Origin: Geobacter sp. FeAm09
GTDB taxonomy: Bacteria > Desulfobacterota > Desulfuromonadia > Geobacterales > Pseudopelobacteraceae
DNA length: 64,000 bases
NCBI RefSeq assembly: GCF_008330225.1
Contig: NZ_CP042466.1
Span: forward strand, 3,962,001-4,026,000
Reading direction: 5' to 3'
A program made the translations under genes and the position numbers. The notes under the pieces were generated by a model. The model was not told where the DNA came from, made no database searches, and saw only the letters and a list, made by a program, of their open reading frames with translations. Below, in pieces: positions 1 through 64,000 of this stretch. How positions within the stretch are numbered: position 1 is the first letter of the stretch; each line of letters starts with the position of its first letter.

Positions 1-191
1 GCGGCATCCCCGCCGAGGTCCTGCCCAACATCTTCGAGCCGTTTTTCACCACCAAGTCCCGGGGCACCGGCATGGGACTGCCGGTGGTCCAGCGCATCGC
101 CCGCATCTACCAGGGGACCGTTTCCGTCGAAAAGAGTTCGGCGGAGGGGACGGTTTTCCGCCTGGAATTTCCTGCCGTTGTGCCCGCCTGA
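1..191 (+). CDS. Histidine kinase, C-terminal end only (partial)
   Basis: The window opens inside a gene; the reading frame that runs from base 3 to the TGA at 189-191 encodes the tail of a GHKL ATPase domain. Visible are the F-box (FEPFFTTK) and the G2 box (GTGMGLPVV), followed by a short beta-strand end (GTVFRLEFPA), which together identify a two-component histidine kinase catalytic domain. The sensor and dimerisation parts lie outside the window, so the input cannot be said. A single-domain response regulator follows 94 bases later on the same strand and is a plausible partner. Confidence 0.85.
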   Translation, partial: GIPAEVLPNIFEPFFTTKSRGTGMGLPVVQRIARIYQGTVSVEKSSAEGTVFRLEFPAVVPA

Positions 192-285
192 AGCGTTAAA
201 ATTCCGGGGAGCCCGAGCATTCCACTTTTCTTTTGCACCACAAGTGGGATATAGTTGCCCTTATTTTCCCTTGGACGGGCCAGCC

Positions 286-684
286 ATGAAGGAATCGCGC
301 GGAAAAATCCTGATTATCGACGACGACCCCTTTTTCCAGAAAGTGCTTTCCGACGCCTTCAACGAGAACGGGTTTACCCCCCTCAACGCCAGCGACGGCA
401 TCGAGGGGATCAAGGTGTTCCTGGAAAAGGCCCCTGATGCCGTTCTTTCCGACCTGGTCATGCCGCGCATGGGTGGCGTCAGCACCTGCATGGAGATCAG
501 CCGTCTGGCCGGCGACCGGCAGCCGGTGATCGTCCTGTTGACCTCCATGTTCCATGAGCCTCCCCACGAGCATGAAACCCCCGACATGGGGGCCAAGGTG
601 CATATCCCCAAGTCCACCAAAGCGGTGGACATCGTCATCATTGTCGAGCAACTCCTGGGACGGAAGAAGGTGCAGCAAGGCTGA
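286..684 (+). CDS. Single-domain response regulator
   Basis: This 132-residue protein is a stand-alone receiver domain. The acidic pocket (IDDD, residues 11-14), the phospho-acceptor Asp56 in SDLVMP, the switch Thr86 and the Lys109 of HIPKS are all present, so it should accept phosphate. It carries no output domain and probably acts by protein contact or as a phosphate relay. I take the ATG at 286 because it starts the receiver fold directly; the frame is open further upstream to 178 but that extension has no homology that I recognise. It lies between a histidine kinase end and a FAD dehydrogenase whose start is only 3 bases after this stop. Confidence 0.85.
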   Translation: MKESRGKILIIDDDPFFQKVLSDAFNENGFTPLNASDGIEGIKVFLEKAPDAVLSDLVMPRMGGVSTCMEISRLAGDRQPVIVLLTSMFHEPPHEHETPDMGAKVHIPKSTKAVDIVIIVEQLLGRKKVQQG

Positions 685-687
685 CGG

Positions 688-2273
688 ATGCCGTTTATCT
701 ATCGTAATCTCATGCTCTCGCCCCATGAGGGGGAAGACCGCCTGCCGGCGCTTGTCGCCGCGCAGTTCGGCGTCCCCCGCGCAGCCCTGCACGGGTTCCG
801 CATCCTCCGCAAGGGGATCGACGCCCGCCGCAAGCCGCGCATCAAGGTGATCTACACCGTCTCCTTCTCCCTTGCCGACGACGCGCCCCTTTTGGCCCGC
901 CTCGACCGCGAGCCGGACCTGGAATGGCAACCGGCGCCGGCGCCGGAGGTCTTCCCGACGGTCGGGTCATCCCGGCGGATCGTCATCGTGGGGAGCGGCC
1001 CGGCCGGGCTGTTCGCGGCGCTGCGCCTGGCCAGGTACGGCCTGCCGGCCACCCTGGTGGAGCGGGGGCAGCCGGTGGAGCAGCGCAGCCTGGACGTGCA
1101 GAAGTTCTGGAAGACCGGGCTCTTGGACCCGGAGAGCAATGTCCAGTTCGGCGAAGGGGGGGCCGGCACCTTCTCCGACGGCAAGCTGACCTGCCGCTCC
1201 AAAGACCCTCTGGGCTCCTGGGTGCTGGAACAGATGGCCGATTTCGGCGCGCCGCCGGAAATCCGCTACCTGGCCAAGCCCCATATCGGCACCGACCGCC
1301 TGCGCACGGTGGTGGCCGCCATGCGGCGGCACCTCCTGGAGCGGGGGTTCGCCATCCGCTTCGGCTGCCGGCTCACCGACATCGTGACCGCCCGGGGGGC
1401 GTTGCCTCGGTCATCGTCAATGACGGGACGGAGCTGCCGTGCGACCTCTTGGTGCTGGCCAGCGGCCACAGCGCCCGGGACACCTACGAGATGCTGGAGC
1501 GGCGCCGTGTGCCGCTGGAGCGCAAGGCCTTCGCCATGGGGCTGCGGGTGGAGCACCCCCAGGCCCTGATCGACCGCATTCAGTACGGCGGCCCGCGCCA
1601 CCCCAACCTTCCGGCGGCCGACTATGCCGTCGCCTGGAACAACGGCGCCACCGGCCGCAGCGCCTATTCCTTCTGCATGTGCCCCGGCGGGGTGGTCATC
1701 GGCGGCGCCTCCGAGGAGGGGGGCGTGGTCACCAACGGCATGAGCGGCCAGATGCGGGATACCCCGTTCGCCAACAGCGCCCTGGTGGTAAACGTCACCC
1801 CGGACGATTTTAGCGGCGCCGACCCCCTGGCGGGCGTCCGGTTCCAGCGCCACTGGGAGCGCCAGGCCTTCCTGGCCGGCGGGGGCGGCTACCGTGCCCC
1901 GGCGAGCAACCTCATGGGGTTTTTGGGGCTGCCGGGCAAAGGGCTGCTCTCGTCCAGCTACCGCCCGGGCATCGTCGAGGCCGACCTGGATACGGTGCTG
2001 CCGCGGTTCATCACCCAGACCCTGCGGGAAGGGATCAACGAATTCGGGCGCAAGCTGCGGGGCTTCGTCACCGCTGAGGCCGTGCTGGTGGGCATCGAGT
2101 CCCGCACCTCGGCGCCGGTGCGCATCCCGCGCAATGAGCACTACGAGTCGGTGGGGCTGGCGGGGCTCTACCCGGCCGGCGAGGGCGCCGGCTATGCCGG
2201 CGGCATCATGAGCGCGGCCATCGACGGCATCAGGATCGCGGACACCATCGCGGCCCGGTTGAAAGGTTGTTGA
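688..2273 (+). pseudogene. FAD-dependent dehydrogenase (COG2509-like), single-base frameshift
   Basis: The gene encodes a NAD(P)/FAD-dependent oxidoreductase of the family of uncharacterised dehydrogenases with an N-terminal RNA-binding-like extension. The dinucleotide motif GSGPAGLFAAL sits near residue 100 and the substrate/FAD region GEGGAGTFSDGKLTCR near 155. The start is in one frame (688 to about 1400) and the rest, including the C-terminal FAD motif PAGEGAGYAGGIMSAA, continues in another to 2273. The switch falls at a run of six G (1394-1399): one extra G would give RGGVASVIVNDGTEL and a normal protein of about 528 residues. So the gene is either freshly broken or miscalled. It starts 3 bases after the response regulator. 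Confidence 0.85.
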
Positions 2274-2290
2274 AAAACAGTCATCTCGCC
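2265..2290 (+). repeat. Half copy of the GTTGTTGAAAAACAG intergenic element
   Basis: The 26 bases repeat the left end of the elements at 3515 and 16003 (GGTTGTTGAAAAACAG followed by a CATCTCGCC block). The matching right end is missing; instead the sequence runs into a block resembling the inverse of ACCACGGAGAACGCGG, another dispersed motif. The first bases of the copy encode the last two residues and stop (Gly-Cys-TGA) of the dehydrogenase gene. Confidence 0.7.
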
Positions 2291-2402
2291 GATTTTCTCC
2301 ATGGCCCTCCGCGTTCTCCGTGGTACATGTTGTTTCAGGATGCTTTTCGCTTTCCTGATGAAGTGAGTACAAGGTCGTGTTCGTACGATAAAGGAGCGTC
2401 AC

Positions 2403-3512
2403 GTGGCAAAACAATTCGTAGCCGACATCAAGGACCGGGACCCGGTCTCCGCCGTTTTCCTGGTCAAGGAAAAGATCATGGCCATGGCCAAGAACGGCAA
2501 ACCCTATATGAACCTGCGCCTCATGGACAAGAGCGGCGAGGTGGACGCCAAGGTCTGGGACAACGTGGACGTTCTGGACAAGCTCTTCGAGCGGGACGAT
2601 TTCGTGCAGGTGCGCGGCAAGGCGTCGGTCTATCTGAACAAGATGCAGGTGGTGGTGGCCGAGATCACCCGGATTCCCGAGGAGGCGGTCAACCTGGCCG
2701 ACTTTCTGCCCGAATCCCCCCGGGACAAGGACGACATGTCCCGGGAGTTGGATGCGCTGGTGGCCGCCATTGCCGATCCGCACCTCAAGGGGCTCATGGA
2801 TACGTTCCTGGCGGATGAACCGCTCATGGCCAAGTACCGCACGGCCCCGGCGGCCAAGGGGATGCACCACGTGTACCTGGGGGGGCTCATGGAGCATTCC
2901 CTCTCGGTGGCCCGGCTGGTGAAGACCATTGTGCCGTTGTACGAGGGGATCAACGAGGACCTGCTGGTGGTGGGGGCGCTGCTGCACGATGTGGGCAAGA
3001 TCCACGAGATGAGCTACGAGCGCGCCTTCGACTATACGGACGAGGGGAAGCTTTTGGGGCACATCACCATCGGCGTGGAACTGGTGGAGGACAAGATTCG
3101 CACGGTGGAGGGGTTCCCGCGGGAGCTGGCCATGCTGCTCAAGCACATGCTCCTCTCCCACCACGGCCAGTACGAGTACGGTTCGCCCAAGCGCCCCAAG
3201 ACCGTGGAGGCCACCATCCTCAACTACCTGGACGATATGGACTCCAAGATCAACGGCATCCAAGCCCACATCGCCCGGGAAAGCGCCAGCAGTTCCCGCT
3301 GGACCTCCCACCACCGGCTCTACGACCGCTATTTCTTCAAGGGCAACGGCATGGACGGCGAGCAGGAGGTGGTGCATGAGGAGTGCGAAGAGCAGGCGCC
3401 GGAGGAGCCGGTCATCCAGCGGGAATCCCCCGTTCGCCCGACGCAGCGGGAGGAAAAGCCGCACTTCAGCAATCAGCCTCTGAAGGCGTTGGAGAACCTG
3501 GACCTGTTCTAG
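2403..3512 (+). CDS. OB-fold/HD-domain 3'-5' exoribonuclease (YhaM family)
   Basis: The 369-residue product has an N-terminal OB fold (about residues 10-95, with LVKEKI..NGKPYMNLRLMD) that binds single-stranded nucleic acid and an HD phosphohydrolase domain (about 155-290) with the metal-binding signature LLHDVGKIHEM and an upstream His in MEHSLSVA. This order is typical of YhaM exoribonucleases, which degrade RNA or DNA from the 3' end in the cytoplasm. The GTG start at 2403 is preceded by AAAGGAG with good spacing. The last 50 residues are acidic and Pro-rich and look like a flexible tail. The gene stands alone, ending immediately before a repeat element. Confidence 0.85.
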   Translation: MAKQFVADIKDRDPVSAVFLVKEKIMAMAKNGKPYMNLRLMDKSGEVDAKVWDNVDVLDKLFERDDFVQVRGKASVYLNKMQVVVAEITRIPEEAVNLADFLPESPRDKDDMSRELDALVAAIADPHLKGLMDTFLADEPLMAKYRTAPAAKGMHHVYLGGLMEHSLSVARLVKTIVPLYEGINEDLLVVGALLHDVGKIHEMSYERAFDYTDEGKLLGHITIGVELVEDKIRTVEGFPRELAMLLKHMLLSHHGQYEYGSPKRPKTVEATILNYLDDMDSKINGIQAHIARESASSSRWTSHHRLYDRYFFKGNGMDGEQEVVHEECEEQAPEEPVIQRESPVRPTQREEKPHFSNQPLKALENLDLF

Positions 3513-3514
3513 TT

Positions 3515-3731
3515 GGTTGTTGAAAAACAGCCATCGGGCCTTCGTCCTCGAAAGCCCTTTCGTGCGGCGGAGCGCCCCTCATCCTATCCTTCTCCCAAAG
3601 GGAGAAGGGATACCGTTACCCTCTCCCTCCGGGAGAGGGTGGCCAAAGGCCGGCTGAGGGCCTCCGCAGGGCTTGTCGAGCGGGTGCGCTGATCTGACTA
3701 TTTTTGAACAACCTCATTTTTTCAACAATCT
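3515..3731. repeat. Complete intergenic inverted-end element with a nested hairpin repeat
   Basis: The element starts with GGTTGTTGAAAAACAGCC and ends with GATCTGACTATTTTTGAACA plus a second end TTTTTTCAACAA, so the ends are inverted repeats (GTTGTTGAAAAACAG against GTTGTTCAAAAATAG). It shares its flanks with the copy at 16003. Its middle carries an extra block of about 90 bases absent from that copy, rich in small hairpins (CTTCTCCCAAAGGGAGAAG and CCCTCTCCCTCCGGGAGAGG); this looks like a second dispersed repeat inserted into the first. No open reading frame is credible in it. Confidence 0.75.
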
Positions 3732-3732
3732 G

Positions 3733-4590
3733 CTATGGCGTTTTCACCAGCCCCCGCAGCACCCCCAGATTGACCCCGTCCATCTCGTCGTTGTCCCCCT
3801 TTGGGGTCTCCAGGATCTTGGGGATCTTCGCAAAGCGCGGGTCGTTGAGGATGAAGCGGAACGGATTCAGCCCCAGGGCACCCTGGCCGATGTGGTCGTG
3901 CCGGTCCACCCGGGAGCCGAGCCCCTTCTTCGAGTCGTTGAAATGGAAGCATTGCAGGAGCCCCAGGCCGATGATGCGGTCGAACTGGGCCATGGTATCG
4001 GCGTACCCCTCATCCGTGGCGGTGTCGTAGCCCGCGGCAAAGGTGTGGCAGGTGTCGAAGCAGACGCCGAATTTGTCCGGGAATTTCGAGCCGTCGATGA
4101 TGGCCTGCAACTCCTCGAAGGTCCTTCCCAGGTTGGTCCCCTGGCCGGCGGTGGTCTCCAGCAGCACTTTTCCCTCGAATTGGGGGACCTCCCGGAACAA
4201 CTGGTCGAAAGCCTCGATCACCCGCCCCAGGCCGGCCGCAGGCTCATCCGCCAGGTGCGAGCCGGGGTGCATGACCACCTTGGCGATGCCGAGCCGGGCG
4301 CAGGTCTCCAGCTCGTCCCGGAAGGCGGCCAGGCTCTTGTCCCGCACCTCGCCGGGTGCCGCCGCCAGGTTGATCAGGTAGATGTCGTGGGAGATCACCT
4401 CGTGCAGGCCGGAGGCGGCGAATTTTTCCCGGAACAGGGCGGCGTCCGCCTCGCTCACCGGCTTGCCCTTCCACTGGTTGGAATTGCGGGTGAAGATCTG
4501 CACCACGCCGCAACCGGCGGCAACGGCCCGGTCGATGGCCAGGTGCAGGCCGCCGGAGATGGACATGTGGGCGCCGAGATAGTCGTTCAT
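3733..4590 (-). CDS. nfo: Deoxyribonuclease IV (endonuclease IV)
   Basis: A 285-residue AP endonuclease that cuts 5' to abasic sites and removes 3' blocking groups in base excision repair. The start MNDYLGAHMSISGG and the whole series of zinc ligands of the family are visible: HPGSHL, ETTAGQGTNLG, CFDTCHTFAAGYD, HFNDSKK, RVDRHDHIGQG and the final ETP. Length and order match the EndoIV TIM barrel exactly. Its ATG overlaps the TGA of moeA upstream by four bases (ATGA), so the two are translationally coupled and transcribed right to left. It ends immediately beside the repeat element at 3515-3731. Confidence 0.97.
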   Translation of the reverse strand: MNDYLGAHMSISGGLHLAIDRAVAAGCGVVQIFTRNSNQWKGKPVSEADAALFREKFAASGLHEVISHDIYLINLAAAPGEVRDKSLAAFRDELETCARLGIAKVVMHPGSHLADEPAAGLGRVIEAFDQLFREVPQFEGKVLLETTAGQGTNLGRTFEELQAIIDGSKFPDKFGVCFDTCHTFAAGYDTATDEGYADTMAQFDRIIGLGLLQCFHFNDSKKGLGSRVDRHDHIGQGALGLNPFRFILNDPRFAKIPKILETPKGDNDEMDGVNLGVLRGLVKTP

Positions 4591-5813
4591 GGGGCCGCCT
4601 CCAGAAGGTCGATGTGGTTCCCGTAAAAATGTGCGTCCACCTCGTCGCCGGCGGCGAACCGGGTGGCCTCGGCCGGCAGCACGGCGATGGCCTCGGCGTC
4701 CACCATGGTCTTGAGGATCGCGGTCTGCTGGTTGCCGGCCGACGTGGCGTACCAGCGCCCCTCCTCCCGCTCCAGGCGAAGGCGCACGATCTGGACCTTG
4801 CCCGCCTTCTTGCGCACCTCGTCGCGCAGCACGACCTTGAAGAGCGGCCGCAGTACCCGGCCATGCCCCTGCATTGCAAGCAGGGCCGGCCGCACGAACT
4901 CCTCGAAGGTGATCATGGTGGAGACCGGGTTGCCGGGGAGGGAGAACACGGGGGTCGTGCCGTGGAGGGCAAAAGCCGTAGGCCCCCCCGGCTTGATGCC
5001 GACCTTCCAGAACACCTGCCGCGCCCCCAACTCCTCCAGTACGTCGCGCACCAGGTCCCGGTCGCCGGCCGAAACGCCGGCCGAGGTAATCAGGACGTCG
5101 GCCTTCAGCCCCGCCCCCAGTTTTTCCAGGTGGCTCGCCCGCGTATCCCGGGCGATGCCCAGGATGAGGGGGGCCGCCCCCGCCTCCCGCACCGCCGCCG
5201 CCAGGGAGATGGCGTTGCTGTTGACGATCTCCCCCGGCCCCGGGGTGGCGCCCAGTTCCACGAGTTCGTCGCCGGTGGAGAGGATCGCCACGGTGGGGCG
5301 GCGATAGACCGGCACCAGCGCCTTGCCGAAGCTGGCCAGCATGTTCACCTCCGGCGGACGGATGACCGACCCGGCCCGGAGGAAGGTCACCCCGGCCGCC
5401 ACGTCCTCGCCCCGGAAACGGATGTGCTGCCCCTGCTGGACCGGCTCATTCAGGGTGACCTCCCGGTCGCCGTTGTCGGTCTCCTCCACCGGCACCACTG
5501 CGTCACACCCCTCGGGGGTGGGGGCGCCGGTCATGATCCTGACGGCGCAGCCCGGTTCCACGCGCACGCCGTCGGCCTTGGCCCCGGCCGGCAAAAAGCC
5601 GCTGACCCGCAGCGTGGCGGGGGTTGCCGCGCAATCGGCGGACCTGACGGCATAGCCGTCCATGGCCGAGTTGTTCCACAAGGGCATGTCCCACGGTGCG
5701 GCCACATCCTCGGCCGCGACGCGGCCCACGGCGTCCAGGAGATGAATCCGCTCCGTGCCGACGGGCGTGACGGAGGACAGGATGACCTTCCGGGCTTCTT
5801 CGAATGAAACCAT
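4587..5813 (-). CDS. moeA: Molybdopterin molybdenumtransferase
   Basis: This 408-residue enzyme inserts molybdate into adenylylated molybdopterin to make molybdenum cofactor. Family blocks seen are NSAMDGYAVRSAD, ILSTGDELVELG, NSNAISLAAAV, TSAGVSAGDRDLV, VGIKPGGPTAF and SLPGNPVSTMITFEEF, followed by the C-terminal beta-barrel domain. The frame stays open upstream, but the ATG at 5813 is the right start because MVSFEEA is the family's beginning and GGAGGG-like Shine-Dalgarno bases (AGGAGGGATTGC) precede it. It is coupled to nfo by a four-base overlap. Moco enzymes such as formate dehydrogenase or nitrate reductase must be encoded outside the window. Confidence 0.95.
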   Translation of the reverse strand: MVSFEEARKVILSSVTPVGTERIHLLDAVGRVAAEDVAAPWDMPLWNNSAMDGYAVRSADCAATPATLRVSGFLPAGAKADGVRVEPGCAVRIMTGAPTPEGCDAVVPVEETDNGDREVTLNEPVQQGQHIRFRGEDVAAGVTFLRAGSVIRPPEVNMLASFGKALVPVYRRPTVAILSTGDELVELGATPGPGEIVNSNAISLAAAVREAGAAPLILGIARDTRASHLEKLGAGLKADVLITSAGVSAGDRDLVRDVLEELGARQVFWKVGIKPGGPTAFALHGTTPVFSLPGNPVSTMITFEEFVRPALLAMQGHGRVLRPLFKVVLRDEVRKKAGKVQIVRLRLEREEGRWYATSAGNQQTAILKTMVDAEAIAVLPAEATRFAAGDEVDAHFYGNHIDLLEAAP

Positions 5814-5959
5814 GCAATCCCTCCTGGCAGATGATGGGACCACAATAGCGGGAACACCGCAAAAACACAATATGATTGCTAACCTCGCGGTGATGGGTAT
5901 AATGACAGACCGGAGGCACCGGAACCAGGTGCCGTCATGCCACGGTAGGAGAATCACGT

Positions 5960-7009
5960 ATGACCCTGTCCCACGAAGCAAAAGTCGGCCTGTTCTTCAT
6001 CCTCAGCATCGTCCTGTTCGGCCTGATGCTGGAGGTGGGCAATCGCTGGAAGATCTTTGACCGGGGAGTCCCCTACAAGGTGTTCCTCTCCTCCACCACC
6101 GGGCTCAAGCAGGGGGACGCCGTCAAGCTGGCCGGCGTCGAGGTGGGGACGATCGAAAAGATCGCCGTTCAGGACGGCAGGGTGCAGGTGGACTTCGAGG
6201 TCAAGCCGGGTACCCATATCAAGCAGGACACGGTGGCCAGCATCCGCATGACGAGCATGCTGGGCGGCCAATTCCTGGGGCTTTCCTTCGGCTCGCCCGC
6301 AAGCCCCGAACTTCCTCCGGGCAGCACGGTAAAAAGTACCGAAGCGTTCGGCATCGACGCCATTATGGATAATGTGGGGGGGCTGACCAAGGACGCCAAG
6401 CAGCTGATCGTCGATCTGAACCGCAACCAGAACGAGGTCATGGCCAAGGTCTCCGCCATCCTGGACGAGAACCGTGCCGCGGTGAACACCTCGCTCAAGA
6501 GCATCTCCAGCATTACCACCAAGATCGACCGGGGCGAGGGCGCCCTGGGGATGCTGGTGAACGACAAACAGTTGGGGCGGGACATCCGGGACGTGGCCGG
6601 CAGCCTGAAGACGGTCAGCGCCCGACTGGAGCGGGGCGAGGGGACGGCCGGCAAGCTGTTGACCGACGACCGCCTCTACACCGACGCCCTGGCCACGGTG
6701 CGGGAGATGCGTGACGGGATGGGGTCGCTGAACCGCATTGCCGCCCGCATCGACAAGGGGGAAGGGACGGCCGGCAAACTGGTCAACGACCCGGCCCTCT
6801 ACAACGAACTGAAGGACACGGTGGCCAACTTGAAGGAGATTACCCGCAAGATCAACAGCGGGGAGGGCACCATCGGCAAGCTGGTCAACGACGACAAGCT
6901 GTACCTGAATGCCATATCGACCCTCAAGAAGACCGAAAAGACCATGGAAGGGCTGCAGGACACCGGCCCCATCTCGGTTATCGGCAGCGTCGTCGGCACA
7001 CTGTTCTGA
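5960..7009 (+). CDS. MCE-family (MlaD-like) lipid transport protein
   Basis: A 349-residue membrane-anchored periplasmic protein. A single N-terminal helix (about residues 9-27, VGLFFILSIVLFGLMLEVG) is followed by one MCE domain (about 38-115; GLKQGDAVKLAGVEVGTI, SMLGGQFLGL), the substrate-binding module of Mla-type ABC systems that move phospholipids between membranes. The rest is helical and carries four copies of a motif of the form GEG-x-x-GKL-(V/L)-x-DD-x-LY at about residues 193, 228, 263 and 298; this periodic tail is common in MCE proteins and may form a tube. No permease or ATPase gene is adjacent; a broken mlaE lies at 24.5 kb. The next gene starts 8 bases after the stop. Confidence 0.9.
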   Translation: MTLSHEAKVGLFFILSIVLFGLMLEVGNRWKIFDRGVPYKVFLSSTTGLKQGDAVKLAGVEVGTIEKIAVQDGRVQVDFEVKPGTHIKQDTVASIRMTSMLGGQFLGLSFGSPASPELPPGSTVKSTEAFGIDAIMDNVGGLTKDAKQLIVDLNRNQNEVMAKVSAILDENRAAVNTSLKSISSITTKIDRGEGALGMLVNDKQLGRDIRDVAGSLKTVSARLERGEGTAGKLLTDDRLYTDALATVREMRDGMGSLNRIAARIDKGEGTAGKLVNDPALYNELKDTVANLKEITRKINSGEGTIGKLVNDDKLYLNAISTLKKTEKTMEGLQDTGPISVIGSVVGTLF

Positions 7010-7017
7010 GCCCGGCC

Positions 7018-7899
7018 ATGGCACCCGCAACCGGTAGCAGTATTATGGATATCGTCCTCGGCACCTTCACCATGCGCCCCTACGTGTTTGCCTTCTTCGG
7101 GGCGTACCTCCTGGCCTGCGTGCCCCATGTGGGGTGGCGCAGGACCATGCTCTTCACCCTGGCCGGCTATCTCATCGCCTTTGCCTCGGAGTGGCTCTCC
7201 ATCAACACCGGCTTCCCCTACGGCTGGTACTACTACATCGACACCACCAGCAGCAGGGAGTTGTGGCTTGCCGGGGTGCCGTTCTTCGATTCGCTCTCCT
7301 ACGTCTTTTTGACCTATTGCAGCTACACCACGGCCCTGTTCATCATTTCGCCCCTCAAGTCCTGGCGCTGGAACGTGGCCACCCTGGAGACGCGCGCCAT
7401 CCGCCGTTCCCTGTCGGCGCTGGTCCTGGGGGCGTTCCTGCAAACCTTTCTCGACATCGTGATCGACCCGGTGGCCCTCCAGGGGCGGCGCTGGTTTCTC
7501 GGGCAGATCTACGGCTACCGGGAACAGGGCCTCCACTTCGGCGTGCCGTTCTCCAACTATTGGGGGTGGCTCTTGACCAGTTTCTGCCTGGTGGCCGCCT
7601 TCCAGATGATCGACGCCCGCCGCCTGGACGACGCGCCCAGGGGCGTCTGCAACCTCCCCTTCCGCTCCCTTTTGGGGCCGGTCCTCTACCTGTCGGTGCT
7701 CGTCTTCAACATCACCATGACCATCCTGATCGGCGAGCGCTTCATGGCCCTGTGCAGCATCCTTGTCTACAGCCTGCCGCTGGTGATGGTCGTCACCCTG
7801 GCGCTGCGGCGGGTCAACCGCTACACCAAGGAGGAGTTCGGCGACCATGTGCGGGACTACCCCTGGTCCCCGGCGGCTACCACGCCGAAAGCCCGCTAG
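7018..7899 (+). CDS. Carotenoid biosynthesis (DUF422, CruF-like) membrane protein
   Basis: A 293-residue integral membrane protein with about seven hydrophobic segments. The conserved pieces GYLIAFASEWLSINTGFPYGWYYY (read here as two parts, FASEWLSI and GFPYGWYYY), FDSLSYVFL, FLDIVIDPVALQGRRW and GVPFSNYWGW identify the DUF422 family, which includes carotenoid 1',2'-hydratases such as CruF. Either the ATG at 7018 or the one at 7045 (MDIVLGTF) could be used; the first is closer to the upstream stop. It sits 8 bases after the MCE gene, suggesting co-transcription. No other carotenoid gene is in the window, so the precise reaction cannot be assigned. Confidence 0.8.
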   Translation: MAPATGSSIMDIVLGTFTMRPYVFAFFGAYLLACVPHVGWRRTMLFTLAGYLIAFASEWLSINTGFPYGWYYYIDTTSSRELWLAGVPFFDSLSYVFLTYCSYTTALFIISPLKSWRWNVATLETRAIRRSLSALVLGAFLQTFLDIVIDPVALQGRRWFLGQIYGYREQGLHFGVPFSNYWGWLLTSFCLVAAFQMIDARRLDDAPRGVCNLPFRSLLGPVLYLSVLVFNITMTILIGERFMALCSILVYSLPLVMVVTLALRRVNRYTKEEFGDHVRDYPWSPAATTPKAR

Positions 7900-8004
7900 C
7901 TACCTCCCCGATACACGGCAAAACGGCAATTCTGCCACTGGGACGCAGAGAAAACCACGGGGATTTTCACCTGTTGTTCCGGCGATTACATGGGCAAATC
8001 CTGG

Positions 8005-8056
8005 CGTAGGGGCGCATTGCATGCGCCCTGGTTGGGCGAATAGCAGTTCGCCCCCA
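8005..8056. repeat. Compound palindromic intergenic repeat
   Basis: Two hairpins stand side by side, GGGCGCATTGCATGCGCCC and GGGCGAATAGCAGTTCGCCC, and are enclosed by inverted ends GTAGGGGCG and CGCCCCCAC. The structure resembles short dispersed palindromes scattered between genes in many proteobacteria. The same intergenic stretch (7900-8160) also holds a fragment CGCAGAGAAAACCACGG, related to fragments near 2300 and 28180. Confidence 0.6.
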
Positions 8057-8105
8057 CGGTTCGGATCTGCAGCCACCGAGACAATACCGTCAGATCAGGA
8101 ATAAA

Positions 8106-8143
8106 GAACAGGGATAAAGGTTGCCTGATCCTTATCCCTGTTC
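8106..8143 (-). terminator. Rho-independent-type terminator of the nucleosidase gene
   Basis: On the minus strand GAACAGGGATAAGG pairs with CCTTTATCCCTGTTC across a short loop and is followed by TTTATT. It lies 18 bases after the stop of the nucleosidase gene. Confidence 0.6.
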
Positions 8144-8160
8144 ATCTCCGTGGCTAATGT

Positions 8161-8907
8161 TTATAGGGACGCCAGCAACCGGGCGACGGCCTGGGCAAGG
8201 CTGTCCGTGGCGATGCGGCTGTTGCGGGCCAGGCGGATGAGCTGGGGCATGATCCACGGCTTGCGCAGGATGGTGAGGGCGACTTTGTGGGGGCGGATGC
8301 GCAGGTCGCGGTCGGTGAACTCGTCCAGGGAGAAGCCCAACTCCTCGTCGGCCGGGTCGCTGACGGTGCGGATGCCCAGGAAGGGGATGCCGTGTTCCGC
8401 GGCCACGATGGCGATGGCGGCGCTCTCCATCTCCACCACCGGGCAGGAGGCGCCGGGGGGGAGCAGCGGGGCGAGCTGCCTTTTCTCCATGATCGTGGGG
8501 GTGCCGGCAAACAGGCTGGCGAACACCCGCGCACCCGCCGCCGACTGCCGGGCGACGAAGTTGTGCCCCGCCGCGGCCAGCTCCACGGGGACCTGCTGAA
8601 CCGTCCCCTGGGCGACGATACACAACTCCCTGCTCACCGCCACGTCGCCGACGCGCAGTTCCGGCGCAACGCCGCCGCACAAGCCGGCCGAGATCAGCAG
8701 GTCGGGGCGGTATTCCCCCAAGAGCGCCTCCACCGCAGCCGCGGCATTTTTGAAGCCCATGCCGGACTCGACCAGCAGCAGCCCACATTCCGGCGTGCGG
8801 CGGCAAAAAGCCCTGAAACGCCCGATCCGCAGGGACTCAGCCGCCCCGGCGGCCTTCCGGCAGGCCCGTGTCTCCTCGGGCATGGCGGTGATGATGGCAA
8901 TGTTCAT
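8161..8907 (-). CDS. Nucleoside phosphorylase/nucleosidase family protein (MTA/SAH nucleosidase-like)
   Basis: A 248-residue PNP/UDP-phosphorylase family protein. It begins MNIAIITAMPEETRAC, has the glycine-rich nucleoside site LLISAGLCGGVAPELRVGDV and the ribose/base-site signature VEMESAAIAIVAAEHGIPFLGIRTVSD, as in MTA/SAH nucleosidases, futalosine hydrolases and the HpnG proteins of hopanoid clusters. Which purine nucleoside it cleaves cannot be told from the sequence. I place the start at 8907 rather than at the first ATG of the frame (8937), because the family begins there and an AGGAG lies 12 bases upstream. It is a single transcription unit with its own terminator. Confidence 0.75.
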   Translation of the reverse strand: MNIAIITAMPEETRACRKAAGAAESLRIGRFRAFCRRTPECGLLLVESGMGFKNAAAAVEALLGEYRPDLLISAGLCGGVAPELRVGDVAVSRELCIVAQGTVQQVPVELAAAGHNFVARQSAAGARVFASLFAGTPTIMEKRQLAPLLPPGASCPVVEMESAAIAIVAAEHGIPFLGIRTVSDPADEELGFSLDEFTDRDLRIRPHKVALTILRKPWIMPQLIRLARNSRIATDSLAQAVARLLASL

Positions 8908-8974
8908 AACGTGGTCGCTCCTGGCCGGACTGTACAATTATCGCGGCTGTTTTTCAAAGCCTAATATGAAATGC

Positions 8975-9003
8975 TGGACAAATGCCTCCGACTATACTAT
9001 ATT
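8975..9003 (+). promoter_or_regulatory. Promoter of tRNA-Ser
   Basis: A -35 box TGGACA (8975-8980) and a -10 box TATATT (8998-9003) are separated by 17 bases and place the transcription start a few bases before the tRNA. Confidence 0.65.
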
Positions 9004-9017
9004 TTCCGTTCACTTGC

Positions 9018-9108
9018 GGAGAGATGTCCGAGAGGTTGAAGGAGCACGCCTGGAAAGCGTGTGTACGTTAATAGCGTACCGAGGGTTCGAATCCCTCTCT
9101 CTCCGCCA
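9018..9108 (+). tRNA. tRNA-Ser (anticodon GGA)
   Basis: The sequence folds as a class II tRNA. The acceptor arms GGAGAGA (9018-9024) and TCTCTCC (9098-9104) pair fully, the anticodon stem CACGC/GCGTG encloses CTGGAAA with anticodon GGA, a long variable arm (GTACGTTAATAGCGTAC) is present as in serine tRNAs, and the T arm GAGGG-TTCGAAT-CCCTC is canonical. CCA is encoded at 9106-9108. Confidence 0.97.
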
Positions 9109-9139
9109 TGAAGCATAACGGCACCGTCCGATGCAGTTT

Positions 9140-9175
9140 AGAAGGCCCCCGGGAAACCAGGGGCCTTCTGCTTTT
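9140..9175 (+). terminator. Terminator after tRNA-Ser
   Basis: AGAAGGCCCC pairs with GGGGCCTTCT over a ten-base loop and is followed by GCTTTT. It also separates the tRNA from the convergent XRE gene. Confidence 0.8.
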
Positions 9176-9187
9176 CACCGTCGGCCC

Positions 9188-9508
9188 CTACTCCCTGAAG
9201 ACGCTTACGATCCGGTAAACCAGCCGCTGGTGCTCTTCCTTCATCCCCTTCATCATATTTTCCATGTTCTCGACGCGTATGTCGGGGCTTTCCAGGTGTA
9301 TGAAGTCGAAAAGATCCTTGATCGGCCTGCCGAGCGCTTTGGCAATCAACTCCACGCGATTGAGCGAAGGGTAGCTGCTGCCCACCTCGATGCGGCTGAT
9401 GTGTTTCGGCTCGACCCCCACGATCTCGGCCAGGTGTTCCTGAGAAAAACCGCATGATTTCCGTAATTCCTTGATGCGGGCCCCCAACAATTCTTTGGTG
9501 GATTTCAT
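9188..9508 (-). CDS. XRE-family helix-turn-helix regulator
   Basis: A 106-residue protein with a Cro/C1-type HTH at about residues 9-64 (ARIKELRKSCGFSQEHLAEI, HISRIEVGSSYPSLN, IAKALG). The remaining 40 residues are charged and helical (ENMENMMKGMKEEHQRLVY) and probably make the dimer. Small single-domain regulators of this type often repress their own gene or a neighbour. Its promoter region is shared with the chemoreceptor gene at 9855, which runs the other way, so that gene is a candidate target. No metabolite-binding domain is present and no ligand can be named. Confidence 0.85.
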   Translation of the reverse strand: MKSTKELLGARIKELRKSCGFSQEHLAEIVGVEPKHISRIEVGSSYPSLNRVELIAKALGRPIKDLFDFIHLESPDIRVENMENMMKGMKEEHQRLVYRIVSVFRE

Positions 9509-9854
9509 TTTTTACCCCTGAATTCATGTGGTTATTGTGACAGGCCTATAGAACATTGCTGCATCAAAATATAAACAATATTTAATAACGATTTTATTGA
9601 CATAATCATCATTAAATGGGTAATTATCGTCATTGTAGGTAGATATAGCGCCATGTAATCCACATTAAATAGGTATATTGCATGGCGGGGATGGCAGGGT
9701 CGGGAGGGGCGCGATAAGGGACGGATAGGCATGAAACCGCGTGTGGTCGTGGTCTCGGCGGTGCAAGCTGCACTGGTGTCGTGGTAAAAATGGGTGGCCA
9801 TCGGGTCCCCCTGTTCAGGCAGTCGGCTGTACATATCCCAAAGGAGAAGACTTC
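9509..9854. other. AT-rich divergent intergenic region with direct repeats
   Basis: The 346 bases between the XRE gene and the chemoreceptor gene are much richer in A+T at 9530-9680 than the surroundings. A plausible promoter reads toward the chemoreceptor: TTGACA at 9597-9602 and TAATTA at 9621-9626. Two related direct repeats, CATTAAATGGGTAATTAT (from 9609) and CATTAAATAGGTATATTG (from 9662), 53 bases apart, could bind a regulator such as the neighbouring XRE protein. Confidence 0.4.
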
Positions 9855-11486
9855 ATGAACTGGTTTGGAAACCTCAGGATCGGCACGAAACTTTTTACGG
9901 CATTTGGCTGCGTCATCGCCCTGACCGCGTTTCTGGGCTTTTTCGCCATCTACCAGATGGCGCGGGTGAACCAGGGGGCGGTCCAGTTGGGGACCGATTG
10001 GATGCCGAGCACCAACTCCATATCGTCCATGACCTCCAAGCTTGGGCTGTTCCGCCGGGCGGAACTCCAGCATGCGCTCTCCACGGCGGGACAGGACAAG
10101 GACTCCTACGAGAGAATCATGGCGGGGACCCTTGCCGATCTGAAAAAGGAGGAGGACGCCTATCAGAAGCTGATCAGCACCCCCGAGGAAAAAAAGCTGT
10201 ATGAAGAGTTTACCAAAGCTTTCGGCCAGTATCTGGACACCCACAAGACATTTATCGACCTGTCGCGCCAGAACAGGAACGATGAGGCGATTGAACTACT
10301 GCGGGGCGATGCCAAGAAGTTTTACGACCAGGCTGAAGGGGCCCTGCTGAAGGGCATCGAGATCAACATCAAGGGTGGCGAGGCTGAATATCGGCATGCC
10401 GGGGCCGTCTATGGCGCGGCCCGGTCGCTGATCCTCGGCATGCTCCTGTTGTGTGTCGCCGCCGGCGTCGTTCTCGCCGTGGTGATCGCGCGCGCCATCA
10501 GGCGTCCTTTGGAGGAGGGGGTGGAGGTGGCCCACCGTCTTGCCCGGGGAGACCTGACCATGGAGGTCCACGTGCTGTCGCGGGACGAAACCGGCCAATT
10601 GATGACGGCAATGAAGGAGATGGTCGAAAATCTGCGCCAATTGATCACGCGCACCGCGGACATCTCCGCTTCCATCGCCTCGGCCTCCAACCAGCTCCAC
10701 TCCACGTCGGAGCAGATCGCCACCGGGGCCGAGGAGGTGGCGTCCCAGACCAATACCGTGGCCACCGCCAGCGAAGAGATGTCCGCCACCAGCGGCGATA
10801 TTGCCCGCAACTGCACCATGGCCGCCGATGCCGCCCGGCAGACGACCGATTCCGCCACCGCCGGGGCCGAGGTAGTGAATGAAACCATCGGCGGCATGAA
10901 CGTGATCGCCGAACGGGTGCGCCAGACCTCGAAGACGGTGGAGGCGCTGGGGGCGCGTTCGGAGCAGATCGGCGATATTGTGGGGACTATCGAGGACATC
11001 GCCGACCAGACCAACCTGTTGGCGCTGAATGCCGCCATCGAGGCCGCGCGCGCCGGGGAGCAGGGGCGGGGGTTTGCGGTGGTCGCCGATGAGGTGCGGG
11101 CCCTGGCGGAACGCACGACCAAGGCCACCCGCGAGATCGGGGAGATGATCAAGGCCATCCAGGGGGAGACCCGCGAGGCTGTGCATGCCATGGAAGTGGG
11201 GGTCAGCGAGGTGGAGAAGGGCGCGGTCAGCTCGCAGAAATCAGGCGTGGCGCTGGACGAGATCCTCGGCCGGATTAACGAGGTCGGCATGCAGATCAAC
11301 CAAATCGCCACGGCGGCCGAAGAACAGACCGCGGCCACCGGCGAGGTGACCACCAATATCCAGCAGATCACCGACGTGGTGCAGCAGACCGCCCGCGGCG
11401 CCGAGGAAACCGCTGCCGCCGCCGCCCAACTGGCGAACCAGGCCCAGGAACTGCAGAGCCTGGTCAGCCGCTTCAAGCTGCCCTGA
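9855..11486 (+). CDS. Methyl-accepting chemotaxis protein
   Basis: A 543-residue transmembrane chemoreceptor. The first membrane helix spans about residues 13-35 ([21 protein letters not shown]), a four-helix-bundle periplasmic domain of about 155 residues follows, the second helix is at about 197-219 ([21 protein letters not shown]), then a HAMP domain and a long coiled-coil signalling domain. The hairpin tip that contacts CheA and CheW is intact ([36 protein letters not shown]). The ATG at 9855 follows AAGGAGAAG and gives the expected start; the frame is open upstream without homology. A minimal histidine kinase starts 13 bases after its stop and is likely co-transcribed. Confidence 0.95.
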
Positions 11487-11499
11487 GAAAGGAGGCCCC

Positions 11500-12228
11500 G
11501 TGAACGATCTGCCGGCCGCCGCGGGCGGAGAGCCCGCCGCCGTCTTTGTCGGCGGGATTGCCCACGACTTCAACAATATCGTCACGGTCATCGCCGGTAC
11601 GGCCCAGCTCATCGAACTCAGGTCGGCCCCCGGCGACCCCGCCGGACGGCTGGCCCGGCATATTATCGAGGCCACCAGCCGGGCCTCGGTGCTGGTGGCG
11701 GACCTGTTGTCGTTCAACCGTGCGAGGGCCGCGGAGCCTGCCCAGGCGGACCTCAATACGGTTGTGGGCAATGCCGGCAGGTTTGTCGAGCATTTGGTCG
11801 GCGAACGTATCGCCCTTGATCTGGCGCTTACCGATGGGGAGCTGCCGGTCTCGGTCGATGCCTACCAGATCGAGCAGGTATTGCTGAACCTTGCGGCCAA
11901 TGCGCGTGACGCCATGCCGTACGGCGGCCGGATCACGATCACGACCGGTTGCCCCGATGGGGGGGATGCCGCTGATGGGGAGGCGCCGGCCGGGCCGGGC
12001 CGGTATGCCGTTCTGACCTTTGCCGACAATGGGGCGGGCATGGATGCGGAGACGAGGGAGCGCATCTTCGAGCCGTTTTTCACCACCAAGAAGGATGGCC
12101 GCGGTACCGGTCTGGGGCTTGCCATGGTGCGTTCCGTCGTGGAGCGGCATGGGGGAACGGTTGCGGTATCCAGCGACTTCGGGGAGGGGACCTGCGTCGT
12201 CCTCCGGCTCCCCCTGCGGCAGGATTAG
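11500..12228 (+). CDS. Minimal soluble histidine kinase
   Basis: A 242-residue kinase with no sensor region. The H box [14 protein letters not shown] starts at about residue 18, followed by the HisKA second helix and an HATPase domain with N box ([10 protein letters not shown]), G1 (DNGAGMD), F box (FEPFFTTKK) and G2 (GTGLGLAMV). It therefore should autophosphorylate, but it must receive its signal from a partner. The GTG start is preceded by AAAGGAGG with seven bases spacing. Its position 13 bases after a chemoreceptor suggests that the receptor, or a protein bound to it, is the input; this is inference. No response regulator lies beside it. Confidence 0.88.
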
Positions 12229-12251
12229 CACCCGGTGCGGCGGGCCGGGCC

Positions 12252-14027
12252 TTATGCCACCCGGTTGTCCTGCTGGCCGTTTCCCGGCGGGGGGGTGTAG
12301 CGCTGGAAGTCGTTTCTGCCCGCCTCCTTGACCCGGTACAGGGCGATGTCCGCATTCTTCAAGAGGGTTTCCGCATCCCCGCCGTCATCGGGGAAGTCGG
12401 CGATCCCGATGCTGGCGGTGACGGAGAGGGGGCGGCCGCTGCAGACGAACGGCTTGTTGAACGCCGTGACGATCTTGGCGGCGGTCACGGCCGCACTTTC
12501 CGCCGAGGCGATGGACGGCAAGAGCAGCACGAATTCGTCCCCCCCCATGCGCGAGACCGTATCGCTCTTGCGCAGGAGCCCCCGCAACCGGTCGCCCACC
12601 GCCTGGAGCAGCAGGTCGCCCATACTGTGTCCCAGGCTGTCGTTAATATCCTTGAAGCGGTCCAGGTCGAGGATCATCAGCGCCCCCCGCGTACCGGTGC
12701 GGCGCGCCGAGGCCAGGGCCTGGCCAAGCCGGTCGTTGAGCAGTATCCTGTTGGGGAGCCCGGTCAAGGCATCGTGGTACGCCAGGTGGTGGATCGTATC
12801 CTCGTGCTGCCGGCGTTCGGTGATGTCGTTGAGCATCAGCACGAAACCGGCCAGTTTGTCCTGCTTGTCCAGGATGCCGGACAGGCTGCCGTCGTAGTAG
12901 AAGGTGGCCCCGTTCCGGTGTATCTCGACGGGAAAGGTGCATTTCCCCTCACTCAGCACGGTCTCCCGCGCCCTCATCAGGCCGAGGGGGGCGATATCCT
13001 CCAGGATGAGCACCTCCGCCGCAGAACGGCCGATGACCGAAGCCGCTTCATACCCGAATACCTGCTCCGCCACCGGGTTGAAGTACTTGATCCGCAAGCT
13101 GCTGTCGGTGGCGACGATCGCCATGCTGATGGAGGAGCGGAGGATATTGTCCAGAAAGATCGTTTTGTCCAGAAGTTCCCGGGCGGTCTGCTGGAAGATG
13201 TTCTCCTTCTTCCGGATGATTTCCTTCAGGGACTCGATATAGCGTCCTTCCAGCCCCTTGATGATATCGGACTGGGTGATGATCCCCTCGATCCTGCCCT
13301 CCTTGTCGACCACCACCACCCGGCGGATTTTCTCCCGCTTCATGGCCAGGGCGGCATCGTACACCGTTGTCCCGGTGGTCACGGTCAGCACCGGGCTGCT
13401 CATGGCCCTACTGACCGGAACGGTTGCCAGGTCAACGCCCTCGGCCACCAGACGGACGGCGTCCCGCTCGGTCATGATGCCCAGGGGCTGGCGCTGGTCC
13501 GCCACGACCACGCAACTGATCCCCGGGCCGGCCATGATACCGAGGGCCTCGCTGATGGGGGCGTCGCTGGCGACGGTCATGACGCCGGTGGTCATGACCT
13601 GCTCGATCTTGCGCAACTCCACGAAGTATTCGTGCCCCAGGTGGTTGATCAGGTCGGACTGGGTCATGAGCCCCAGGATCCGGCCGGCATGGTCCACCAC
13701 GACATGGTGGCGGATCCTGTTGGTGAGCATGAGGCTGTAGGCCTCGTAGATGTTCAGATTGCCGGAGATGGTCACCACCGGGCTGGTCATGAGGTCGCGG
13801 ATCGGCCGGTTGCCGAAGGGCACCTGCTGGTTGGCCAGCTTGACCAGGTCGCGCTCGGTGAAGATCCCCAGCGGCCTCTTCTTTTCCGCCACGATGAGGC
13901 AGCTGATCCTGGCCCGCGCCATGGTGGCCACCGCCTCCTCCGCCGGCGTTTCCGGCGTGACGCTGATCACCTGCCGGGAGATTATCTGCCGAATCCTCGT
14001 TTTTGTCGTGCCTGTGGTCATGCCCAT
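12252..14027 (-). CDS. CBS-domain/PAS/GGDEF diguanylate cyclase
   Basis: A cytoplasmic protein of 591 residues. Residues from about 10 to 265 form four CBS motifs (two Bateman modules; TERDLVKLA, MTQSDLINHL, MTERDAVRLV and ITQSDIIKGL mark each), which usually sense adenine nucleotides. A PAS domain follows (about 300-410) and then a GGDEF domain with an intact MGGDEF motif and, five residues earlier, the RxxD inhibitory site (RKSD). The Asn of IND and the Asp of GHSMGD that read guanine are kept, favouring c-di-GMP over mixed cGAMP. I choose ATG 14027, preceded by AGGGGACGGG; ATG 14021 is an alternative and the frame is open to 14135. Confidence 0.9.
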   Translation of the reverse strand: MGMTTGTTKTRIRQIISRQVISVTPETPAEEAVATMARARISCLIVAEKKRPLGIFTERDLVKLANQQVPFGNRPIRDLMTSPVVTISGNLNIYEAYSLMLTNRIRHHVVVDHAGRILGLMTQSDLINHLGHEYFVELRKIEQVMTTGVMTVASDAPISEALGIMAGPGISCVVVADQRQPLGIMTERDAVRLVAEGVDLATVPVSRAMSSPVLTVTTGTTVYDAALAMKREKIRRVVVVDKEGRIEGIITQSDIIKGLEGRYIESLKEIIRKKENIFQQTARELLDKTIFLDNILRSSISMAIVATDSSLRIKYFNPVAEQVFGYEAASVIGRSAAEVLILEDIAPLGLMRARETVLSEGKCTFPVEIHRNGATFYYDGSLSGILDKQDKLAGFVLMLNDITERRQHEDTIHHLAYHDALTGLPNRILLNDRLGQALASARRTGTRGALMILDLDRFKDINDSLGHSMGDLLLQAVGDRLRGLLRKSDTVSRMGGDEFVLLLPSIASAESAAVTAAKIVTAFNKPFVCSGRPLSVTASIGIADFPDDGGDAETLLKNADIALYRVKEAGRNDFQRYTPPPGNGQQDNRVA

Positions 14028-14262
14028 TGGTCCCGTCCCCTGAATGATTGCCAAACTTGTCTGCCGCGGCCCCACGCACCATGAAAGGGGACCAAATATA
14101 TCCAATACCACATTCCTGAGCTCATTTACAGTCACAATGCCGAGATCAGGAGAAAATAGTCACACTGCAAACAGGTAGTTAGGTGGAATATGCGCCAGAA
14201 ACGCAACAAAGGCGCGGAGCCGAAGCCCGCGCCTTTGTCGTTGAGATGCGGCAGGAAAAAGA

Positions 14263-15873
14263 TTATCCCAGGATCGCCTTCATGTCCGCCTCGACCGTGG
14301 TGATGGGGCCGATGTTGAAGTTCTCCACCAGGAAATTGAGAACGTTGGGGGAGATGAAGGCCGGCAGGGACGGGCCGATCTTGATGTTTTTGATCCCCAG
14401 GTGCAGCAGGGTAAGGAGGATGACCACGGCCTTCTGCTCGTACCAGGAGAGGATCATGGAGAGCGGCAGATCGTTGACCCCGCAGTTGAAAGCGCCTGCC
14501 AGGGCCACGGCGATCTGGATGGCCGAGTAGGCGTCGTTGCACTGGCCCACGTCCAACAGGCGCGGGATGCCGCCGATATCGCCGAATTCCAGCTTGTTGA
14601 AGCGGAATTTGCCGCAGGCCAGGGTTAGGATGACCGTATCCTGGGGGAGCTTCTCGGCGAATTCGGTGTAGTAGTTGCGCCCCGATTTGGCGCCGTCGCA
14701 GCCGCCGATCAGGAAGAAGTGCTTGATGGCGCCGGACTTGACCGCCGCGACCACCTTGTCGGCCACGCCCAGGACGGCGTTGTGGCCGAAGCCGGTCAGG
14801 ATCTCCTGGCCCGGATTGTCGGGGAAGCCGGGCAGTTCCTGGGCCTTGGCGATAACCTCGGAGAAGTCCCAGCCGCTCACATGCTTCACGTCAGGCCACG
14901 CCACCAGACCCCAGGTAAAGAGGCGGTCCTTGTAGGTGTCGGACGGACGCTGGATGCAGTTGGTGTTGAAGATGATGGCGCCGGGGAAGTTGACGAACTC
15001 CTTGGCCTGGTCCTGCCAGGCGCCGCCGAAGTTGCCGGCCAGATGGCCGTATTTCTTCAGCCCGGGGTAGCCGTGGGCCGGAAGCATCTCGCCGTGGGTG
15101 TAGATGTTGATCCCCGTGCCTTCGGTCTGCTTGAGCAGTTCCTCCAGCATCTTCAGGTCGTGGCCCGAAACCAGGATGGCCTTGCCTGCCTTGGTGCCGA
15201 GCTGTACCGGCGTGGGGACCGGATGGCCGTAGGCGTCGGTGTGGGCGTTGTTCAAAAGCCCCATCACGGTCAGGTTGTGCTTGCCGCACTCCATGGAGAG
15301 GCCGACAAAGTCCATGAGCCCCAGGTTGGGGTCGGTGGTGGCGGCCAACGCCCTCTGGACAAAGGCCAGCACCTCATCGTCGCTGCGCCCCAGGATCATG
15401 GCGTGGTCCAGGTAGGCGGCCATGCCCTTCAGGCCGTACATGAGGATCTCGATCACGGAGCGGATATCCTCGTTGACGTGCTGGGCGTTGATGCCGTACG
15501 CCTCGCCCTGGGCAATCATGCCGTTCAGGTCTTCGGCAGGCTTCCATTCGGCCACGGGGCCGGAGAGGGTGGTGCCCCTGGCGGCCAGGGCGGCGCGGGC
15601 CTTTTCCTTGAGCTCAAAGCAGTGCTTGATGATGCCGCCGATGCGGGGCGCGTCGAAATCCACGTTGGTGACGGTGGTGAAGAGCCCCTCGATGGTGAAG
15701 CGGTCGATCTCCGGGTCGCGTCCCAGCTTGTCGGCATAGAGCGCCAGGCTCTTCAAGCCGTAGAGCAGGTGGTCCTGCAGGGTCGCTACCTCGGGCTTCT
15801 TGCCGCATACGCCGGAGATGTTGCAGCCGACGCCGTTTGCCGCCTGTTCGCACTGGTTACAGAACATTCCCAT
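14263..15873 (-). CDS. hcp: Hydroxylamine reductase / hybrid cluster protein
   Basis: A 536-residue cytoplasmic hybrid-cluster protein. The N-terminal cubane ligands are arranged Cys5-x2-Cys8-x8-Cys17-x5-Cys23 (CNQCEQ to GVCGK) and the body contains the motifs SGHDLKMLEELL, THGEMLPAHGYP, NTNCIQRPSD, GGCDGAKSGRNYY and LACGKFRFNKL that carry the hybrid Fe-S-O cluster. Hcp reduces nitric oxide or hydroxylamine and protects anaerobes from nitrosative stress. No Hcr reductase gene is beside it. A CRP/FNR-type palindrome and a -10 box lie upstream (see 15947-15986), and GGGAGG precedes the ATG. Confidence 0.96.
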   Translation of the reverse strand: MGMFCNQCEQAANGVGCNISGVCGKKPEVATLQDHLLYGLKSLALYADKLGRDPEIDRFTIEGLFTTVTNVDFDAPRIGGIIKHCFELKEKARAALAARGTTLSGPVAEWKPAEDLNGMIAQGEAYGINAQHVNEDIRSVIEILMYGLKGMAAYLDHAMILGRSDDEVLAFVQRALAATTDPNLGLMDFVGLSMECGKHNLTVMGLLNNAHTDAYGHPVPTPVQLGTKAGKAILVSGHDLKMLEELLKQTEGTGINIYTHGEMLPAHGYPGLKKYGHLAGNFGGAWQDQAKEFVNFPGAIIFNTNCIQRPSDTYKDRLFTWGLVAWPDVKHVSGWDFSEVIAKAQELPGFPDNPGQEILTGFGHNAVLGVADKVVAAVKSGAIKHFFLIGGCDGAKSGRNYYTEFAEKLPQDTVILTLACGKFRFNKLEFGDIGGIPRLLDVGQCNDAYSAIQIAVALAGAFNCGVNDLPLSMILSWYEQKAVVILLTLLHLGIKNIKIGPSLPAFISPNVLNFLVENFNIGPITTVEADMKAILG

Positions 15874-15946
15874 AGTTGTTTCCTCCCGTGTGTTGAGTGC
15901 CTGAATAAACTCGCAGGTGAGTTTTGAGCGTTTCTATGGTATGAAC

Positions 15947-15986
15947 AGTATACCGGATCTTTCCGGCTTTGCTTGACCCGGGTCAA
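15947..15986 (-). promoter_or_regulatory. hcp promoter with CRP/FNR-type operator
   Basis: The perfect 14-base palindrome TTGACCCGGGTCAA (15973-15986) has the TTGAC-N4-GTCAA form used by CRP/FNR-family activators. Reading toward hcp, a TATACT -10 box (15947-15952) begins 20 bases after it, which puts the operator centre at about -40, the class II activator position. The leader to the ATG is about 70 bases. HcpR or DNR-like nitrosative-stress regulators are the likely users, by analogy. Confidence 0.6.
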
Positions 15987-16002
15987 AAAAATAGAATTAG
16001 GG

Positions 16003-16137
16003 GGTTGTTGAAAAACAGCCATCTCGCCACCGTCCTCGAAAGCCCATTTGTGCGGCGTAGCGCTGCTACGCCTCCGCTGGGCTGTCTGCGGGTGCGACGA
16101 TCTGACTATTTTTGAACAACCTGGATTTTTCAAGAAA
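16003..16137. repeat. Complete copy of the inverted-end intergenic element
   Basis: The copy starts GGTTGTTGAAAAACAGCC and ends GATCTGACTATTTTTGAACA-ACC followed by a second degenerate end GATTTTTCAAGAA. It matches the flanks of the copy at 3515 (shared blocks CGTCCTCGAAAGCCC, TGTGCGGCG and GATCTGACTATTTTTGAACA) but lacks the inner 90-base insert. An internal hairpin TAGCGCTGCTA is visible. It lies directly upstream of the DUF362 gene's ribosome binding site. Confidence 0.8.
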
Positions 16138-16154
16138 CCAGTTAGGAGGAAACC

Positions 16155-17257
16155 ATGTCCAAGGTGTATTTTGCCGATATGCGGGCCAGTCATAAGGAAA
16201 ACCTGTTCGACAAGATCGGCAAGCTTTTGGCCCTGGCCGGTATGGGGCAGCACATCGCCGAGGGGGATCTGACGGCGGTCAAGATTCATTTCGGCGAGAA
16301 GGGAAACAGCGCTTTCATCCGCCCGATCTTTGCCCGGCGGGTGGTGGAGGAGATCAAGAAACTGGGGGCCAAGCCCTTTCTGACCGATTCATCGACCCTC
16401 TACCCCGGCGAGCGCAAGGAAGCGGTCTCGGCCCTGGTCTGCGCCATCGAGAACGGCTTCGGCTATGCCTGCGCCGGGGCGCCGCTGGTCATCAGCGACG
16501 GCCTGCGCGGGGTGACCGAGACGGATGTGGCCATTGACGGCGAACTGCTAAAAAAGGTCCATATCGGCACCGAGATCGTGGAGGCCGACTCGCTGGTCTG
16601 CCTGAGCCACTTCAAATGCCACGAATTGACCGGCTTCGGCGGGGCCATCAAGAATCTGGGCATGGGGTGCGCCAGCCGCAAGGGCAAACTGGTGCAGCAC
16701 TCCACCGTGGCTCCCAAGGTGGCTGAAGCGTATTGCACCGGGTGCGGCGCCTGTCTCAAGGCCTGCGCCCACGACGCCATCAGGATCATCGAGGGGAAGG
16801 CGACCATCGATCCCGGGCTCTGTGCCGGTTGCAGCCGCTGCATCAGCATCTGTCCGGTGAAGGTCATCAACGTCCAATGGAACGAGGCGGCCGACCTGGT
16901 GATGAGGAAGATGGCCGAATACGCCAAGGGAGCCGTGACCGGCAAGGAGGGACGGGCGGTCTACCTGAGCTTCATCACCCAGGTATCCCCCGCCTGCGAC
17001 TGCTACGGTCACGCCGATGCGCCGATCGTCAACGACATCGGCATCTGCGCCTCCACCGATCCGGTGGCCATCGACCAGGCCTGCGCCGATCTGGTCAATG
17101 GAGCCCGGGGCAACGAGGGGGCGGCCCTGAAGAGCGGCCATGAGCCGGGGGGGACAAGTTCCGCGGCGTCTACCCCCAGATCCCCTGGGAGGTGCAGTTG
17201 GAACATGGCGAAAAGGTCGGCCTGGGGTCGAGGAGCTACGAACTGGTCAGGATCTGA
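16155..17257 (+). pseudogene. DUF362-family bis-[4Fe-4S] ferredoxin protein, single-base frameshift near the end
   Basis: The gene encodes a DUF362 protein: residues 1-190 carry the DUF362 core (KIHFGEKGNSAFIRP, LTDSSTLYPGERKEA, LSHFKCHELTGFGGAIKN, LGMGCASRKGK) and residues about 193-240 a 2[4Fe-4S] ferredoxin (CTGCGACLKACAHDAI and CAGCSRCISICPVKVI). It probably handles electrons or metal in an anaerobic cytoplasmic pathway; the exact role is unknown. A run of seven G at 17147-17153 lacks one base: with eight G the protein would end GGDKFRGVYPQIPWEV to ELVRI at 17257 (367 residues); as written the frame runs on to 17294 with an unrelated tail. Start ATG follows TTAGGAGGAAACC. Confidence 0.85.
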
Positions 17258-17485
17258 ACGGGCACATCTGCCGCAGTGCCGCGGCGGCAGGTAATGGGGA
17301 CCCTGAATCCGTGACGCCTTCATGCCTTCGCTGGTCCGGAAGTCCTCTGCCTTTGCGTTTGAATAGAGTGCGACAATCAGGCGGCGGACGGGCCTCGTGA
17401 GTGGGCTGTTACGACATGGCGACGCGCGGGCTCCGGATCTTCCGGACGTTGCGGTATTCCGGCGTCACGGATTCAGGGAGACATT

Positions 17486-17923
17486 ATGAAAGCAGTTGTC
17501 CAACGCGTCAGTTTTGCTTCCGTTACCGTGGATGAAAGGCTTGTGGGCCGGATCGGGAAAGGTGTCCTGGTCCTTTTGGGCGTGGAGAAGGGGGATGACG
17601 AGTCGCGGGCCGACTGGCTGGCGGAAAAGATCGCCGGCCTGCGCATCTTCGCGGATGAGGAGGGGAAGATGAACCTTGCCCTCGCGGATGTGGAGGGGGC
17701 GGTCCTGGTGGTGTCCCAGTTCACCCTGGCCGGCAATTGCGACAAGGGGCGGCGCCCTTCCTTCGATACGGCGGCAGCGCCGGAGGAGGGCAAGCGGCTG
17801 TACGACCATTTCACGGCGGCGGTGGAGCGGCTCGGCCTGCCGGTGCAGACCGGCATCTTCCAGGCCGACATGAAGGTGCACCTGGTCAACGACGGGCCGG
17901 TCACCTTTATCCTGGAGCGCTGA
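17486..17923 (+). CDS. dtd: D-aminoacyl-tRNA deacylase
   Basis: A 145-residue enzyme that hydrolyses D-aminoacyl-tRNA and so keeps D-amino acids out of proteins. It begins [16 protein letters not shown], has the active-site block [19 protein letters not shown] and the Gly-cisPro specificity motif in [10 protein letters not shown] at the C-terminus; length and order are those of the DTD family. AGGGAGACATT precedes the ATG. It is a single gene, converging with the exported protein gene that ends 6 bases after it. Confidence 0.97.
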
Positions 17924-17929
17924 CGCCGG

Positions 17930-18523
17930 TCACCGGTTGATGCGCAGGTCGAGGACCACCCCCGGCGGCAGCGGCTGGCCGTTGAACAGATCGGCCGGTG
18001 GGCTGGGGGTTGACGATGTGTTTCCGAAGGCGTACTCCAGGACGGCATGGCGCCCATTATCGTCAAGCCAGACGATCCGGTCGTTCTCCACGCCGCTTTC
18101 CTCGCCGGCGGTATAGGATTTGGTCGCGCGATCACGGCAGTCAAGCGGGTCGTTGGTCGCGTTGATGGAATCCAGGCACCGCTCCAGGTGCTTTGCCCGG
18201 GCCACGATGTCGCGGCCGGCCCTTGCCAGCTCCTTTTTCCCCGCGATCTCGCCATATCCCATGGCGCCCGAAAATGCGGTTCTGATCCAGCCCCCCTCGA
18301 CGCTCCTGATTACCCATGCGGTGACCAGCACCCCATCCGTCCGTTTTTCCACGGTAATCGACGCCGGGCACTTGGCCGGCGGCTTGCCCGACCATTTTTG
18401 GGTTCGGTTGATCTCGCCGAAGACCTTGGTGGTGCAGGTGGCAAGCAGCGCCACGTCACCGCCATGGGCCGGGACGGCGGCAAGCATGAGCAACAGTGCA
18501 AGCAGTGAAGCGGGATAACGCAT
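17930..18523 (-). CDS. Exported protein of unknown function
   Basis: A 197-residue protein with a clear signal peptide (MRYPASLLALLLMLAAVPAHGG). The mature part contains four Cys (two near TCTTKVF..KCPAS, one in RCLDS, one in LDCRD) and a region that reads EYAFGNTSSTPSPPADLFNG near the end. I do not recognise a family. It is probably periplasmic or surface-associated. The start at 18523 is preceded by GAGGAGAAGG, which rules out the longer open frame upstream that runs through the tRNA-Pro gene. It stands alone, convergent with dtd. Confidence 0.7.
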   Translation of the reverse strand: MRYPASLLALLLMLAAVPAHGGDVALLATCTTKVFGEINRTQKWSGKPPAKCPASITVEKRTDGVLVTAWVIRSVEGGWIRTAFSGAMGYGEIAGKKELARAGRDIVARAKHLERCLDSINATNDPLDCRDRATKSYTAGEESGVENDRIVWLDDNGRHAVLEYAFGNTSSTPSPPADLFNGQPLPPGVVLDLRINR

Positions 18524-18730
18524 CGCCTTCTCCTCGTGGCCGGCCGGGCCTGTGGATTTGCCTCCAGTATAGCACGTACCGCCGCCGATGGCATGAGTTT
18601 CGGCAGCGCCCTGCGGGCGGCTTTCGCCCGCGCGCCCATTCCTGCCTTGCTTTTGGAGAGAAACGGTGGCATAACGCGAAAGGCTGTATACGGAAAAAGG
18701 GGGGGCGAAGCGCGACGGCAGACGGGACGA

Positions 18731-18763
18731 AAAAGGGGCCAACCCTATCCGGCTGACCCCTTT
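18731..18763 (-). terminator. Terminator after tRNA-Pro
   Basis: On the minus strand CAAAGGGGTCA pairs with TTGGCCCCTTT (one mismatch region) and is followed by a T run. It is 11 bases past the tRNA 3' end. Confidence 0.65.
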
Positions 18764-18773
18764 GGTGTTTGAA

Positions 18774-18850
18774 TGGTCGGGATGACTGGATTTGAACCAG
18801 CGGCCCCCTGCTCCCGAAGCAGGTGCGCTACCAGGCTGCGCTACATCCCG
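18774..18850 (-). tRNA. tRNA-Pro (anticodon CGG)
   Basis: On the minus strand CGGGATG (from 18850) pairs with the 3' acceptor arm CATCCCG; the anticodon stem CCTGC/GCAGG holds the loop TTCGGGA with anticodon CGG; the T arm GCTGG-TTCAAAT-CCAGT is canonical. CCA is encoded (18774-18776). Confidence 0.97.
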
Positions 18851-18861
18851 AAGAATCTTTT

Positions 18862-18889
18862 TTCTAACGTGTTCGATGCGTTTTGTCAA
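18862..18889 (-). promoter_or_regulatory. Promoter of tRNA-Pro
   Basis: TTGACA (minus strand, 18889-18884) and TTAGAA (18867-18862) are 16 bases apart and lie just upstream of the tRNA. Confidence 0.65.
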
Positions 18890-18910
18890 GCGGAAAGACG
18901 ACATACGCCG

Positions 18911-19711
18911 CTACTCGGCAAATACCCCCTGGAGACGTGCCTCAAGCGCGGCAACATCCAGTCCCGCCAGACCGAAGTAGTCTTCCAGCGCCTGGACCAG
19001 CCCGGTGATTGTCTGCAGCGGCACCTCCCGTTCGCCGGTGCCCTCCACAATGCGGAGGGTGCGTCCCCGCAGGGTGACGCGACCGTCTTCCCGGTTGAGC
19101 GCTGCCATGGGTAGCTGGGTGAAGATGGAATCCGGATGGGTGGAGGTGTAGTGGTTGGCGGGGATATAGTCCTGGGAGCGGACGGTGCAGGGAAGCAGGC
19201 TGTACAGGTCCCGCCAGCCATTGTCGGAGAGCCGTGCGAGCATGGTTTCGCCGTTGGCGGCGGCGGTCAGGCGGAAGGTGTCCGATCCCTGCGCGAACGG
19301 CTGCTCCAGGCGCCACGGCAGTGGTTCCCGCAGGGTTCCGCCGCCGAAACCCGCATCGCACAGGTACGTCGTTCCGGCAACCGTCACCCGTATCGCCATG
19401 TGGGTGGGGAGAGGGGCGGGCGCGCCGTTGACCCAGACCCTCCCCAGGAGCCGCTCTACGGAGTATCCCAGGGTTTCCAGCGCCCAGGCGAACAGGCTGT
19501 TCAGCTCGAAGCAGTAGCCGCCGCGGCCGCGTTCCACGACTTTGGCCAGGATATCCGCCGGTTCGAGGCTGATGGCACAGCCTTCCAGGATGGCGAGGTT
19601 CTCGAAGGGTACGCGCAGCACCATGGCCCGGTGCAGTTCCCGGAGCCGCTCCAGGGGGGCTGCGGGCAATGACGTGAGGCCGATGCGCTGGAGGAATCTG
19701 TCGAAGGCCAT
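18911..19711 (-). CDS. nat: Arylamine N-acetyltransferase
   Basis: A 266-residue cysteine-dependent acetyltransferase that uses acetyl-CoA to acetylate aromatic amines and hydrazines. The catalytic triad is visible: Cys in RGRGGYCFELN (about residue 68), His in LPTHMAIRV (about 105) and Asp in YLCDAGFGGG (about 121). The N-terminal helix bundle MAFDRFLQRIGL and the VPFENLAI motif are also typical. It has no obvious partner gene; homologues sit in polyketide clusters or stand alone as detoxifying enzymes. Start ATG 19711 gives the family's usual length. Confidence 0.93.
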   Translation of the reverse strand: MAFDRFLQRIGLTSLPAAPLERLRELHRAMVLRVPFENLAILEGCAISLEPADILAKVVERGRGGYCFELNSLFAWALETLGYSVERLLGRVWVNGAPAPLPTHMAIRVTVAGTTYLCDAGFGGGTLREPLPWRLEQPFAQGSDTFRLTAAANGETMLARLSDNGWRDLYSLLPCTVRSQDYIPANHYTSTHPDSIFTQLPMAALNREDGRVTLRGRTLRIVEGTGEREVPLQTITGLVQALEDYFGLAGLDVAALEARLQGVFAE

Positions 19712-19977
19712 GGTGCGTGGGGCTCCTCAGGAGGGGGCGGAGGTGTGCCGCACCCCGAAAATACCCTTCTCTAGCCGGTTCCGGGGACATTGTCAACGGG
19801 AAAGGCGGGGCGGGCGCCCTCAGGATGGCTTCGGCACCGGGAGCGTCATGCCTTGTTTTTTGAGGCACTTTCGGGTAGCATGGCCGCCTGCGTGGCCAGG
19901 GCGGACGGGATGACGGAACGCGAAGGGCCGGGAAGGAAACCAGCGGTGGACAAGCATCTCCGGGAGGATCGGGAACG

Positions 19978-20892
19978 ATGAACGACAGTATCGGACAGGA
20001 AATCAGGGATCTGCTCAAGGCGCACAATGCCGTGCTCTTGGCCCATAACTACATGCGTGACGAGGTGCAGGAGGTCGCGGACATCACCGGGGATTCCCTG
20101 GCCCTGTCCATGGAGGCGGCCCGGACCGGGGCGGATGTGATCGTCTTTTGCGGCGTGCACTTCATGGCCGAGTCGGCCGCCATCCTCTCCCCCGACAAGA
20201 AGGTGCTGCTGCCCCGCCCCGATGCCGGCTGTCCCATGGCCGACATGGTCACGGTGGCGGAGCTGGAGGCGCTCAAAGCCAAACATCCCGGCGTGCCGGT
20301 GGTGACCTATGTCAACTCGTCGGCCGAGATCAAGGCCCACTCCGATATCTGCTGCACCTCGGCCAACGCCATACGGGTGGTCAGGTCGCTTGCGGAGGAC
20401 GAGCTCATCTTTGTCCCGGACCGCAACCTGGGGCGCTGGGTGGCCCGGTTCGTCCCGGAAAAACGTTTCGTCTTCTGGGAAGGGTTCTGCCCGACCCACG
20501 AGCGCATGACCGTGGCGGCCGTCGAGCAGCAGAAGAGTGAACACCCCGACGCCCTGTTCATCTGCCACCCGGAAAGCGCGCCCGAGGTTTCGGCCCTGGC
20601 CGATCACGTCTGTTCCACCAGCGGCATGTACGACTACTGCCGCACCAGCCCGGCAAAAAAGTTCATCGTGGGCACCGAGGCCGGCATCCTCTACAAGCTG
20701 CGGCTGGAAAACCCCGGCAAGGAGTTTATCCTGGCCTCGCCGGCCCTCATTTGCCCCAACATGAAGCTGACCTCCCTTGAGGACGTGCTCTACTCCCTCC
20801 AGACCATGTCGCCGGTGGTGACCGTTACCGAAGCGGTCCGCGCCAAAGCCAGGCAAGCCCTGGACAGGATGCTGGCCGTGCCGCGGGACTGA
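19978..20892 (+). CDS. nadA: Quinolinate synthase A
   Basis: A 304-residue [4Fe-4S] enzyme that condenses iminoaspartate with dihydroxyacetone phosphate to make quinolinate for NAD synthesis. The three cluster Cys are visible in [16 protein letters not shown] and ALICPNMKL, and the family blocks [41 protein letters not shown] and [20 protein letters not shown] are intact. GGAGGATCGGGAACG precedes the ATG. The partner genes nadB and nadC are not next to it. Confidence 0.97.
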
Positions 20893-21157
20893 CGGCTGTT
20901 TGAACATCGTCACGAGACAGGCATACCGCGGGATGCTGAACTTTTAGCGGGGCGACAATACCGCTCCCCATACGTTCCTCCGGCGGTTCTCTCCGCGTGG
21001 TTTTTCGCCCTGCCGGCCCATCATGCCCACCACGTCAACGACATCCTCCCCACAATCCGGACGGCCATGGCGAAACCGGTCTCTGGAAGGCCGTACAGCG
21101 CTTTGATCGGTTTGTTGTTACGAGCCGCGCCAGCAGTGTTGTTCCATCTGAATCACC
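20893..21157. other. Intergenic stretch with no recognised element
   Basis: Between nadA and the promoter of the hybrid kinase gene I see no credible gene, no strong hairpin with a T run and no copy of the dispersed repeats. A short open frame starting at 21067 runs through the promoter and into the kinase gene in another frame and is not supported. Confidence 0.5.
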
Positions 21158-21206
21158 TTGACATCGTTTGCCGCACTGTTAAAATGAAATTAGTGCTGAC
21201 TAATTT
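21158..21206 (+). promoter_or_regulatory. Promoter of the hybrid kinase gene overlapping a palindrome
   Basis: TTGACA (21158-21163) and TAAAAT (21180-21185) are 16 bases apart, close to a consensus sigma-70 promoter. Immediately after the -10 box is a perfect inverted repeat AAATTAGT-GCTG-ACTAATTT (21187-21206), which would cover the start point near 21192 and is well placed for a repressor. Confidence 0.6.
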
Positions 21207-21233
21207 AGTGACGTTCCGGGCCAGGGAGAGCTT

Positions 21234-24200
21234 TTGGAAATCGACAAAGATGAAAGCAGTAAATTTTCGCTTTGGCACGCCACCCCATGGCTTTTAGCCG
21301 GGCTCATAGCAATGCTTGGCGCACTGCTGAGCTTCAAGGTGGCGAAGATCAGCGCCGAAAACCGTCTGAGCGATGCAAAAAGCCAGGCCATCAGCGACCT
21401 TGCAACTGTCCGGGCCCGGCTTGAGGCGGTTGCCAATTCCGTATTCAGCGCCACCTCCGGCCTTGTGAATGTCGTTGGGTACCAGGGCAACATCAGTCCT
21501 GAGCTCTTTACCGCCCTCGCCTCTCAGGCAATCAAATCGCACCCCCATATTCGTACTATTGCGCTGGCCCCGGACAACAGGGTGGCCATGATTTATCCCG
21601 TTACCGGCAATGAGCGGATGCTGGGGCTGCATTACTCGACCATAGCCGAGCAATACGGTGCTGTCGAAGAAGCCATGCAGACCCGCGTTCCCATACTTTC
21701 CGGGCCCCACAAGCTGATCCAGGGGGGCGAGGGGTTTATCCTGCGTTCTCCCGTGTTCACCGGCAAGGGTGCTTTTCGCTCCCGGTACTGGGGGGTGGTT
21801 TCGATTGTCGCCAGTGTTAAGGATCTCATGGAGGCAGGGGGCATTACTTCTTCCGCGAACCTCGAGATTGGGTTGCGCCAGGGCAAATCCGCTTCCGGCG
21901 GGGGCGGGTCGCCGATCTGGGGCGATGACTCCGTTTTCAGCCGCCAGCCGGTAAGCATGACCGTCGCTATTCCCGGGGGGGCATGGCAGATTGCGGCTAT
22001 TCGCAAGGGTGGTTGGCCTACGGTAACCGTTTTTGCATCCCCGCTCTTTTATGTCGGCTTGCTCAACAGCATTTTGCTGGCCGGATTTGCGTGGGTCGCC
22101 GCCTCGCGCCACCATCGCGTGCAGGGTGAAAACCGCAAGTTGCTGGAGGAGGTCGAGGAGCGGACCAGGATGGAAAAAGAACTGCGGCTTTCCCAGCAAA
22201 AATATTTGAATATCTTCAATATGATGCCGGATATGGTGGGAATCACCCGTTTGGCGGACGGCACGTTGATGGAGGTCAACAACGGTTTCGAGGTCTGGAC
22301 CGGCTGGCAGGCCTGCGAAGCCATCGGCCGCACCTCCCTTGAGCTTGGCTTGTGGGACGAGGAAACACGCTCCCGGGCCATAAGTATTGTCAAGGAGACC
22401 GGACGGCTTGAGAACTATGAGTTTCTGTTAGGCACCAAATCGGGCGAGAAGCGTAACGCCCTGATGTATCTGACCACCATAAAGGCCGGGGGGGAAGATT
22501 GCCTCTATTTCATGGCCCATGACATCACCGCGCTGAAACAGGCGCAAACCATCCTGGAAAATGAGCGCAGCAGGCTGCGCATCCTGATCCAGACCATACC
22601 GGCCCTGGTCTGGATGAAGGATGCCGATGGCATCTACCTTATCTGCAATTCCCGATTTGAACGTTTCTTCGGCGCCTGCGAGCCTGATATCATCGGCAAG
22701 ACGGATTATGATTTCGTCAACACGAAACAGGCCGACATTTTTCGCGAAAATGACCGCAAGGCCATTGCCGCCGGGAAACCGACCATAAATGAAGAATGGA
22801 TCACCTTTGCCGATGACGGCCATCGTGAGTTGCTGGAAACCACCAAAACCCCGGTGCGGGATGCCGAAGGAAACCTGATCGGCGTGTTGGGGATCGCCCG
22901 CGACATCACCGAGTACCGAAGAACCGAGGAGGAGCTCAAAACCGAACGGCTGCGTTTCAGGAACCTGGTCGATTCGGTCGACAGCATTGTCTGGGAGGCG
23001 GATGCCGAGACCCTCTCGTTCGTCTACGTGAGCCAGCAGGCGGTGCGGCTCCTGGGCTACCCCGTGGAGGAGTGGTATCGGCAGGGGTTCTGGGTTGATC
23101 ACCTGCACCCGGAAGACAGGGAGTGGGCTCCGGCATTTTGCATGAAAAAAATCGCGCAGGGCCAGGACCATGATTTCGAATTCCGCTTCATCGCCTGCGA
23201 CGGGCGGGTCATCTGGCTGCACGACATCGTGACGGTTGTTACGGAGGCTGGCCGACCACGCTGGCTGCGCGGCATCATGGTCGACACCACGGAAGCCAAA
23301 CGGGAAGAGGCGGCGAAGCTCAAGTTGGAGGCCCAACTGCGCCAGGCGCAGAAGATGGAGGCCATCGGCCGGCTGGCCGGAGGGGTCGCCCATGACTTCA
23401 ATAACAAGCTGGCGGTCATCTTGGGCTATGCCGAGATGGCCAACAGGGCGGGGAGCGGAGCGGAGCGCTATCGTGACTACCTTGGCCGGATCATCAAGGC
23501 CGCCGGCCAGTCGCGGGAGATCACGCGCCAGTTGCTGGCGTTCTCGCGACAAGAGGTGGTCTCGCCCCGGGTCATTGACCTCAACGACGTGGTTGCGGAT
23601 TCCCAGAAAGGGTTGTGCCGCTTTATCGGCGAAGACATCCGTCTCGAGGCTCGTTTGGCTGAAAGGCTGTGGCCGGTCAACATCGATCCGACACAGTTCG
23701 ACCAGATCATCATGAATCTGGTGGTCAATGCCCGCGATGCCATGGCGGACGGCGGCAGCCTGACCATTGAAACGCGCAATGTCAGCATCGGCATGGCCTC
23801 TGCTGCCGAGCATCCCGACGTGCCGCCCGGCGACTATGTGCAGATGACCGTCAGCGACACGGGCTGCGGCATGGATCAAGAGACCCTGCAGCATATCTTC
23901 GAGCCCTTCTTCACCACCAAGGAAGCGGCCAAGGGGACCGGGCTCGGCCTTGCCACCGTCTACGGCATCGTCAGCCAGAACCAAGGGGTCGTCAATGTTT
24001 GCAGCGAGCCGGGAACGGGTACAACGTTTGTCATCTATTTCCCGCGGTGCGATGATCTGGCGTCCGCTCCGGAACCGGCCGAACCGGCGCTGCAGCTTGA
24101 CCACCCGGCCACGATTCTGCTGGTGGAAGACGATGACTCGGTGCGGGAAATAGCTGCCGAGATATTACAGGAGATCGGCTACACCATCCTGATTGCGGCA

Positions 24201-24485
24201 ACCGCGCGGGACGCAGTGGAGATCTGCACCGACAGCCGCAGACGCATCGATCTGCTGCTGACCGACGTCATCATGCCGGAAATGAACGGCAGGGAACTCT
24301 CCCACCGGATCGCGGCCCTGAAACCGGATATACGGGTACTCTTCATGTCGGGCTACACTGCCGAGGTCATAGATCAGAAAGGGATTCTTGCCGAGGGTCT
24401 TCAGTTTGTCCAGAAGCCGTTTGACCGGGCCGTCCTGCATCGCAAGATCCAGAGCATTTTGCATGATAGCGCCACGTCCGGCTGA
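21234..24485 (+). CDS. CHASE-PAS-PAS-PAS hybrid histidine kinase with receiver
   Basis: A 1083-residue membrane-bound sensor kinase. A first membrane helix (about 17-37) and a second (about 263-283, LLNSILLAGFAWVAA) frame a CHASE-like extracytoplasmic domain. Three PAS domains follow (about 320-435, 450-565 and 575-690), then HisKA with the phospho-His in GRLAGGVAHDFNNK (about 716), an ATPase domain ([31 protein letters not shown]) and a C-terminal receiver with Asp in LLLTDVIMPEMNG and Lys in VQKPFD. TTG at 21234 is the likely start: the promoter ends just upstream and GGGAG precedes it. It is a single gene with no adjacent response regulator. Confidence 0.9.
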   Translation: MEIDKDESSKFSLWHATPWLLAGLIAMLGALLSFKVAKISAENRLSDAKSQAISDLATVRARLEAVANSVFSATSGLVNVVGYQGNISPELFTALASQAIKSHPHIRTIALAPDNRVAMIYPVTGNERMLGLHYSTIAEQYGAVEEAMQTRVPILSGPHKLIQGGEGFILRSPVFTGKGAFRSRYWGVVSIVASVKDLMEAGGITSSANLEIGLRQGKSASGGGGSPIWGDDSVFSRQPVSMTVAIPGGAWQIAAIRKGGWPTVTVFASPLFYVGLLNSILLAGFAWVAASRHHRVQGENRKLLEEVEERTRMEKELRLSQQKYLNIFNMMPDMVGITRLADGTLMEVNNGFEVWTGWQACEAIGRTSLELGLWDEETRSRAISIVKETGRLENYEFLLGTKSGEKRNALMYLTTIKAGGEDCLYFMAHDITALKQAQTILENERSRLRILIQTIPALVWMKDADGIYLICNSRFERFFGACEPDIIGKTDYDFVNTKQADIFRENDRKAIAAGKPTINEEWITFADDGHRELLETTKTPVRDAEGNLIGVLGIARDITEYRRTEEELKTERLRFRNLVDSVDSIVWEADAETLSFVYVSQQAVRLLGYPVEEWYRQGFWVDHLHPEDREWAPAFCMKKIAQGQDHDFEFRFIACDGRVIWLHDIVTVVTEAGRPRWLRGIMVDTTEAKREEAAKLKLEAQLRQAQKMEAIGRLAGGVAHDFNNKLAVILGYAEMANRAGSGAERYRDYLGRIIKAAGQSREITRQLLAFSRQEVVSPRVIDLNDVVADSQKGLCRFIGEDIRLEARLAERLWPVNIDPTQFDQIIMNLVVNARDAMADGGSLTIETRNVSIGMASAAEHPDVPPGDYVQMTVSDTGCGMDQETLQHIFEPFFTTKEAAKGTGLGLATVYGIVSQNQGVVNVCSEPGTGTTFVIYFPRCDDLASAPEPAEPALQLDHPATILLVEDDDSVREIAAEILQEIGYTILIAATARDAVEICTDSRRRIDLLLTDVIMPEMNGRELSHRIAALKPDIRVLFMSGYTAEVIDQKGILAEGLQFVQKPFDRAVLHRKIQSILHDSATSG

Positions 24486-24523
24486 AAGCGGACGATGGTT
24501 GTCGGCGGCATCATGCTGGGTTG

Positions 24524-25299
24524 TTACATCAGTATTCGCGTGAGGAAATAATCCGCCACCAGGATCAGCATGAAGGAGAGCACCACCGACCGGGTGGTGG
24601 AGACGCCGATCCCCCGCGCCCCCCCGAGGTGTTGAAGCCCACGTAACAGCAGATGATGGCGATGATGCCGCCGAAGACGAAGGATTTGGTCAGGCCGGCG
24701 GCGATCTCCCGGAATTTGAGCGCTGTGCGCAGGGAGTCGGTGTAGGTGGCGTAGGAGATGAACAGCCGGGGATGGAGATGGCTGATGATGGCGCCGCCGA
24801 GCATGCCGACGCAATCGGAGTAGACCGTCAGGACCGGTACGCAGATCAGGGCCGCGATCAGGCGCGGCATGGCCAGGTAGCGGACCGGGTCGATCTCCAG
24901 GGTGGTGAGGGCATCGATCTCCTCGTAGACCTTCATGACGCCGATCTCCGCCGCCATGGCGCTCCCCGCCCGTCCCGCCACCAGGAAGCTGACCATGACC
25001 GGCCCCATTTCCCGTACCATGGAGAGGCCGACGATGCTGCCGACGATATCCTGGGTGCCGTACTTGGAGAGCTCCACCCCGGTCTGCAGCGCCAGGACCA
25101 TGCCGACGAAAAAGGCCATCACCGAGGCCACTGGCAGGGTCTCATAGCCGATGATGGCCACCTGGGCCAGGATGGACGGCATGTTGCGGGGCGCTTCGCG
25201 GAAGGCGAAGACGGTCCGTTTGAGCAGGATCAGCACCTCGCCGACGATGCCGAAGGAGTAGAGCAGTTTTTTGCCGATGAATTCGAGAAATCTGGTCAT
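24524..25299 (-). pseudogene. mlaE: MlaE-family ABC lipid-transport permease, single-base frameshift
   Basis: The gene encodes a MlaE/DUF140 permease of about 258 residues, the membrane channel of the ABC system that works with MCE proteins. Visible blocks are SILAQVAIIGYETLPVA, MVLALQTGVELSKYG, SMVREMGPVMVSFLVAGRAG, GSAMAAEIGVMKVYEEIDAL and PRLIAALICVPVLT. Near the C-terminus the frame breaks at a run of seven C on the plus strand (24619-24625). With eight, the protein continues NTSGGARGIGVSTTRSVV to DYFLTRILM at 24524. It follows the WPLY-repeat gene on the same strand after 62 bases; no ATPase gene is adjacent. Confidence 0.87.
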
Positions 25300-25361
25300 T
25301 GTCTGTCCTGAAAGATGCCTGCTCCCGCACGGTCCGAAGCGGCCATGGTGTACAGCATACC

Positions 25362-26816
25362 CTATATCCCGAACGGTATCCAGAAGATACTCAGGGATGT
25401 CTTCCCCTTGTCCGTGGCATAGCCGAACAGCCCCTTCAACAGTCTGAATTCGCTTCCCTCCCGGGCGGAGCGGTACGACACCAGCGGCGAAAGCTCCCAG
25501 GCGCTCTCGTTGCCCCGTTTCTCACGCCAGAAGAGGTTCCAGAGGATCGACGTGGCGCCGTTGCCCTGGCCGTCCCACGTGCTGATGAAGATCCTCCAGA
25601 GCGGCGCCAGGTTGCGCTCGACCCCCTCGTTCCAAATGACCGGCTCCACCAGGGCGGGCATGGAGAGCGTCCTCAGGCCGTTTTCGTCCCTTTTCCAGGC
25701 GTAGAGCGGCCAGAAGGCGCTCTGGGCGCGCTCTTTGCCCGCCTGGGGCCAGGATTCGTCCGAGCGGTGGAACAGGAAATAGAACAGGCTGGTCTTCTCC
25801 TGGCGGAACAGGGGGGAGTCGATGGTCGAGTTACGGTAGATGGGCCACATGACCCAGCGGCTCCCTCCCTCCTTGGCCCTGGTTTCGGCGTAAAAGGGGA
25901 GATAGCGTTCGGTGGTGGCGGTGGCGCTTTGGGTGGTCATCCAAAAGGGCCAGAGGAAATCCCGCTCCACGACCGCTCCCGTACCGTCCCGCACCACACC
26001 GCACAGGGGCCAGAGGACGTGGGTCGAACTGCGCTGCGGCGACTCCGACGAGGCGTAGAACGGCAGCAGGTACAGATTCCTGGTCGGATTGTCCGTGTCC
26101 AGGCCCAGGCGCTCGTCGCTGTAGATCGGCCAAAGGGCGAAGCGCTTCTCGTAGACCCCCTCCTTGTGTGACTGGCCGTACAGGGGCCAGACGGCGAAAC
26201 CGCTCTCCTTTTCGCCCGACACGCTGTTGAAGATCGGGTAGAGCCAGTTGGTGGAGGTGGTGCCCCGCTTTACGGTGCGCCCGTAGAGGGGGAAGAGGAC
26301 GTAATGGTACTCGTCGCGCCAGAAACGCTCGTAGATGTCCCCGTACAGGGGGAATACGGAGGTGTAGGGACCGTATTTGTCCGAGCTGCCGCTGATGTAG
26401 AAGGGGAACAACATGCTGCTGCGCCGTTCCTCAGCCGTGCCGGAACGTTCGGCGTGTTTTCGGAACAGGTGGAGCACCTGGGTGTCGGAATCGCTTTCGC
26501 TGCTGCTGGTGCCGGCCAGGGGGTAGAGGATGTCGCTTTCGTCGCCCGCCGGGGTCGATTGGGTGAAAAAGAGCGGCCTGACCGCGGTCCTGGTCGTATC
26601 GCCATTGTGCTCCCGTTTGAAGAGCGGCCCCAGGATGGAGAGGTTGCTGTAGCCGGTGGCCGGGCTGGAGCGGTAATCGAACAGCGGCCAGAGGGTGACG
26701 ATGGCCCCTGCTGGCGTCGGTGGCGGCGTCTTCGCAGGTCCGGCGGTCTCCTCCCCATGGACGAGGGCGGCGCTTACGAGCAGGACCGCGAGGCAGTGTG
26801 CAAAGGTTGTTCTCAT
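25362..26816 (-). CDS. Exported WPLY-repeat protein of unknown function
   Basis: A 484-residue protein with a signal peptide (MRTTFAHCLAVLLVSAALVHG). From residue 40 to the end it is built from a short unit of about 20-30 residues centred on a (L/V/F)-(W/F/Y)-P-(L/I/F)-(Y/F/W) core; examples are TLWPLFDYR, MLFPFYIS, SVFPLYGD, VLFPLYGR, AVWPLYGQ, ALWPIYSD, YLLPFYAS, VLWPLCGV, FLWPFWMT, VMWPIYRN and AFWPLYAW. Alternating charged turns and aromatic strands suggest a beta-barrel or beta-solenoid. I do not know its function. It lies upstream of mlaE on the same strand (62-base gap), so a role at the outer membrane in lipid traffic is a reasonable guess only. Confidence 0.8.
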   Translation of the reverse strand: MRTTFAHCLAVLLVSAALVHGEETAGPAKTPPPTPAGAIVTLWPLFDYRSSPATGYSNLSILGPLFKREHNGDTTRTAVRPLFFTQSTPAGDESDILYPLAGTSSSESDSDTQVLHLFRKHAERSGTAEERRSSMLFPFYISGSSDKYGPYTSVFPLYGDIYERFWRDEYHYVLFPLYGRTVKRGTTSTNWLYPIFNSVSGEKESGFAVWPLYGQSHKEGVYEKRFALWPIYSDERLGLDTDNPTRNLYLLPFYASSESPQRSSTHVLWPLCGVVRDGTGAVVERDFLWPFWMTTQSATATTERYLPFYAETRAKEGGSRWVMWPIYRNSTIDSPLFRQEKTSLFYFLFHRSDESWPQAGKERAQSAFWPLYAWKRDENGLRTLSMPALVEPVIWNEGVERNLAPLWRIFISTWDGQGNGATSILWNLFWREKRGNESAWELSPLVSYRSAREGSEFRLLKGLFGYATDKGKTSLSIFWIPFGI

Positions 26817-26988
26817 CCATACTCCCGGGAAACGTCAACGGCAAGGGGCATTATTCCTTATCGGCCCGGGAGAGTCAACCGCGAAAGGGGCCACACTTGT
26901 CGGCCGCTTTTACAAAACTATTACAATCGTCCAATTCGATCCCTTGTATGATAACTCCAAAGATGTCCGAGTCTCTTTGGAGGAAAAT

Positions 26989-28077
26989 ATGGCGCAGTCG
27001 TTGACGATAGGAAAATACACCGTACCGTATCCGATTATCCAGGGAGGCATGGGGGTGCGCATCTCCGCCGGCCGCCTGGCCGGCACCGTGGCCAAGTGCG
27101 GCGGCATCGGGCTGGTTGCTGCGGCGGGCATCGGCCTGGGCAGCGGTTTTTACAACGGCAGGAATTTTTTCCAGGCCGATGCCGAGGGCTTCAAGGCAGA
27201 GATCCGCAAGGCCTATGAGATCGCCCCGAACGGGGTCATCGGTGTCAACGTCATGGTGGCGCTGTCCGATTTCGAGCAGCTCGTCAAGGCTGCCGTGGAG
27301 GCGGGCGCCAAGGTGATCGTCTGCGGCGCGGGGCTCCCCATGAGCCTGCCGGAGCTGACCGCCGAGCATCCCGATGTGGCCCTGGTGCCGATCGTTTCCT
27401 CCCTGCGGGCGGCCCAGCTCATTGCCCGCAAATGGCTGAAGGCCTATGATCGCCTGCCGGATGCGGTGGTGGTGGAAGACCCGGATACCGCCGGCGGCCA
27501 CCTGGGCGAAAAAATGGAAAATATCGGTACCGGCGAGTATGATCAGTACGCCACCGTCCGCCAGGTCAGGGCCTTTTTCCGCGACGAATGCGGCGTCGAG
27601 GTCCCGGTGATCGCCGCCGGCGGCGTGTGGGACCGGGGCGACCTGGAGCATGCCCTGGCGGAAGGCGCCGACGGCGTGCAGATGGCCAGCCGTTTTGTCT
27701 GCACCGAAGAGTGCGATGCCGACGATGCCTTCAAACAGGCCTACCTCCGCTGCACCAAGGAGGACATCGGGCTGATCATGAGCCCGGCCGGCCTGCCGGG
27801 GCGCGCCATCCTGAACAACAAGGACGATATCCGCCGCTACGATGTGGAGAACAGCACCCCCTGCCGCATGGGCTGCCTGAAGAAATGCTCCTACAAGGAA
27901 ACCGGCGAGCGTTTCTGCATCGTCTCCTCCCTGGACCGCGCCCAGCGGGGTGCGGTGGACACCGGCCTGGTATTCTGCGGCACCAATGCCTGGAAAGCCG
28001 ACCGCATCACCACCGTGCAGGAGATCTTCGACGAACTGTTCGGCGAGGCGGAAGAGGCGCTGCAGGAAGCGGCCTGA
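26989..28077 (+). CDS. Nitronate monooxygenase / FabK-like flavoprotein
   Basis: A 362-residue FMN-binding TIM-barrel protein of the NMO family, which covers nitronate monooxygenases and FabK-type enoyl-ACP reductases. Evidence includes PIIQGGMGVRISAGRLAG at residue 14, GVNVMVALSDFEQL, VCGAGLP, the catalytic-site motif DTAGGHLGEKM and AAGGVWDRGDLEHALAEGADGVQM. An unusual C-terminal part has four close Cys (CRMGCLKKCSY and RFC) that might bind a metal or cluster. Which reaction it performs cannot be decided. GGAGGAAAAT precedes the ATG at 26989; the frame is open further upstream through the divergent gene's start and is not used. Confidence 0.82.
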   Translation: MAQSLTIGKYTVPYPIIQGGMGVRISAGRLAGTVAKCGGIGLVAAAGIGLGSGFYNGRNFFQADAEGFKAEIRKAYEIAPNGVIGVNVMVALSDFEQLVKAAVEAGAKVIVCGAGLPMSLPELTAEHPDVALVPIVSSLRAAQLIARKWLKAYDRLPDAVVVEDPDTAGGHLGEKMENIGTGEYDQYATVRQVRAFFRDECGVEVPVIAAGGVWDRGDLEHALAEGADGVQMASRFVCTEECDADDAFKQAYLRCTKEDIGLIMSPAGLPGRAILNNKDDIRRYDVENSTPCRMGCLKKCSYKETGERFCIVSSLDRAQRGAVDTGLVFCGTNAWKADRITTVQEIFDELFGEAEEALQEAA

Positions 28078-28407
28078 TTCCCGAGAGTACACCAAACAAA
28101 ATATACGCACAGACCGCGGCCTGCCGGTGCTCCATCCGGCGGGCCGTTTCCGTCCGACCCGCCAGCGACGGGCCGGCCACGGAACCACAAGGGCGCAGAG
28201 GGCAAGCACCATGAAGGCTTTGGCCAATCCGGGACTCTTCTCCCGCCGGTGCACTCTTTCTCTCCTGTCGCCTCGGCGCCCTGTGGCTCCGGGGCAACTA
28301 TTCCTCCCCAATTGATGATCCCCCTCCCCGTTTTTCTTGACCATCACCCCAGGCGATGTTATATAAAGAAAAGTTGATTTAATAAAATTGACAATTGCGA
28401 TATTGAT
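28078..28407. other. Intergenic stretch with a dispersed-repeat fragment and AT-rich promoter region
   Basis: The middle holds ACCACAAGGGCGCAGAGGGC (from about 28182), a degenerate copy of a motif also seen inverted near 2300 and near 7950. The last 50 bases before the ArsR-type gene are AT-rich (TTGATTTAATAAAATTGACA, ATATTGATATG) and probably contain its promoter and operator, but I cannot fix the boxes. No gene is seen. Confidence 0.45.
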
Positions 28408-29319
28408 ATGCTCGATACCCTCAAAGCCCTTGCCGACCCTTCCCGGCTCCGCCTGGTGGCGGTACTCCTGCATGGCGAATTTACCGTCCAGGAACTGACC
28501 CGTATCCTGGCCATGGGGCAGTCGCGCATCTCCCGGCACCTGAAGATCCTGACCGAGGCCGGTGTGCTGGCGGTCAAACACCAGGGGACCTGGAGCTACT
28601 ACCGGGCGGGCGAGGTGAACCGCTTTTTCAACGCCATCCGGCCGGCCTTCGAGGGGGAACTGGGCGGCCTGCCCGAACGGGGGCGCGACCTGTCCGCAGT
28701 GGCGGAGGTGCTGGAGGAGCGCCGCCGGCGCAGCCAGGAGTTCTTCGACCGTCACGCCCGCCAGTGGGACGACCTGGCCCGGACGCTCCTGCCGGTCCCG
28801 GAGTACCGTCGGCACCTGCTTGAACTTGTGCCCGACGATGGTACCGTTTTAGAGATCGGCACCGGTACCGGCGGACTGCTGGTCGAGCTGGCGACGCGGG
28901 CGGCGCGGGTGATCGGCGTGGACCATTCCCCGGCCATGCTGGAGGAGGCCCGCCGCCGGCTGGCGCACCGCGGAGCGGGCGGCATCGAGCTGCGTCTGGG
29001 GGAGATGACCCACCTGCCGCTGCCCGACGCGTCGGTGGGATGTGTGGTGGCGAACATGGTGCTGCACCATGCCGCCAACCCGGCGGCCGTACTGGGCGAA
29101 ATCAGGCGGGTGCTGGCCCTCGGCGGGGTCCTGGTGCTGGCCGATCTCGCCCGCCATGAACGGGAGGCGGCCCGGGAGCAGTTGGCCGACCAGTGGCTGG
29201 GGTTTGAGGATGCGGAGCTGGCCGCGTGGCTTGCGGCGGCGGGCTTTGCCCATGTCCGTAGCGAGAGGATCGAAGGAACGCCCGGGCAGGAGGCGGTGCT
29301 GGTGGTGAGGGCATCGTGA
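28408..29319 (+). CDS. ArsR-type regulator fused to a SAM-methyltransferase-like domain (SahR-like)
   Basis: A 303-residue two-domain protein. Residues 1-85 are an ArsR winged helix ([36 protein letters not shown]). Residues about 110-300 are a class I methyltransferase fold ([52 protein letters not shown]). This exact fusion next to adenosylhomocysteinase is the published architecture of SahR, a regulator of the methionine cycle that senses S-adenosylhomocysteine through its methyltransferase-like domain. The ahcY gene begins 82 bases downstream on the same strand. Whether the domain retains methyltransferase activity is unknown. Confidence 0.85.
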
Positions 29320-29401
29320 CAACGCCGGGAAAGGCTTGCCGCCGGCGGGGCGGCATCGAAGAGAGAAGCACCGACTACACCAGATAAAGGAGAGTAAACA
29401 G

Positions 29402-30796
<1,395 letters not shown>

Positions 30797-30827
30797 TCCG
30801 GTCCGGCAAGGGGATTGACCAGCAAAA

Positions 30828-30867
30828 ACGAAACGGGGCGGCATCGCATGATGCCGCCCCGTTTCGT
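30828..30867. terminator. Bidirectional terminator between ahcY and ompH
   Basis: ACGAAACGGGGCGGCATC pairs perfectly with its inverse across the loop GCAT, with A runs on the left and T-rich bases on the right, so it can end transcripts from both convergent genes. Confidence 0.85.
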
Positions 30868-30886
30868 TTCGTGTGCCGCGGAAAAG

Positions 30887-31525
30887 CTACTTCTTTTTGG
30901 CCGCTGCGTCCATTGCCGCGATAAGCGCGTCGGTCACGTCCTGGGCGTCCACGTCGCTGCCCACATAGAGCAGCTGCTTTTTGATGATGATAACGGCAAA
31001 GCCGTTGGCCTTGCCGTAGGCGGCGGCAGCCCGTTCGGTTTCATCGTAGAGCGCCTTGGTCTCCTTTTCCTGCAGGGAGAACAGCTCCTCTTCAAGTTGT
31101 TTGCCGAGCTTCTGGAATTCTTCCACCTTCTTCTGGAACTCCTTCTCCTTGGCGGCGCGCTGCGCCGGGGAGAGGCTGGGGAGCTTGGCCTGGATGCCGG
31201 CGCGCAGTTTGTCCAACTGCTTCCGTTTGCCGTCGATCCTGGTCTGGAGTTTATCCTTCTTTTCCTGGAGTTTGGCCTGGACCGCCTTGCCCTGCGCGGT
31301 TTCGTCGCCGATACGGGTCAGGTCGACGGACCCCAGCTTGGTGCTCTGGCGGGCCGTGGCGCCGTCGGACGGTTTCTTTTCCGGCGCGGTCGTTGCGGGG
31401 GTGGTAGGGGCGGGTGCTGCCACGGCAGGCTTTGTGTCGGCCGGGGTCGGATCGGCGGCGGCTGCCAGGCCCGGGAGGCTTGCGGCAAGGGCAGCGACGA
31501 GAAGTGTTTTTAACAGGGTGGTCAT
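30887..31525 (-). CDS. OmpH/Skp-family periplasmic chaperone-like protein
   Basis: A 212-residue exported protein. A signal peptide (MTTLLKTLLVAALAASLPGLAAA) is followed by an Ala/Pro/Thr-rich spacer to about residue 60, then a long charged coiled coil (about 80-165; KLQEKKDKLQTRIDGKRKQL, KEKEFQKKVEEFQKLGKQL) and a small closing domain (FAVIIIKKQLLYVGSDVDAQ, DVTDALI). This is the OmpH/Skp jellyfish fold, whose members hold unfolded outer-membrane proteins in the periplasm. The long Pro-rich spacer is longer than in E. coli Skp. Start 31525 is supported by the signal peptide and a TGGAG upstream. It stands alone. Confidence 0.85.
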   Translation of the reverse strand: MTTLLKTLLVAALAASLPGLAAAADPTPADTKPAVAAPAPTTPATTAPEKKPSDGATARQSTKLGSVDLTRIGDETAQGKAVQAKLQEKKDKLQTRIDGKRKQLDKLRAGIQAKLPSLSPAQRAAKEKEFQKKVEEFQKLGKQLEEELFSLQEKETKALYDETERAAAAYGKANGFAVIIIKKQLLYVGSDVDAQDVTDALIAAMDAAAKKK

Positions 31526-31637
31526 AACGGCTCCATTTCGATTGGGGGTAGTGATGCTACCGCCCCAGCATAAAAGGATTGGCGCCGCGAGGCAACACAA
31601 TTTCCCGCCCCAGGGAGGGCGCGCCGCCAGCGCATCG

Positions 31638-32882
31638 TCAGTTGAGGACCTCCATGTAGATGTCGAACGCGGTCTTCTGATACAGGGCCCTGATGTCGTT
31701 GATTTCGTCATAGGCCGATACCAGCGTCGAGGTGACATAGGGGTCCAGGTGGGTGCCGGTGAGGCTGTTCAGGGTGCTGATGGTATCGCGCTTGCACATC
31801 CCCTTGCGGTAGGGGCGGTCCTCGGAAAGGGCCGTAAAGATATCGGCGACCGCCAGGACCCGGGACCCCAAAGAGAGCTCGCTGTCCGTGCGCCTGAAGG
31901 GGTAGCCGCTGCCGTCCAGCTTCTCGTGGTGCTCGCATGCCCATTTGACGACATTCTCCATGCCCCGAACCTTTCTGAGCGCGGCGAAGGTGATGTAGGA
32001 GTGGGACCTCATGACCGCCATTTCCTCCCTGTTCAGGCCCGCCGGCTTGTAGAGTATCTCGGCCGGGACGGAAAGCTTGCCGAGGTCGTGCAGGTGGCCG
32101 GCGATTTCAAAGAGGATGCCTTCGGCGCTGCTGAAGCCTATTTTGCGGCTGACCGCCTGCGCCACCCGGGCGACGCCGATGGAGTGGGTCGCCGTAAACC
32201 GGCACTTGTAGTCGATGATGTTGGAGATGAGGCGGGAAAACTCGTAAAGTTCGTCAATGCCGATATCGATGGAAGAAGAGCGGATCGAACTGTTGACCAG
32301 ATATTTCACGTCGTTGCTGGTGACGTCGAGCCAGAACGAATCCCGCTGGGCCAGTTCATGGAATACGGCCACGATATCGGGGTGGAATACGGTGTCGGCA
32401 TGTTCCCTGACCGTTTCCAGAATGTCCCGGGAGTGCAGGAGGATGTTGCCGTTGACCGCGGAAAGCGTGGCAACGCGATCCGCCAGGTGGATGATGTGGC
32501 TGGCGAACGGTACGGGGCGGCCGTCTCTGGCGCCGGCTCCCTCGCCATGTTTCCAGGGAGTGTGGTGAAACCGGACTATTTCCGAGATCTCGATGAAGGT
32601 GAGGCCCTTGAGGAGTTTCGAGCCGATCTCGGCATGGTTGTTCGCCGATGTGTCGAATTCGAAGCGCGCGATCGAGTTCGCCTCACCGGCGGTAAAGACC
32701 CCGCAGTCGTGGAGCAGGGCGGCATAGATCATCTTTTCGATGTCGTTGTTGCCCATGCCGAGCATGGTGCCGATCCGCATGGAGATGTAGGCGACCTTGC
32801 CGTGGTGCTCGGACAGGTTGCTGTTGATCATGTCCAGGGCGTTTGAAACCGATTCGATGAGATCCCATACCATTATCTTCAT
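31638..32882 (-). CDS. HD-GYP protein with two HD domains
   Basis: A 414-residue cytoplasmic protein. The N-terminal half is an HD domain (SEHHGKVAYISMRIG, ALLHDCGVF, FHHTPWKHG), and the C-terminal half a fuller HD-GYP domain (THSIGVARVAQAVS, HLHDLGKLSVP, HHEKLDGSGYP, ADIFTALSEDRPYRKGM). HD-GYP proteins hydrolyse c-di-GMP or related cyclic dinucleotides; the metal-binding His and Asp residues of the second domain look intact and its GYP triplet is exact. I choose ATG 32882 because AAGGGAAG precedes it; the longer frame runs backwards through the tRNA-Leu gene. It is a single transcription unit. Confidence 0.87.
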   Translation of the reverse strand: MKIMVWDLIESVSNALDMINSNLSEHHGKVAYISMRIGTMLGMGNNDIEKMIYAALLHDCGVFTAGEANSIARFEFDTSANNHAEIGSKLLKGLTFIEISEIVRFHHTPWKHGEGAGARDGRPVPFASHIIHLADRVATLSAVNGNILLHSRDILETVREHADTVFHPDIVAVFHELAQRDSFWLDVTSNDVKYLVNSSIRSSSIDIGIDELYEFSRLISNIIDYKCRFTATHSIGVARVAQAVSRKIGFSSAEGILFEIAGHLHDLGKLSVPAEILYKPAGLNREEMAVMRSHSYITFAALRKVRGMENVVKWACEHHEKLDGSGYPFRRTDSELSLGSRVLAVADIFTALSEDRPYRKGMCKRDTISTLNSLTGTHLDPYVTSTLVSAYDEINDIRALYQKTAFDIYMEVLN

Positions 32883-32970
32883 AGTGCTTCCCTTGCGGAT
32901 CGGATACCCGCGCTGTTTGCCGGTGCCAACCGGGAGACGCCCGGCCGGCGTTAACGCCGCTTGAAAACGG

Positions 32971-33000
32971 AAAAGGCTTTGCAGAAGTCTGCAAAGCCTT
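32971..33000 (-). terminator. Terminator after tRNA-Leu
   Basis: On the minus strand AAGGCTTTGCAGA pairs with TCTGCAAAGCCTT, followed by TTCC; it lies 11 bases after the tRNA. Confidence 0.8.
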
Positions 33001-33011
33001 AATTCCTTAAC

Positions 33012-33098
33012 TGGTGCCGAAGACTGGAATCGAACCAGCACTCCCTTGCGAGAACCAGAACCTGAATCTGGCGCGTCTACCAATTCCGCCACTTCGGC
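33012..33098 (-). tRNA. tRNA-Leu (anticodon CAG)
   Basis: On the minus strand GCCGAAG (from 33098) pairs with CTTCGGC; the anticodon stem CCAGA/TCTGG holds TTCAGGT with anticodon CAG; a long variable arm (TCTCGCAAGGGAG region) marks a class II tRNA; the T arm CTGG-TTCGATT-CCAG is canonical. CCA is encoded (33012-33014). Confidence 0.97.
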
Positions 33099-33111
33099 AA
33101 CTAGAATCTCT

Positions 33112-33140
33112 TCTTTACCATTAATGGCAGGCCGATGCAA
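33112..33140 (-). promoter_or_regulatory. Promoter of tRNA-Leu
   Basis: TTGCAT (33140-33135) and TAAAGA (33117-33112) on the minus strand are 17 bases apart and just upstream of the tRNA. Confidence 0.55.
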
Positions 33141-33232
33141 GAAAAAAATGGCTATTTCCCTTGCCATCATCCCTTCCGATTTGGTACAGTCCCTTGCCTT
33201 ATCATCACATTCTCAAGGATTGTCTTCCATTT

Positions 33233-35725
33233 ATGAATCTCCTTGCCGTTGAAAAGCCCGCCCGTTACATGGGGGGAGAGATGGGCTCCATTCGCAAGGA
33301 TGAGGCCGAACTGCGTTTTGCCCTGGCCTTCCCGGACGTCTATGAAGTGGGCATGAGCCACCTGGGGCTGCGGATTCTGTACCACGTCCTCAATGAAGTG
33401 GAGGGGATTGCCGCGGAACGCGTCTATGCCCCGTGGCCGGACATGGAGTCCCAGATGGAGGCCGCCGGCGCCCCCCTGGCGACCCTGGAAAGCGCCACGC
33501 CGCTGGCGAAGTGCGATATCGTCGGTTTTACCCTGCAGTACGAGCTCTCCTATACCAATATCCTCAATATGCTGCGCCTGGCCGGCATACCGCTTTTGGC
33601 CGGCGAGCGCCCCGATGCCTTCCCGCTGGTCATCGCCGGCGGCCCCTGCGCCTATAACCCCGAGCCGCTTGCCCCCTTCTTCGACGCCTTCCTGCTGGGC
33701 GACGGTGAAGAGGCGGTGCTGGAGATCGCCGAGGCGGTGCGCCGGGCAAAGCGCGCAGGCCTGGGGAAGGCGGCGCTCCTGGAACGCCTGGCCGCCATCG
33801 AGGGGGTGTACGTCCCCTCGTATTTCGAGCCCCGGTACCATCCGGACGGGAGCATCGCGGAGATTGTCCCGCTCAGGCCCGGCATGGGGCGCGTGCGCCG
33901 TCGTTTTCTCGCCGACCTTGATGCCGCCCCCTATCCCGCTGCGCCGGTCGTCCCCTTCATGAAGACCGTCCACGACCGGGTGGCGGTGGAGATCGCCCGG
34001 GGCTGCACCCGCGGCTGCCGCTTCTGCCAGGCCGGCTATATCTACCGGCCGGTGCGCGAGCGTTCGCCGGCAACCGTCTTCGATCTGGTGGAAAAATCCC
34101 TGGGGGCCACCGGTTACGACGAGGTGTCGCTCCTGTCGCTCTCCTCGGGGGATTATTCCTGCATCGCCCCGCTTTTGGCCGGGTTGATGGAGCGCTACGC
34201 CCGTGACCGGGTGGCGGTTTCCCTGCCGTCGCTCAGGGTCGGGACCCTTACCGAAGGGTTGATCGCCGAAATCAGGAAGGTGCGCAAGACCGGCTTCACC
34301 CTGGCGCCGGAGGCGGGCAGCGAGCGGATGCGGGGCGTGATCAACAAGGGGATTACCGAGGCGGGCCTCCTGGAGGGGGCGGCCAACGTCTACCGGGCCG
34401 GGTGGCGGCTCATCAAGCTCTATTTCATGATCGGCCTGCCGGGGGAGACCCTGGATGACGTGCTGGCGATCGCCGCACTGGCGCGCCGGGTCAAGGACCA
34501 GGCCAAGGGAGCGGGCGTTTCGGGCGAGGTCAACGTATCGGTCAGCAGTTTCGTCCCCAAGGCCCATACCCCGTTCCAGTGGGAACCGCAGATCTCCCAG
34601 GAGGAGATCAGGGAGCGGCAGGGGCTGCTGCGTGGCGAACTGAAGCGGCGCAAGCTCAATTTCAAGTGGCAGGATGCCCCGCTGTCCTTCATGGAGGGGG
34701 TCTTTGCCCGGGGCGACCGGCGGCTGGCGCCGGTGCTGGCGCGGGCGGTGGAGCTGGGCTGCCGTTTTGACGGCTGGGGGGAGCACTTTTCCGTGGAGCG
34801 GTGGCACCAGGCTTTCGTCGACTGCGGCATCCAGCCCGAATGGTACTTGCGGCGCCGGTCCCTGGATGAGGTCCTGCCGTGGGACCATCTGGACTGCGGC
34901 GTTACGCGGGAGTTCTTGCTGGCGGAGCGGGAGCGAGCCTTTGCCGGGGCCGCCGCGACCGAGGATTGCCGCAACGGCCGGTGCAGCGCCTGCGGCGTCT
35001 GCGATTTCAGCGTCGTGGCGCCGCGGCTTTCGCCCCATGACGCAGGCGTGCCGGCCCCTGCCGCTGCGCCTGTGGGTGAGCCGGTGCCGGCGCGGATACG
35101 GCTGCGCTTTGCCAAGACCGGCGCCATGAGCTTCCTGAGCCATCTGGAGCTTATTACCGTATTCACGCGCGCCGTCAGCCGGGCCGGGGTGCCGATCCTT
35201 TTTTCCCACGGTTTCCACCCCCATCCCAAATTCTCCTTTGCCACCGCCACCTCGGTTGGTATAGAATCCCAGGCGGAGTACATGGATATGGTGGTGGCGG
35301 CCGGCTGTGAAGCGGCTGAGGTGCAGCGCAGGCTGAACGGCGTCCTCCCCGGCGGGCTGCGGATTCTGGACGCGGAACGGGTGGACGTGAAATCACCGTC
35401 CCTTTCGGCCCAGATGATCGCCACGCATTATCGTATAACCTTCAATAGCGCGCCCTGCGACGATCTGTCCCAAAAAAGTGAGCGCTTTCTGGCACACGAC
35501 AGTTTCGTCATTCAACGGATTAAAAAGGGTGAGCGTCAAACCATTGATCTGCGGTCGGAAACCGTGTCGCTCATTGCCGGGCCCGACTCCCTGGATCTGG
35601 TTGCCGGTCGGGGCAAGCCGGTGGAATACGCCCGCGCCATCACCGGCAACGATGCGCTCGCCATGGACGACCTGCGGGTTGAGAAGCTCGACGTCGTTTT
35701 TGCCGCACCGCCGCCACGGGACTGA
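33233..35725 (+). CDS. Radical SAM protein fused to DUF2344
   Basis: An 830-residue two-part protein. The first 600 residues are a radical SAM enzyme of the TIGR03960 type, with a B12-binding-like N-terminal region (AFPDVYEVGMSHLGLRILYH) and the cluster motif Cys258-x3-Cys262-x2-Cys265 (CTRGCRFCQAG). A Cys-rich linker follows (CRNGRCSACGVCDF), then a DUF2344 domain from about residue 615 (RIRLRFAKTGAMSFLSHLEL, FSHGFHPHPKFSFA). The pair is usually encoded next to ribonuclease G, as here (36-base gap), and is thought to modify RNA or a ribosome component, but no reaction is established. The ATG at 33233 begins the conserved sequence and has AAGGA upstream. Confidence 0.85.
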   Translation: MNLLAVEKPARYMGGEMGSIRKDEAELRFALAFPDVYEVGMSHLGLRILYHVLNEVEGIAAERVYAPWPDMESQMEAAGAPLATLESATPLAKCDIVGFTLQYELSYTNILNMLRLAGIPLLAGERPDAFPLVIAGGPCAYNPEPLAPFFDAFLLGDGEEAVLEIAEAVRRAKRAGLGKAALLERLAAIEGVYVPSYFEPRYHPDGSIAEIVPLRPGMGRVRRRFLADLDAAPYPAAPVVPFMKTVHDRVAVEIARGCTRGCRFCQAGYIYRPVRERSPATVFDLVEKSLGATGYDEVSLLSLSSGDYSCIAPLLAGLMERYARDRVAVSLPSLRVGTLTEGLIAEIRKVRKTGFTLAPEAGSERMRGVINKGITEAGLLEGAANVYRAGWRLIKLYFMIGLPGETLDDVLAIAALARRVKDQAKGAGVSGEVNVSVSSFVPKAHTPFQWEPQISQEEIRERQGLLRGELKRRKLNFKWQDAPLSFMEGVFARGDRRLAPVLARAVELGCRFDGWGEHFSVERWHQAFVDCGIQPEWYLRRRSLDEVLPWDHLDCGVTREFLLAERERAFAGAAATEDCRNGRCSACGVCDFSVVAPRLSPHDAGVPAPAAAPVGEPVPARIRLRFAKTGAMSFLSHLELITVFTRAVSRAGVPILFSHGFHPHPKFSFATATSVGIESQAEYMDMVVAAGCEAAEVQRRLNGVLPGGLRILDAERVDVKSPSLSAQMIATHYRITFNSAPCDDLSQKSERFLAHDSFVIQRIKKGERQTIDLRSETVSLIAGPDSLDLVAGRGKPVEYARAITGNDALAMDDLRVEKLDVVFAAPPPRD

Positions 35726-35761
35726 TTTTCGAATACATTTCAGATAGACGGAGACACAGAT

Positions 35762-37285
35762 ATGGGAGCAGAACTGGTCATCAACGCCGCCTCCCACGAA
35801 ACGCGCATCGCGATGATAGAAAACGGCACCATTGCCGAACTTTATATCGAGCGCAGCCGCGAAAGAGGGATTGTCGGCAACATCTACAAGGGGCGGGTCA
35901 TCAGGGTGCTGCCCGGAATGCAGGCCGCCTTCGTGGACATCGGCCTGGAAAAGGCGGCATTTCTCTATGTGGCTGATGTCTTTGACGCCATCGAGGAGTA
36001 TGAGTCGCTTCTGGACGAGGGCAAGAAGGAGCATGAGCCGAGCGGCGAACAGCCGGAATCCGCCCATCCCGATTACAAGCCGCTGCACCCCATCGAAGAG
36101 CTGCTCCAGGAGGGGCAGGAGCTGCTGGTCCAGATTTCCAAGGAGCCGATCGGCACCAAGGGCGCGCGCATCACCTCCCACATCTCCCTGCCGGGCCGCC
36201 ACCTGGTGTACATGCCGACGGTGGACCATGTGGGCATTTCCCGCCGTATCGAGGACGAGGCCGAACGGGAGCGCCTGCGTGAAATCGTCGACCGCCTCAA
36301 ACAGAGCGGTTCGGGGTACATCGTCAGGACGGTTTCGGAGGGGAAGAGCGAAGAGGACCTGCTGTCGGACATGCAGTACCTCTCCACCCTGTGGGCCGAG
36401 ATCGCCAAGCGCAAGGAAAAGGCTTCGGCCCCTTCGCTGGTCCACTCCGACCTGGATGTGGTCCAGAAGGTGGTGCGCGACATCGTCACCGAGCAGGTGG
36501 ACCGGATCATCGTGGATTCGAAGCCGGATTTCGACCGGATCGTCCAGTTCATTTCCACCTTCATGCCCAAGATGAAGTATTCCATCGAGCTGTACGACGA
36601 CGAAGAGCCGATCTTCGACCATTTCGGGCTGGAGGTCGAGATCAGCCGGGCGCTGGGCAGAAAAGTCTGGCTGAAGAGCGGCGGCTACATCATCATCGAG
36701 CAGACCGAGGCGCTGACCGCCGTGGACGTGAACACCGGCCGCTTCGTGGGCAAGCACAACCTGGAGGACACCATCCTCAAGACCAATCTTGAGGCGGTCA
36801 AGGAAATCTCCTACCAGTTGCGGCTGCGCAACATCGGCGGCATCATCATCATCGATTTCATCGACATGGAGAAAGAGGTCAACCGGGACAAGGTCTTCGC
36901 CGCGCTGGAGGAGGCCCTCAAGGGGGACAAGTCGAAGAGCAACATCCTCAAGATCTCCGAGCTGGGCCTGGTGGAGATGACCCGCAAGCGGGTGCGGGAA
37001 AGCATCGGCCGGATGATGTGCGAACCGTGTCCGTACTGCGAAGGGCGCGGCTACATCAAGTCGAAGATCACGGTATGCCATGAGATCTTTCGGGAGTTGC
37101 GCCGCGAAATGCTGGATATCAAGGGGACCAAGGCCACGGTGTCGGTCCATCCCCAGGTGGCGGACCTGCTCTACGATGAGGAGCGGCGGGGGTTGGAAGA
37201 GCTGGAAAAGCGCTTCAAGAAACGGATTACCGTGCGGGCCAAGCCCGGTTTTCACCAGGAGCAGTTCGAGATCCTGATAAACTGA
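35762..37285 (+). CDS. rng: Ribonuclease G
   Basis: A 507-residue endoribonuclease of the RNase E/G family, acting in 16S rRNA 5'-end maturation and mRNA decay. An S1 RNA-binding domain lies at about 35-135 (GNIYKGRVIRVLPGMQAAFVD), the catalytic DNase I-like core carries ALTAVDVNTGRF and GGIIIIDFIDM with the magnesium-binding Asp residues, and the zinc-link CEPCPYCEGRGYIKS lies at about 421. It lacks the long scaffold tail of RNase E, so it is the G type. It is translated from ATG 35762 after the radical SAM-DUF2344 gene and is followed by a terminator. Confidence 0.95.
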   Translation: MGAELVINAASHETRIAMIENGTIAELYIERSRERGIVGNIYKGRVIRVLPGMQAAFVDIGLEKAAFLYVADVFDAIEEYESLLDEGKKEHEPSGEQPESAHPDYKPLHPIEELLQEGQELLVQISKEPIGTKGARITSHISLPGRHLVYMPTVDHVGISRRIEDEAERERLREIVDRLKQSGSGYIVRTVSEGKSEEDLLSDMQYLSTLWAEIAKRKEKASAPSLVHSDLDVVQKVVRDIVTEQVDRIIVDSKPDFDRIVQFISTFMPKMKYSIELYDDEEPIFDHFGLEVEISRALGRKVWLKSGGYIIIEQTEALTAVDVNTGRFVGKHNLEDTILKTNLEAVKEISYQLRLRNIGGIIIIDFIDMEKEVNRDKVFAALEEALKGDKSKSNILKISELGLVEMTRKRVRESIGRMMCEPCPYCEGRGYIKSKITVCHEIFRELRREMLDIKGTKATVSVHPQVADLLYDEERRGLEELEKRFKKRITVRAKPGFHQEQFEILIN

Positions 37286-37310
37286 CCGGCTGCGGCCATT
37301 GGTGGACGAC

Positions 37311-37340
37311 AAAAGGCGGGGGCCAATGCCCCCGCCTTTT
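37311..37340. terminator. Bidirectional terminator after rng
   Basis: AAAAGGCGGGGGC pairs with GCCCCCGCCTTTT across a CAAT loop; it serves rng and the convergent small regulator gene. Confidence 0.85.
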
Positions 37341-37367
37341 GTCGTGTCGTCTACCTGTGGAAAAGGC

Positions 37368-37556
37368 TTAGGCGGCCTTCTGCTTCAGGCTGGTCTGCTG
37401 ATCATACTGGGCCGAGAAGTATTCCATGGCCTCGCGCATGATGTCGGATACGCTTTTTTTGGTCTTGCTCATCAGGTTTTCCAGATGCTCGCGCTCCTCG
37501 TCGCTGATACGCATCGAAATGACATTGTAACGCGGATTCTCTCTCATTCTGCCCAT
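37368..37556 (-). CDS. Ribbon-helix-helix DNA-binding protein
   Basis: A 62-residue protein with an N-terminal beta strand (YNVISMRISDEEREHL, about residues 10-25) and two helices (ENLMSKTKKSVSDIMREAME), the fold of CopG/Arc-type regulators that bind DNA as dimers. Small size and lack of a toxin gene beside it suggest a free regulator rather than an antitoxin. A weak sigma-54-type promoter lies upstream (37620-37635). GGAGGGAG precedes the ATG. Its target is unknown. Confidence 0.8.
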   Translation of the reverse strand: MGRMRENPRYNVISMRISDEEREHLENLMSKTKKSVSDIMREAMEYFSAQYDQQTSLKQKAA

Positions 37557-37619
37557 GGTTTGCTCCCTCCGTTTTTTATGTGGTGTGATATGACGAGCTC
37601 AAGTTAGTGCTCACATTAC

Positions 37620-37635
37620 TGCCATATCTATGCCA
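37620..37635 (-). promoter_or_regulatory. Candidate sigma-54 promoter of the ribbon-helix-helix gene
   Basis: On the minus strand TGGCATAGATATGGCA has GG and GC ten bases apart as sigma-54 requires, but the -12 element (TGGC for TTGC) departs from consensus. The start point would be near 37608, 50 bases before the ATG. Confidence 0.35.
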
Positions 37636-37758
37636 AGACGGAGTATACATTAAATATAATAGTAATATCAGTATGTTGTTTGTTTAGGCCGAATCGTTCG
37701 TCCGCGGTTTTGGAAAAAAGCGTGCACAAAGTGGCGCACATATGGTCAAAAGTATACA

Positions 37759-40058
37759 CTATTCCGGGGGGGGCTGTTCCGCTGACTTTGTCCGCACCCG
37801 CTGGACGATTTCCAGGCCGTGCTTTTCCAGGAGGCGGTAAAAGGTCCGGCGGGGGATGTTGGCCATCCGGGCCGCCTTGGCCACGTTGCCGCCGGTTTCT
37901 TCCAGATAGCGCTGGATCAGGTTCTTTTCGGTGCGGCTGATGTGCAGTTCCCGTTCCGCCTTGAACGAGGCGTGACGGCGGTTGACCTCCCCGTTGCTGC
38001 ACCGTTCGTAGGTGTCGGCAAAGACGGTGGGGAGGTTTTCCAACCTGATGATCGTGCCTTTGGTGAGGACCGAGGAGCGCTCGATGACGTTTTGCATCTC
38101 GCGGATATTGCCGGGCCAGGGGTAGTGCTGCATGGCCTTGACGGCCCGGTCCTCGATCCCGGCGATGTTCTTGTTCAGCTTTTTGCGGGCCTTGTCCAGG
38201 AAGTGCTCGGCCAGGCTCGGGATGGAATCCTGCCGGTTGCGCAGCGGCGGCAGGTGGATGTTGAAGACGTTCAGACGGTAGTACAGGTCCTCGCGGAACC
38301 ACCCTTCGTGCACGCCCAGTTCCAGGTCCTTGTTGGTGGCCGCGATCAGGCGCACATCCACCTTTTTGGGCGCAGCCCCCCCACCGGCCGCACCTCGCCC
38401 AGGTCGAGAACCCGCAGGAGCTCCGCCTGCAGTTTGGGGGTGATGTCCCCGATCTCGTCCAGGAAGATGGTGCCGCCGTTGGCGGCTTCGAAGAGCCCCT
38501 TCTTGTCCCCGATGGCCCCGGTGAAGGCCCCTTTCTTGTGGCCGAACAGTTCGCTCTCCAGCAGCGAATCGGTGATGGTCGTGCAGTTGACCGTAACCAG
38601 CGGCTTGTCGTTGCGCAGGCTCAGGCGATGGATGGCCCGGGCCGTCAACTCCTTGCCGGTGCCGGTCTCCCCCCTGATGAGGACCGTGGTCGGCGTCGGC
38701 CCCACCTGGCGGATCAGTTCCAGCACCTCCTGGATCTTGCTGTCGTTCCCCACGATCGGGTCGTCGCCCAGCTGCCGGTCCAGTTCGCGCCGGATCAGTT
38801 CGTACTTCTGCATCAACCGCCCCCGGTCGTCCTCGACCTGCTGCAAATTGTGGGGGAGGCACATCTCGATGTCCGCCAGCCCCTGGAAGACCGCCACGGC
38901 GTGTTCCCGGCAGGTGTTGTAGCCGCAGGCGCGGCAATTGAGCTCGTCGCTTTGCGTGAACTTGTTGGTGGAGTGCAGGATGCGCTTGATGTCGTCTTTG
39001 CCCGGGCTCGGCAGCCGGCACGACTTGTCCGAGTAGGGGCGCATCAGGTCCGGCAGGGCCTCCGCGGCGCGGTAGTGGGGCGCCGTTTTGTAGGGGAGCG
39101 TGCTGCCGTTGTAGTTGACGATCAGCTTGCGCTTGTAGAAATGGTTGAGGGTCCGGTCCCGGGCCGGGCCATCGACGCAGCCGCCGTCGCAGAGCCGTAA
39201 ATCCACGAAGGATGGGGTGATCCGGCCGGCAGCCAGGTCGCGGATGATGTCGATGGCGTGGTTTTCCCCCTCGGCGGAGATGATCTCCGTATCGAGAAAA
39301 TCCGGTTCCACCTCGAACACCTTGAACGGGCCGCCGGTAAGGGTGAAGATGCGCGCGTTGTCCGGGTCGAGCCCGTCGAAGGGCGCTTCCACCAGGGATG
39401 CGGGGTTGATGCCGCGGCTCTTGAAGAATTTGTCGATCTCGTGGTAGGTGAGAACCACATCGATGACGCTGGACGATTCAGCCGCCTGCACCTCGAATTT
39501 TCCGGCAATGCAGGTGCTGATGTAGACGACCTTGGTCTCCTTGCCGAGGACCCCCTTGATGAAGCGCCCCATGGCGATCATGGGGGAGACGACCCCCGCC
39601 AGGTTCGGGATCAGTTTGGGGTAATGGCGTTCGATCAGGCTGACCACCGCCGGGCAGTGGGAGGAGATCAGGGGGCGGTCGGTCTGCCGGAGCACCTGCT
39701 TGTAGGCGTCGGCGATCATGCGGGCGCCGTAGGCCCCCTCATGCACCTCGCGGAAGCCGAGATTTTTCAGGGCCGCCACCAACTGTCCGGGGGTGATGGC
39801 GTGGAAGAATGCCGGGAACGAGCACCCCAGCACGGCCACGACGGGTGCACCCGACGTCAGCAGCTCCTGGGTCTGCCCCATCCTGTCCACCACGGCCTTT
39901 GCCTGTTGCGGGCAGCTCAGGCAATTGCCGCAGCCGATGCAGCGGTCGTACATGATCTGGGCAAACCCGTTGTCTACCTTGATGGCCTTGACCGGGCAAC
40001 TGCGTACGCACGAATAACAGAGCCGGCAGCGCTCCTTGAAGGTGATGATCGGTTCCAT
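37759..40058 (-). pseudogene. [FeFe]-hydrogenase-like sensor fused to a sigma-54 activator, single-base frameshift
   Basis: The restored protein (about 766 residues) has two ferredoxin clusters (Cys11/14/17/21 and Cys40/43/46/49), an H-cluster-like hydrogenase domain, a further Fe-S motif (Cys375/378/383/400, CRACGYNTC), a AAA+ sigma-54-interaction domain (GETGTGKE, GAFTGA, DEIGD) and a Fis-type HTH (GGNVAKAARMANIPRRTFYR). The four H-cluster cubane ligands are kept (Cys135, Cys183, Cys290, Cys294) but the proton-relay Cys is His134 (SSHCP), which suits a sensor rather than a catalyst. A run of seven C on the plus strand (38376-38382) lacks one base and breaks the AAA+ domain after GEVRPVGG. 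Start 40058 has AAGGA. Confidence 0.87.
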
Positions 40059-40514
40059 GGCGGGATCCTTGGGATTTTGTGGAATGATGTTGGAAAAATG
40101 ATACACTGAAAAATACATGTGTGCAAGTAGTGACACATATGTGATGATTTTTTTACACGTCATTGTACCGGTGGTTCCTGGGCAACCGTTTCCCCACCCC
40201 GGAGGGATACGAGCGGGCGTTCCGTTTCCCGGACCGTATCCGCGCCCGCGTGCCGGTCTTCAAGAAGACCGGTTTGGAACCTTTATGGGTGATCTGCGCA
40301 TTTGCCGACGTTTTCAAACACGAAAGCCGCCCATTGCTGAGCGGCTTCCCCCTTTTCCCCTCTCCCCATGCCCTGCAAACGTCCAACAACGCAGGAAAAC
40401 GAACCTGGGATTGCCGGCCGCCACCACTGCATCCGGCCATGGCAGGTAGCGGTATCCTGCTCCCCGCTTTCATGGGGCAATTCTTCTTTGTGCCGAACCT
40501 TCGACCTTCCCTGC
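40059..40514. other. Intergenic stretch with possible operators and hairpins
   Basis: Just upstream of the H-cluster regulator gene lie overlapping inverted repeats (ATGTGTGCAAGTAGTGACAC and neighbours, 40114-40146) that resemble TGTGA/TCACA-type sites. At 40253-40272 CCGGTCTT and AAGACCGG form a tight hairpin, and at 40325-40350 AAGCCGC pairs with GCGGCTT, which could terminate the ferritin-like gene. No credible gene is present; open frames in both directions lack homology and ribosome binding sites. Confidence 0.45.
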
Positions 40515-41003
40515 CTACTCGCGGACAAAGGTGTCCTGGTCTGAAGCGTCGACCATCCCCATGACGCGCAGATACTCGGCATTGACCAGTTCGAAGTGCT
40601 TGCAGGTTTGCTCCAGGGCCTCCTGGAAGATATCGCGCAATTGTGGGTCCCGGAGGGCCATGGTGATGGCCGAGTAGCGTTCGATGCAGGAAGCCTCCTC
40701 CCGCAACGAAATTTCGAGGGCATCCTTCTCATTGACGTCCAGTACTGCCGACAGGTCGGCAGCACCATAATCGGGTGGCTCACCATCCTCCGGGCGGTCA
40801 AGCAGCTTCAGCAGGTCGAAGCCGCTGCCCGGATATACCTTGATGAATGCGTCCAGATGGCCTGCCTCTTCATCGGCCAGAAGCTCGAAAACCTTCCTGG
40901 TTCTGCCGTCTTTTACCACCGTGGCCATATTCCGGTAGAAGTCGTAGCTTTGTTTCTCGATACGTATCGCCGTGTGGAACGCTTCCGTTACAAAAATGTC
41001 CAT
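40515..41003 (-). CDS. Rubrerythrin-like ferritin-superfamily protein
   Basis: A 162-residue four-helix protein of the ferritin/rubrerythrin type. Helix 1 has an iron-ligand Glu in IRIEKQSYDFY, helix 2 the ExxH motif in ADEEAGHLDAF, helix 3 a Glu in LREEASCIERY; the fourth helix (LEQTCKHFELV) has a His but not a clean ExxH, so the di-iron site may be modified. No rubredoxin domain is attached. Two ATG codons occur; the one at 41003 is preferred because AGGAGG lies seven bases before it but only one base before the other (41009). It is the last gene of a three-gene group with DUF1540 and a 52-residue protein. Confidence 0.78.
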   Translation of the reverse strand: MDIFVTEAFHTAIRIEKQSYDFYRNMATVVKDGRTRKVFELLADEEAGHLDAFIKVYPGSGFDLLKLLDRPEDGEPPDYGAADLSAVLDVNEKDALEISLREEASCIERYSAITMALRDPQLRDIFQEALEQTCKHFELVNAEYLRVMGMVDASDQDTFVRE

Positions 41004-41050
41004 GCGCATCCCTCCTGGAATCTGGAGACAACAAGGCGTTATCCATCTGC

Positions 41051-41209
41051 TCAACCACCCGGTTCCGCCAGGCAGCCCGGAAAGCCCACATGCATCGATT
41101 GGTTGGCGGAGCCGCCACCGAGGCTCCACTGCGGTTGTTCAAAAATGACATCGAATGGTTTTGGTACGGAATAACGATAGAACAGTTCTTCCTGTGCCAC
41201 GTACGGCAT
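41051..41209 (-). CDS. Small protein of unknown function
   Basis: A 52-residue protein between the DUF1540 and ferritin-like genes. It begins MPYVAQEELFYRYSVP and ends GFPGCLAEPGG, with one Cys and many aromatic residues; I recognise no family. A strong AGGAGG seven bases before the ATG and its position in the operon (64- and 47-base gaps) argue that it is translated. The frame is open upstream, but there is no better start. It has no signal peptide or membrane helix. Confidence 0.55.
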   Translation of the reverse strand: MPYVAQEELFYRYSVPKPFDVIFEQPQWSLGGGSANQSMHVGFPGCLAEPGG

Positions 41210-41273
41210 GTTCAGCCTCCTGTCGGCAGGTATTCCCCGGTGAACCGGCAAAGTCGCTTTTTGCCGTGCCTCG

Positions 41274-41567
41274 TTATCTGGCCGAATACGTCATACAGTC
41301 GGGATGGCTGTTGTTCATGTCGACGGCAATGGCTCCGGCGGTGCATCCCCGGTCGGTATTGTGGGAGCAGGTGGATGCCTCGCATGCCCCTACCACGCCC
41401 CTGATGCCCTGCAGCCCCCCCTTTTGCGTGCTGTGCAGGAAGGTGCTGCACTGCGGGCTATCCCCGAATCCGCCGACGGTTATGGCCATGGTGCTGCAGG
41501 AGCTGTCCCTGTTGTAGGAACAGTCCGTTGCGTGGCATGAAGCCACGTGCGACATCTCTTTCATCAT
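41274..41567 (-). CDS. DUF1540 protein with two Cys repeats
   Basis: A 97-residue protein made of two copies of the DUF1540 module: CHATDCSYNRDSSCSTMAIT with CSTF, and CEASTCSHNTDRGCTAGAIA with CMTY. Each has four Cys spaced as in metal- or cluster-binding small modules (C-x4/5-C-x7-C ... C). The role of DUF1540 is not established; spore-forming and metal-reducing bacteria carry many. GGAGAAAAACC precedes the ATG at 41567. It is the first gene after a candidate sigma-54 promoter, and a divergently oriented sigma-54 activator gene lies 450 bases upstream. Confidence 0.8.
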   Translation of the reverse strand: MMKEMSHVASCHATDCSYNRDSSCSTMAITVGGFGDSPQCSTFLHSTQKGGLQGIRGVVGACEASTCSHNTDRGCTAGAIAVDMNNSHPDCMTYSAR

Positions 41568-41651
41568 GGTTTTTCTCCTTCCGGGCGCCTGTGCCCCCTT
41601 GAGACCCGACTGCATTGAGGCATGCCTTTGTGTGATGGCTGGACATGTATA

Positions 41652-41667
41652 AGCATGAAAAGGGCCA
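41652..41667 (-). promoter_or_regulatory. Candidate sigma-54 promoter of the DUF1540 operon
   Basis: On the minus strand TGGCCCTTTTCATGCT has GG at -24 and GC at -12 with exact spacing; relative to consensus, A5 is C and TTGC is ATGC. The start would be near 41640, about 73 bases before the ATG. Confidence 0.55.
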
Positions 41668-42020
41668 ATCTGGTCTTTTGATATTTATAGTGCACTTTCG
41701 GAGTGTTATGGGTATTTGGCCAGGCTGCGCCACCATGATAAGATGCAATATATGTTTATTGAAAATTGCGTGAGTCGGCTGGCGCAGAGATAGCCACCCA
41801 TCTGGCGGGTACAAATGGTTTGTTGCATCGTGCAACCGGTGTTGCCTTTTCACGACAAGTCGATCCGGCGGCCATGGGCAACCATAAATGCTCTATCTGC
41901 TTGTTTTTGTGAAAAACCTTGGTATTGTGTTTGTTAGTGTATACAAACAATTTCATGGCTATTGGCCATGGCAGGTAGTGCCCGCGCCATGTCCGGCGCC
42001 ACTTTGCCAGGGAGAACAGC
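41668..42020. other. Divergent regulatory region with palindromes
   Basis: Two inverted repeats stand out: GTTGCA-TCG-TGCAAC (41822-41836), about 160 bases upstream of the DUF1540 promoter and a natural enhancer position for a sigma-54 activator, and TTTGT-TAGTGTAT-ACAAA (41929-41947), just before the activator's own gene. No gene lies in this stretch. Confidence 0.5.
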
Positions 42021-43466
42021 ATGCAGCCCAGCGATTTCAACGCCTGCCCCATAATGCTCGTGGATGATGAGACAAGCGCCCTGTCGGTATTGCAAACGCT
42101 CCTTTCCCATGCCGGCCTCACCAACGTGGTGACGTTTGACGACAGTCAGATGGCCCTGGAGTATTTCGAAAAGGAAGAAGCGGCCGTGGTGGTCATGGAT
42201 TTGATGATGCCGAAGCTGCACGGCAGGTACCTTCTGGATGCCTTCCTGCAGGCAAAACCGCATATTCCGGTCATCATTGTCACGGGAGAAGGCCAGGTGG
42301 AGTCGGCCATCGACTGCATGAAGGCTGGTGCCGTCGATTATCTGGTAAAGCCGATCGAAATCAAGCGTTTCGTGGCCGGTGTCAAGAGAGCGCTGGAGTT
42401 GCGGGCGCTCAACGAAGACATCATGCTTCTCGACAAGTGGGCGGGTACGGTGGGTGGCATGCCCCTGCCGCGCATCGGCTCCATCATCACCCAGAACAAG
42501 GAGATGATGACCCAACTGCGCTATGCCGAGGTCGTATCCAAATCCCGGCAGCCGGTGCTGATATCCGGGGAAACCGGCGTGGGGAAAGAGCTTTTCGCCA
42601 ATGCGGTCCATACCCTGAGCGGTCTGCCCGGCAGTTTTATCTGCGTCAACATCGCCGGCCTGGACGACCAGATGTTTTCCGACACGCTGTTCGGCCATTG
42701 CAAAGGCGCCTACACCGGTGCACACAACGACCGGGAGGGGCTGATCATGAAGGCCGCCGACGGCACCATCTTCCTTGACGAGATCGGCGACCTGAATGAG
42801 TACTCCCAGATCAAACTGCTCAGGCTGCTTCAGGAGAACGAATACTATCCCCTCGGCTCGGACACCGCGATCAAAAGCCATGCCCGCCTCGTGGTTGCCA
42901 CAAACCGCAATCTGCGCCAGTGCGTGAATGAGGGGACCTTTCGCAAAGACCTTTATTATCGCCTCAGTACGCATCAGATCTTCATCCCGCCTCTCAGGGA
43001 CCGCCCGGACGACATCCCGCTCCTGCTGGGGCATTTCATAAAGGAGGCGGCCCGCGTCATGGGGAAAGACCGCCTTTCCTACCGCAAGGAGTTGCTGAAC
43101 CTGCTCAAGAGCTATGACTTCCCCGGCAATGTGCGTGAATTGCAATCCATGGTGTTTGATTTTGTCAGCAGGACCGCGACATCGCGGCTCTCCACCCTGC
43201 TTTTCAAAAAAATCATCGAACGGGAGAAGAGCCTGGGCCGCCCCTCCAAAGAGGGAGAAAATAGAGAGGGAGCGGTGGGTTTCAACAGCGTTTTTTTCTC
43301 CACCTTTCCCACCATCAGGCATGCGGAACAGGTCCTGATCGACAAGGCGCTGGCCATTGCCAACGGCAATCAGGGGATTGCCGCCCAACTGCTGGGAGTG
43401 ACCCGCCAGGCATTGAACAACCGCCTGAGGAGGGCAAAAGGCACCGCCCCGCCTGCCCGGCAGTGA
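42021..43466 (+). CDS. Sigma-54-dependent response regulator (NtrC type)
   Basis: A 481-residue activator with a receiver domain (about 10-125; LVDDE, phospho-Asp in VMDLMMPKLHG, Lys in LVKPIE), a AAA+ domain (about 150-385) with Walker A GETGVGKE, the sigma-54 contact loop KGAYTGA (usual form GAFTGA, here Tyr for Phe), Walker B FLDEIGD and arginine-finger region, and a Fis-type HTH at the end (NGNQGIAAQLLGVTRQALNN). It should use ATP hydrolysis to open sigma-54 promoters on phosphorylation. No kinase is adjacent. The divergent DUF1540 operon, with its own candidate sigma-54 promoter, is its most likely target. Confidence 0.92.
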   Translation: MQPSDFNACPIMLVDDETSALSVLQTLLSHAGLTNVVTFDDSQMALEYFEKEEAAVVVMDLMMPKLHGRYLLDAFLQAKPHIPVIIVTGEGQVESAIDCMKAGAVDYLVKPIEIKRFVAGVKRALELRALNEDIMLLDKWAGTVGGMPLPRIGSIITQNKEMMTQLRYAEVVSKSRQPVLISGETGVGKELFANAVHTLSGLPGSFICVNIAGLDDQMFSDTLFGHCKGAYTGAHNDREGLIMKAADGTIFLDEIGDLNEYSQIKLLRLLQENEYYPLGSDTAIKSHARLVVATNRNLRQCVNEGTFRKDLYYRLSTHQIFIPPLRDRPDDIPLLLGHFIKEAARVMGKDRLSYRKELLNLLKSYDFPGNVRELQSMVFDFVSRTATSRLSTLLFKKIIEREKSLGRPSKEGENREGAVGFNSVFFSTFPTIRHAEQVLIDKALAIANGNQGIAAQLLGVTRQALNNRLRRAKGTAPPARQ

Positions 43467-43531
43467 TGCTTGCCGGCGCCGCCGGTTGCGCACCCGGTGG
43501 AACCGGGAAGATGCGCCAGGCGATGGACGCC

Positions 43532-43559
43532 AAAAAGGGCTCCGAGCGGAGCCCTTTTT
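43532..43559. terminator. Bidirectional terminator after the NtrC-type regulator
   Basis: AAAAAGGGCTCC pairs perfectly with GGAGCCCTTTTT over a GAGC loop; it can also end the convergent multicopper oxidase operon. Confidence 0.85.
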
Positions 43560-43584
43560 GCTGTTGATTTGCAAGGTGCCAGGC

Positions 43585-45738
43585 TCAAACGACCACGAGC
43601 GGCCTCATCATGTCGTGTTCCTCGTGTTCGAGGATATGGCAGTGCCAGACATATTCCTTCCCACTCACTCCCAACATCGGATTCAGGCTGTCCGGGACAC
43701 TGAACGGCAACCCTGTCGGGAGGTCGAACCTCATCAATATCCTCGTTACCGTGCCGGGATTCATGCGCGCGGTTTCTTTCCACCCGGCCTCGTTCGGGTC
43801 CGGGCCGACGGCGGGTCCGGTGAAGACGGTATTGCCCGCCATATACTGCGCCACGTCAAAGGGCTGCCGATTGAGAATCTGGAAATTGACCAGATGGAGA
43901 TGGATCGGGTGGGTGTCGCCGGTGAGGTTGTAAATCTCCCACACCTCGCTGGTACCTGAATTGACGACTTCCGAAGCCATATCCATGTACGCCTGGCCGA
44001 CTCCCCGCACCGCCAGGGCGTCCGTTCCCAGCCTCTGCAGAAGGCGGCCCCATGCATCGAAATTCTCATTGAGGGTCAGGCGCCGCGGCGTCCCTCCCGG
44101 AGGCGTGAGGAACGGATCGATGCCAAGGGACAGGTCGGTATTCGTGGTAATGGCAAGCGGCAGGTCGGCGCCGGTAGCCGCTTTGACCTTAAAGCGCATG
44201 AGAATGCGCGTGTTGGGCCCGAACCCGGGACTCGTCAACCCGTTGACCGGATTTCCCGTTTTGTTGAAGCCCGGGAAGTAGTCGTTACGCGGGTCACCCA
44301 TGGGGAACGGAGCGGGCGCGTCACTGTAAAGGATGATGTTCTTTCCGACATAGTTGCTGAAGTCGAGGATCAGGTCGGCCCGTTCGGCCGGCGCCATGAT
44401 GAGTGAACCACTCATTGTGAGCGGGTTGAACGGCACATTGGTGGGGACAAGCGTCGGCTTCGGCAGGAAGCCGGCTTCGGCGGCGATCTGCAATATGGCC
44501 GGTTGATTCTGGGCACCATCGACAAAAGGCGCGTTTTTCGGAATGCCCGTAACGGGGTCCAGGGTTATCCCGTCAGGGCTGCCGTCGTCCACATAGAGCT
44601 GCAGGTTCATGAACCGGGCCTGACAGGCATTGAGGACCCGCAGACGATAACGGCGCGCTTCCACCTCGGCTTCCGGGAAGACCGTGCCGTTGACGAGCAT
44701 GGTGTCGCCGAACATCTCGGGGATGATCGACGGGTTGGGGAGAGTGAGGGGGCTGTAGGTCCTGCGCCAGCGGTTCCGCTCGTAAACGTGGGGATACCAG
44801 AGGCTCCCGGGTGTCGTCGCAGCCGGGGAAACCACAGAGCTCCATGTCGGGTCCACAAGTTTGATGTTGGCGCCGACAAAGATCTTGTCCTGGAAAACGA
44901 GTGGCAGTTCCTGGATTACGTGCCCGTTCACGACCGAATCCTCGATGAACGGCGGCAGCCCCATGTTCAGGAGACCGATCTCAAAGTCGTCCCGGATAAT
45001 ATAGGCCGTGGCGATCCCCGAGTAGGCATTCGTCCGGGTGACGTCATGGGCGTGGTCGTGGTACCAGAGCAGCCGGGCGCTTTGGTTGTTCGGGTAATAG
45101 TATTCGGCCTGCCCGGGCAGGAGTCCGGGATTCAGAATCTTGTAGAGATTGGTTGCCCCATTTGCTATCGACGAGCCATAGTCACCCTTGGGATCGAAAT
45201 AGGTCATGGGCCCGCCATCGCTGATCCAGGGGACGAAGCCGCCGTGAAGGTGCACCGTGACACGGTTCACGCTGCGGGCCGCATCGGGGAATATGGAACT
45301 CGTATCTACCGGGATGATGCCCTTTGCCGGAAGTTTATTGGTAACCGTCAGCTGGGTCGGCACCCCCTTTTTTGCTACGATGATGCCGCCGAGGTGTTTC
45401 TGCGGCTGACTCCCCCCCAAAGGCGTGACCGGGTTATATCCCCACAGGGTCGTTGGGCCGAGGGTGGGGCAGACGCCGCTATCCTGAAACTGGTTGATAT
45501 CGATGGCGTAGTGGGCCGCACCCGTCACCGCCGAGACTCCATCCGACGCCGCCACCGGTATCCCCCCCGGCCCAACGCCGCGCAATCCGGTTTTATAGAG
45601 CGGGATTTTGTTGGAAGGGCTCTGATAGAACGCCAGGGCTTCGCCGCTTCCCAACCATTTCATGGGCAATGGCATCAACATTGCTCCCGTTGCCAAGCCG
45701 CTCACCTGTAAAAATTTCCTTCTACTGATCTTTTTCAT
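43585..45738 (-). CDS. Tat-exported multicopper oxidase
   Basis: A 717-residue multicopper oxidase of the CotA/bilirubin-oxidase type. The signal peptide has the twin-arginine motif SRRKFLQVSG and is Tat-dependent. All four copper-ligand segments are visible: TVHLHGG and WYHDHAHD near the N-terminal third, HPIHLHLVNF and WHCHILEHEEHDMM at the end, the last giving the type 1 Cys, His and Met. It would oxidise a substrate (metal ion, phenol or cytochrome) at the periplasm or surface while reducing oxygen. It is the last gene of the riboswitch operon, 78 bases after the PEP-CTERM gene, with AGGAGG-like bases before its ATG. Confidence 0.9.
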   Translation of the reverse strand: MKKISRRKFLQVSGLATGAMLMPLPMKWLGSGEALAFYQSPSNKIPLYKTGLRGVGPGGIPVAASDGVSAVTGAAHYAIDINQFQDSGVCPTLGPTTLWGYNPVTPLGGSQPQKHLGGIIVAKKGVPTQLTVTNKLPAKGIIPVDTSSIFPDAARSVNRVTVHLHGGFVPWISDGGPMTYFDPKGDYGSSIANGATNLYKILNPGLLPGQAEYYYPNNQSARLLWYHDHAHDVTRTNAYSGIATAYIIRDDFEIGLLNMGLPPFIEDSVVNGHVIQELPLVFQDKIFVGANIKLVDPTWSSVVSPAATTPGSLWYPHVYERNRWRRTYSPLTLPNPSIIPEMFGDTMLVNGTVFPEAEVEARRYRLRVLNACQARFMNLQLYVDDGSPDGITLDPVTGIPKNAPFVDGAQNQPAILQIAAEAGFLPKPTLVPTNVPFNPLTMSGSLIMAPAERADLILDFSNYVGKNIILYSDAPAPFPMGDPRNDYFPGFNKTGNPVNGLTSPGFGPNTRILMRFKVKAATGADLPLAITTNTDLSLGIDPFLTPPGGTPRRLTLNENFDAWGRLLQRLGTDALAVRGVGQAYMDMASEVVNSGTSEVWEIYNLTGDTHPIHLHLVNFQILNRQPFDVAQYMAGNTVFTGPAVGPDPNEAGWKETARMNPGTVTRILMRFDLPTGLPFSVPDSLNPMLGVSGKEYVWHCHILEHEEHDMMRPLVVV

Positions 45739-45816
45739 AAGGGAATCCTCCTTTTTCTCCCTGGCGGGAGGATGTAGAAATGCCGAAAGCCTCGATTTAC
45801 GCGGAATAAAATGGTC

Positions 45817-46704
45817 CTAGCAGCCTGTTGACATGCCTTTGCGCCGACGGTAGAGCAGTATGCCGAGGAGGCCGCCGCCAAAGAGAATGATGGCGGACGG
45901 TTCGGGAACAGAAGTGACCTCGGCCAGGGTACCTGCCGTTGCGGTCAGGGTCCACGTTTGACCGCCGAAAACATCGATGGTGCCGAAGAGATCGCCAAGG
46001 GTTGTAAGGCCGGTAAGCGAGTCCACGGTTCCGAGCATGAGCACATCCTGGCCAAACATGCGAAGCGGGTTGGTCACCCTGACCTGGTAGTTTTTGCTGG
46101 AACCATCGCTCAAGAGGAAATCGAGCCACGCCTCCGCCCTCGCTGTGTAGGTAGTCGTGTCGTCGGGAAAGAGCATGAAGTTGTAGAGCCCCAGAGCTCC
46201 GAGGGTCATGGTCCCGGCGCCGGAACCATTGACCGTGAAGGTCTGGGTGTAATTCGCCGTGTCGGTGGCGGTCACCGTTCCACCAAGCAGCGACGAGACG
46301 TTGCTGTTTCCCAGCACGACAAAGTCGGAGGCCAGGGGATTGGCGAGCGGGTCGGGGTTTGCGGCGGCAGGCGCCGCGGAGACCAGCGTGCCGAGGTAAG
46401 CGAATTGGGTCCCGGCCACGTCGGAATACGTGGTGGAAAGCGGCCCGACGCTGCCGTCAACACCGGTCGTGAAGGAGCCGGCTCCCGTGGCGCTGTCGTT
46501 CGCCACCAGGCTTCCGTTGCTGTAAATGCTCCCCGATGCGCTTGTGGCGATGTCGCCGAAGGTAATCCCCAGGGACGAGCTTATGGTGATCGTGTCTATC
46601 TGAGCCTCGGTAGCGAGTGACACCCCCCATGACGCCGATACCTGCGCCAGCATACCCAACAAGCAGAGGTTGAAAACAACAAAGAGCTTACGTTCCTTTT
46701 TCAT
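45817..46704 (-). CDS. PEP-CTERM surface protein
   Basis: A 295-residue exported protein with signal peptide (VVFNLCLLGMLAQVSASWG) and the C-terminal sorting signal VPEPSAIILFGGGLLGILL followed by YRRRKG: the PEP motif, membrane helix and basic tail recognised by an exosortase. The body is Ser/Thr/Gly-rich and beta-prone, low in Cys. PEP-CTERM proteins are anchored or released at the cell surface with exopolysaccharide in biofilm formers. An exosortase gene is not in the window. It lies between the cytochrome-like and multicopper oxidase genes of the operon (86- and 78-base gaps) with AGAGGAGGAG before the ATG. Confidence 0.85.
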   Translation of the reverse strand: MKKERKLFVVFNLCLLGMLAQVSASWGVSLATEAQIDTITISSSLGITFGDIATSASGSIYSNGSLVANDSATGAGSFTTGVDGSVGPLSTTYSDVAGTQFAYLGTLVSAAPAAANPDPLANPLASDFVVLGNSNVSSLLGGTVTATDTANYTQTFTVNGSGAGTMTLGALGLYNFMLFPDDTTTYTARAEAWLDFLLSDGSSKNYQVRVTNPLRMFGQDVLMLGTVDSLTGLTTLGDLFGTIDVFGGQTWTLTATAGTLAEVTSVPEPSAIILFGGGLLGILLYRRRKGMSTGC

Positions 46705-46790
46705 GGCCGACTCCTCCTCTATCTGGATTTTGCCTGCGTTCGCCGGGCAATTGCAGCCGAATGCAGCAACCTGGGCACTCCAACCTGATT

Positions 46791-48986
46791 TTAGTCGTCG
46801 TTATTGCGGTGTTCCTCGTCGCTTCCCTCGGGCCGGTAAATGACATTGCGGGTTACGGTGCTGCTGTTGCCGGCCGCATCCGTCGCGGTGACGGTAATGG
46901 TGTACAGTTTGGCGCGGGTAAAGGTAAGCCGCTGCCGGAAAATACCGTTGGTCACCAACTGGGTGTACGTTTTGCCTGACATGGTGACGGTCACGGTGAT
47001 CTCCTTGGTGGTGTTGGTGACTTTACCGAGGAGAATCAGGGGAGAACGGCTGGTGGTCATGTCCTGGGCGGGGTTGGTGACCGCCAGTGTGAACTTGGAC
47101 GTATCGTATGATACTGTCCGCTTGGCACTGGAGGTGTTGCCCGCCAGGTCGGTCGCCACGATAGTGATGGTATTCACGCCCGACGTCAGATTGACGGTGG
47201 CACTGAAATTGTTGCCGCTCATGGTGGCGGATTGGGGGCTGCCGCCGTTGTTGGCGATAGCCACCGTGGAGGTTTCGCTGACGCTGCCGGTCACGGCGGC
47301 GAATGACGATGTCGTGGTGCTGTTGTCGATGGGGGACGCAACCGTCAGTACCGGAGCAGACGGATCATAGTTGATGGTGCGGGTATCGCTTTTCTGGTTG
47401 CCGGCGCTGTCGGTGGCGATGACCGCAATGGTGTTGGCCCCGGCAATCAGGGTGATGGCGGTGGAGAAGGAGCCGTCGGACATGATGGTGACGTTCTGGC
47501 CGTTGACGGTGACGGACTGGGTGCCGGCACTGACGCTGCCGCTGATGTTGAGCGTGGCATTGTTGGTGTATGAACCGTCGGAAAGTGCCGAAACCGTAAG
47601 TGTCGGGGCGCTTGACCGTATCGTAATGCTGAAGGCGCTGGAGGCGCTCCCCCCGGTCGTCGTGACGGTGACGGTTCCGGCGCCGGTGGCGGCATTGGCG
47701 GCGACGCTGACCGGCAGGCTGACCGAGGTGGCGGTTGCGGTGGCCGTACCACCGGTAACCCCGCTGTTGCTGAAGCTTACCGCTGCGCCCGTCAGATTGG
47801 CGCCCGTGATGGTGACGACCTGATTGACTGCCCCCTGTACGAGGCTGTTGGGGCTCACCGAGCTGATTGCCGGTAGCGGAATGGCGCTGGCGGTGACGCT
47901 GAAGGCCTTGGAGGCGTTACCGTTGGCCGTGGTGACGGTGACCGTCCCGGTACCGGTAGCAGCGGCGGCCCCGACACTGACCGGTACGTTGATGGAGGTG
48001 GCGGTCCCGGTGGCTGCGCCGGCGGTCACCCCGCTGTTGCTGAAGTTCACCATGGCGCCGGTCAGGTTGGTGCCGGTTATGGTGATGGTTTGACCGGTAG
48101 CCCCCTGAGCAAGGCTGTTGGGGGAAACCGAGTCGATCGTCGGCGCCATGGCGGCGCTGGCGGTGACGTTGAAGGCGCTGGAGGCGCTGCCCCCGGCCGT
48201 GGTGACGGTGACCGTCCCGGTGCCGGTGGCGGCGGTGGCGGTTACGCTGACCGGTACGCTGATGGAGGTGGCGGTGCCGGTGGCGGCGCCGGCGCTGACC
48301 CCGCTGTTGCTGAAGCTCACCGTGGCGCCGGTCAGGTTGGTTCCGGCGATGGTGACGCTCTGGCCGGCAGCCCCCTGCACGAGGCTGTTGGGAGCCACCG
48401 AACTGATCGTGGGCGCCGGCAGGGTGGCCGAGGCGACGGTAAAGGGGGTGGAGATATTGACAATTTCCGAACCATGGTCAGGATTATTGGGGTCTGGTGT
48501 CCAACCGGAACCGAAGGCCGCCCCCCCGGCGTCGGACTGGTTGCCGTACCAGCCGACTTTCCAGGTGTAGGTGCCCGGCGTTGCCGGTGCGGCTGCGCTC
48601 AGCGTGGCGGGATAGGTGGCCGAACTGCCCATGCCGCTGTCATTGCCGGTGGACCTTGCCAACTCGACGCTGTTCTGGTCATAAAGCACGGCCCGGAACC
48701 AGCCGCTGCGGTAGCCGCCGGTAATGGTGACCGTTACCAACTCCCCCGGGGCGTAGGAACTCTTGTTGGTTGTGCCCGCCACATTGATGGAGCTCTTGGC
48801 GCTGCTCGGGTGGGTGCCGTGGGCATGACAGCCGTTGCAGGTGGCAACGACCGGTGAGGCATGGCAACCGGAACACCCTTGACCGGTGAAGTAACTGGAT
48901 TGAGCCCATGCCTCGAAACCCCACAGGTGGGTCACAACCACTGCTGCAAAGAAACAGAGCGCGGCAACTTTTCCGACAAGCTTCAT
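46791..48986 (-). CDS. Exported di-haem protein with TIG/IPT and Ig-like repeats
   Basis: A 731-residue surface protein. After the signal peptide come two haem c motifs, CSGCH (about 38) and CNGCH (about 51), then a Reeler-like domain (SGWFRAVLYDQNSVELAR, YTWKVGWYGNQSD). Three TIG/IPT repeats of about 90 residues follow (each with SSVSPNSLVQGA, TITGTNLTGA, VSFSNSGV and GTVTVTT; about 200-470) and then three bacterial Ig-like domains (DSAGN, DLAGN and DAAGN turns) to the end. I start at 48986, where AGGAG is six bases upstream; ATG 48992 abuts it. It is the first gene behind the riboswitch. It probably anchors or extends an electron-transfer unit. Confidence 0.85.
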   Translation of the reverse strand: MKLVGKVAALCFFAAVVVTHLWGFEAWAQSSYFTGQGCSGCHASPVVATCNGCHAHGTHPSSAKSSINVAGTTNKSSYAPGELVTVTITGGYRSGWFRAVLYDQNSVELARSTGNDSGMGSSATYPATLSAAAPATPGTYTWKVGWYGNQSDAGGAAFGSGWTPDPNNPDHGSEIVNISTPFTVASATLPAPTISSVAPNSLVQGAAGQSVTIAGTNLTGATVSFSNSGVSAGAATGTATSISVPVSVTATAATGTGTVTVTTAGGSASSAFNVTASAAMAPTIDSVSPNSLAQGATGQTITITGTNLTGAMVNFSNSGVTAGAATGTATSINVPVSVGAAAATGTGTVTVTTANGNASKAFSVTASAIPLPAISSVSPNSLVQGAVNQVVTITGANLTGAAVSFSNSGVTGGTATATATSVSLPVSVAANAATGAGTVTVTTTGGSASSAFSITIRSSAPTLTVSALSDGSYTNNATLNISGSVSAGTQSVTVNGQNVTIMSDGSFSTAITLIAGANTIAVIATDSAGNQKSDTRTINYDPSAPVLTVASPIDNSTTTSSFAAVTGSVSETSTVAIANNGGSPQSATMSGNNFSATVNLTSGVNTITIVATDLAGNTSSAKRTVSYDTSKFTLAVTNPAQDMTTSRSPLILLGKVTNTTKEITVTVTMSGKTYTQLVTNGIFRQRLTFTRAKLYTITVTATDAAGNSSTVTRNVIYRPEGSDEEHRNNDD

Positions 48987-49061
48987 AATCATCTCCTTCC
49001 TGACATGCAGCGATCACGCTGCGGACACGTAGAGAGCCCTGAACCAATGACGCTCAGGAGC

Positions 49062-49112
49062 AAAAAATGGCCGGGTTGCACAAAGAAACACATTCTTTGG
49101 CAACCCGGCCAT
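49062..49112 (-). terminator. Riboswitch-controlled terminator
   Basis: On the minus strand GGCCGGGTTGC plus CAAAGAA pair with TTCTTTG plus GCAACCCGGCC and end in ATTTTTTG. The 5' arm shares bases with the 3' end of the aptamer (P3 and the C92 region), so folding of the terminator and of the ligand-bound aptamer exclude each other; ligand should favour read-through. Confidence 0.8.
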
Positions 49113-49172
49113 CTTCCCGGATGAAGATCCGTGGCTTTCCGTCCCCTCCTCACGAAGGGTTAGGCTTTATCG
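49095..49172 (-). promoter_or_regulatory. c-di-GMP-I (GEMM) riboswitch aptamer
   Basis: On the minus strand the segment reads GCCTAACC, a stem CCCTTC-GTGA-GGAGGG with a GNRA loop, GGACGGAAAGCC, ACGG with a P3 hairpin (ATCTTC..GAAGAT) and CCGGGTTGCC. This is the GEMM-I pattern. With Vibrio Vc2 numbering recalled from the published structure, G20, A47 and C92 (the ligand contacts) are kept; the pair G21-C46 appears as C21-G46, a compensatory change. G at position 20 favours c-di-GMP over cGAMP. Confidence 0.8.
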
Positions 49173-49279
49173 GCATATTTTTCAGGTCGGCGCGTATGGG
49201 GCATCACACCAGCGATGCTGTTTTTTGCCGCTGTGGTGTCGGACGTGACACGATTGGGACAAGGCAATGATTACTTTTA

Positions 49280-49295
49280 AGCACCATGTGTGCCA
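49280..49295 (-). promoter_or_regulatory. Candidate sigma-54 promoter of the riboswitch operon
   Basis: On the minus strand TGGCACACATGGTGCT matches TGGCACRNNNNTTGCW except at one base (GTGC for TTGC), with exact GG/GC spacing. Transcription would start near 49268 and run through the riboswitch at 49172. Confidence 0.6.
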
Positions 49296-49646
49296 CGGGA
49301 TCTGAAAAAAATTGTGCAGTTATTTCAATTTGATATGCTTTTGCTGGGCTGTCGGGGATGCGTTCGAATATGCAACAAATAAGGCTGCGATCATTGGGGG
49401 GGAATGGGGCGGAGGGCCTGCAGCAAGGCTTGCAGCGGGGTAAAACGAATTTTGCTTATGCAACAAATATGGCACGTTCTTGCCCCATCATCCATGGGGC
49501 GCCAGCGACACCGCAAGCGGCAACGGCTCCACGGGCGTCCCAGGCTAGCCGTGCGGGTTCCCGGTGTTGTTTGCAGGCACGCCAAACGCCTATTGTGGCT
49601 CCCCTCATTTCGTCGCCGGGGTAATGACAGATTTTTGTTGATTCCA
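49296..49646. other. Intergenic stretch with no recognised element
   Basis: Between the sigma-54 promoter and the MarR operator I see no credible gene. Short open frames here have no ribosome binding site or homology. Enhancer sites for the sigma-54 promoter may lie here but cannot be named. Confidence 0.4.
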
Positions 49647-49661
49647 TTTTGGAAATATTGT
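49647..49661 (+). promoter_or_regulatory. Putative MarR operator, copy 1
   Basis: TTTTGGAAATATTGT lies 30 bases before the marR-type gene and recurs exactly, inverted, at 50151-50165. A local palindrome TTCCA-TTT-TGGAA overlaps it. Confidence 0.55.
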
Positions 49662-49690
49662 AAGTTGAAATTAAGTTGACGGGAGGTCGT

Positions 49691-50134
49691 ATGATCGACG
49701 AAAAACTGTCCAGGCAGGCAATGGAATTGACGGCGAAGATGACCCAACTGATCGATGCCTCGGTCGCGCCCGGAAAGGACCATCCCTTTCCGGACCTGGC
49801 GCTTACCCCGCGGGAGGTCAATATCCTGATTCTGCTGGGTAAGCGTGAGGAACTCATCATGACCGAACTGGCTGCCATGACCGACTCCCCTCTCAGTACC
49901 GCGACACGCGTCGTGGACCGGTTGGTGAAAAAGAATCTGGTCCAGAGAGAGCGTTCGGAGCGGGATCGCCGGATTGTGGTCATCCGTGCCAGCGAAGAGG
50001 GGAAGTTGTTCTACCGGAGCATGCAACAGCAACATTTGGCCGCCAGTTACAAGATGCTCCAGGCTCTCACCGAGGAGGAGCGAGAGGTGTATGTCGGGTT
50101 GGTGGGAAAGCTTGCCGCGGTGCTGCGCCGGTAG
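49691..50134 (+). CDS. MarR-family transcriptional regulator
   Basis: A 147-residue winged-helix regulator. The fold is visible as helices 1-2 (KLSRQAMELTAKMTQLI), LTPREVNILILLGK, the recognition helix in STATRVVDRLVKKNLVQRE and the wing SERDRRIVVIRASEEG. MarR proteins usually repress efflux genes until a phenolic or lipophilic compound binds. GGGAGG precedes the ATG. The RND efflux operon starts 56 bases downstream on the same strand, and the same 15-base sequence stands upstream of both, supporting autoregulation and control of the pump. Confidence 0.88.
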   Translation: MIDEKLSRQAMELTAKMTQLIDASVAPGKDHPFPDLALTPREVNILILLGKREELIMTELAAMTDSPLSTATRVVDRLVKKNLVQRERSERDRRIVVIRASEEGKLFYRSMQQQHLAASYKMLQALTEEEREVYVGLVGKLAAVLRR

Positions 50135-50150
50135 CGGTCTTTTTTTTTGC

Positions 50151-50165
50151 ACAATATTTCCAAAA
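50151..50165 (-). promoter_or_regulatory. Putative MarR operator, copy 2
   Basis: ACAATATTTCCAAAA is the exact inverse of the sequence at 49647-49661 and sits 25 bases before the outer-membrane efflux gene. Confidence 0.55.
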
Positions 50166-50190
50166 ATCAATTATTGCTAAATGGTGAGTC

Positions 50191-51603
50191 ATGAAAAACT
50201 ATCTCAAATTCGCCGGGCCGACACTGGGTGCCCTCGCTCTGGCCGGTTGCGTCACCGTCGGCCCCGATTACCGCAAGCCGGACCTCGCGATGCCGGAAAC
50301 GTGGTCCGTATCGGCCTCCAAAGAGAAGCTGACGGACCTCACGAAGTGGTGGTCCACCTTCAAGGACCCGGTCCTCGAAAAACTGGTCGATGCAGCTGAA
50401 AAGGACAACCCGACGCTCTCGAAGGCCGCGGCGGCCATCGAAAAAGCCCGTGCGAACCGCTCTTCAGTCGATTCGGGCTTTTTGCCGGAGCTTAGTGCCA
50501 CGGCCAGCGGAAGCGGTGCCGGCTCCCTGAATAAGAGTGCCGGCACCTCCGGCAGCGTCGGCACGACCTATAGCGCAAGTGCCGGCTTGGATGCTTCGTG
50601 GGAGCTCGACATCGTGGGGAAGAACCGCCGCTCGTCCGAATCGGCGAACGACCTTGTCCAGGCGCGAGTCGCGGACTGGCATGACGCCAGGGTCTCGCTG
50701 GCTGCCGAGGTGGCAACGGCGTACGTCGATTATCGGGCATGCCGGCTGAAGGAAATGTATTACGCGGAGCAGGCCGACTCCCAGGAAAAGACCGGCAGGC
50801 TTACCAACCTTTCCGCCAATGCCGGTTTTACGGCTCCGGCGGACGCGAGACTGGCCGAGGCGTCGGCCGCTTCGACCCGCTCGACGGCCCTGGCGCAGAA
50901 AACGGAATGCCAGGTCCTGGTAACGTCCCTGGTCGCCCTTACCGGACTGACGGACGCCGCGCTGCGGCAGCACCTCGGGGGCGCCGCAGCGAGCTTGCCC
51001 AAGCCCGAAGAGCTCCGTGTGACATCGGTCCCCGCGGACCTTTTGCGCCAGCGGCCGGATATCGTCTCCGCGGAACGGACCCTCGCCTCCACCAACGCCC
51101 TGATCGGGGTGGCCGAGGCCGGCCGCTACCCCAGTCTGAGCCTTTCCGGCTCCGTCAGCCTCTCGGCCACGAGCGGTACGGCCATGAGCGCGCCCTGGTC
51201 GTTCGGCCCAACGTTGAACCTTCCGCTCTTCAACGGCGGCAAGACGGAGGCCTCTATCAAGAGCGCCAGATCGGACTATGACTCGGCTCTGGCGGATTAC
51301 CAGCAGACCGTCCGTACTGCCGTAAAGGAGGTCGAACAGGCCCTGACGCGTCTTGACAGCATGGCCAAAAGGGAGGACCAGGCCCGCATCAGCGCCGAGG
51401 GGTATCGTGCCTATTTGTCGGCCACCGAACAGAACTGGCGCGTCGGGCGCAGCAGCCTCCTGGATCTGGAAACGGCGCGTCGCTCAAGCATCAGTGCGGA
51501 TATAACCTTGCTCGAACTACAGCAAAGCCGGCTGGAATACTGGATCGCGCTTTATAAGGCGGTCGGCGGAGGCTGGAAAGAAAACGATGGAGGAGCCAAG
51601 TGA
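50191..51603 (+). CDS. Outer-membrane efflux lipoprotein (NodT/OprM family)
   Basis: A 470-residue TolC-like channel. The signal peptide ends in a lipobox (LALAGC, Cys at about 19), so the protein is a lipoprotein. It begins VTVGPDYRKPDLAMPETW as in NodT/OprM proteins, and has the two repeated outer-membrane-factor halves, with the helical segments EVATAYVDYRACRLKEMYY and RQRPDIVSAERTLASTNA marking them. It forms the exit duct of the tripartite RND pump with the next two genes. Its stop overlaps the GTG start of the membrane-fusion protein (GTGA). Confidence 0.93.
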   Translation: MKNYLKFAGPTLGALALAGCVTVGPDYRKPDLAMPETWSVSASKEKLTDLTKWWSTFKDPVLEKLVDAAEKDNPTLSKAAAAIEKARANRSSVDSGFLPELSATASGSGAGSLNKSAGTSGSVGTTYSASAGLDASWELDIVGKNRRSSESANDLVQARVADWHDARVSLAAEVATAYVDYRACRLKEMYYAEQADSQEKTGRLTNLSANAGFTAPADARLAEASAASTRSTALAQKTECQVLVTSLVALTGLTDAALRQHLGGAAASLPKPEELRVTSVPADLLRQRPDIVSAERTLASTNALIGVAEAGRYPSLSLSGSVSLSATSGTAMSAPWSFGPTLNLPLFNGGKTEASIKSARSDYDSALADYQQTVRTAVKEVEQALTRLDSMAKREDQARISAEGYRAYLSATEQNWRVGRSSLLDLETARRSSISADITLLELQQSRLEYWIALYKAVGGGWKENDGGAK

Positions 51604-52697
51604 AATTGAACGTGAAGAAGATGGCCATTTTCATTGCAGCCACCCTTGCCGCAGGCGGTATCGCCTTGGGCTTGAGGAGTCCCTCGCCCTCCACAAAGGC
51701 ACAGACCAAGGTTGCCAAGTCGGTCCTGAGCGTGGCCTCCACCCGGCCGGTGCACAAGCAGTGGCCGATAGAACTCTCCGCCAGCGGCAGCGTCGTGGCG
51801 TGGCAGGAGGCGCTGATCAGTGCCGAGACCGGCGGGTTGCGCATCACCGCGCTTCGCGTGGATGTGGGCGACCATGTCAGGCGCGGGCAAATACTGGCCG
51901 AATTGTCCCAGGCCTCCGTTCAGGCGGATGTGCGCCGCTACGAGGCCGCGCTCTCTTCGGCGCGGGCGAGCCTGGCGCAGGCGAAAGCCAACGCCGACCG
52001 GGCGCGTCTTGTGAAGGGAAGCGGCGCCATCTCCGAGCAGCAGGTCAATGAATACCTGGCCACGGAGAAGACCGCCAAGGCGAGCGTCGAGGTGGCCGAG
52101 GCCCAACTCGCGGCGCAGAAGGTTACCCTGTCCCAGACCCATATCGTTGCGGTGGACGACGGCACCATCACCTCGCGAAGCGCGGTACTCGGCCAAGTCG
52201 TCAGCGTCGGCACCGAACTGTTCCGGCTGCATCGCCAGGACCGGCTGGAATGGCAGGCCGAGGTGGACGCGAAACAGCTCTTGGCCGTTAAAGCCGGCGC
52301 AACGGCCGAAGTAACCCTTCCCTCCGGCCAGAATCTCCGGGGGACGGTCCGGGTGGCCGCTCCGACCCTTTCCACCACTACCAGCCGGGCGAATGTCTTT
52401 GTCGGCCTGCCGGTCCAGAGCGGCGCCAAAGCCGGCATGTTCGCCAGCGGCCGCATCATGGCAGGCGACAAAGGCGTTCTTGCCGTACCGGAATCGGCCC
52501 TGGTGCAGCGCGACGGCCGGAACTACCTCTTCGAAATCGGCGTCGGCAACAAGGTGATTCGGCGCATAGTGGCAACGGGGACACATCGTGACGGCCTGGT
52601 CGAGATCACAAGCGGTATCGGTGCCGCGGCCGTCCTGGTGGCCTCGGGGGGAGGATTCCTTTCCGATGGCGATCTCGTCACGGTAACAAAGGAGTAA
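51600..52697 (+). CDS. RND efflux periplasmic adaptor (membrane fusion protein)
   Basis: A 365-residue adaptor. A short membrane anchor (MAIFIAATLAAGGIALGL) precedes the barrel-sandwich hybrid (SGSVVAWQEALISAETGGLR, VGDHVRRGQILAELSQASV), an alpha-helical hairpin (about 100-150; ALSSARASLAQAKANADRARL) and the closing barrel domains (TITSRSAVLGQVVSVGTELF, AEVTLPSGQNLRGTVR). It joins the inner pump to the outer duct. The GTG start overlaps the upstream stop. The RND transporter gene begins 4 bases after its stop. Confidence 0.93.
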   Translation: MKLNVKKMAIFIAATLAAGGIALGLRSPSPSTKAQTKVAKSVLSVASTRPVHKQWPIELSASGSVVAWQEALISAETGGLRITALRVDVGDHVRRGQILAELSQASVQADVRRYEAALSSARASLAQAKANADRARLVKGSGAISEQQVNEYLATEKTAKASVEVAEAQLAAQKVTLSQTHIVAVDDGTITSRSAVLGQVVSVGTELFRLHRQDRLEWQAEVDAKQLLAVKAGATAEVTLPSGQNLRGTVRVAAPTLSTTTSRANVFVGLPVQSGAKAGMFASGRIMAGDKGVLAVPESALVQRDGRNYLFEIGVGNKVIRRIVATGTHRDGLVEITSGIGAAAVLVASGGGFLSDGDLVTVTKE

Positions 52698-52701
52698 CAA
52701 C

Positions 52702-55700
52702 ATGAACTTTTCCGCCTGGGCCATTCGCAATCCTGTCCCGTCCCTGCTTCTTTTCATACTGCTGACCATCTCCGGGATCTACGGGCTGGATAAGTTGGGC
52801 ATCCAGAACTTCCCCGACATGGACCTCCCCACCATCAAGATCAGTGCAACACTGGAGGGGGCCGCGCCGGCCCAGCTCGAAACCGAAGTCGCGAGAAAGA
52901 TCGAGGACAAGCTCACCTCACTGACAAAGCTCGACCACATCACCACTACCATCACCGACGGTTCGGTCGCCATCTCGGTCTCGTTCGAGATCGACAAGAA
53001 CACCGAAGAGGCCCTGAATGAGGTCCGAAATGCCGTCGATTCGGCCAAAGCCGACCTGCCGGCGAGCATGAACAGCCCGACCGTCTCCAAGGTCACCGAC
53101 GCCGGCAGCGCCATCCTCACCTATACCGTCGAATCGGGCAATATGAGCGAGGAGGAGCTGTCCTGGTTCGTGGACAACGACGTGGCAAAAACGCTGCTGT
53201 CGGTGAAGGGGGTCAATACGGTCTCACGGCTGGGGGGCGTAAGCCGTGAGGTGCATGTGGATCTCGACCCGGCCGTGATGGGCGGGATGGGGGTGACCCT
53301 TGCCGATGTCTCGTCACAGCTCAATGCCGTCCAGCAGGACGCTTCGGGGGGGCGGGGCGAAGTCGGAAAGTCGATCCAGTCGCTTCGGACCTTGGGGGCG
53401 GTGCATACGGCCGATGAGGTGGCCGCGCTGACGATCCCCCTGAGCGACGGCCGGCGCATCAGGCTCGACCAGATCGCCAAGGTGACCGACAGTTATGCGG
53501 AGCGGAGCACGCTCGCCTATGTGGACGGCAAACGGGTGATCGGCTTTCAGCTCACCCGCTCGAAGGGGTTCTCGGACGTCGGCGTTGCGGATGGGGTGCG
53601 CGAGGCGGTGGCAAAATTCTCCGCCGCCCATCCCCAGGTGAAGATCCACGAGGCCAGCAACAGCGTGGCATCGATCAAGGAGAACTACCACGGTTCCATG
53701 CACCTGCTTCTGGAAGGGGCCCTCCTCGCCGTTATCGTGGTGTGGCTCTTCCTGCGCGACTGGCGGGCGACGGTGATCTCGGCCACGGCGCTCCCCCTTT
53801 CGATCATCCCGACCTTCATAGTGATGAAATTCTTTGATTTCAGCCTCAATACCATAACACTCTTGGCGCTTTCGCTGGTGATCGGCATCCTGGTCGACGA
53901 CGCCATCGTGGAGGTGGAGAACATCGCACGGCACCTGCGCATGGGCAAAAGCCCCTACCAGGCTGCGATGGAGGCCGCCGACGAGATCGGCCTCGCCGTG
54001 ATCTCCACGACGCTGACGCTGGTGGCGGTATTTCTGCCGACCGCCTTCATGGGAGGGATTCCCGGCAAGGTCTTCAAACAGTTCGGCATTACGGCCGCGA
54101 CGGCGGTGCTCGCCTCGCTGCTGGTGGCGAGGCTTTTGACCCCCATGATGTCGGCCTATTTCATGAAGGAAACGGGGCACGCCGAGTCGGATTCCGCGCT
54201 TATGACGCGCTACCTCGGGTGGTTGCGCGCCTGTCTTGCCAACCGCCGCCGAACGGCCATAGCGGCGCTTCTGTTCCTGGTGGGCTCTCTGGCGCTGATC
54301 CCGTTCATTTCCACCGGCTTCATGCCGGCGCAGGACGATGGCCAAACCAAGGTCACCCTCACCCTGGCTCCAGGAAGCTCGCTTGACGACACCGCCCGGC
54401 TTGCCCTGCGGGCCAGCACGCTGATCAAACAGCTGCCGGACGTCACCCAGGTCTTCGCTTCAGTCGGCACCGCAAGTTCGGGCGGTGGTATGGATACCTC
54501 CACAAGTACCGAGGTCAATTCGGCAACCCTCACCGTCGACATGAAGCCGCGCAAGGAAAGACACAAACAGGTCGTGGTGGAAGAGCAGATTCGCGACGCC
54601 CTGCGCGTGCTCCCGGGGGCGCGGGTCACCATCGGCCGCGGGAACAGTGGTGAAAAACTGGAGGTGACCCTCGCCAGCGACGACTCACAGGTGCTGGAGA
54701 GTGCGGCGGCCTCGCTGGAACGCGATATGCGCACCCTGAAAGGGGTGGGAAGCGTCACCTCCGGCCAGGCCCTGCAGCGCCCCGAGATCCAGATCCGGCC
54801 CGATTATGCCCGGGCCTCCCAGTTGGGCGTCACCGTCGAAGCATTAGGTGATGCGGTCCGGCTGGGTACCTACGGCGACTACTCCTCAAAGCTCAACAAG
54901 CTGAACCTGCCGCAGCGTCAGATAGCCGTCCGGGTGCGCCTCGATCCGGAAGTCCGCAACGATCTGGGCCGCATCGGCATGATCCGGGTGGCGGGGAGCA
55001 AGGGGCAGGCCACCCTTGCCTCGCTTGCCGACATCCGCATGGGGAGCGGCGCCTCCCAGATCGATCGGCTGGACCGCTACCGGAACATTACCATCTCCGT
55101 AGAGCTGAACGGCCGTTCCCTGGGGGAGGTCATGAACGAGGTGCGTCAGCTCCCGGCAATGAAGAACCTTCCCAAGGGGGTATCCACCGCCCAGCAGGGG
55201 GAACTGCAGCGCATGAGCGAGCTTTTCGGGAGCTTCGGCGTCGCCATGGCCGTCGGCATCCTCTGCATATATGTCGTGCTGGTGTTGTTGTTCCACGACT
55301 TTCTCCAGCCCGTGACCATCCTGGCCGCGCTGCCGCTCTCCCTGGGGGGGGCGCTGCTGGCGATCCTGGCAACCCGCAACAATTTCTCGATGCCTGCCGT
55401 CATCGGCCTTTTGATGCTGATGGGGATCGTTACCAAGAACTCCATCCTCCTGGTGGAGTATGCCATCGTTGCGCGGCGGCAGCATGGGATGAGCCGGTTT
55501 GAAGCGCTGGTGGACGCCTGTCACAAGCGTTCGCGCCCGATCCTCATGACCACCATCGCCATGGGCGCCGGCATGCTTCCTATCGCTCTCGGCCTGGGCG
55601 CAGACCCGAGTTTCCGCCAGCCGATGGCCATCCTCGTGATCGGCGGCCTGCTCACCTCGACATTGCTGAGCCTCTTGGTGATCCCCGTGGTTTTCACCTA

Positions 55701-55812
55701 CATCGACGATCTTCTCCAGCTCTTCCGCCGCCGCTTGCTCTCCGCGCATCAGAAAGGGGCCGATTCGGGCGGCGTGGCAAAGGGGGAAGCACTACAGGGG
55801 GGAATCGATTGA
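52702..55812 (+). CDS. RND-family efflux transporter (AcrB/HAE1 type)
   Basis: A 1036-residue inner-membrane, proton-driven multidrug transporter. The start MNFSAWAIRNPVPSLLLF, the twelve membrane helices in two repeats, the helix-4 proton-relay Asp pair in LSLVIGILVDDAIVEVENI (about 410) and the large periplasmic loops are as in AcrB. Length is close to AcrB (1049). It pumps hydrophobic compounds via the adaptor and duct encoded upstream. The substrates cannot be read from sequence. It is followed 31 bases later by an OmpR-type regulator, a common companion. Confidence 0.95.
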   Translation: MNFSAWAIRNPVPSLLLFILLTISGIYGLDKLGIQNFPDMDLPTIKISATLEGAAPAQLETEVARKIEDKLTSLTKLDHITTTITDGSVAISVSFEIDKNTEEALNEVRNAVDSAKADLPASMNSPTVSKVTDAGSAILTYTVESGNMSEEELSWFVDNDVAKTLLSVKGVNTVSRLGGVSREVHVDLDPAVMGGMGVTLADVSSQLNAVQQDASGGRGEVGKSIQSLRTLGAVHTADEVAALTIPLSDGRRIRLDQIAKVTDSYAERSTLAYVDGKRVIGFQLTRSKGFSDVGVADGVREAVAKFSAAHPQVKIHEASNSVASIKENYHGSMHLLLEGALLAVIVVWLFLRDWRATVISATALPLSIIPTFIVMKFFDFSLNTITLLALSLVIGILVDDAIVEVENIARHLRMGKSPYQAAMEAADEIGLAVISTTLTLVAVFLPTAFMGGIPGKVFKQFGITAATAVLASLLVARLLTPMMSAYFMKETGHAESDSALMTRYLGWLRACLANRRRTAIAALLFLVGSLALIPFISTGFMPAQDDGQTKVTLTLAPGSSLDDTARLALRASTLIKQLPDVTQVFASVGTASSGGGMDTSTSTEVNSATLTVDMKPRKERHKQVVVEEQIRDALRVLPGARVTIGRGNSGEKLEVTLASDDSQVLESAAASLERDMRTLKGVGSVTSGQALQRPEIQIRPDYARASQLGVTVEALGDAVRLGTYGDYSSKLNKLNLPQRQIAVRVRLDPEVRNDLGRIGMIRVAGSKGQATLASLADIRMGSGASQIDRLDRYRNITISVELNGRSLGEVMNEVRQLPAMKNLPKGVSTAQQGELQRMSELFGSFGVAMAVGILCIYVVLVLLFHDFLQPVTILAALPLSLGGALLAILATRNNFSMPAVIGLLMLMGIVTKNSILLVEYAIVARRQHGMSRFEALVDACHKRSRPILMTTIAMGAGMLPIALGLGADPSFRQPMAILVIGGLLTSTLLSLLVIPVVFTYIDDLLQLFRRRLLSAHQKGADSGGVAKGEALQGGID

Positions 55813-55843
55813 AATTACGGAAAATGCACACGAAGGAACCGAC

Positions 55844-56515
55844 ATGGCTGAACATATTCTGATTGTGGAAGATGAGCTGAAACTGGTCGATATTTTGCGG
55901 GGCTATCTCCACATGGCCGGATTTGAAACCTCCAGTTTATGCGATGGCACCGAGGTCGTTCCCTGGGTAAAGTATAACGAACCGGACCTTATCCTTCTCG
56001 ATGTGGTGCTCCCGGGGCGCGATGGCTTGGATATCTGCAAGGAAATCAGGATATTTTCCCCTGTGCCGATTATCATGATGTCCGCCCGCATCGATGAAAT
56101 CGACCGGCTGCTCGGGCTCGAACTTGGCGCCGACGACTATGTGTGCAAGCCCTTCAGCCCTCGGGAGGTCGTCGCCAGGGTCAAGGCGGTCCTGCGCCGT
56201 ATGGGCGATGAACAGGCTACACGAATTGCCGGGCTGACCCTTGATGAATCGCGCTATCGGGCCACGCTTGCCGAGCGCGAACTGGACCTGACTGCGGTTG
56301 AGTTCAAGCTGCTGCAGTTGCTGGCAACCAAGCCGGGACGTATCTACAGCCGGCAGCAGCTCATGGAAAAGATTTATCCCGACCGCCGTGTCGTCAGCAA
56401 CCGCACCATAGACAGCCACATCAAAAAGCTGCGGAAGAAGATGGCGAATGTAAAGCCCGAACAGGAGTTCATTCATTCCGTGTATGGTGCCGGCTACAAG
56501 TTCGAGGTCGCTTGA
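55844..56515 (+). CDS. OmpR/BaeR-type response regulator
   Basis: A 223-residue regulator with a receiver (VEDELKLVD, phospho-Asp in ILLDVVLPG, Lys in VCKPFSP) and a winged-helix DNA-binding domain (RELDLTAVEFKLLQLLATKP, SNRTIDSHIKKLRKKM, HSVYGAGYKF). It is close in layout to BaeR, which controls an RND pump in enterics. No histidine kinase gene follows, so the partner is elsewhere. It is placed to be co-transcribed with the efflux operon and may control it in addition to the MarR protein. Confidence 0.9.
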   Translation: MAEHILIVEDELKLVDILRGYLHMAGFETSSLCDGTEVVPWVKYNEPDLILLDVVLPGRDGLDICKEIRIFSPVPIIMMSARIDEIDRLLGLELGADDYVCKPFSPREVVARVKAVLRRMGDEQATRIAGLTLDESRYRATLAERELDLTAVEFKLLQLLATKPGRIYSRQQLMEKIYPDRRVVSNRTIDSHIKKLRKKMANVKPEQEFIHSVYGAGYKFEVA

Positions 56516-56605
56516 TTGTGCCGCTGCCCGGTGCATACGGGGAAAGGCGGGACTCTGTGGCAACGGCTCTCATGCCGTTTTGATTGCCCGGCCATGGCAC
56601 CGGGA

Positions 56606-56646
56606 CGCAAAAAGGCCGCATACAGGATGTATGCGGCCTTTTTGCG
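56606..56646. terminator. Bidirectional terminator
   Basis: CGCAAAAAGGCCGCATAC pairs perfectly with GTATGCGGCCTTTTTGCG over AGGAT; it ends both the regulator gene and the convergent small exported protein gene. Confidence 0.85.
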
Positions 56647-56669
56647 TTTTCCTTTAGGAGGAAAAAGAA

Positions 56670-56900
56670 TTACTTCGCAGCCGGAGCAGCAGCGTCAGCG
56701 GCCGGAGCAGCTTCTTTTTTCTCAGCTTTTTTGGCTTTTTTAGCTTTTTTGGCTTTTTTAGCCGGTTTTTTCACTTCTTTTTTCTCAGCAGCCGGAGCAG
56801 CGGCGTCGGCAGCCGGAGCAGCAGCGTCAGCAGCGAAAACAACAGCCGAGAAGGACAGAGCAACGATAGCGGCAACGATGGTGGAGAGAACTTTTTTCAT
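56670..56900 (-). CDS. Small exported Ala/Pro/Lys-rich protein
   Basis: A 76-residue protein with a signal peptide (MKKVLSTIVAAIVALSFSAVVFA). The mature part is two Ala/Pro blocks (AAAPAADAAAPAA) around a Lys-rich core (KKPAKKAKKAKKAKKAEKK). It is low in complexity and probably disordered; it resembles acid-shock (Asr-like) and histone-H1-like peptides only in composition. CGGAGGTAG precedes the ATG. A well-spaced sigma-54 promoter lies upstream (56944-56959), so it is likely a strongly and conditionally expressed gene. Its role is unknown. Confidence 0.75.
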   Translation of the reverse strand: MKKVLSTIVAAIVALSFSAVVFAADAAAPAADAAAPAAEKKEVKKPAKKAKKAKKAKKAEKKEAAPAADAAAPAAK

Positions 56901-56943
56901 TTGTACTACCTCCGAAGAAATTTAAAAGCTTGTCCATGAAAAT

Positions 56944-56959
56944 AGCATAAGTGGTGCCA
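56944..56959 (-). promoter_or_regulatory. Candidate sigma-54 promoter of the Ala/Lys-rich protein gene
   Basis: On the minus strand TGGCACCACTTATGCT has the full TGGCAC, exact spacing and ATGC for TTGC. The start would fall near 56932, some 30 bases before the ATG. Confidence 0.6.
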
Positions 56960-57221
56960 ACTATGGTTTTTTTGTGAATATCGATAGTAATCAGCGGGTT
57001 GCGCCGGACGCCGTGGTGCGGCCCGAGAAACTCTATACCCGATATGAGGTAGTGTCCGCCGCAAATAAGTATGAACTTCCGGTTGGAGCTTTGCCGTCAT
57101 CCCCTCGGATGGGCTCCGTACGGCACGGGGCGAAGATGCCCGGCACCCATCCGCTTGACCGGAGGGTGCCGCCTGGCGTACCATTTTACCCTGAGACCGC
57201 CTCGGAAAGGAGCACCCAGCA
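56960..57221. other. Intergenic stretch with no recognised element
   Basis: Between the sigma-54 promoter and the next gene I see only a GC-rich stretch with a TTTTTTT run at 56969 and no gene. It contains no copy of the dispersed repeats. Confidence 0.4.
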
Positions 57222-57734
57222 GTGCCCGAACAAGAGCCTTTGAACGATGTTACGCTCCATAAGGACAGTTCCGGCGCCTGGCGTCGCGCGCAGAGGTGGC
57301 GCGACCTGAGGGGGTGGCATCGTCTCTGGCTGGTGACGGGGGCACTCTACCTGCTCCTGCTTGCCGCCGCCGGCTGGCTGCTCATGCCGGAGCGCCGCCA
57401 AGTGGACAAGGCCATGGTGTTCGCCGTTACGGAAGAGGTGCGCCGCTACGACGGCCTCGCCTTTGTGGGGGATTCCCCGGAGGGGGTATTCGAAACGGCC
57501 CGCGCCCAGGGGTACGGCCCGTGGATCGCCCATGTGCGCACGACTTACCGGATCGGCAGGGAGGGGGACCAGGGCTTTGACAGGATAGAGCGGGAGTACC
57601 GCCGGGCCGTGGCCGCCCTGGGCTGGAGGCGCCTGAAGCTTACGGGCTGGCTCCTTGCGGGCTGGGTCGCGCCCATGGGGCTCCTCTACGTCATGGGCAG
57701 CCTGGTGGCCTGGATCAGGCAGGGGCGGCCATGA
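57222..57734 (+). CDS. Membrane protein of unknown function
   Basis: A 170-residue protein with two hydrophobic helices (about residues 36-55, LWLVTGALYLLLLAAAGWLL, and about 142-161, GWLLAGWVAPMGLLYVMG) and a loop of about 85 residues that contains the segment FVGDSPEGVFETARAQGYG. I do not recognise a family. GTG at 57222 is the start, preceded by AAAGGAG. Its stop overlaps the ATG of the metallopeptidase gene by four bases (ATGA), so the two are coupled and may work together. Confidence 0.7.
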   Translation: MPEQEPLNDVTLHKDSSGAWRRAQRWRDLRGWHRLWLVTGALYLLLLAAAGWLLMPERRQVDKAMVFAVTEEVRRYDGLAFVGDSPEGVFETARAQGYGPWIAHVRTTYRIGREGDQGFDRIEREYRRAVAALGWRRLKLTGWLLAGWVAPMGLLYVMGSLVAWIRQGRP

Positions 57735-58456
57735 CCGCAGCCAAAGACGGGCTCCGTCCCGATGCCATCGAATGCCGGGGCATGGTGATCCCGTTCCGGT
57801 ACTGCCATGCCCGGCGCAGGACCCTGGGGATGACGGTCAGGCCGGACAAGTCGGTGATCGTCAGGGCTCCGCTGCGGGCCTCCCTCGGGGAGATCCGGGA
57901 CTTCGTCTCCCGGCGGGCGGCGTGGATCGCCAAGGTGTGGCGGGAGTTCGACGCCATGCCGCCCAAGCCTCCCCGAACCTACGAAAGCGGCACGGTTTTC
58001 CGGTTCCTGGGGAGAGAATATGGGCTGACCCCGGAGCGCGGGGCGACGGAATCGGCAGGGCTCAGGGGGGACGCGCTGGTGGTGGCCGCCCCGGACGAGC
58101 CGGACCCTCGGACGGCGCGCCGGCTCGTGGACGCGTGGTACCGCGATCAGGCGGCGGTCATCTTCCGGGAACGGGCAATCCTGTGCCATCGGAGGCTGGC
58201 GGCGGAAGGCATTCCCCTCCCCGCCATCGTGATCCGCCCCATGAAGAGCCGCTGGGGAAGCTACTCGTACCGCACCGGCCGGATGACGCTCAACCTCCAC
58301 CTCATCGAAGCGCCCCCAGCCTGCCTCGACTACGTGATCATCCACGAGCTGTGCCACATCCGGGAACGGCACCACGGGCCCGGCTTCTGGAGGCTGGTCG
58401 AACGTTACGTGCCGGACCACGCCGCGCTGCGCAGGCTGCTCAACGCCCTCGTATAA
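57731..58456 (+). CDS. YgjP-like (DUF45) zinc metallopeptidase
   Basis: A 241-residue protein of the YgjP/WLM-type metallopeptidase family. The zinc motif HELCHIRERHH (about 207) with the preceding YVIIH is intact, and the family blocks SVIVRAPLRASLGEIRDFVSR, FLGREYGL, MKSRWGSYSYR and NLHLIEAP are in order. The likely third ligand lies in the following His-rich segment. Substrate is unknown. It is translationally coupled to the membrane protein upstream. Confidence 0.88.
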   Translation: MTAAKDGLRPDAIECRGMVIPFRYCHARRRTLGMTVRPDKSVIVRAPLRASLGEIRDFVSRRAAWIAKVWREFDAMPPKPPRTYESGTVFRFLGREYGLTPERGATESAGLRGDALVVAAPDEPDPRTARRLVDAWYRDQAAVIFRERAILCHRRLAAEGIPLPAIVIRPMKSRWGSYSYRTGRMTLNLHLIEAPPACLDYVIIHELCHIRERHHGPGFWRLVERYVPDHAALRRLLNALV

Positions 58457-58570
58457 TGCCGGTCCCTGGAGCGCCTCTCCTCCGTATACCCGGGGACACG
58501 CCGCCCGCATTGACATATGGCACGGCAGTGATTACCCTTTCTCCATACATACCTCGGGTACAAAGGAGTC

Positions 58571-59533
58571 ATGATGAAAAATAGATATCTTCCGGTGGTG
58601 GTTTTCAGCCTGCTGGCCCTGCTGGCAGGCACAACCCTCGTCGCCGTCAACGCGGAGGCCCGGGCCGGCGGCGGCAAGTCCCTCGGCAGCCGCGGGTCGC
58701 GCAGCTATTCCCAGCCGGTGTCCCCCTCTTCCCAGCCCCGTCCCAGCCAGCAGGCTGCACCCCAGCCGTTCTCGCCGTCGCCCTACCAGGCCCCCCAGCC
58801 CGCCGGCGGCGGTTTCCTGCGCAGCATGGCCGGTGGCCTCGTGGGTGGCATGCTGGGCGGCATGCTGTTCCGCAGCCTTGGCTTCGGCGGGATGGGAGGA
58901 GGTTTCGGCGGCGGGATCGGACTGTTCGAGATCATCCTCATCGCCGGCATCATTTACCTGGTCTACCGGATCGTGAAGGGAAGGCGTAATGAAGCCGCTC
59001 CCTACCAGAGCCCCTCCGCCATGGGGGGATATGGGGAGCCCGAGGCGCCCCGTCCCATCCAGCCGGCCTACGCCGATACCGCCGGCGACCTGGCGGCGGG
59101 CCTTTCCCACATCAGGCAGATGGACCCCGGTTTCGATGAACAGCGCTTTGCCGATACGGCCATGGACATCTTTTTCAAGATCCAGGGCGCCTGGATGAAC
59201 CGGGACCTGAACGGCGTGGCCCCGCTATTGACCCCGGATATGCGGCGGATCTTTCAGGAGGATATCGACCGGCTGCTGCGCGAGCACCGGGTGAACCGGC
59301 TGGAGAATATCGCCGTGCGCAAGGTGGAGGCCTGCGAGGCGTGGCAGGAGTCGGGCCAGGACTACATCACGGCCCTGATCTACGCCAACCTGCTGGACTA
59401 CACGACCGACGACACCAGCGGCCAGGTGGTGGAGGGGAGCAAGACCGATCCGGTAAAATTCGAGGAGTTCTGGACGTTTACCCGGCCGGTGGGCAATAAC
59501 CCGTGGCAGCTTTCGGGGATCGATCAGAAATAA
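58571..59533 (+). CDS. Exported Tim44-like domain protein
   Basis: A 320-residue protein with a signal peptide (VVVFSLLALLAGTTLVAVNAEA), a long Ser/Pro/Gln-rich stretch to about residue 80, a Gly-rich membrane-active segment (GGLVGGMLGGMLFRSLGFGG) with a following helix (LFEIILIAGIIYLVYRIV) and a C-terminal Tim44-like domain (about 185-318; DIFFKIQGAWMNRDLNGVAP, LENIAVRKVEACEAW). Bacterial Tim44-like proteins are poorly understood and may bind membranes. AAAGGAGTC precedes the paired ATG codons. It is followed by a strong terminator. Confidence 0.82.
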   Translation: MMKNRYLPVVVFSLLALLAGTTLVAVNAEARAGGGKSLGSRGSRSYSQPVSPSSQPRPSQQAAPQPFSPSPYQAPQPAGGGFLRSMAGGLVGGMLGGMLFRSLGFGGMGGGFGGGIGLFEIILIAGIIYLVYRIVKGRRNEAAPYQSPSAMGGYGEPEAPRPIQPAYADTAGDLAAGLSHIRQMDPGFDEQRFADTAMDIFFKIQGAWMNRDLNGVAPLLTPDMRRIFQEDIDRLLREHRVNRLENIAVRKVEACEAWQESGQDYITALIYANLLDYTTDDTSGQVVEGSKTDPVKFEEFWTFTRPVGNNPWQLSGIDQK

Positions 59534-59556
59534 TTCCGTTCGGAGCGTCACACAGG

Positions 59557-59596
59557 CAAACGGCCCGGCCAGTTCTCTCACTGGCCGGGCCGTTTG
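59557..59596. terminator. Bidirectional terminator
   Basis: CAAACGGCCCGGCCAG pairs perfectly with CTGGCCGGGCCGTTTG over TTCTCTCA; it lies between the Tim44-like and convergent aldo/keto reductase genes. Confidence 0.8.
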
Positions 59597-59674
59597 TGTT
59601 CATGGCTCTGTATGTTCCTGAATCCGGGATGCCGCTCGCTCCGCCGTTCAGGTCTCCCGAATCCGGGGTTTCGT

Positions 59675-60625
59675 TCAGACCACCCGGATGAAGAACTCGG
59701 GGCAGCCGGACCCGCAGTAGCCGCACAGCACGCAGGCCGCCTCGTCCACCACCGCCTTGCCCCCCACCAGCGACAGCGCCTTGCTGCCGCAGATTTCGAG
59801 ACATTTGCCGCAGCCCTTGCAGAACTGCTCCATGATCAGCAGCCGGCGGCGCCGGCTCTCCAACCCGCGCCAGACCGCCTCGTCCATCGCCCCGTGCTCG
59901 AAGAAGGCGACGTTGGCGTCGATCTCCTGTTCGGACAGCATGCCGACGGCGATGCCGTGGACCCCTTCCAGGCCGGCCACAAAGGCCATGCTTTGCCGCG
60001 CCTCGGATATCAGGTTGCCCCCCGCCAGGGCCTTCATGGCATAGACCCCCTGGCCGGAACGGGCGCAGGCGGCGATGGCTTCGGCCATCTCGGCGGCGGT
60101 GCCGTCCAGGATGCCCATGCCGTTCTTGTTGATCAGGGGGTGGACCACCTCGATCTCCGGGTGGGAAGCGGCCCTGCGGAAGGCCGCGATGTAGTGGGAG
60201 GAGAATCCCACATGGGCGATCTTCCCCTCCTGCTTCATGGCGAGGAGTTCTTCCAGCACCTGGGCTCGCTCCGTGAAGGGGTCGGCCACCCGCGCGCCGT
60301 GGATATGCACGATGTCGAGCCGTTCCCGCCCCAGTTCCCGCAGGGCCTGCTCCACATGGGCCCGGGCGGTGGCCGCATCGGCGGCATGGGTTTTGGTCGC
60401 GATGGTCACCTCGCCCCGCCAGCCGTCGAGTCCCTCCCGGACATGGGGATAGGTCCCGTAGAGGGCGGCCGTGTCGAGCATGGTCACCCCCTGCTCAAGG
60501 GCGTGGCGGATGAGCCTCCCCCCGTCGCGGGGGGTAACGCCGGCCTGGAGGGGCCCCAGGGGGAGAGTGCCGTAAATGAGCGGGAAGATGCCGATGCCGG
60601 TGGCGCCCAGTTGTACCCGTTTCAC
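59675..60625 (-). CDS. Aldo/keto reductase with C-terminal Fe-S domain
   Basis: A 316-residue protein. The first 245 residues are an aldo/keto reductase barrel (FPLIYGTLPLGPLQAG, LDTAALYGTYPHVREGL with the catalytic Tyr, KTHAADAATARAHVEQ). The C-terminal part has a bacterial ferredoxin with CKGCGKCLEICGSKA and CVLCGYCGSGCPEF. Such AKR-ferredoxin fusions occur widely in anaerobes and probably pass electrons to an unknown carbonyl. Its ATG overlaps the stop of ihfA, so the two are coupled. The substrate cannot be given. Confidence 0.88.
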   Translation of the reverse strand: MKRVQLGATGIGIFPLIYGTLPLGPLQAGVTPRDGGRLIRHALEQGVTMLDTAALYGTYPHVREGLDGWRGEVTIATKTHAADAATARAHVEQALRELGRERLDIVHIHGARVADPFTERAQVLEELLAMKQEGKIAHVGFSSHYIAAFRRAASHPEIEVVHPLINKNGMGILDGTAAEMAEAIAACARSGQGVYAMKALAGGNLISEARQSMAFVAGLEGVHGIAVGMLSEQEIDANVAFFEHGAMDEAVWRGLESRRRRLLIMEQFCKGCGKCLEICGSKALSLVGGKAVVDEAACVLCGYCGSGCPEFFIRVV

Positions 60626-60918
60626 GCCGGCTCCCGCCCCTCATCGCCGTTGATCGCCGCCCGCAGCAGGTTGCTCGGCTTGAAGGTGAGCACGCGCCGG
60701 GGATCGAGTATGATCGACTCTCCGGTCTGGGGGTTGCGGCCGCGGCGGGCGTTCTTCTGCTTGACCTCGAACTTGCCGAAGCCTGAGATCTTGACCTCCT
60801 GGCCGGTTTCCAGGGTGGCCTTGACGATGCTGAAAACCGATTCAACCAGATCGTAGGATTCCTTCTTGGCGAATCCGCACGTTCTGGATACGTTTTCCAC
60901 GATGTCTGCTTTGGTCAT
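60622..60918 (-). CDS. ihfA: Integration host factor alpha-type DNA-bending protein
   Basis: A 98-residue HU/IHF protein. It starts MTKADIVENVSRTCGFAKKE and has the beta-arm region KISGFGKFEVKQKNARRGRN with NPQTGE, the Pro-containing tip that intercalates in DNA. The ending RVLTFKPSNLLRAAIN is typical of the alpha subunit, though HU cannot be excluded. IHF bends DNA between enhancer and sigma-54 promoter, which fits the many sigma-54 signals in this window. It overlaps the aldo/keto reductase start by four bases. Confidence 0.88.
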   Translation of the reverse strand: MTKADIVENVSRTCGFAKKESYDLVESVFSIVKATLETGQEVKISGFGKFEVKQKNARRGRNPQTGESIILDPRRVLTFKPSNLLRAAINGDEGREPA

Positions 60919-61033
60919 GTTTGCCTCTCATCTAAGTAATATTTCAGAAACATACACTAAATGACTCAGTTATCGCAAGCCCGGCGAAAAAAATTTCGCA
61001 GCCGGGCGGACTTGACACCCGATGCGTCATGTT

Positions 61034-61059
61034 CTATGGTATTCATATGAATACCATAG
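61034..61059. promoter_or_regulatory. LexA box over the lexA start region
   Basis: A perfect 26-base palindrome: CTATGGTATTCAT followed by its inverse ATGAATACCATAG. Its core GGTATTCATATGAATACC (61038-61055) matches the GGTTN2CN4GN3ACC form published for the Geobacter LexA box except for A at the fourth base. It ends 8 bases before the lexA ATG. Confidence 0.8.
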
Positions 61060-61067
61060 GGGGTGCC

Positions 61068-61673
61068 ATGGAGGAGTTGACCGGTCGCCAGCGCCAAGTA
61101 TTGGATTTTATTGTTTCGCATATTGACGGCAGCGGCTACCCCCCCACCCAGCGGGAGATCGCCCGCCACCTGGGGGTCAGCGGAACACTGCCCGTGGCCA
61201 AGCACCTGGCGGCCCTGGAACGCAAGGGATGCCTCAGGCGGGACGAAGGCTCCCGGAGCATCGCCCTGAACAGGCCCACGGGGGGGACGCAACCGCTGCC
61301 CATCGTAGGAACGGTGCGGGCCGGCAACCTTTCCCCCGCCATCGAGGACATCCAGGGCTATTTTGCCGTTGACCGGAACGAAATCAAGGGCGCCGGCTGT
61401 TTCTTCCTCCGGGTCAGCGGCGATTCCATGATCACGGCCGGCATCTTCGACGGCGACCTGGCGCTGGTGCGTCCCCAGCCCACCGCCGAAAACAGGGATA
61501 CCGTGGTGGCCATGGTGGACGGCGAGGCCACCCTGAAATGGTTTTACCGCGAGCAGGACCATATCCGCCTCCAGCCTGCCAATCCCAACATGAAGGCCAT
61601 CATCCTCCGCCCCGGCGCCGGCGAGGTGAGCATCGTCGGCAAAGTCATCGGCATCTACCGCAGGATGGGGTGA
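61068..61673 (+). CDS. lexA: SOS repressor LexA
   Basis: A 201-residue repressor with an N-terminal winged helix (LTGRQRQVLDFI, GYPPTQREIARHLGV) and a C-terminal S24 self-cleaving domain. The scissile Ala-Gly is in VGTVRAGNLSP, the catalytic Ser in VSGDSMITAGI and the Lys in GEATLKWFY. On RecA activation it cuts itself and releases SOS genes. ATG 61068 is the start, because GGGGGTGCC precedes it and the LexA box covers the two earlier ATG codons (61029 and 61047). dinB follows 37 bases later, so both are probably under this box. Confidence 0.95.
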   Translation: MEELTGRQRQVLDFIVSHIDGSGYPPTQREIARHLGVSGTLPVAKHLAALERKGCLRRDEGSRSIALNRPTGGTQPLPIVGTVRAGNLSPAIEDIQGYFAVDRNEIKGAGCFFLRVSGDSMITAGIFDGDLALVRPQPTAENRDTVVAMVDGEATLKWFYREQDHIRLQPANPNMKAIILRPGAGEVSIVGKVIGIYRRMG

Positions 61674-61710
61674 CCGGGATTCCCCGGCGCATCCCCAACA
61701 ACACAAGACC

Positions 61711-62946
61711 ATGGAACCAAGAATCATCCTCCACATCGACATGGACGCCTTCTTCGCCTCGGTGGAACAGCAGGCCAACGCCGACCTGCGGGGCAAGCCG
61801 GTGGCCGTCACCGGCGCCGGCCACCGCACCGTCGTGACCACCTCCTCCTACGAGGCCCGGGCCTTTGGCGTCAAAACCGGCATGGCGGTGTGGGAGGCGA
61901 AGCGCTGCTGCCCGCACCTGATCGTCGTCACCGGCAACAACCGGAACTACACCAGGATCTCTCGGGAGATCATGGGGATCATGCAGGATTATACCCCCGA
62001 GGTGGAGGTCTTCTCCATCGACGAGGCCTTCATGGATGTGACCCATTCCCTTTCGATCTTCGGGAGTGCGGAAAAGATCGCCGGCCAGATCAAGGCCCGC
62101 ATCAGGGAGGCCTTCGGCATCACCTGCTCCATCGGCATCGCCCCCAACAAACTGCTCGCCAAGCTGGCCAGCGACATGCACAAGCCGGACGGGTTGACGG
62201 CCATCGCTCCCGCGGACGTGCCGCGGGTCATGGAGCACCTGCCCATAGGGGCGTTGTGCGGCGTCGGCAAGAAGATGCGGCGCCATCTCAACCTGATGGG
62301 CATCGCTACCTGCGGCCAGTTGGGGCGGTGCGACGAAGCCCGGCTGACGCGGAGGTTCGGGGTCGTCGGCAGCCATCTCAAACGGATGGGGCGGGGCCTG
62401 GACGACTCCCCGGTCGTCCCCTGCGGGGAAGAGGACGAGGTCAAGTCGGTCAGCCACAGCATGACCCTTGAGCGGGACATCGAGGCGCGGGACGATATCC
62501 TCCGTTTCCTGCTGCAGCTCTCCCACATGGTCGGCAGCCGGGCGCGCAGGTACAACGTGGCCGGCAAGACCGTCGGCCTGTACGTGCGCTACGCCGATTT
62601 TTTCACCAGCTTCGGCAGGCAGGCAACGCTGCCCGGCTACGTCAGCCTGAGCGACGATATCTACCGGGCTGTCCTGTCGATCCTGGACAGCGTGGAGCTT
62701 GAGCAGCCGGTAAGGTTGCTGGGGGTGCGGCTCACGAACCTGAAGCACCAGTCGGAGCAGTTGCCGCTGTTTGAGAACGAGCGCAAAAGGGTGGCGGCCG
62801 CCCGGGCGGTGGACGACCTCAACCGGCGCTTCGGCTCCCTGGTCGTTACCTTCGGCACCCTGCTCCCCGCCGGGGAATCGGGGGGCTCCCACGTCATCTC
62901 CCCGGCCTGGCGGCCAAGCGGGATCAGGAACGTGGAGGTGACCTGA
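61711..62946 (+). CDS. dinB: DNA polymerase IV
   Basis: A 411-residue Y-family translesion polymerase. The catalytic blocks IILHIDMDAFFASVEQQANA, TTSSYEARAFGVKTGMAV, YTPEVEVFSIDEAFMDVT (second metal-binding site) and SIGIAPNKLLAKLASDMHKP are intact, with the helix-hairpin-helix GVGKKMRRHLNLMGIA and the little-finger domain following (RARRYNVAGKTVGLYVRYAD). It copies past damaged bases and is error-prone. It lies in an SOS operon with lexA, and the C-terminal tail is short, so a beta-clamp motif such as QLPLF (QSEQLPLF) near residue 352 is notable. Confidence 0.96.
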   Translation: MEPRIILHIDMDAFFASVEQQANADLRGKPVAVTGAGHRTVVTTSSYEARAFGVKTGMAVWEAKRCCPHLIVVTGNNRNYTRISREIMGIMQDYTPEVEVFSIDEAFMDVTHSLSIFGSAEKIAGQIKARIREAFGITCSIGIAPNKLLAKLASDMHKPDGLTAIAPADVPRVMEHLPIGALCGVGKKMRRHLNLMGIATCGQLGRCDEARLTRRFGVVGSHLKRMGRGLDDSPVVPCGEEDEVKSVSHSMTLERDIEARDDILRFLLQLSHMVGSRARRYNVAGKTVGLYVRYADFFTSFGRQATLPGYVSLSDDIYRAVLSILDSVELEQPVRLLGVRLTNLKHQSEQLPLFENERKRVAAARAVDDLNRRFGSLVVTFGTLLPAGESGGSHVISPAWRPSGIRNVEVT

Positions 62947-63114
62947 GCGCCGCAGGCAGGAAAACGTTTTCTCCGGCGGTTGTCCCGTTGCGCAACCGGC
63001 AACCTTTGGTATCATAGTGTGGTGATGGCGAAAGCGCCAAGGTCATCAGCGACTATATCGCCGCCTATTACGGAACAGGGTCGTAGCCGGCGCCATTCGA
63101 AAGGAGAATGCCCC

Positions 63115-63594
63115 ATGGACAGACGCACATTTCTGAAAGCAACGGCCATCGGCTCGATCGCCACCGGCATCGGTTCCACCCTGGCGGCGGCGGAACGCTA
63201 TTTCCCCGCCAAGGTGGACCAGGCGCTTTTCGAGGGGATCAACCGGGCCAAGGACCCGGCCAGGAAGACCCCCCTGGAAAAATCCCATGCCCCGGCCATC
63301 TCGGCGCCCGCTTCGGTAAAGGCCGGCGAGCCGTTTACCGTTGAGGTCTCGGTCGGCGAAAACCTGCATGTCATGGGGCCGGCCCACTGGATCGAGTACA
63401 TCGCGCTTGCCGTCGGCAACGAACCGGCCGGCCGCGTGGACCTCCAGCCCAGGGGATTTCTCAAGCCCAAGGTCACGTTCACGGTGGTCATCCCCAAGGA
63501 AGCGGCCCCGGCCGGCAAGGTCACCCTGGTTGCGTCGCAGCACTGCAACCTCCACGGGACCTGGGAGTCGGGCCTGGACATCTCGGTTGTCTGA
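63115..63594 (+). CDS. Tat-exported superoxide reductase (neelaredoxin/class II type)
   Basis: A 159-residue protein with a twin-arginine signal (MDRRTFLKATAIGSIATG) and a desulfoferrodoxin-type beta domain. The five ligands of the iron centre are visible: His in EKSHAPAI (about 61), the two His of LHVMGPAHWIEYI, and Cys and His of SQHCNLHGTW. It reduces superoxide to peroxide without making oxygen. There is no desulforedoxin domain, so it is the neelaredoxin class. Export by Tat is unusual for the family and would place it in the periplasm. ATG 63115 has AAGGAG with seven bases spacing. A cytochrome gene follows. Confidence 0.88.
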   Translation: MDRRTFLKATAIGSIATGIGSTLAAAERYFPAKVDQALFEGINRAKDPARKTPLEKSHAPAISAPASVKAGEPFTVEVSVGENLHVMGPAHWIEYIALAVGNEPAGRVDLQPRGFLKPKVTFTVVIPKEAAPAGKVTLVASQHCNLHGTWESGLDISVV

Positions 63595-63625
63595 CGGACC
63601 GGCGCACGCAAGGGGGGAGCACGGG

Positions 63626-63967
63626 ATGGAGAATGCGAGGAAACGCTTTGTTGCTCTGTTGGCGCTGCTGGGGGTGGCACTCCTGCACCCCTTCGCCGCC
63701 TCCGGTGGGGAGAGGCCCCTTGCCCGGGGCGAGGCGGCATTTCTGCAAAACTGCGGTGCCTGCCATGCCGATGGCGGCAATGAGGTCAACCCGGTAAAGA
63801 CCCTCTCCCGGGCGGATCTGAGGCGGAACAACATCCTCACCCCCGACGATATCGTCAGGCTCATGAGGAACCCCGGCCCCGGCATGCTGAAATTCGACCC
63901 GGCCACCCTTCCGGACGAGGATGCCCGGGCTATTGCGGAGTATGTCCTGACCACCTTCAACAAATAG
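63626..63967 (+). CDS. Periplasmic mono-haem cytochrome c
   Basis: A 113-residue cytochrome with a signal peptide (FVALLALLGVALLHPFAASGG), one haem-binding CGACH motif (about 43) and a Met-containing segment GPGMLKFDPATLPDEDARAI that supplies the sixth ligand. It resembles cytochrome c6/c551 class proteins. It follows the superoxide reductase by 31 bases and could be its electron donor; this is inferred. GGGGGGAG precedes the ATG. Confidence 0.85.
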   Translation: MENARKRFVALLALLGVALLHPFAASGGERPLARGEAAFLQNCGACHADGGNEVNPVKTLSRADLRRNNILTPDDIVRLMRNPGPGMLKFDPATLPDEDARAIAEYVLTTFNK

Positions 63968-63975
63968 GCTCATCC

Positions 63976-63995
63976 TCCCCGCCTCTTGGCGGGGA
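63976..63995 (+). terminator. Hairpin after the cytochrome gene
   Basis: TCCCCGCC pairs with GGCGGGGA over a four-base loop, 9 bases after the stop; no T run is visible before the window ends. Confidence 0.4.
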
Positions 63996-64000
63996 AAGCC

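Follow-up and report, generated by a model that had tools for sequence, protein, structure and literature searches.

A putative c-di-GMP-switched operon in Geobacter sp. FeAm09 joins a di-haem/TIG gene to a PEP-CTERM/multicopper oxidase pair

A riboswitch-led cluster of three genes

Within a 64,000-nucleotide (nt) stretch of the Geobacter sp. FeAm09 genome (contig NZ_CP042466.1, positions 3,962,001 to 4,026,000; here, the window), three minus-strand open reading frames follow a GEMM-I aptamer of the c-di-GMP-I type. The first (46791-48992, 733 aa) encodes a protein with two CxxCH motifs and TIG/Ig-like repeats, the second (45817-46704, 295 aa) encodes a PEP-CTERM protein, and the third (43585-45738, 717 aa) encodes a CotA-like multicopper oxidase (MCO) with a Tat-type signal. 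The gaps between them measure 86 nt (di-haem/PEP-CTERM) and 78 nt (PEP-CTERM/MCO), and each gene start has a Shine-Dalgarno-like purine-rich stretch. An initial annotation of this DNA had described three exported proteins on one strand behind a riboswitch, and the open reading frames, their motifs, and a covariance match agree with that description.

The aptamer (49095-49174, minus strand) scores above the gathering threshold of two Rfam models, RF03167 (64.0 bits, E 8e-13, cut-off 59) and RF01051 (64.5 bits, cut-off 35). In the alignment it carries a G at position 20 (G20), as does the RF03167 consensus, in a numbering that we take to be that of the Vc2 structure. Its 3' end doubles as the 5' arm of a strong intrinsic terminator (49062-49116, minus strand; fold z, -5.4; 0/200 shuffles equally stable), and we therefore predict an ON switch. 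The pilM gene of G. metallireducens is described as having an ON switch with the same kind of overlap (passages of PMC9262584).

A candidate sigma-54 promoter (TGGCAC-N5-GTGC; 49280-49295, minus strand) stands 105 nt upstream of the aptamer. With hand-set weights, its score was reached by 0/300 shuffles that kept the composition of the 200-nt upstream region, and the site keeps the candidate status it was first given; among 21 GEMM leaders scanned in this way, only those of the window, L334, and L271 reached ≤1/300 shuffles. No sigma-70 promoter was detected across 43400-49700, and the terminator scan found no minus-strand terminator in either intergenic gap. The same scan identified a palindromic hairpin with A/T runs (43531-43560, no strand assigned) between the MCO gene and a convergent regulator gene, which closes the unit at its 3' end. 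Its loop limit was too small for the aptamer terminator, which it missed, and its five terminator-like sites in the region compare with 5.7 expected, making it weak evidence taken alone. As read from this layout, one transcript spanning all three is plausible.

In the di-haem protein, the CxxCH motifs (residues 40 to 44 and 52 to 56; 48825-48875, minus strand) follow an N-terminal hydrophobic segment. This arrangement of CxxCH behind an export signal is that of a c-type cytochrome, and haem attachment is predicted. The two motifs and the domain matches bear out the haem-binding sites and TIG/Ig-like repeats of the initial annotation. A search of the PDB returned no relatives at E 0.01.

The sorting motif of the PEP-CTERM protein (residues 265 to 288; 45841-45912, minus strand) matches Pfam at 27.8 bits against a cut-off of 20.7, and the genome contains one exosortase match (262.7 bits), so the exosortase signal proposed earlier for the middle protein holds. 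A signal helix, PEP motif, C-terminal helix, and basic tail are all present; the helices come from a predicted model of low confidence (mean pLDDT, 56.5). Without its signal and tail, the protein scores 27.1 bits against a profile built from six MCO-adjacent PEP-CTERM proteins (highest score among 200 shuffles, 3.0). To our knowledge, the functions of exosortase substrates as a class are mostly unknown.

The MCO matches Cu-oxidase_2 (53.7 bits), and its best PDB relative is the CotA laccase (1gsk, E 2e-62), which we take to be that of Bacillus subtilis. The two share the MCO family, the copper-ligand motifs, and a C-terminal HCHILEHE..DMMRP signature, while the window protein differs in its Tat-type signal, its roughly 200 additional residues, and its pairing with a PEP-CTERM protein. 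The HxH/HCH copper-ligand motifs are common to 14 aligned homologues, save for the C-terminal motif in L100. With a Tat motif at the N terminus (ISRRKFLQVSG) and TatC in the genome (202 bits), the full set of copper sites and the Tat export signal previously assigned to this protein are both supported as sequence features. The protein is not CueO-like (NF008205, 88.2 bits against a cut-off of 525).

Gene neighborhoods of the MCO and di-haem relatives

Loci for comparison were opened from the top of the matches listed for the MCO and di-haem relatives. A PEP-CTERM gene accompanies the MCO gene at 11 of the 15 related loci among these MCO matches; PEP-CTERM/MCO is a real pair. CusB/CusA-type metal-efflux genes lie further down in 9 of the 15 (two of the nine with CusA/CzcA identity by NCBIfam), and a second set of 78 named MCO loci includes at least 13 with an RND match to a CusA query, among them Acidobacteria, Aminicenantes, Syntrophobacteraceae, and Nitrospiraceae. 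The 8/78 and 13/78 counts in the named loci are lower bounds; the contig starts less than 400 nt from the MCO in L149, L152, L158, and L159, and in L147 and L156 the analysis centered on another, longer MCO-like reading frame than the matched one. Because efflux genes of this type are the commonest neighbors of the pair, metal handling is indicated rather than respiration.

Many relatives of the window MCO thus sit beside CusB/CusA-like genes, a likeness to CueO/CusCBA copper homeostasis, whereas the window protein is CotA-like, far under the CueO cut-off, and has no CusBA genes beside it. These genes are also absent at the two closest MCO loci among the matches listed (L097 and L098), and the RND pump near the window operon scores best as a multidrug type and lies on the opposite strand. 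Other haem proteins occur near some MCO relatives: one with nine CxxCH motifs directly after the MCO in L107, one with two in L105, and one with 12 in L103.

Among the matches listed, a di-haem gene of the window type was found in 0/15 related and 0/78 named MCO loci, and an MCO of the window type in 0/11 di-haem loci with wide flanks. The initial annotation had seen in the trio what looks like a surface electron-transfer or metal-oxidizing unit and had proposed a search for the same trio in related genomes, with homologues that never co-occur as grounds for refutation; the homologues do not stand together in the loci examined, none of which has the trio outside the window, and we reject a conserved trio. 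At the G005 di-haem locus, an MCO-like gene of another kind (1,597 aa) follows after about 3.3 kb.

The window di-haem copy lacks the C-terminal haem pairs present in its closest relatives, and the gene is, judged by its sequence, a mosaic. The closest MCO among the matches listed (G082, 82%) belongs to another family of the same order, and within the genus (five genomes) the best match listed reaches 45% along a part of the protein, a pattern that suggests recent transfer. On these comparisons, the operon is a composite of two modules and was apparently assembled recently.

None of the 15 closest MCO loci among the matches listed has a GEMM switch ahead of the gene. Four further loci with a G20 GEMM ON switch ahead of an MCO were identified, in G011, G074, G015, and a Nitrospirae metagenome-assembled genome (MAG). 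The aptamers in these leaders score 65.0 bits (L140) and 59.9 bits (L267), or 69.0 bits (L266) and 32.8 bits (L334) with a custom model (R1) whose structure is poor (10 pairs) and which served only to locate aptamers. The link is rare (2/42 other MCO genes for which 400 nt or more of upstream sequence could be scanned; 1/78 named MCO loci among the matches listed), and in the MCO tree the proteins concerned occupy different branches. It is quite possible, if a little short of probable, that a c-di-GMP ON switch has been placed before secreted MCOs on several independent occasions, in Geobacterales and in one or more other lineages, so that O2-dependent metal oxidation became a biofilm trait under direct riboswitch control, and that here it also captured an exosortase-substrate/MCO copper module and a di-haem protein. 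Open-access titles, abstract starts, and passages yielded neither a riboswitch-controlled multicopper oxidase nor a PEP-CTERM/MCO pair.

Alternatively, the neighborhood may be accidental, with a riboswitch-led, stand-alone di-haem gene lying upstream of an independently transcribed and functionally unlinked PEP/MCO copper module. The separation of the two modules in every other locus examined would fit such an arrangement, as would the MCO affinities that suggest recent transfer. Set against it are the short gaps on one strand, the lack of a minus-strand terminator or sigma-70-like site between the genes, and the existence of further GEMM-led MCO genes, and we consider it rather unlikely.

Ligand type of the switch

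The genome contains 18 GEMM aptamers, nine with G20 (c-di-GMP type; RF01051 scores, 49.5 to 70.1 bits) and nine with A20 (cGAMP type; 35.3 to 49.2 bits), and the window aptamer scores above every one of the latter. The c-di-GMP-type GEMM switch of the initial annotation is therefore upheld by its Rfam matches and G20, and the RNA switch probably senses c-di-GMP. We dropped the more specific label of GGC variant (c-di-GMP-I-GGC) carried by RF03167, since the window has an A where the model consensus has G at the A47-equivalent position (window ACGGAAA, consensus ACGCGAA) and scores nearly equally with the parent family; this presumes that we have the sense of "GGC" in the model name right.

Related di-haem/TIG genes have A20 aptamers ahead of them in 13 of 17 testable loci (the top of the matches listed), and all 19 aptamers found in the other leaders of this family are of the A20, cGAMP type. 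In the closest di-haem relatives among the matches listed (G005, G056, and G048), no aptamer reaches the gathering score, which weakens the idea of a ligand switch in one orthologue and makes a leader that was gained or swapped equally likely. These A20 leaders, and a C-G pair beside position 20 that the window aptamer shares with the A20 type, would suit an aptamer answering cGAMP (Hypr/GacA pathway), with the operon linked to contact with Fe(III) particles and not to biofilm, a reading that G20 and the high RF01051 score make improbable. Some response to cGAMP is possible, since passages of PMC9262584 present G20 as a selectivity factor and no hard filter, and the OmcST riboswitch is reported to sense both ligands (passages of PMC6456294).

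The cGAMP (GEMM-Ib) regulon of G. sulfurreducens and G. metallireducens (pgcA, omcAHG, and pilM) is similar in its GEMM-I aptamer merged with a terminator, its ON logic, and its exported haem proteins downstream (passages of PMC6456294 and PMC9262584). The window operon differs in having G20 and in ending with an exosortase substrate and an MCO.

Proposed mechanism and function

The interpretation that we favor, with moderate confidence, is a c-di-GMP-induced, O2-consuming envelope metal-oxidase operon of surface-attached cells, acting on Cu, Fe, or Mn. RNA polymerase, perhaps with sigma-54, would start roughly 95 nt ahead of the aptamer. When ligand is absent, the aptamer 3' strand would pair with downstream sequence to form the terminator; when c-di-GMP is bound, this strand would be kept in the aptamer, allowing readthrough of all three genes to the hairpin at 43531-43560. 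The MCO would be exported via Tat and the PEP-CTERM protein processed by the host exosortase. These two would act as an ancestral pair, one that occurs most often in a copper/heavy-metal efflux setting, and the MCO would most likely oxidize a reduced metal with O2 in the envelope, Cu(I) in the first place and possibly Fe(II) or Mn(II). The di-haem protein could be a secreted envelope or adhesin-like member of the GEMM regulon that recombination has brought together with the pair.

A three-part surface electron-transfer or metal-oxidizing complex, in which a surface-held di-haem protein passes electrons from metals or from the cell to an O2-reducing MCO, seems unlikely by comparison with this metal-oxidase interpretation. 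All three proteins have export signals and belong to one riboswitch-led unit, GEMM-regulated genes elsewhere in Geobacter are often cytochromes (passages of PMC6456294 and PMC2700814), and unrelated haem proteins occur near the MCO relatives L107, L105, and L103. Yet the di-haem gene is missing from 15/15 related and 78/78 named MCO loci (among the matches listed), and the C-terminal haem pairs that its closest relatives carry are absent from the window copy. Extracellular respiration is unsupported, the efflux neighbors of the PEP/MCO pair indicating metal handling.

By description, OmpB and OmpC of G. sulfurreducens are comparable as MCOs discussed for Geobacter biofilm and electron transfer; the passages of PMC10599522 and PMC3495685 that describe them contain no riboswitch link. 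In G. sulfurreducens, passages of PMC6456294 assign cGAMP to Fe(III) particles and c-di-GMP to electrode biofilms, two surface lifestyles, and report that biofilm growth on electrodes requires a c-di-GMP synthase. Here, a di-haem family whose other riboswitch leaders, as far as they were found in this analysis, are all of the cGAMP type stands behind a c-di-GMP-type aptamer and together with a copper oxidase, a possible re-wiring between the two signals. The PEP-CTERM/MCO/CusBA module also suggests that an exosortase substrate has a role in metal handling.

Layout of the locus and its predicted switch

The initial annotation had read three genes of the window as a single c-di-GMP-switched operon for surface electron transfer or metal oxidation. 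Its coordinates, gaps and domain calls all proved correct on re-examination, but the reading as a three-part electron-transfer unit is only partly supported: as far as we have seen, two modules are combined at this one locus, led by a switch of a familiar type. On the minus strand, a di-haem gene with TIG/Ig-like repeats (46791-48992) is followed after 86 nt by a PEP-CTERM gene (45817-46704) and after a further 78 nt by a multicopper oxidase (MCO) gene (43585-45738), and a palindromic hairpin (43531-43560) closes the unit.

A GEMM-I aptamer (49095-49174, minus strand) lies upstream, scoring 64.0 bits against Rfam model RF03167 and 64.5 bits against RF01051. It was not filed as a GGC variant (RF03167), since the window reads ACGGAAA where the consensus of the Rfam alignment is ACGCGAA. 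When the 18 GEMM-I aptamers of this genome (G000; one contig of 4,099,068 bases) are aligned, the column that we take to be position 20 holds G in nine, the window's among them, and A in nine; RF01051 scores are 49.5-70.1 bits for the G20 and 35.3-49.2 bits for the A20 aptamers. An A at position 20 marks an aptamer as cGAMP-type and a G as c-di-GMP-type (PMC6274999, PMC9262584).

The 3' end of the aptamer, GAUGGCCGGGUUGC, also pairs with GCAACCCGGCC, followed by AUUUUUU, in a terminator (49062-49116, minus strand) of -57.7 kcal/mol; none of 200 shuffles was as stable. Because GAUGGCCGGGUUGC is common to the aptamer and the terminator stem, the two structures are mutually exclusive. The arrangement is a predicted ON-switch layout, the same as that of the pilM riboswitch as described in PMC9262584. 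Further upstream is a candidate sigma-54-like site (49280-49295, minus strand) whose score was reached by none of 300 shuffles. At a threshold of at most 1/300, such a site is absent from 18 of 21 scanned leaders, so it is not a general feature of these leaders.

The genome contains one exosortase match, six PEP-CTERM motif matches and one TatC match, making both sorting routes available. In the region G000:C1:2381069-2392961, the sole exosortase match sits close to two G20 GEMM aptamers in tandem, which lead a 1,126-aa Ig-repeat protein, with an opposite-strand gene between match and aptamers.

On the other side of the leader, a divergent plus-strand run (49676-55812) comprises a MarR regulator, outer-membrane-channel-like and adaptor-like genes and a multidrug-type RND pump, followed by a response regulator ORF (55844-56515); the MarR and RND calls were checked by search, and the remaining genes were named by reading the sequence. 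An iron-sulfur, sigma-54-activator-like gene, also named by reading, occupies 37759-40163 (minus strand) as two overlapping ORFs of 605 and 420 aa in different frames, which suggests a frameshift or a sequencing error.

Descent of the di-haem gene

We examined the best 19 related di-haem/TIG loci among the matches listed. A GEMM aptamer stands in the leader of 13; four (L112, L114, L119, L121) have none at gathering score, and two stretches (L094, L096) end short of the leader. All 19 aptamers found ahead of related di-haem/TIG genes carry A20, as does that of the paralogue in G000. The four aptamer-less genes bear one or two additional C-terminal CxxCH pairs, and an acidic tail without extra pairs is found in the seven aptamer-led genes with the C terminus read and in the G000 paralogue.

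The body of the window gene is 91.5% identical in DNA to an aptamer-less gene in genome G005, collinear over 46829-49002 only. On the upstream side the match ends 10 nt ahead of the start codon. On the other side it runs out after the IYRP codons, where the window continues with a short acidic tail and the PEP-CTERM gene, and G005 with one more haem pair. Since collinearity is confined to this segment, the leader, the tail and the genes further down have another ancestry than the body; by sequence comparison, the window gene is a mosaic. In G005, a 1,597-aa MCO-like gene (L349, 7606-12399, minus strand) follows the di-haem/TIG gene on the same strand after ~3.3 kb, which include a 683-aa ORF.

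The PEP-CTERM and multicopper oxidase pair

The conserved unit of the locus is the PEP-CTERM/MCO pair. We sought the MCO in 117 related genomes and opened, with wide flanks, the best 15 loci among the matches listed (L097-L111). A PEP-CTERM gene lies directly upstream of the MCO in 11, separated by 51-131 nt in ten; in the eleventh (L111, genome G093) the MCO seems to be divided between reading frames. L098, L100, L106 and L107 have no PEP-CTERM gene in that position; the L098 genome has a pair on a different contig (L173). At L107 (genome G056, 8290-12358, plus strand) the MCO is preceded instead by a 468-aa curlin-like repeat protein. In pairwise comparison, the window PEP protein resembles most other MCO-adjacent PEP proteins only slightly. 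Once signal and tail were removed, a profile built from six of those proteins matched it at 27.1 bits, where the best of 200 shuffles reached 3.0 bits (9.8 for the best single domain); with a second profile, built from another group of four, no match was listed.

The proposed trio does not recur as a set: the di-haem gene is absent from all of these best 15 loci, and its N-terminus from all 78 named MCO loci, at least 11 of which come from the same genomes as the 15. Other haem proteins occur near the MCO in three of the 15 (nine CxxCH directly after the MCO at L107, two at L105, twelve at L103). None of the 15 shows a GEMM aptamer at gathering score, and one of the 78 has a GEMM. At least eight of the 78 have a PEP gene ahead of the MCO, and at least 13 have an RND match to a CusA query.

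CusB/CusA-like genes lie further downstream in nine of the best 15 loci (L099, L101-L105, L108-L110), called by position, size and N-terminal sequence for L104 and L110. NCBIfam names the L102 and L108 pumps as CusA/CzcA family (1065 and 1075 bits), and BLAST matched five more sets to those of L108 (L141, L142, L167, L172, L174, named copies of the same loci). The case for a copper role of the MCO comes from the genes beside its relatives rather than from the window itself. The protein is CotA-like and falls far under the cut-off for CueO (88 versus 525 bits). An Acido-Lenti-1 RNA (L144, 6266-6312, plus strand) lies 3' of the MCO gene at one acidobacterial locus.

Predicted switches ahead of multicopper oxidases

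Searching with the window leader returned many GEMM leaders, and we opened 18 stretches by leader similarity and contig room, irrespective of gene content. The first same-strand ORF of at least 90 aa is an MCO in two: genome G074 (L266; 844 aa with a weak match to dockerin, starting 140 nt downstream of the aptamer) and genome G011 (L267; 760 aa, ~620 nt after it, with only a 47-aa candidate ORF between). Two other genomes each have an RF03167 aptamer (69.4 and 70.6 bits) ahead of the gene for a metallo-beta-lactamase-fold protein whose N terminus is Tat-like (L269, 6642-7943; L272, 6931-8397; both minus strand).

When 77 genomes were surveyed for Pfam Cu-oxidase_2, there were 47 matches, the window's being one; four of the other 46 (L306, L315, L338, L340) have <400 nt upstream, leaving 42. 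Two of these follow a same-strand aptamer, in G074 (69.0 bits) and in G015 (L334, 32.8 bits), as scored with a model built here. The G015 aptamer has G in place of A20, and its MCO lies in two frames from ~320 nt on. The G011 gene missed the survey's E-value threshold and is outside this count. From ~15 GEMM leaders per ~3,700 genes (the G000 genome, gene number estimated), ~0.17 such cases would be expected among 42 by chance (Poisson P ~0.013 for two or more), a small number. On a metagenome-assembled contig binned as Nitrospirae (L140), an RF03167 aptamer of 65.0 bits precedes, by ~130 nt, an MCO of 59% identity. For all five MCO-leading aptamers, folding gives 19-24 pairs between the aptamer 3' end and sequence further down. 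The five aptamer-led proteins fall on separate branches of a 47-MCO tree, no two of them sisters; L267 forms a long branch whose position is uncertain.

In PMC9765421, c-di-GMP is reported to be linked to Mn(II) oxidation in Pseudomonas resinovorans through haem peroxidases, with MCO genes unaffected, so that case does not help the MCO reading. A precedent for a PEP-CTERM/metal link is that cobalt raises two PEP-CTERM proteins in G. sulfurreducens (PMC7726332). Most likely, c-di-GMP would turn the window operon on and the MCO would have a metal as its substrate in the envelope. The point that we single out to follow is that c-di-GMP-type ON switches recur ahead of multicopper oxidases.
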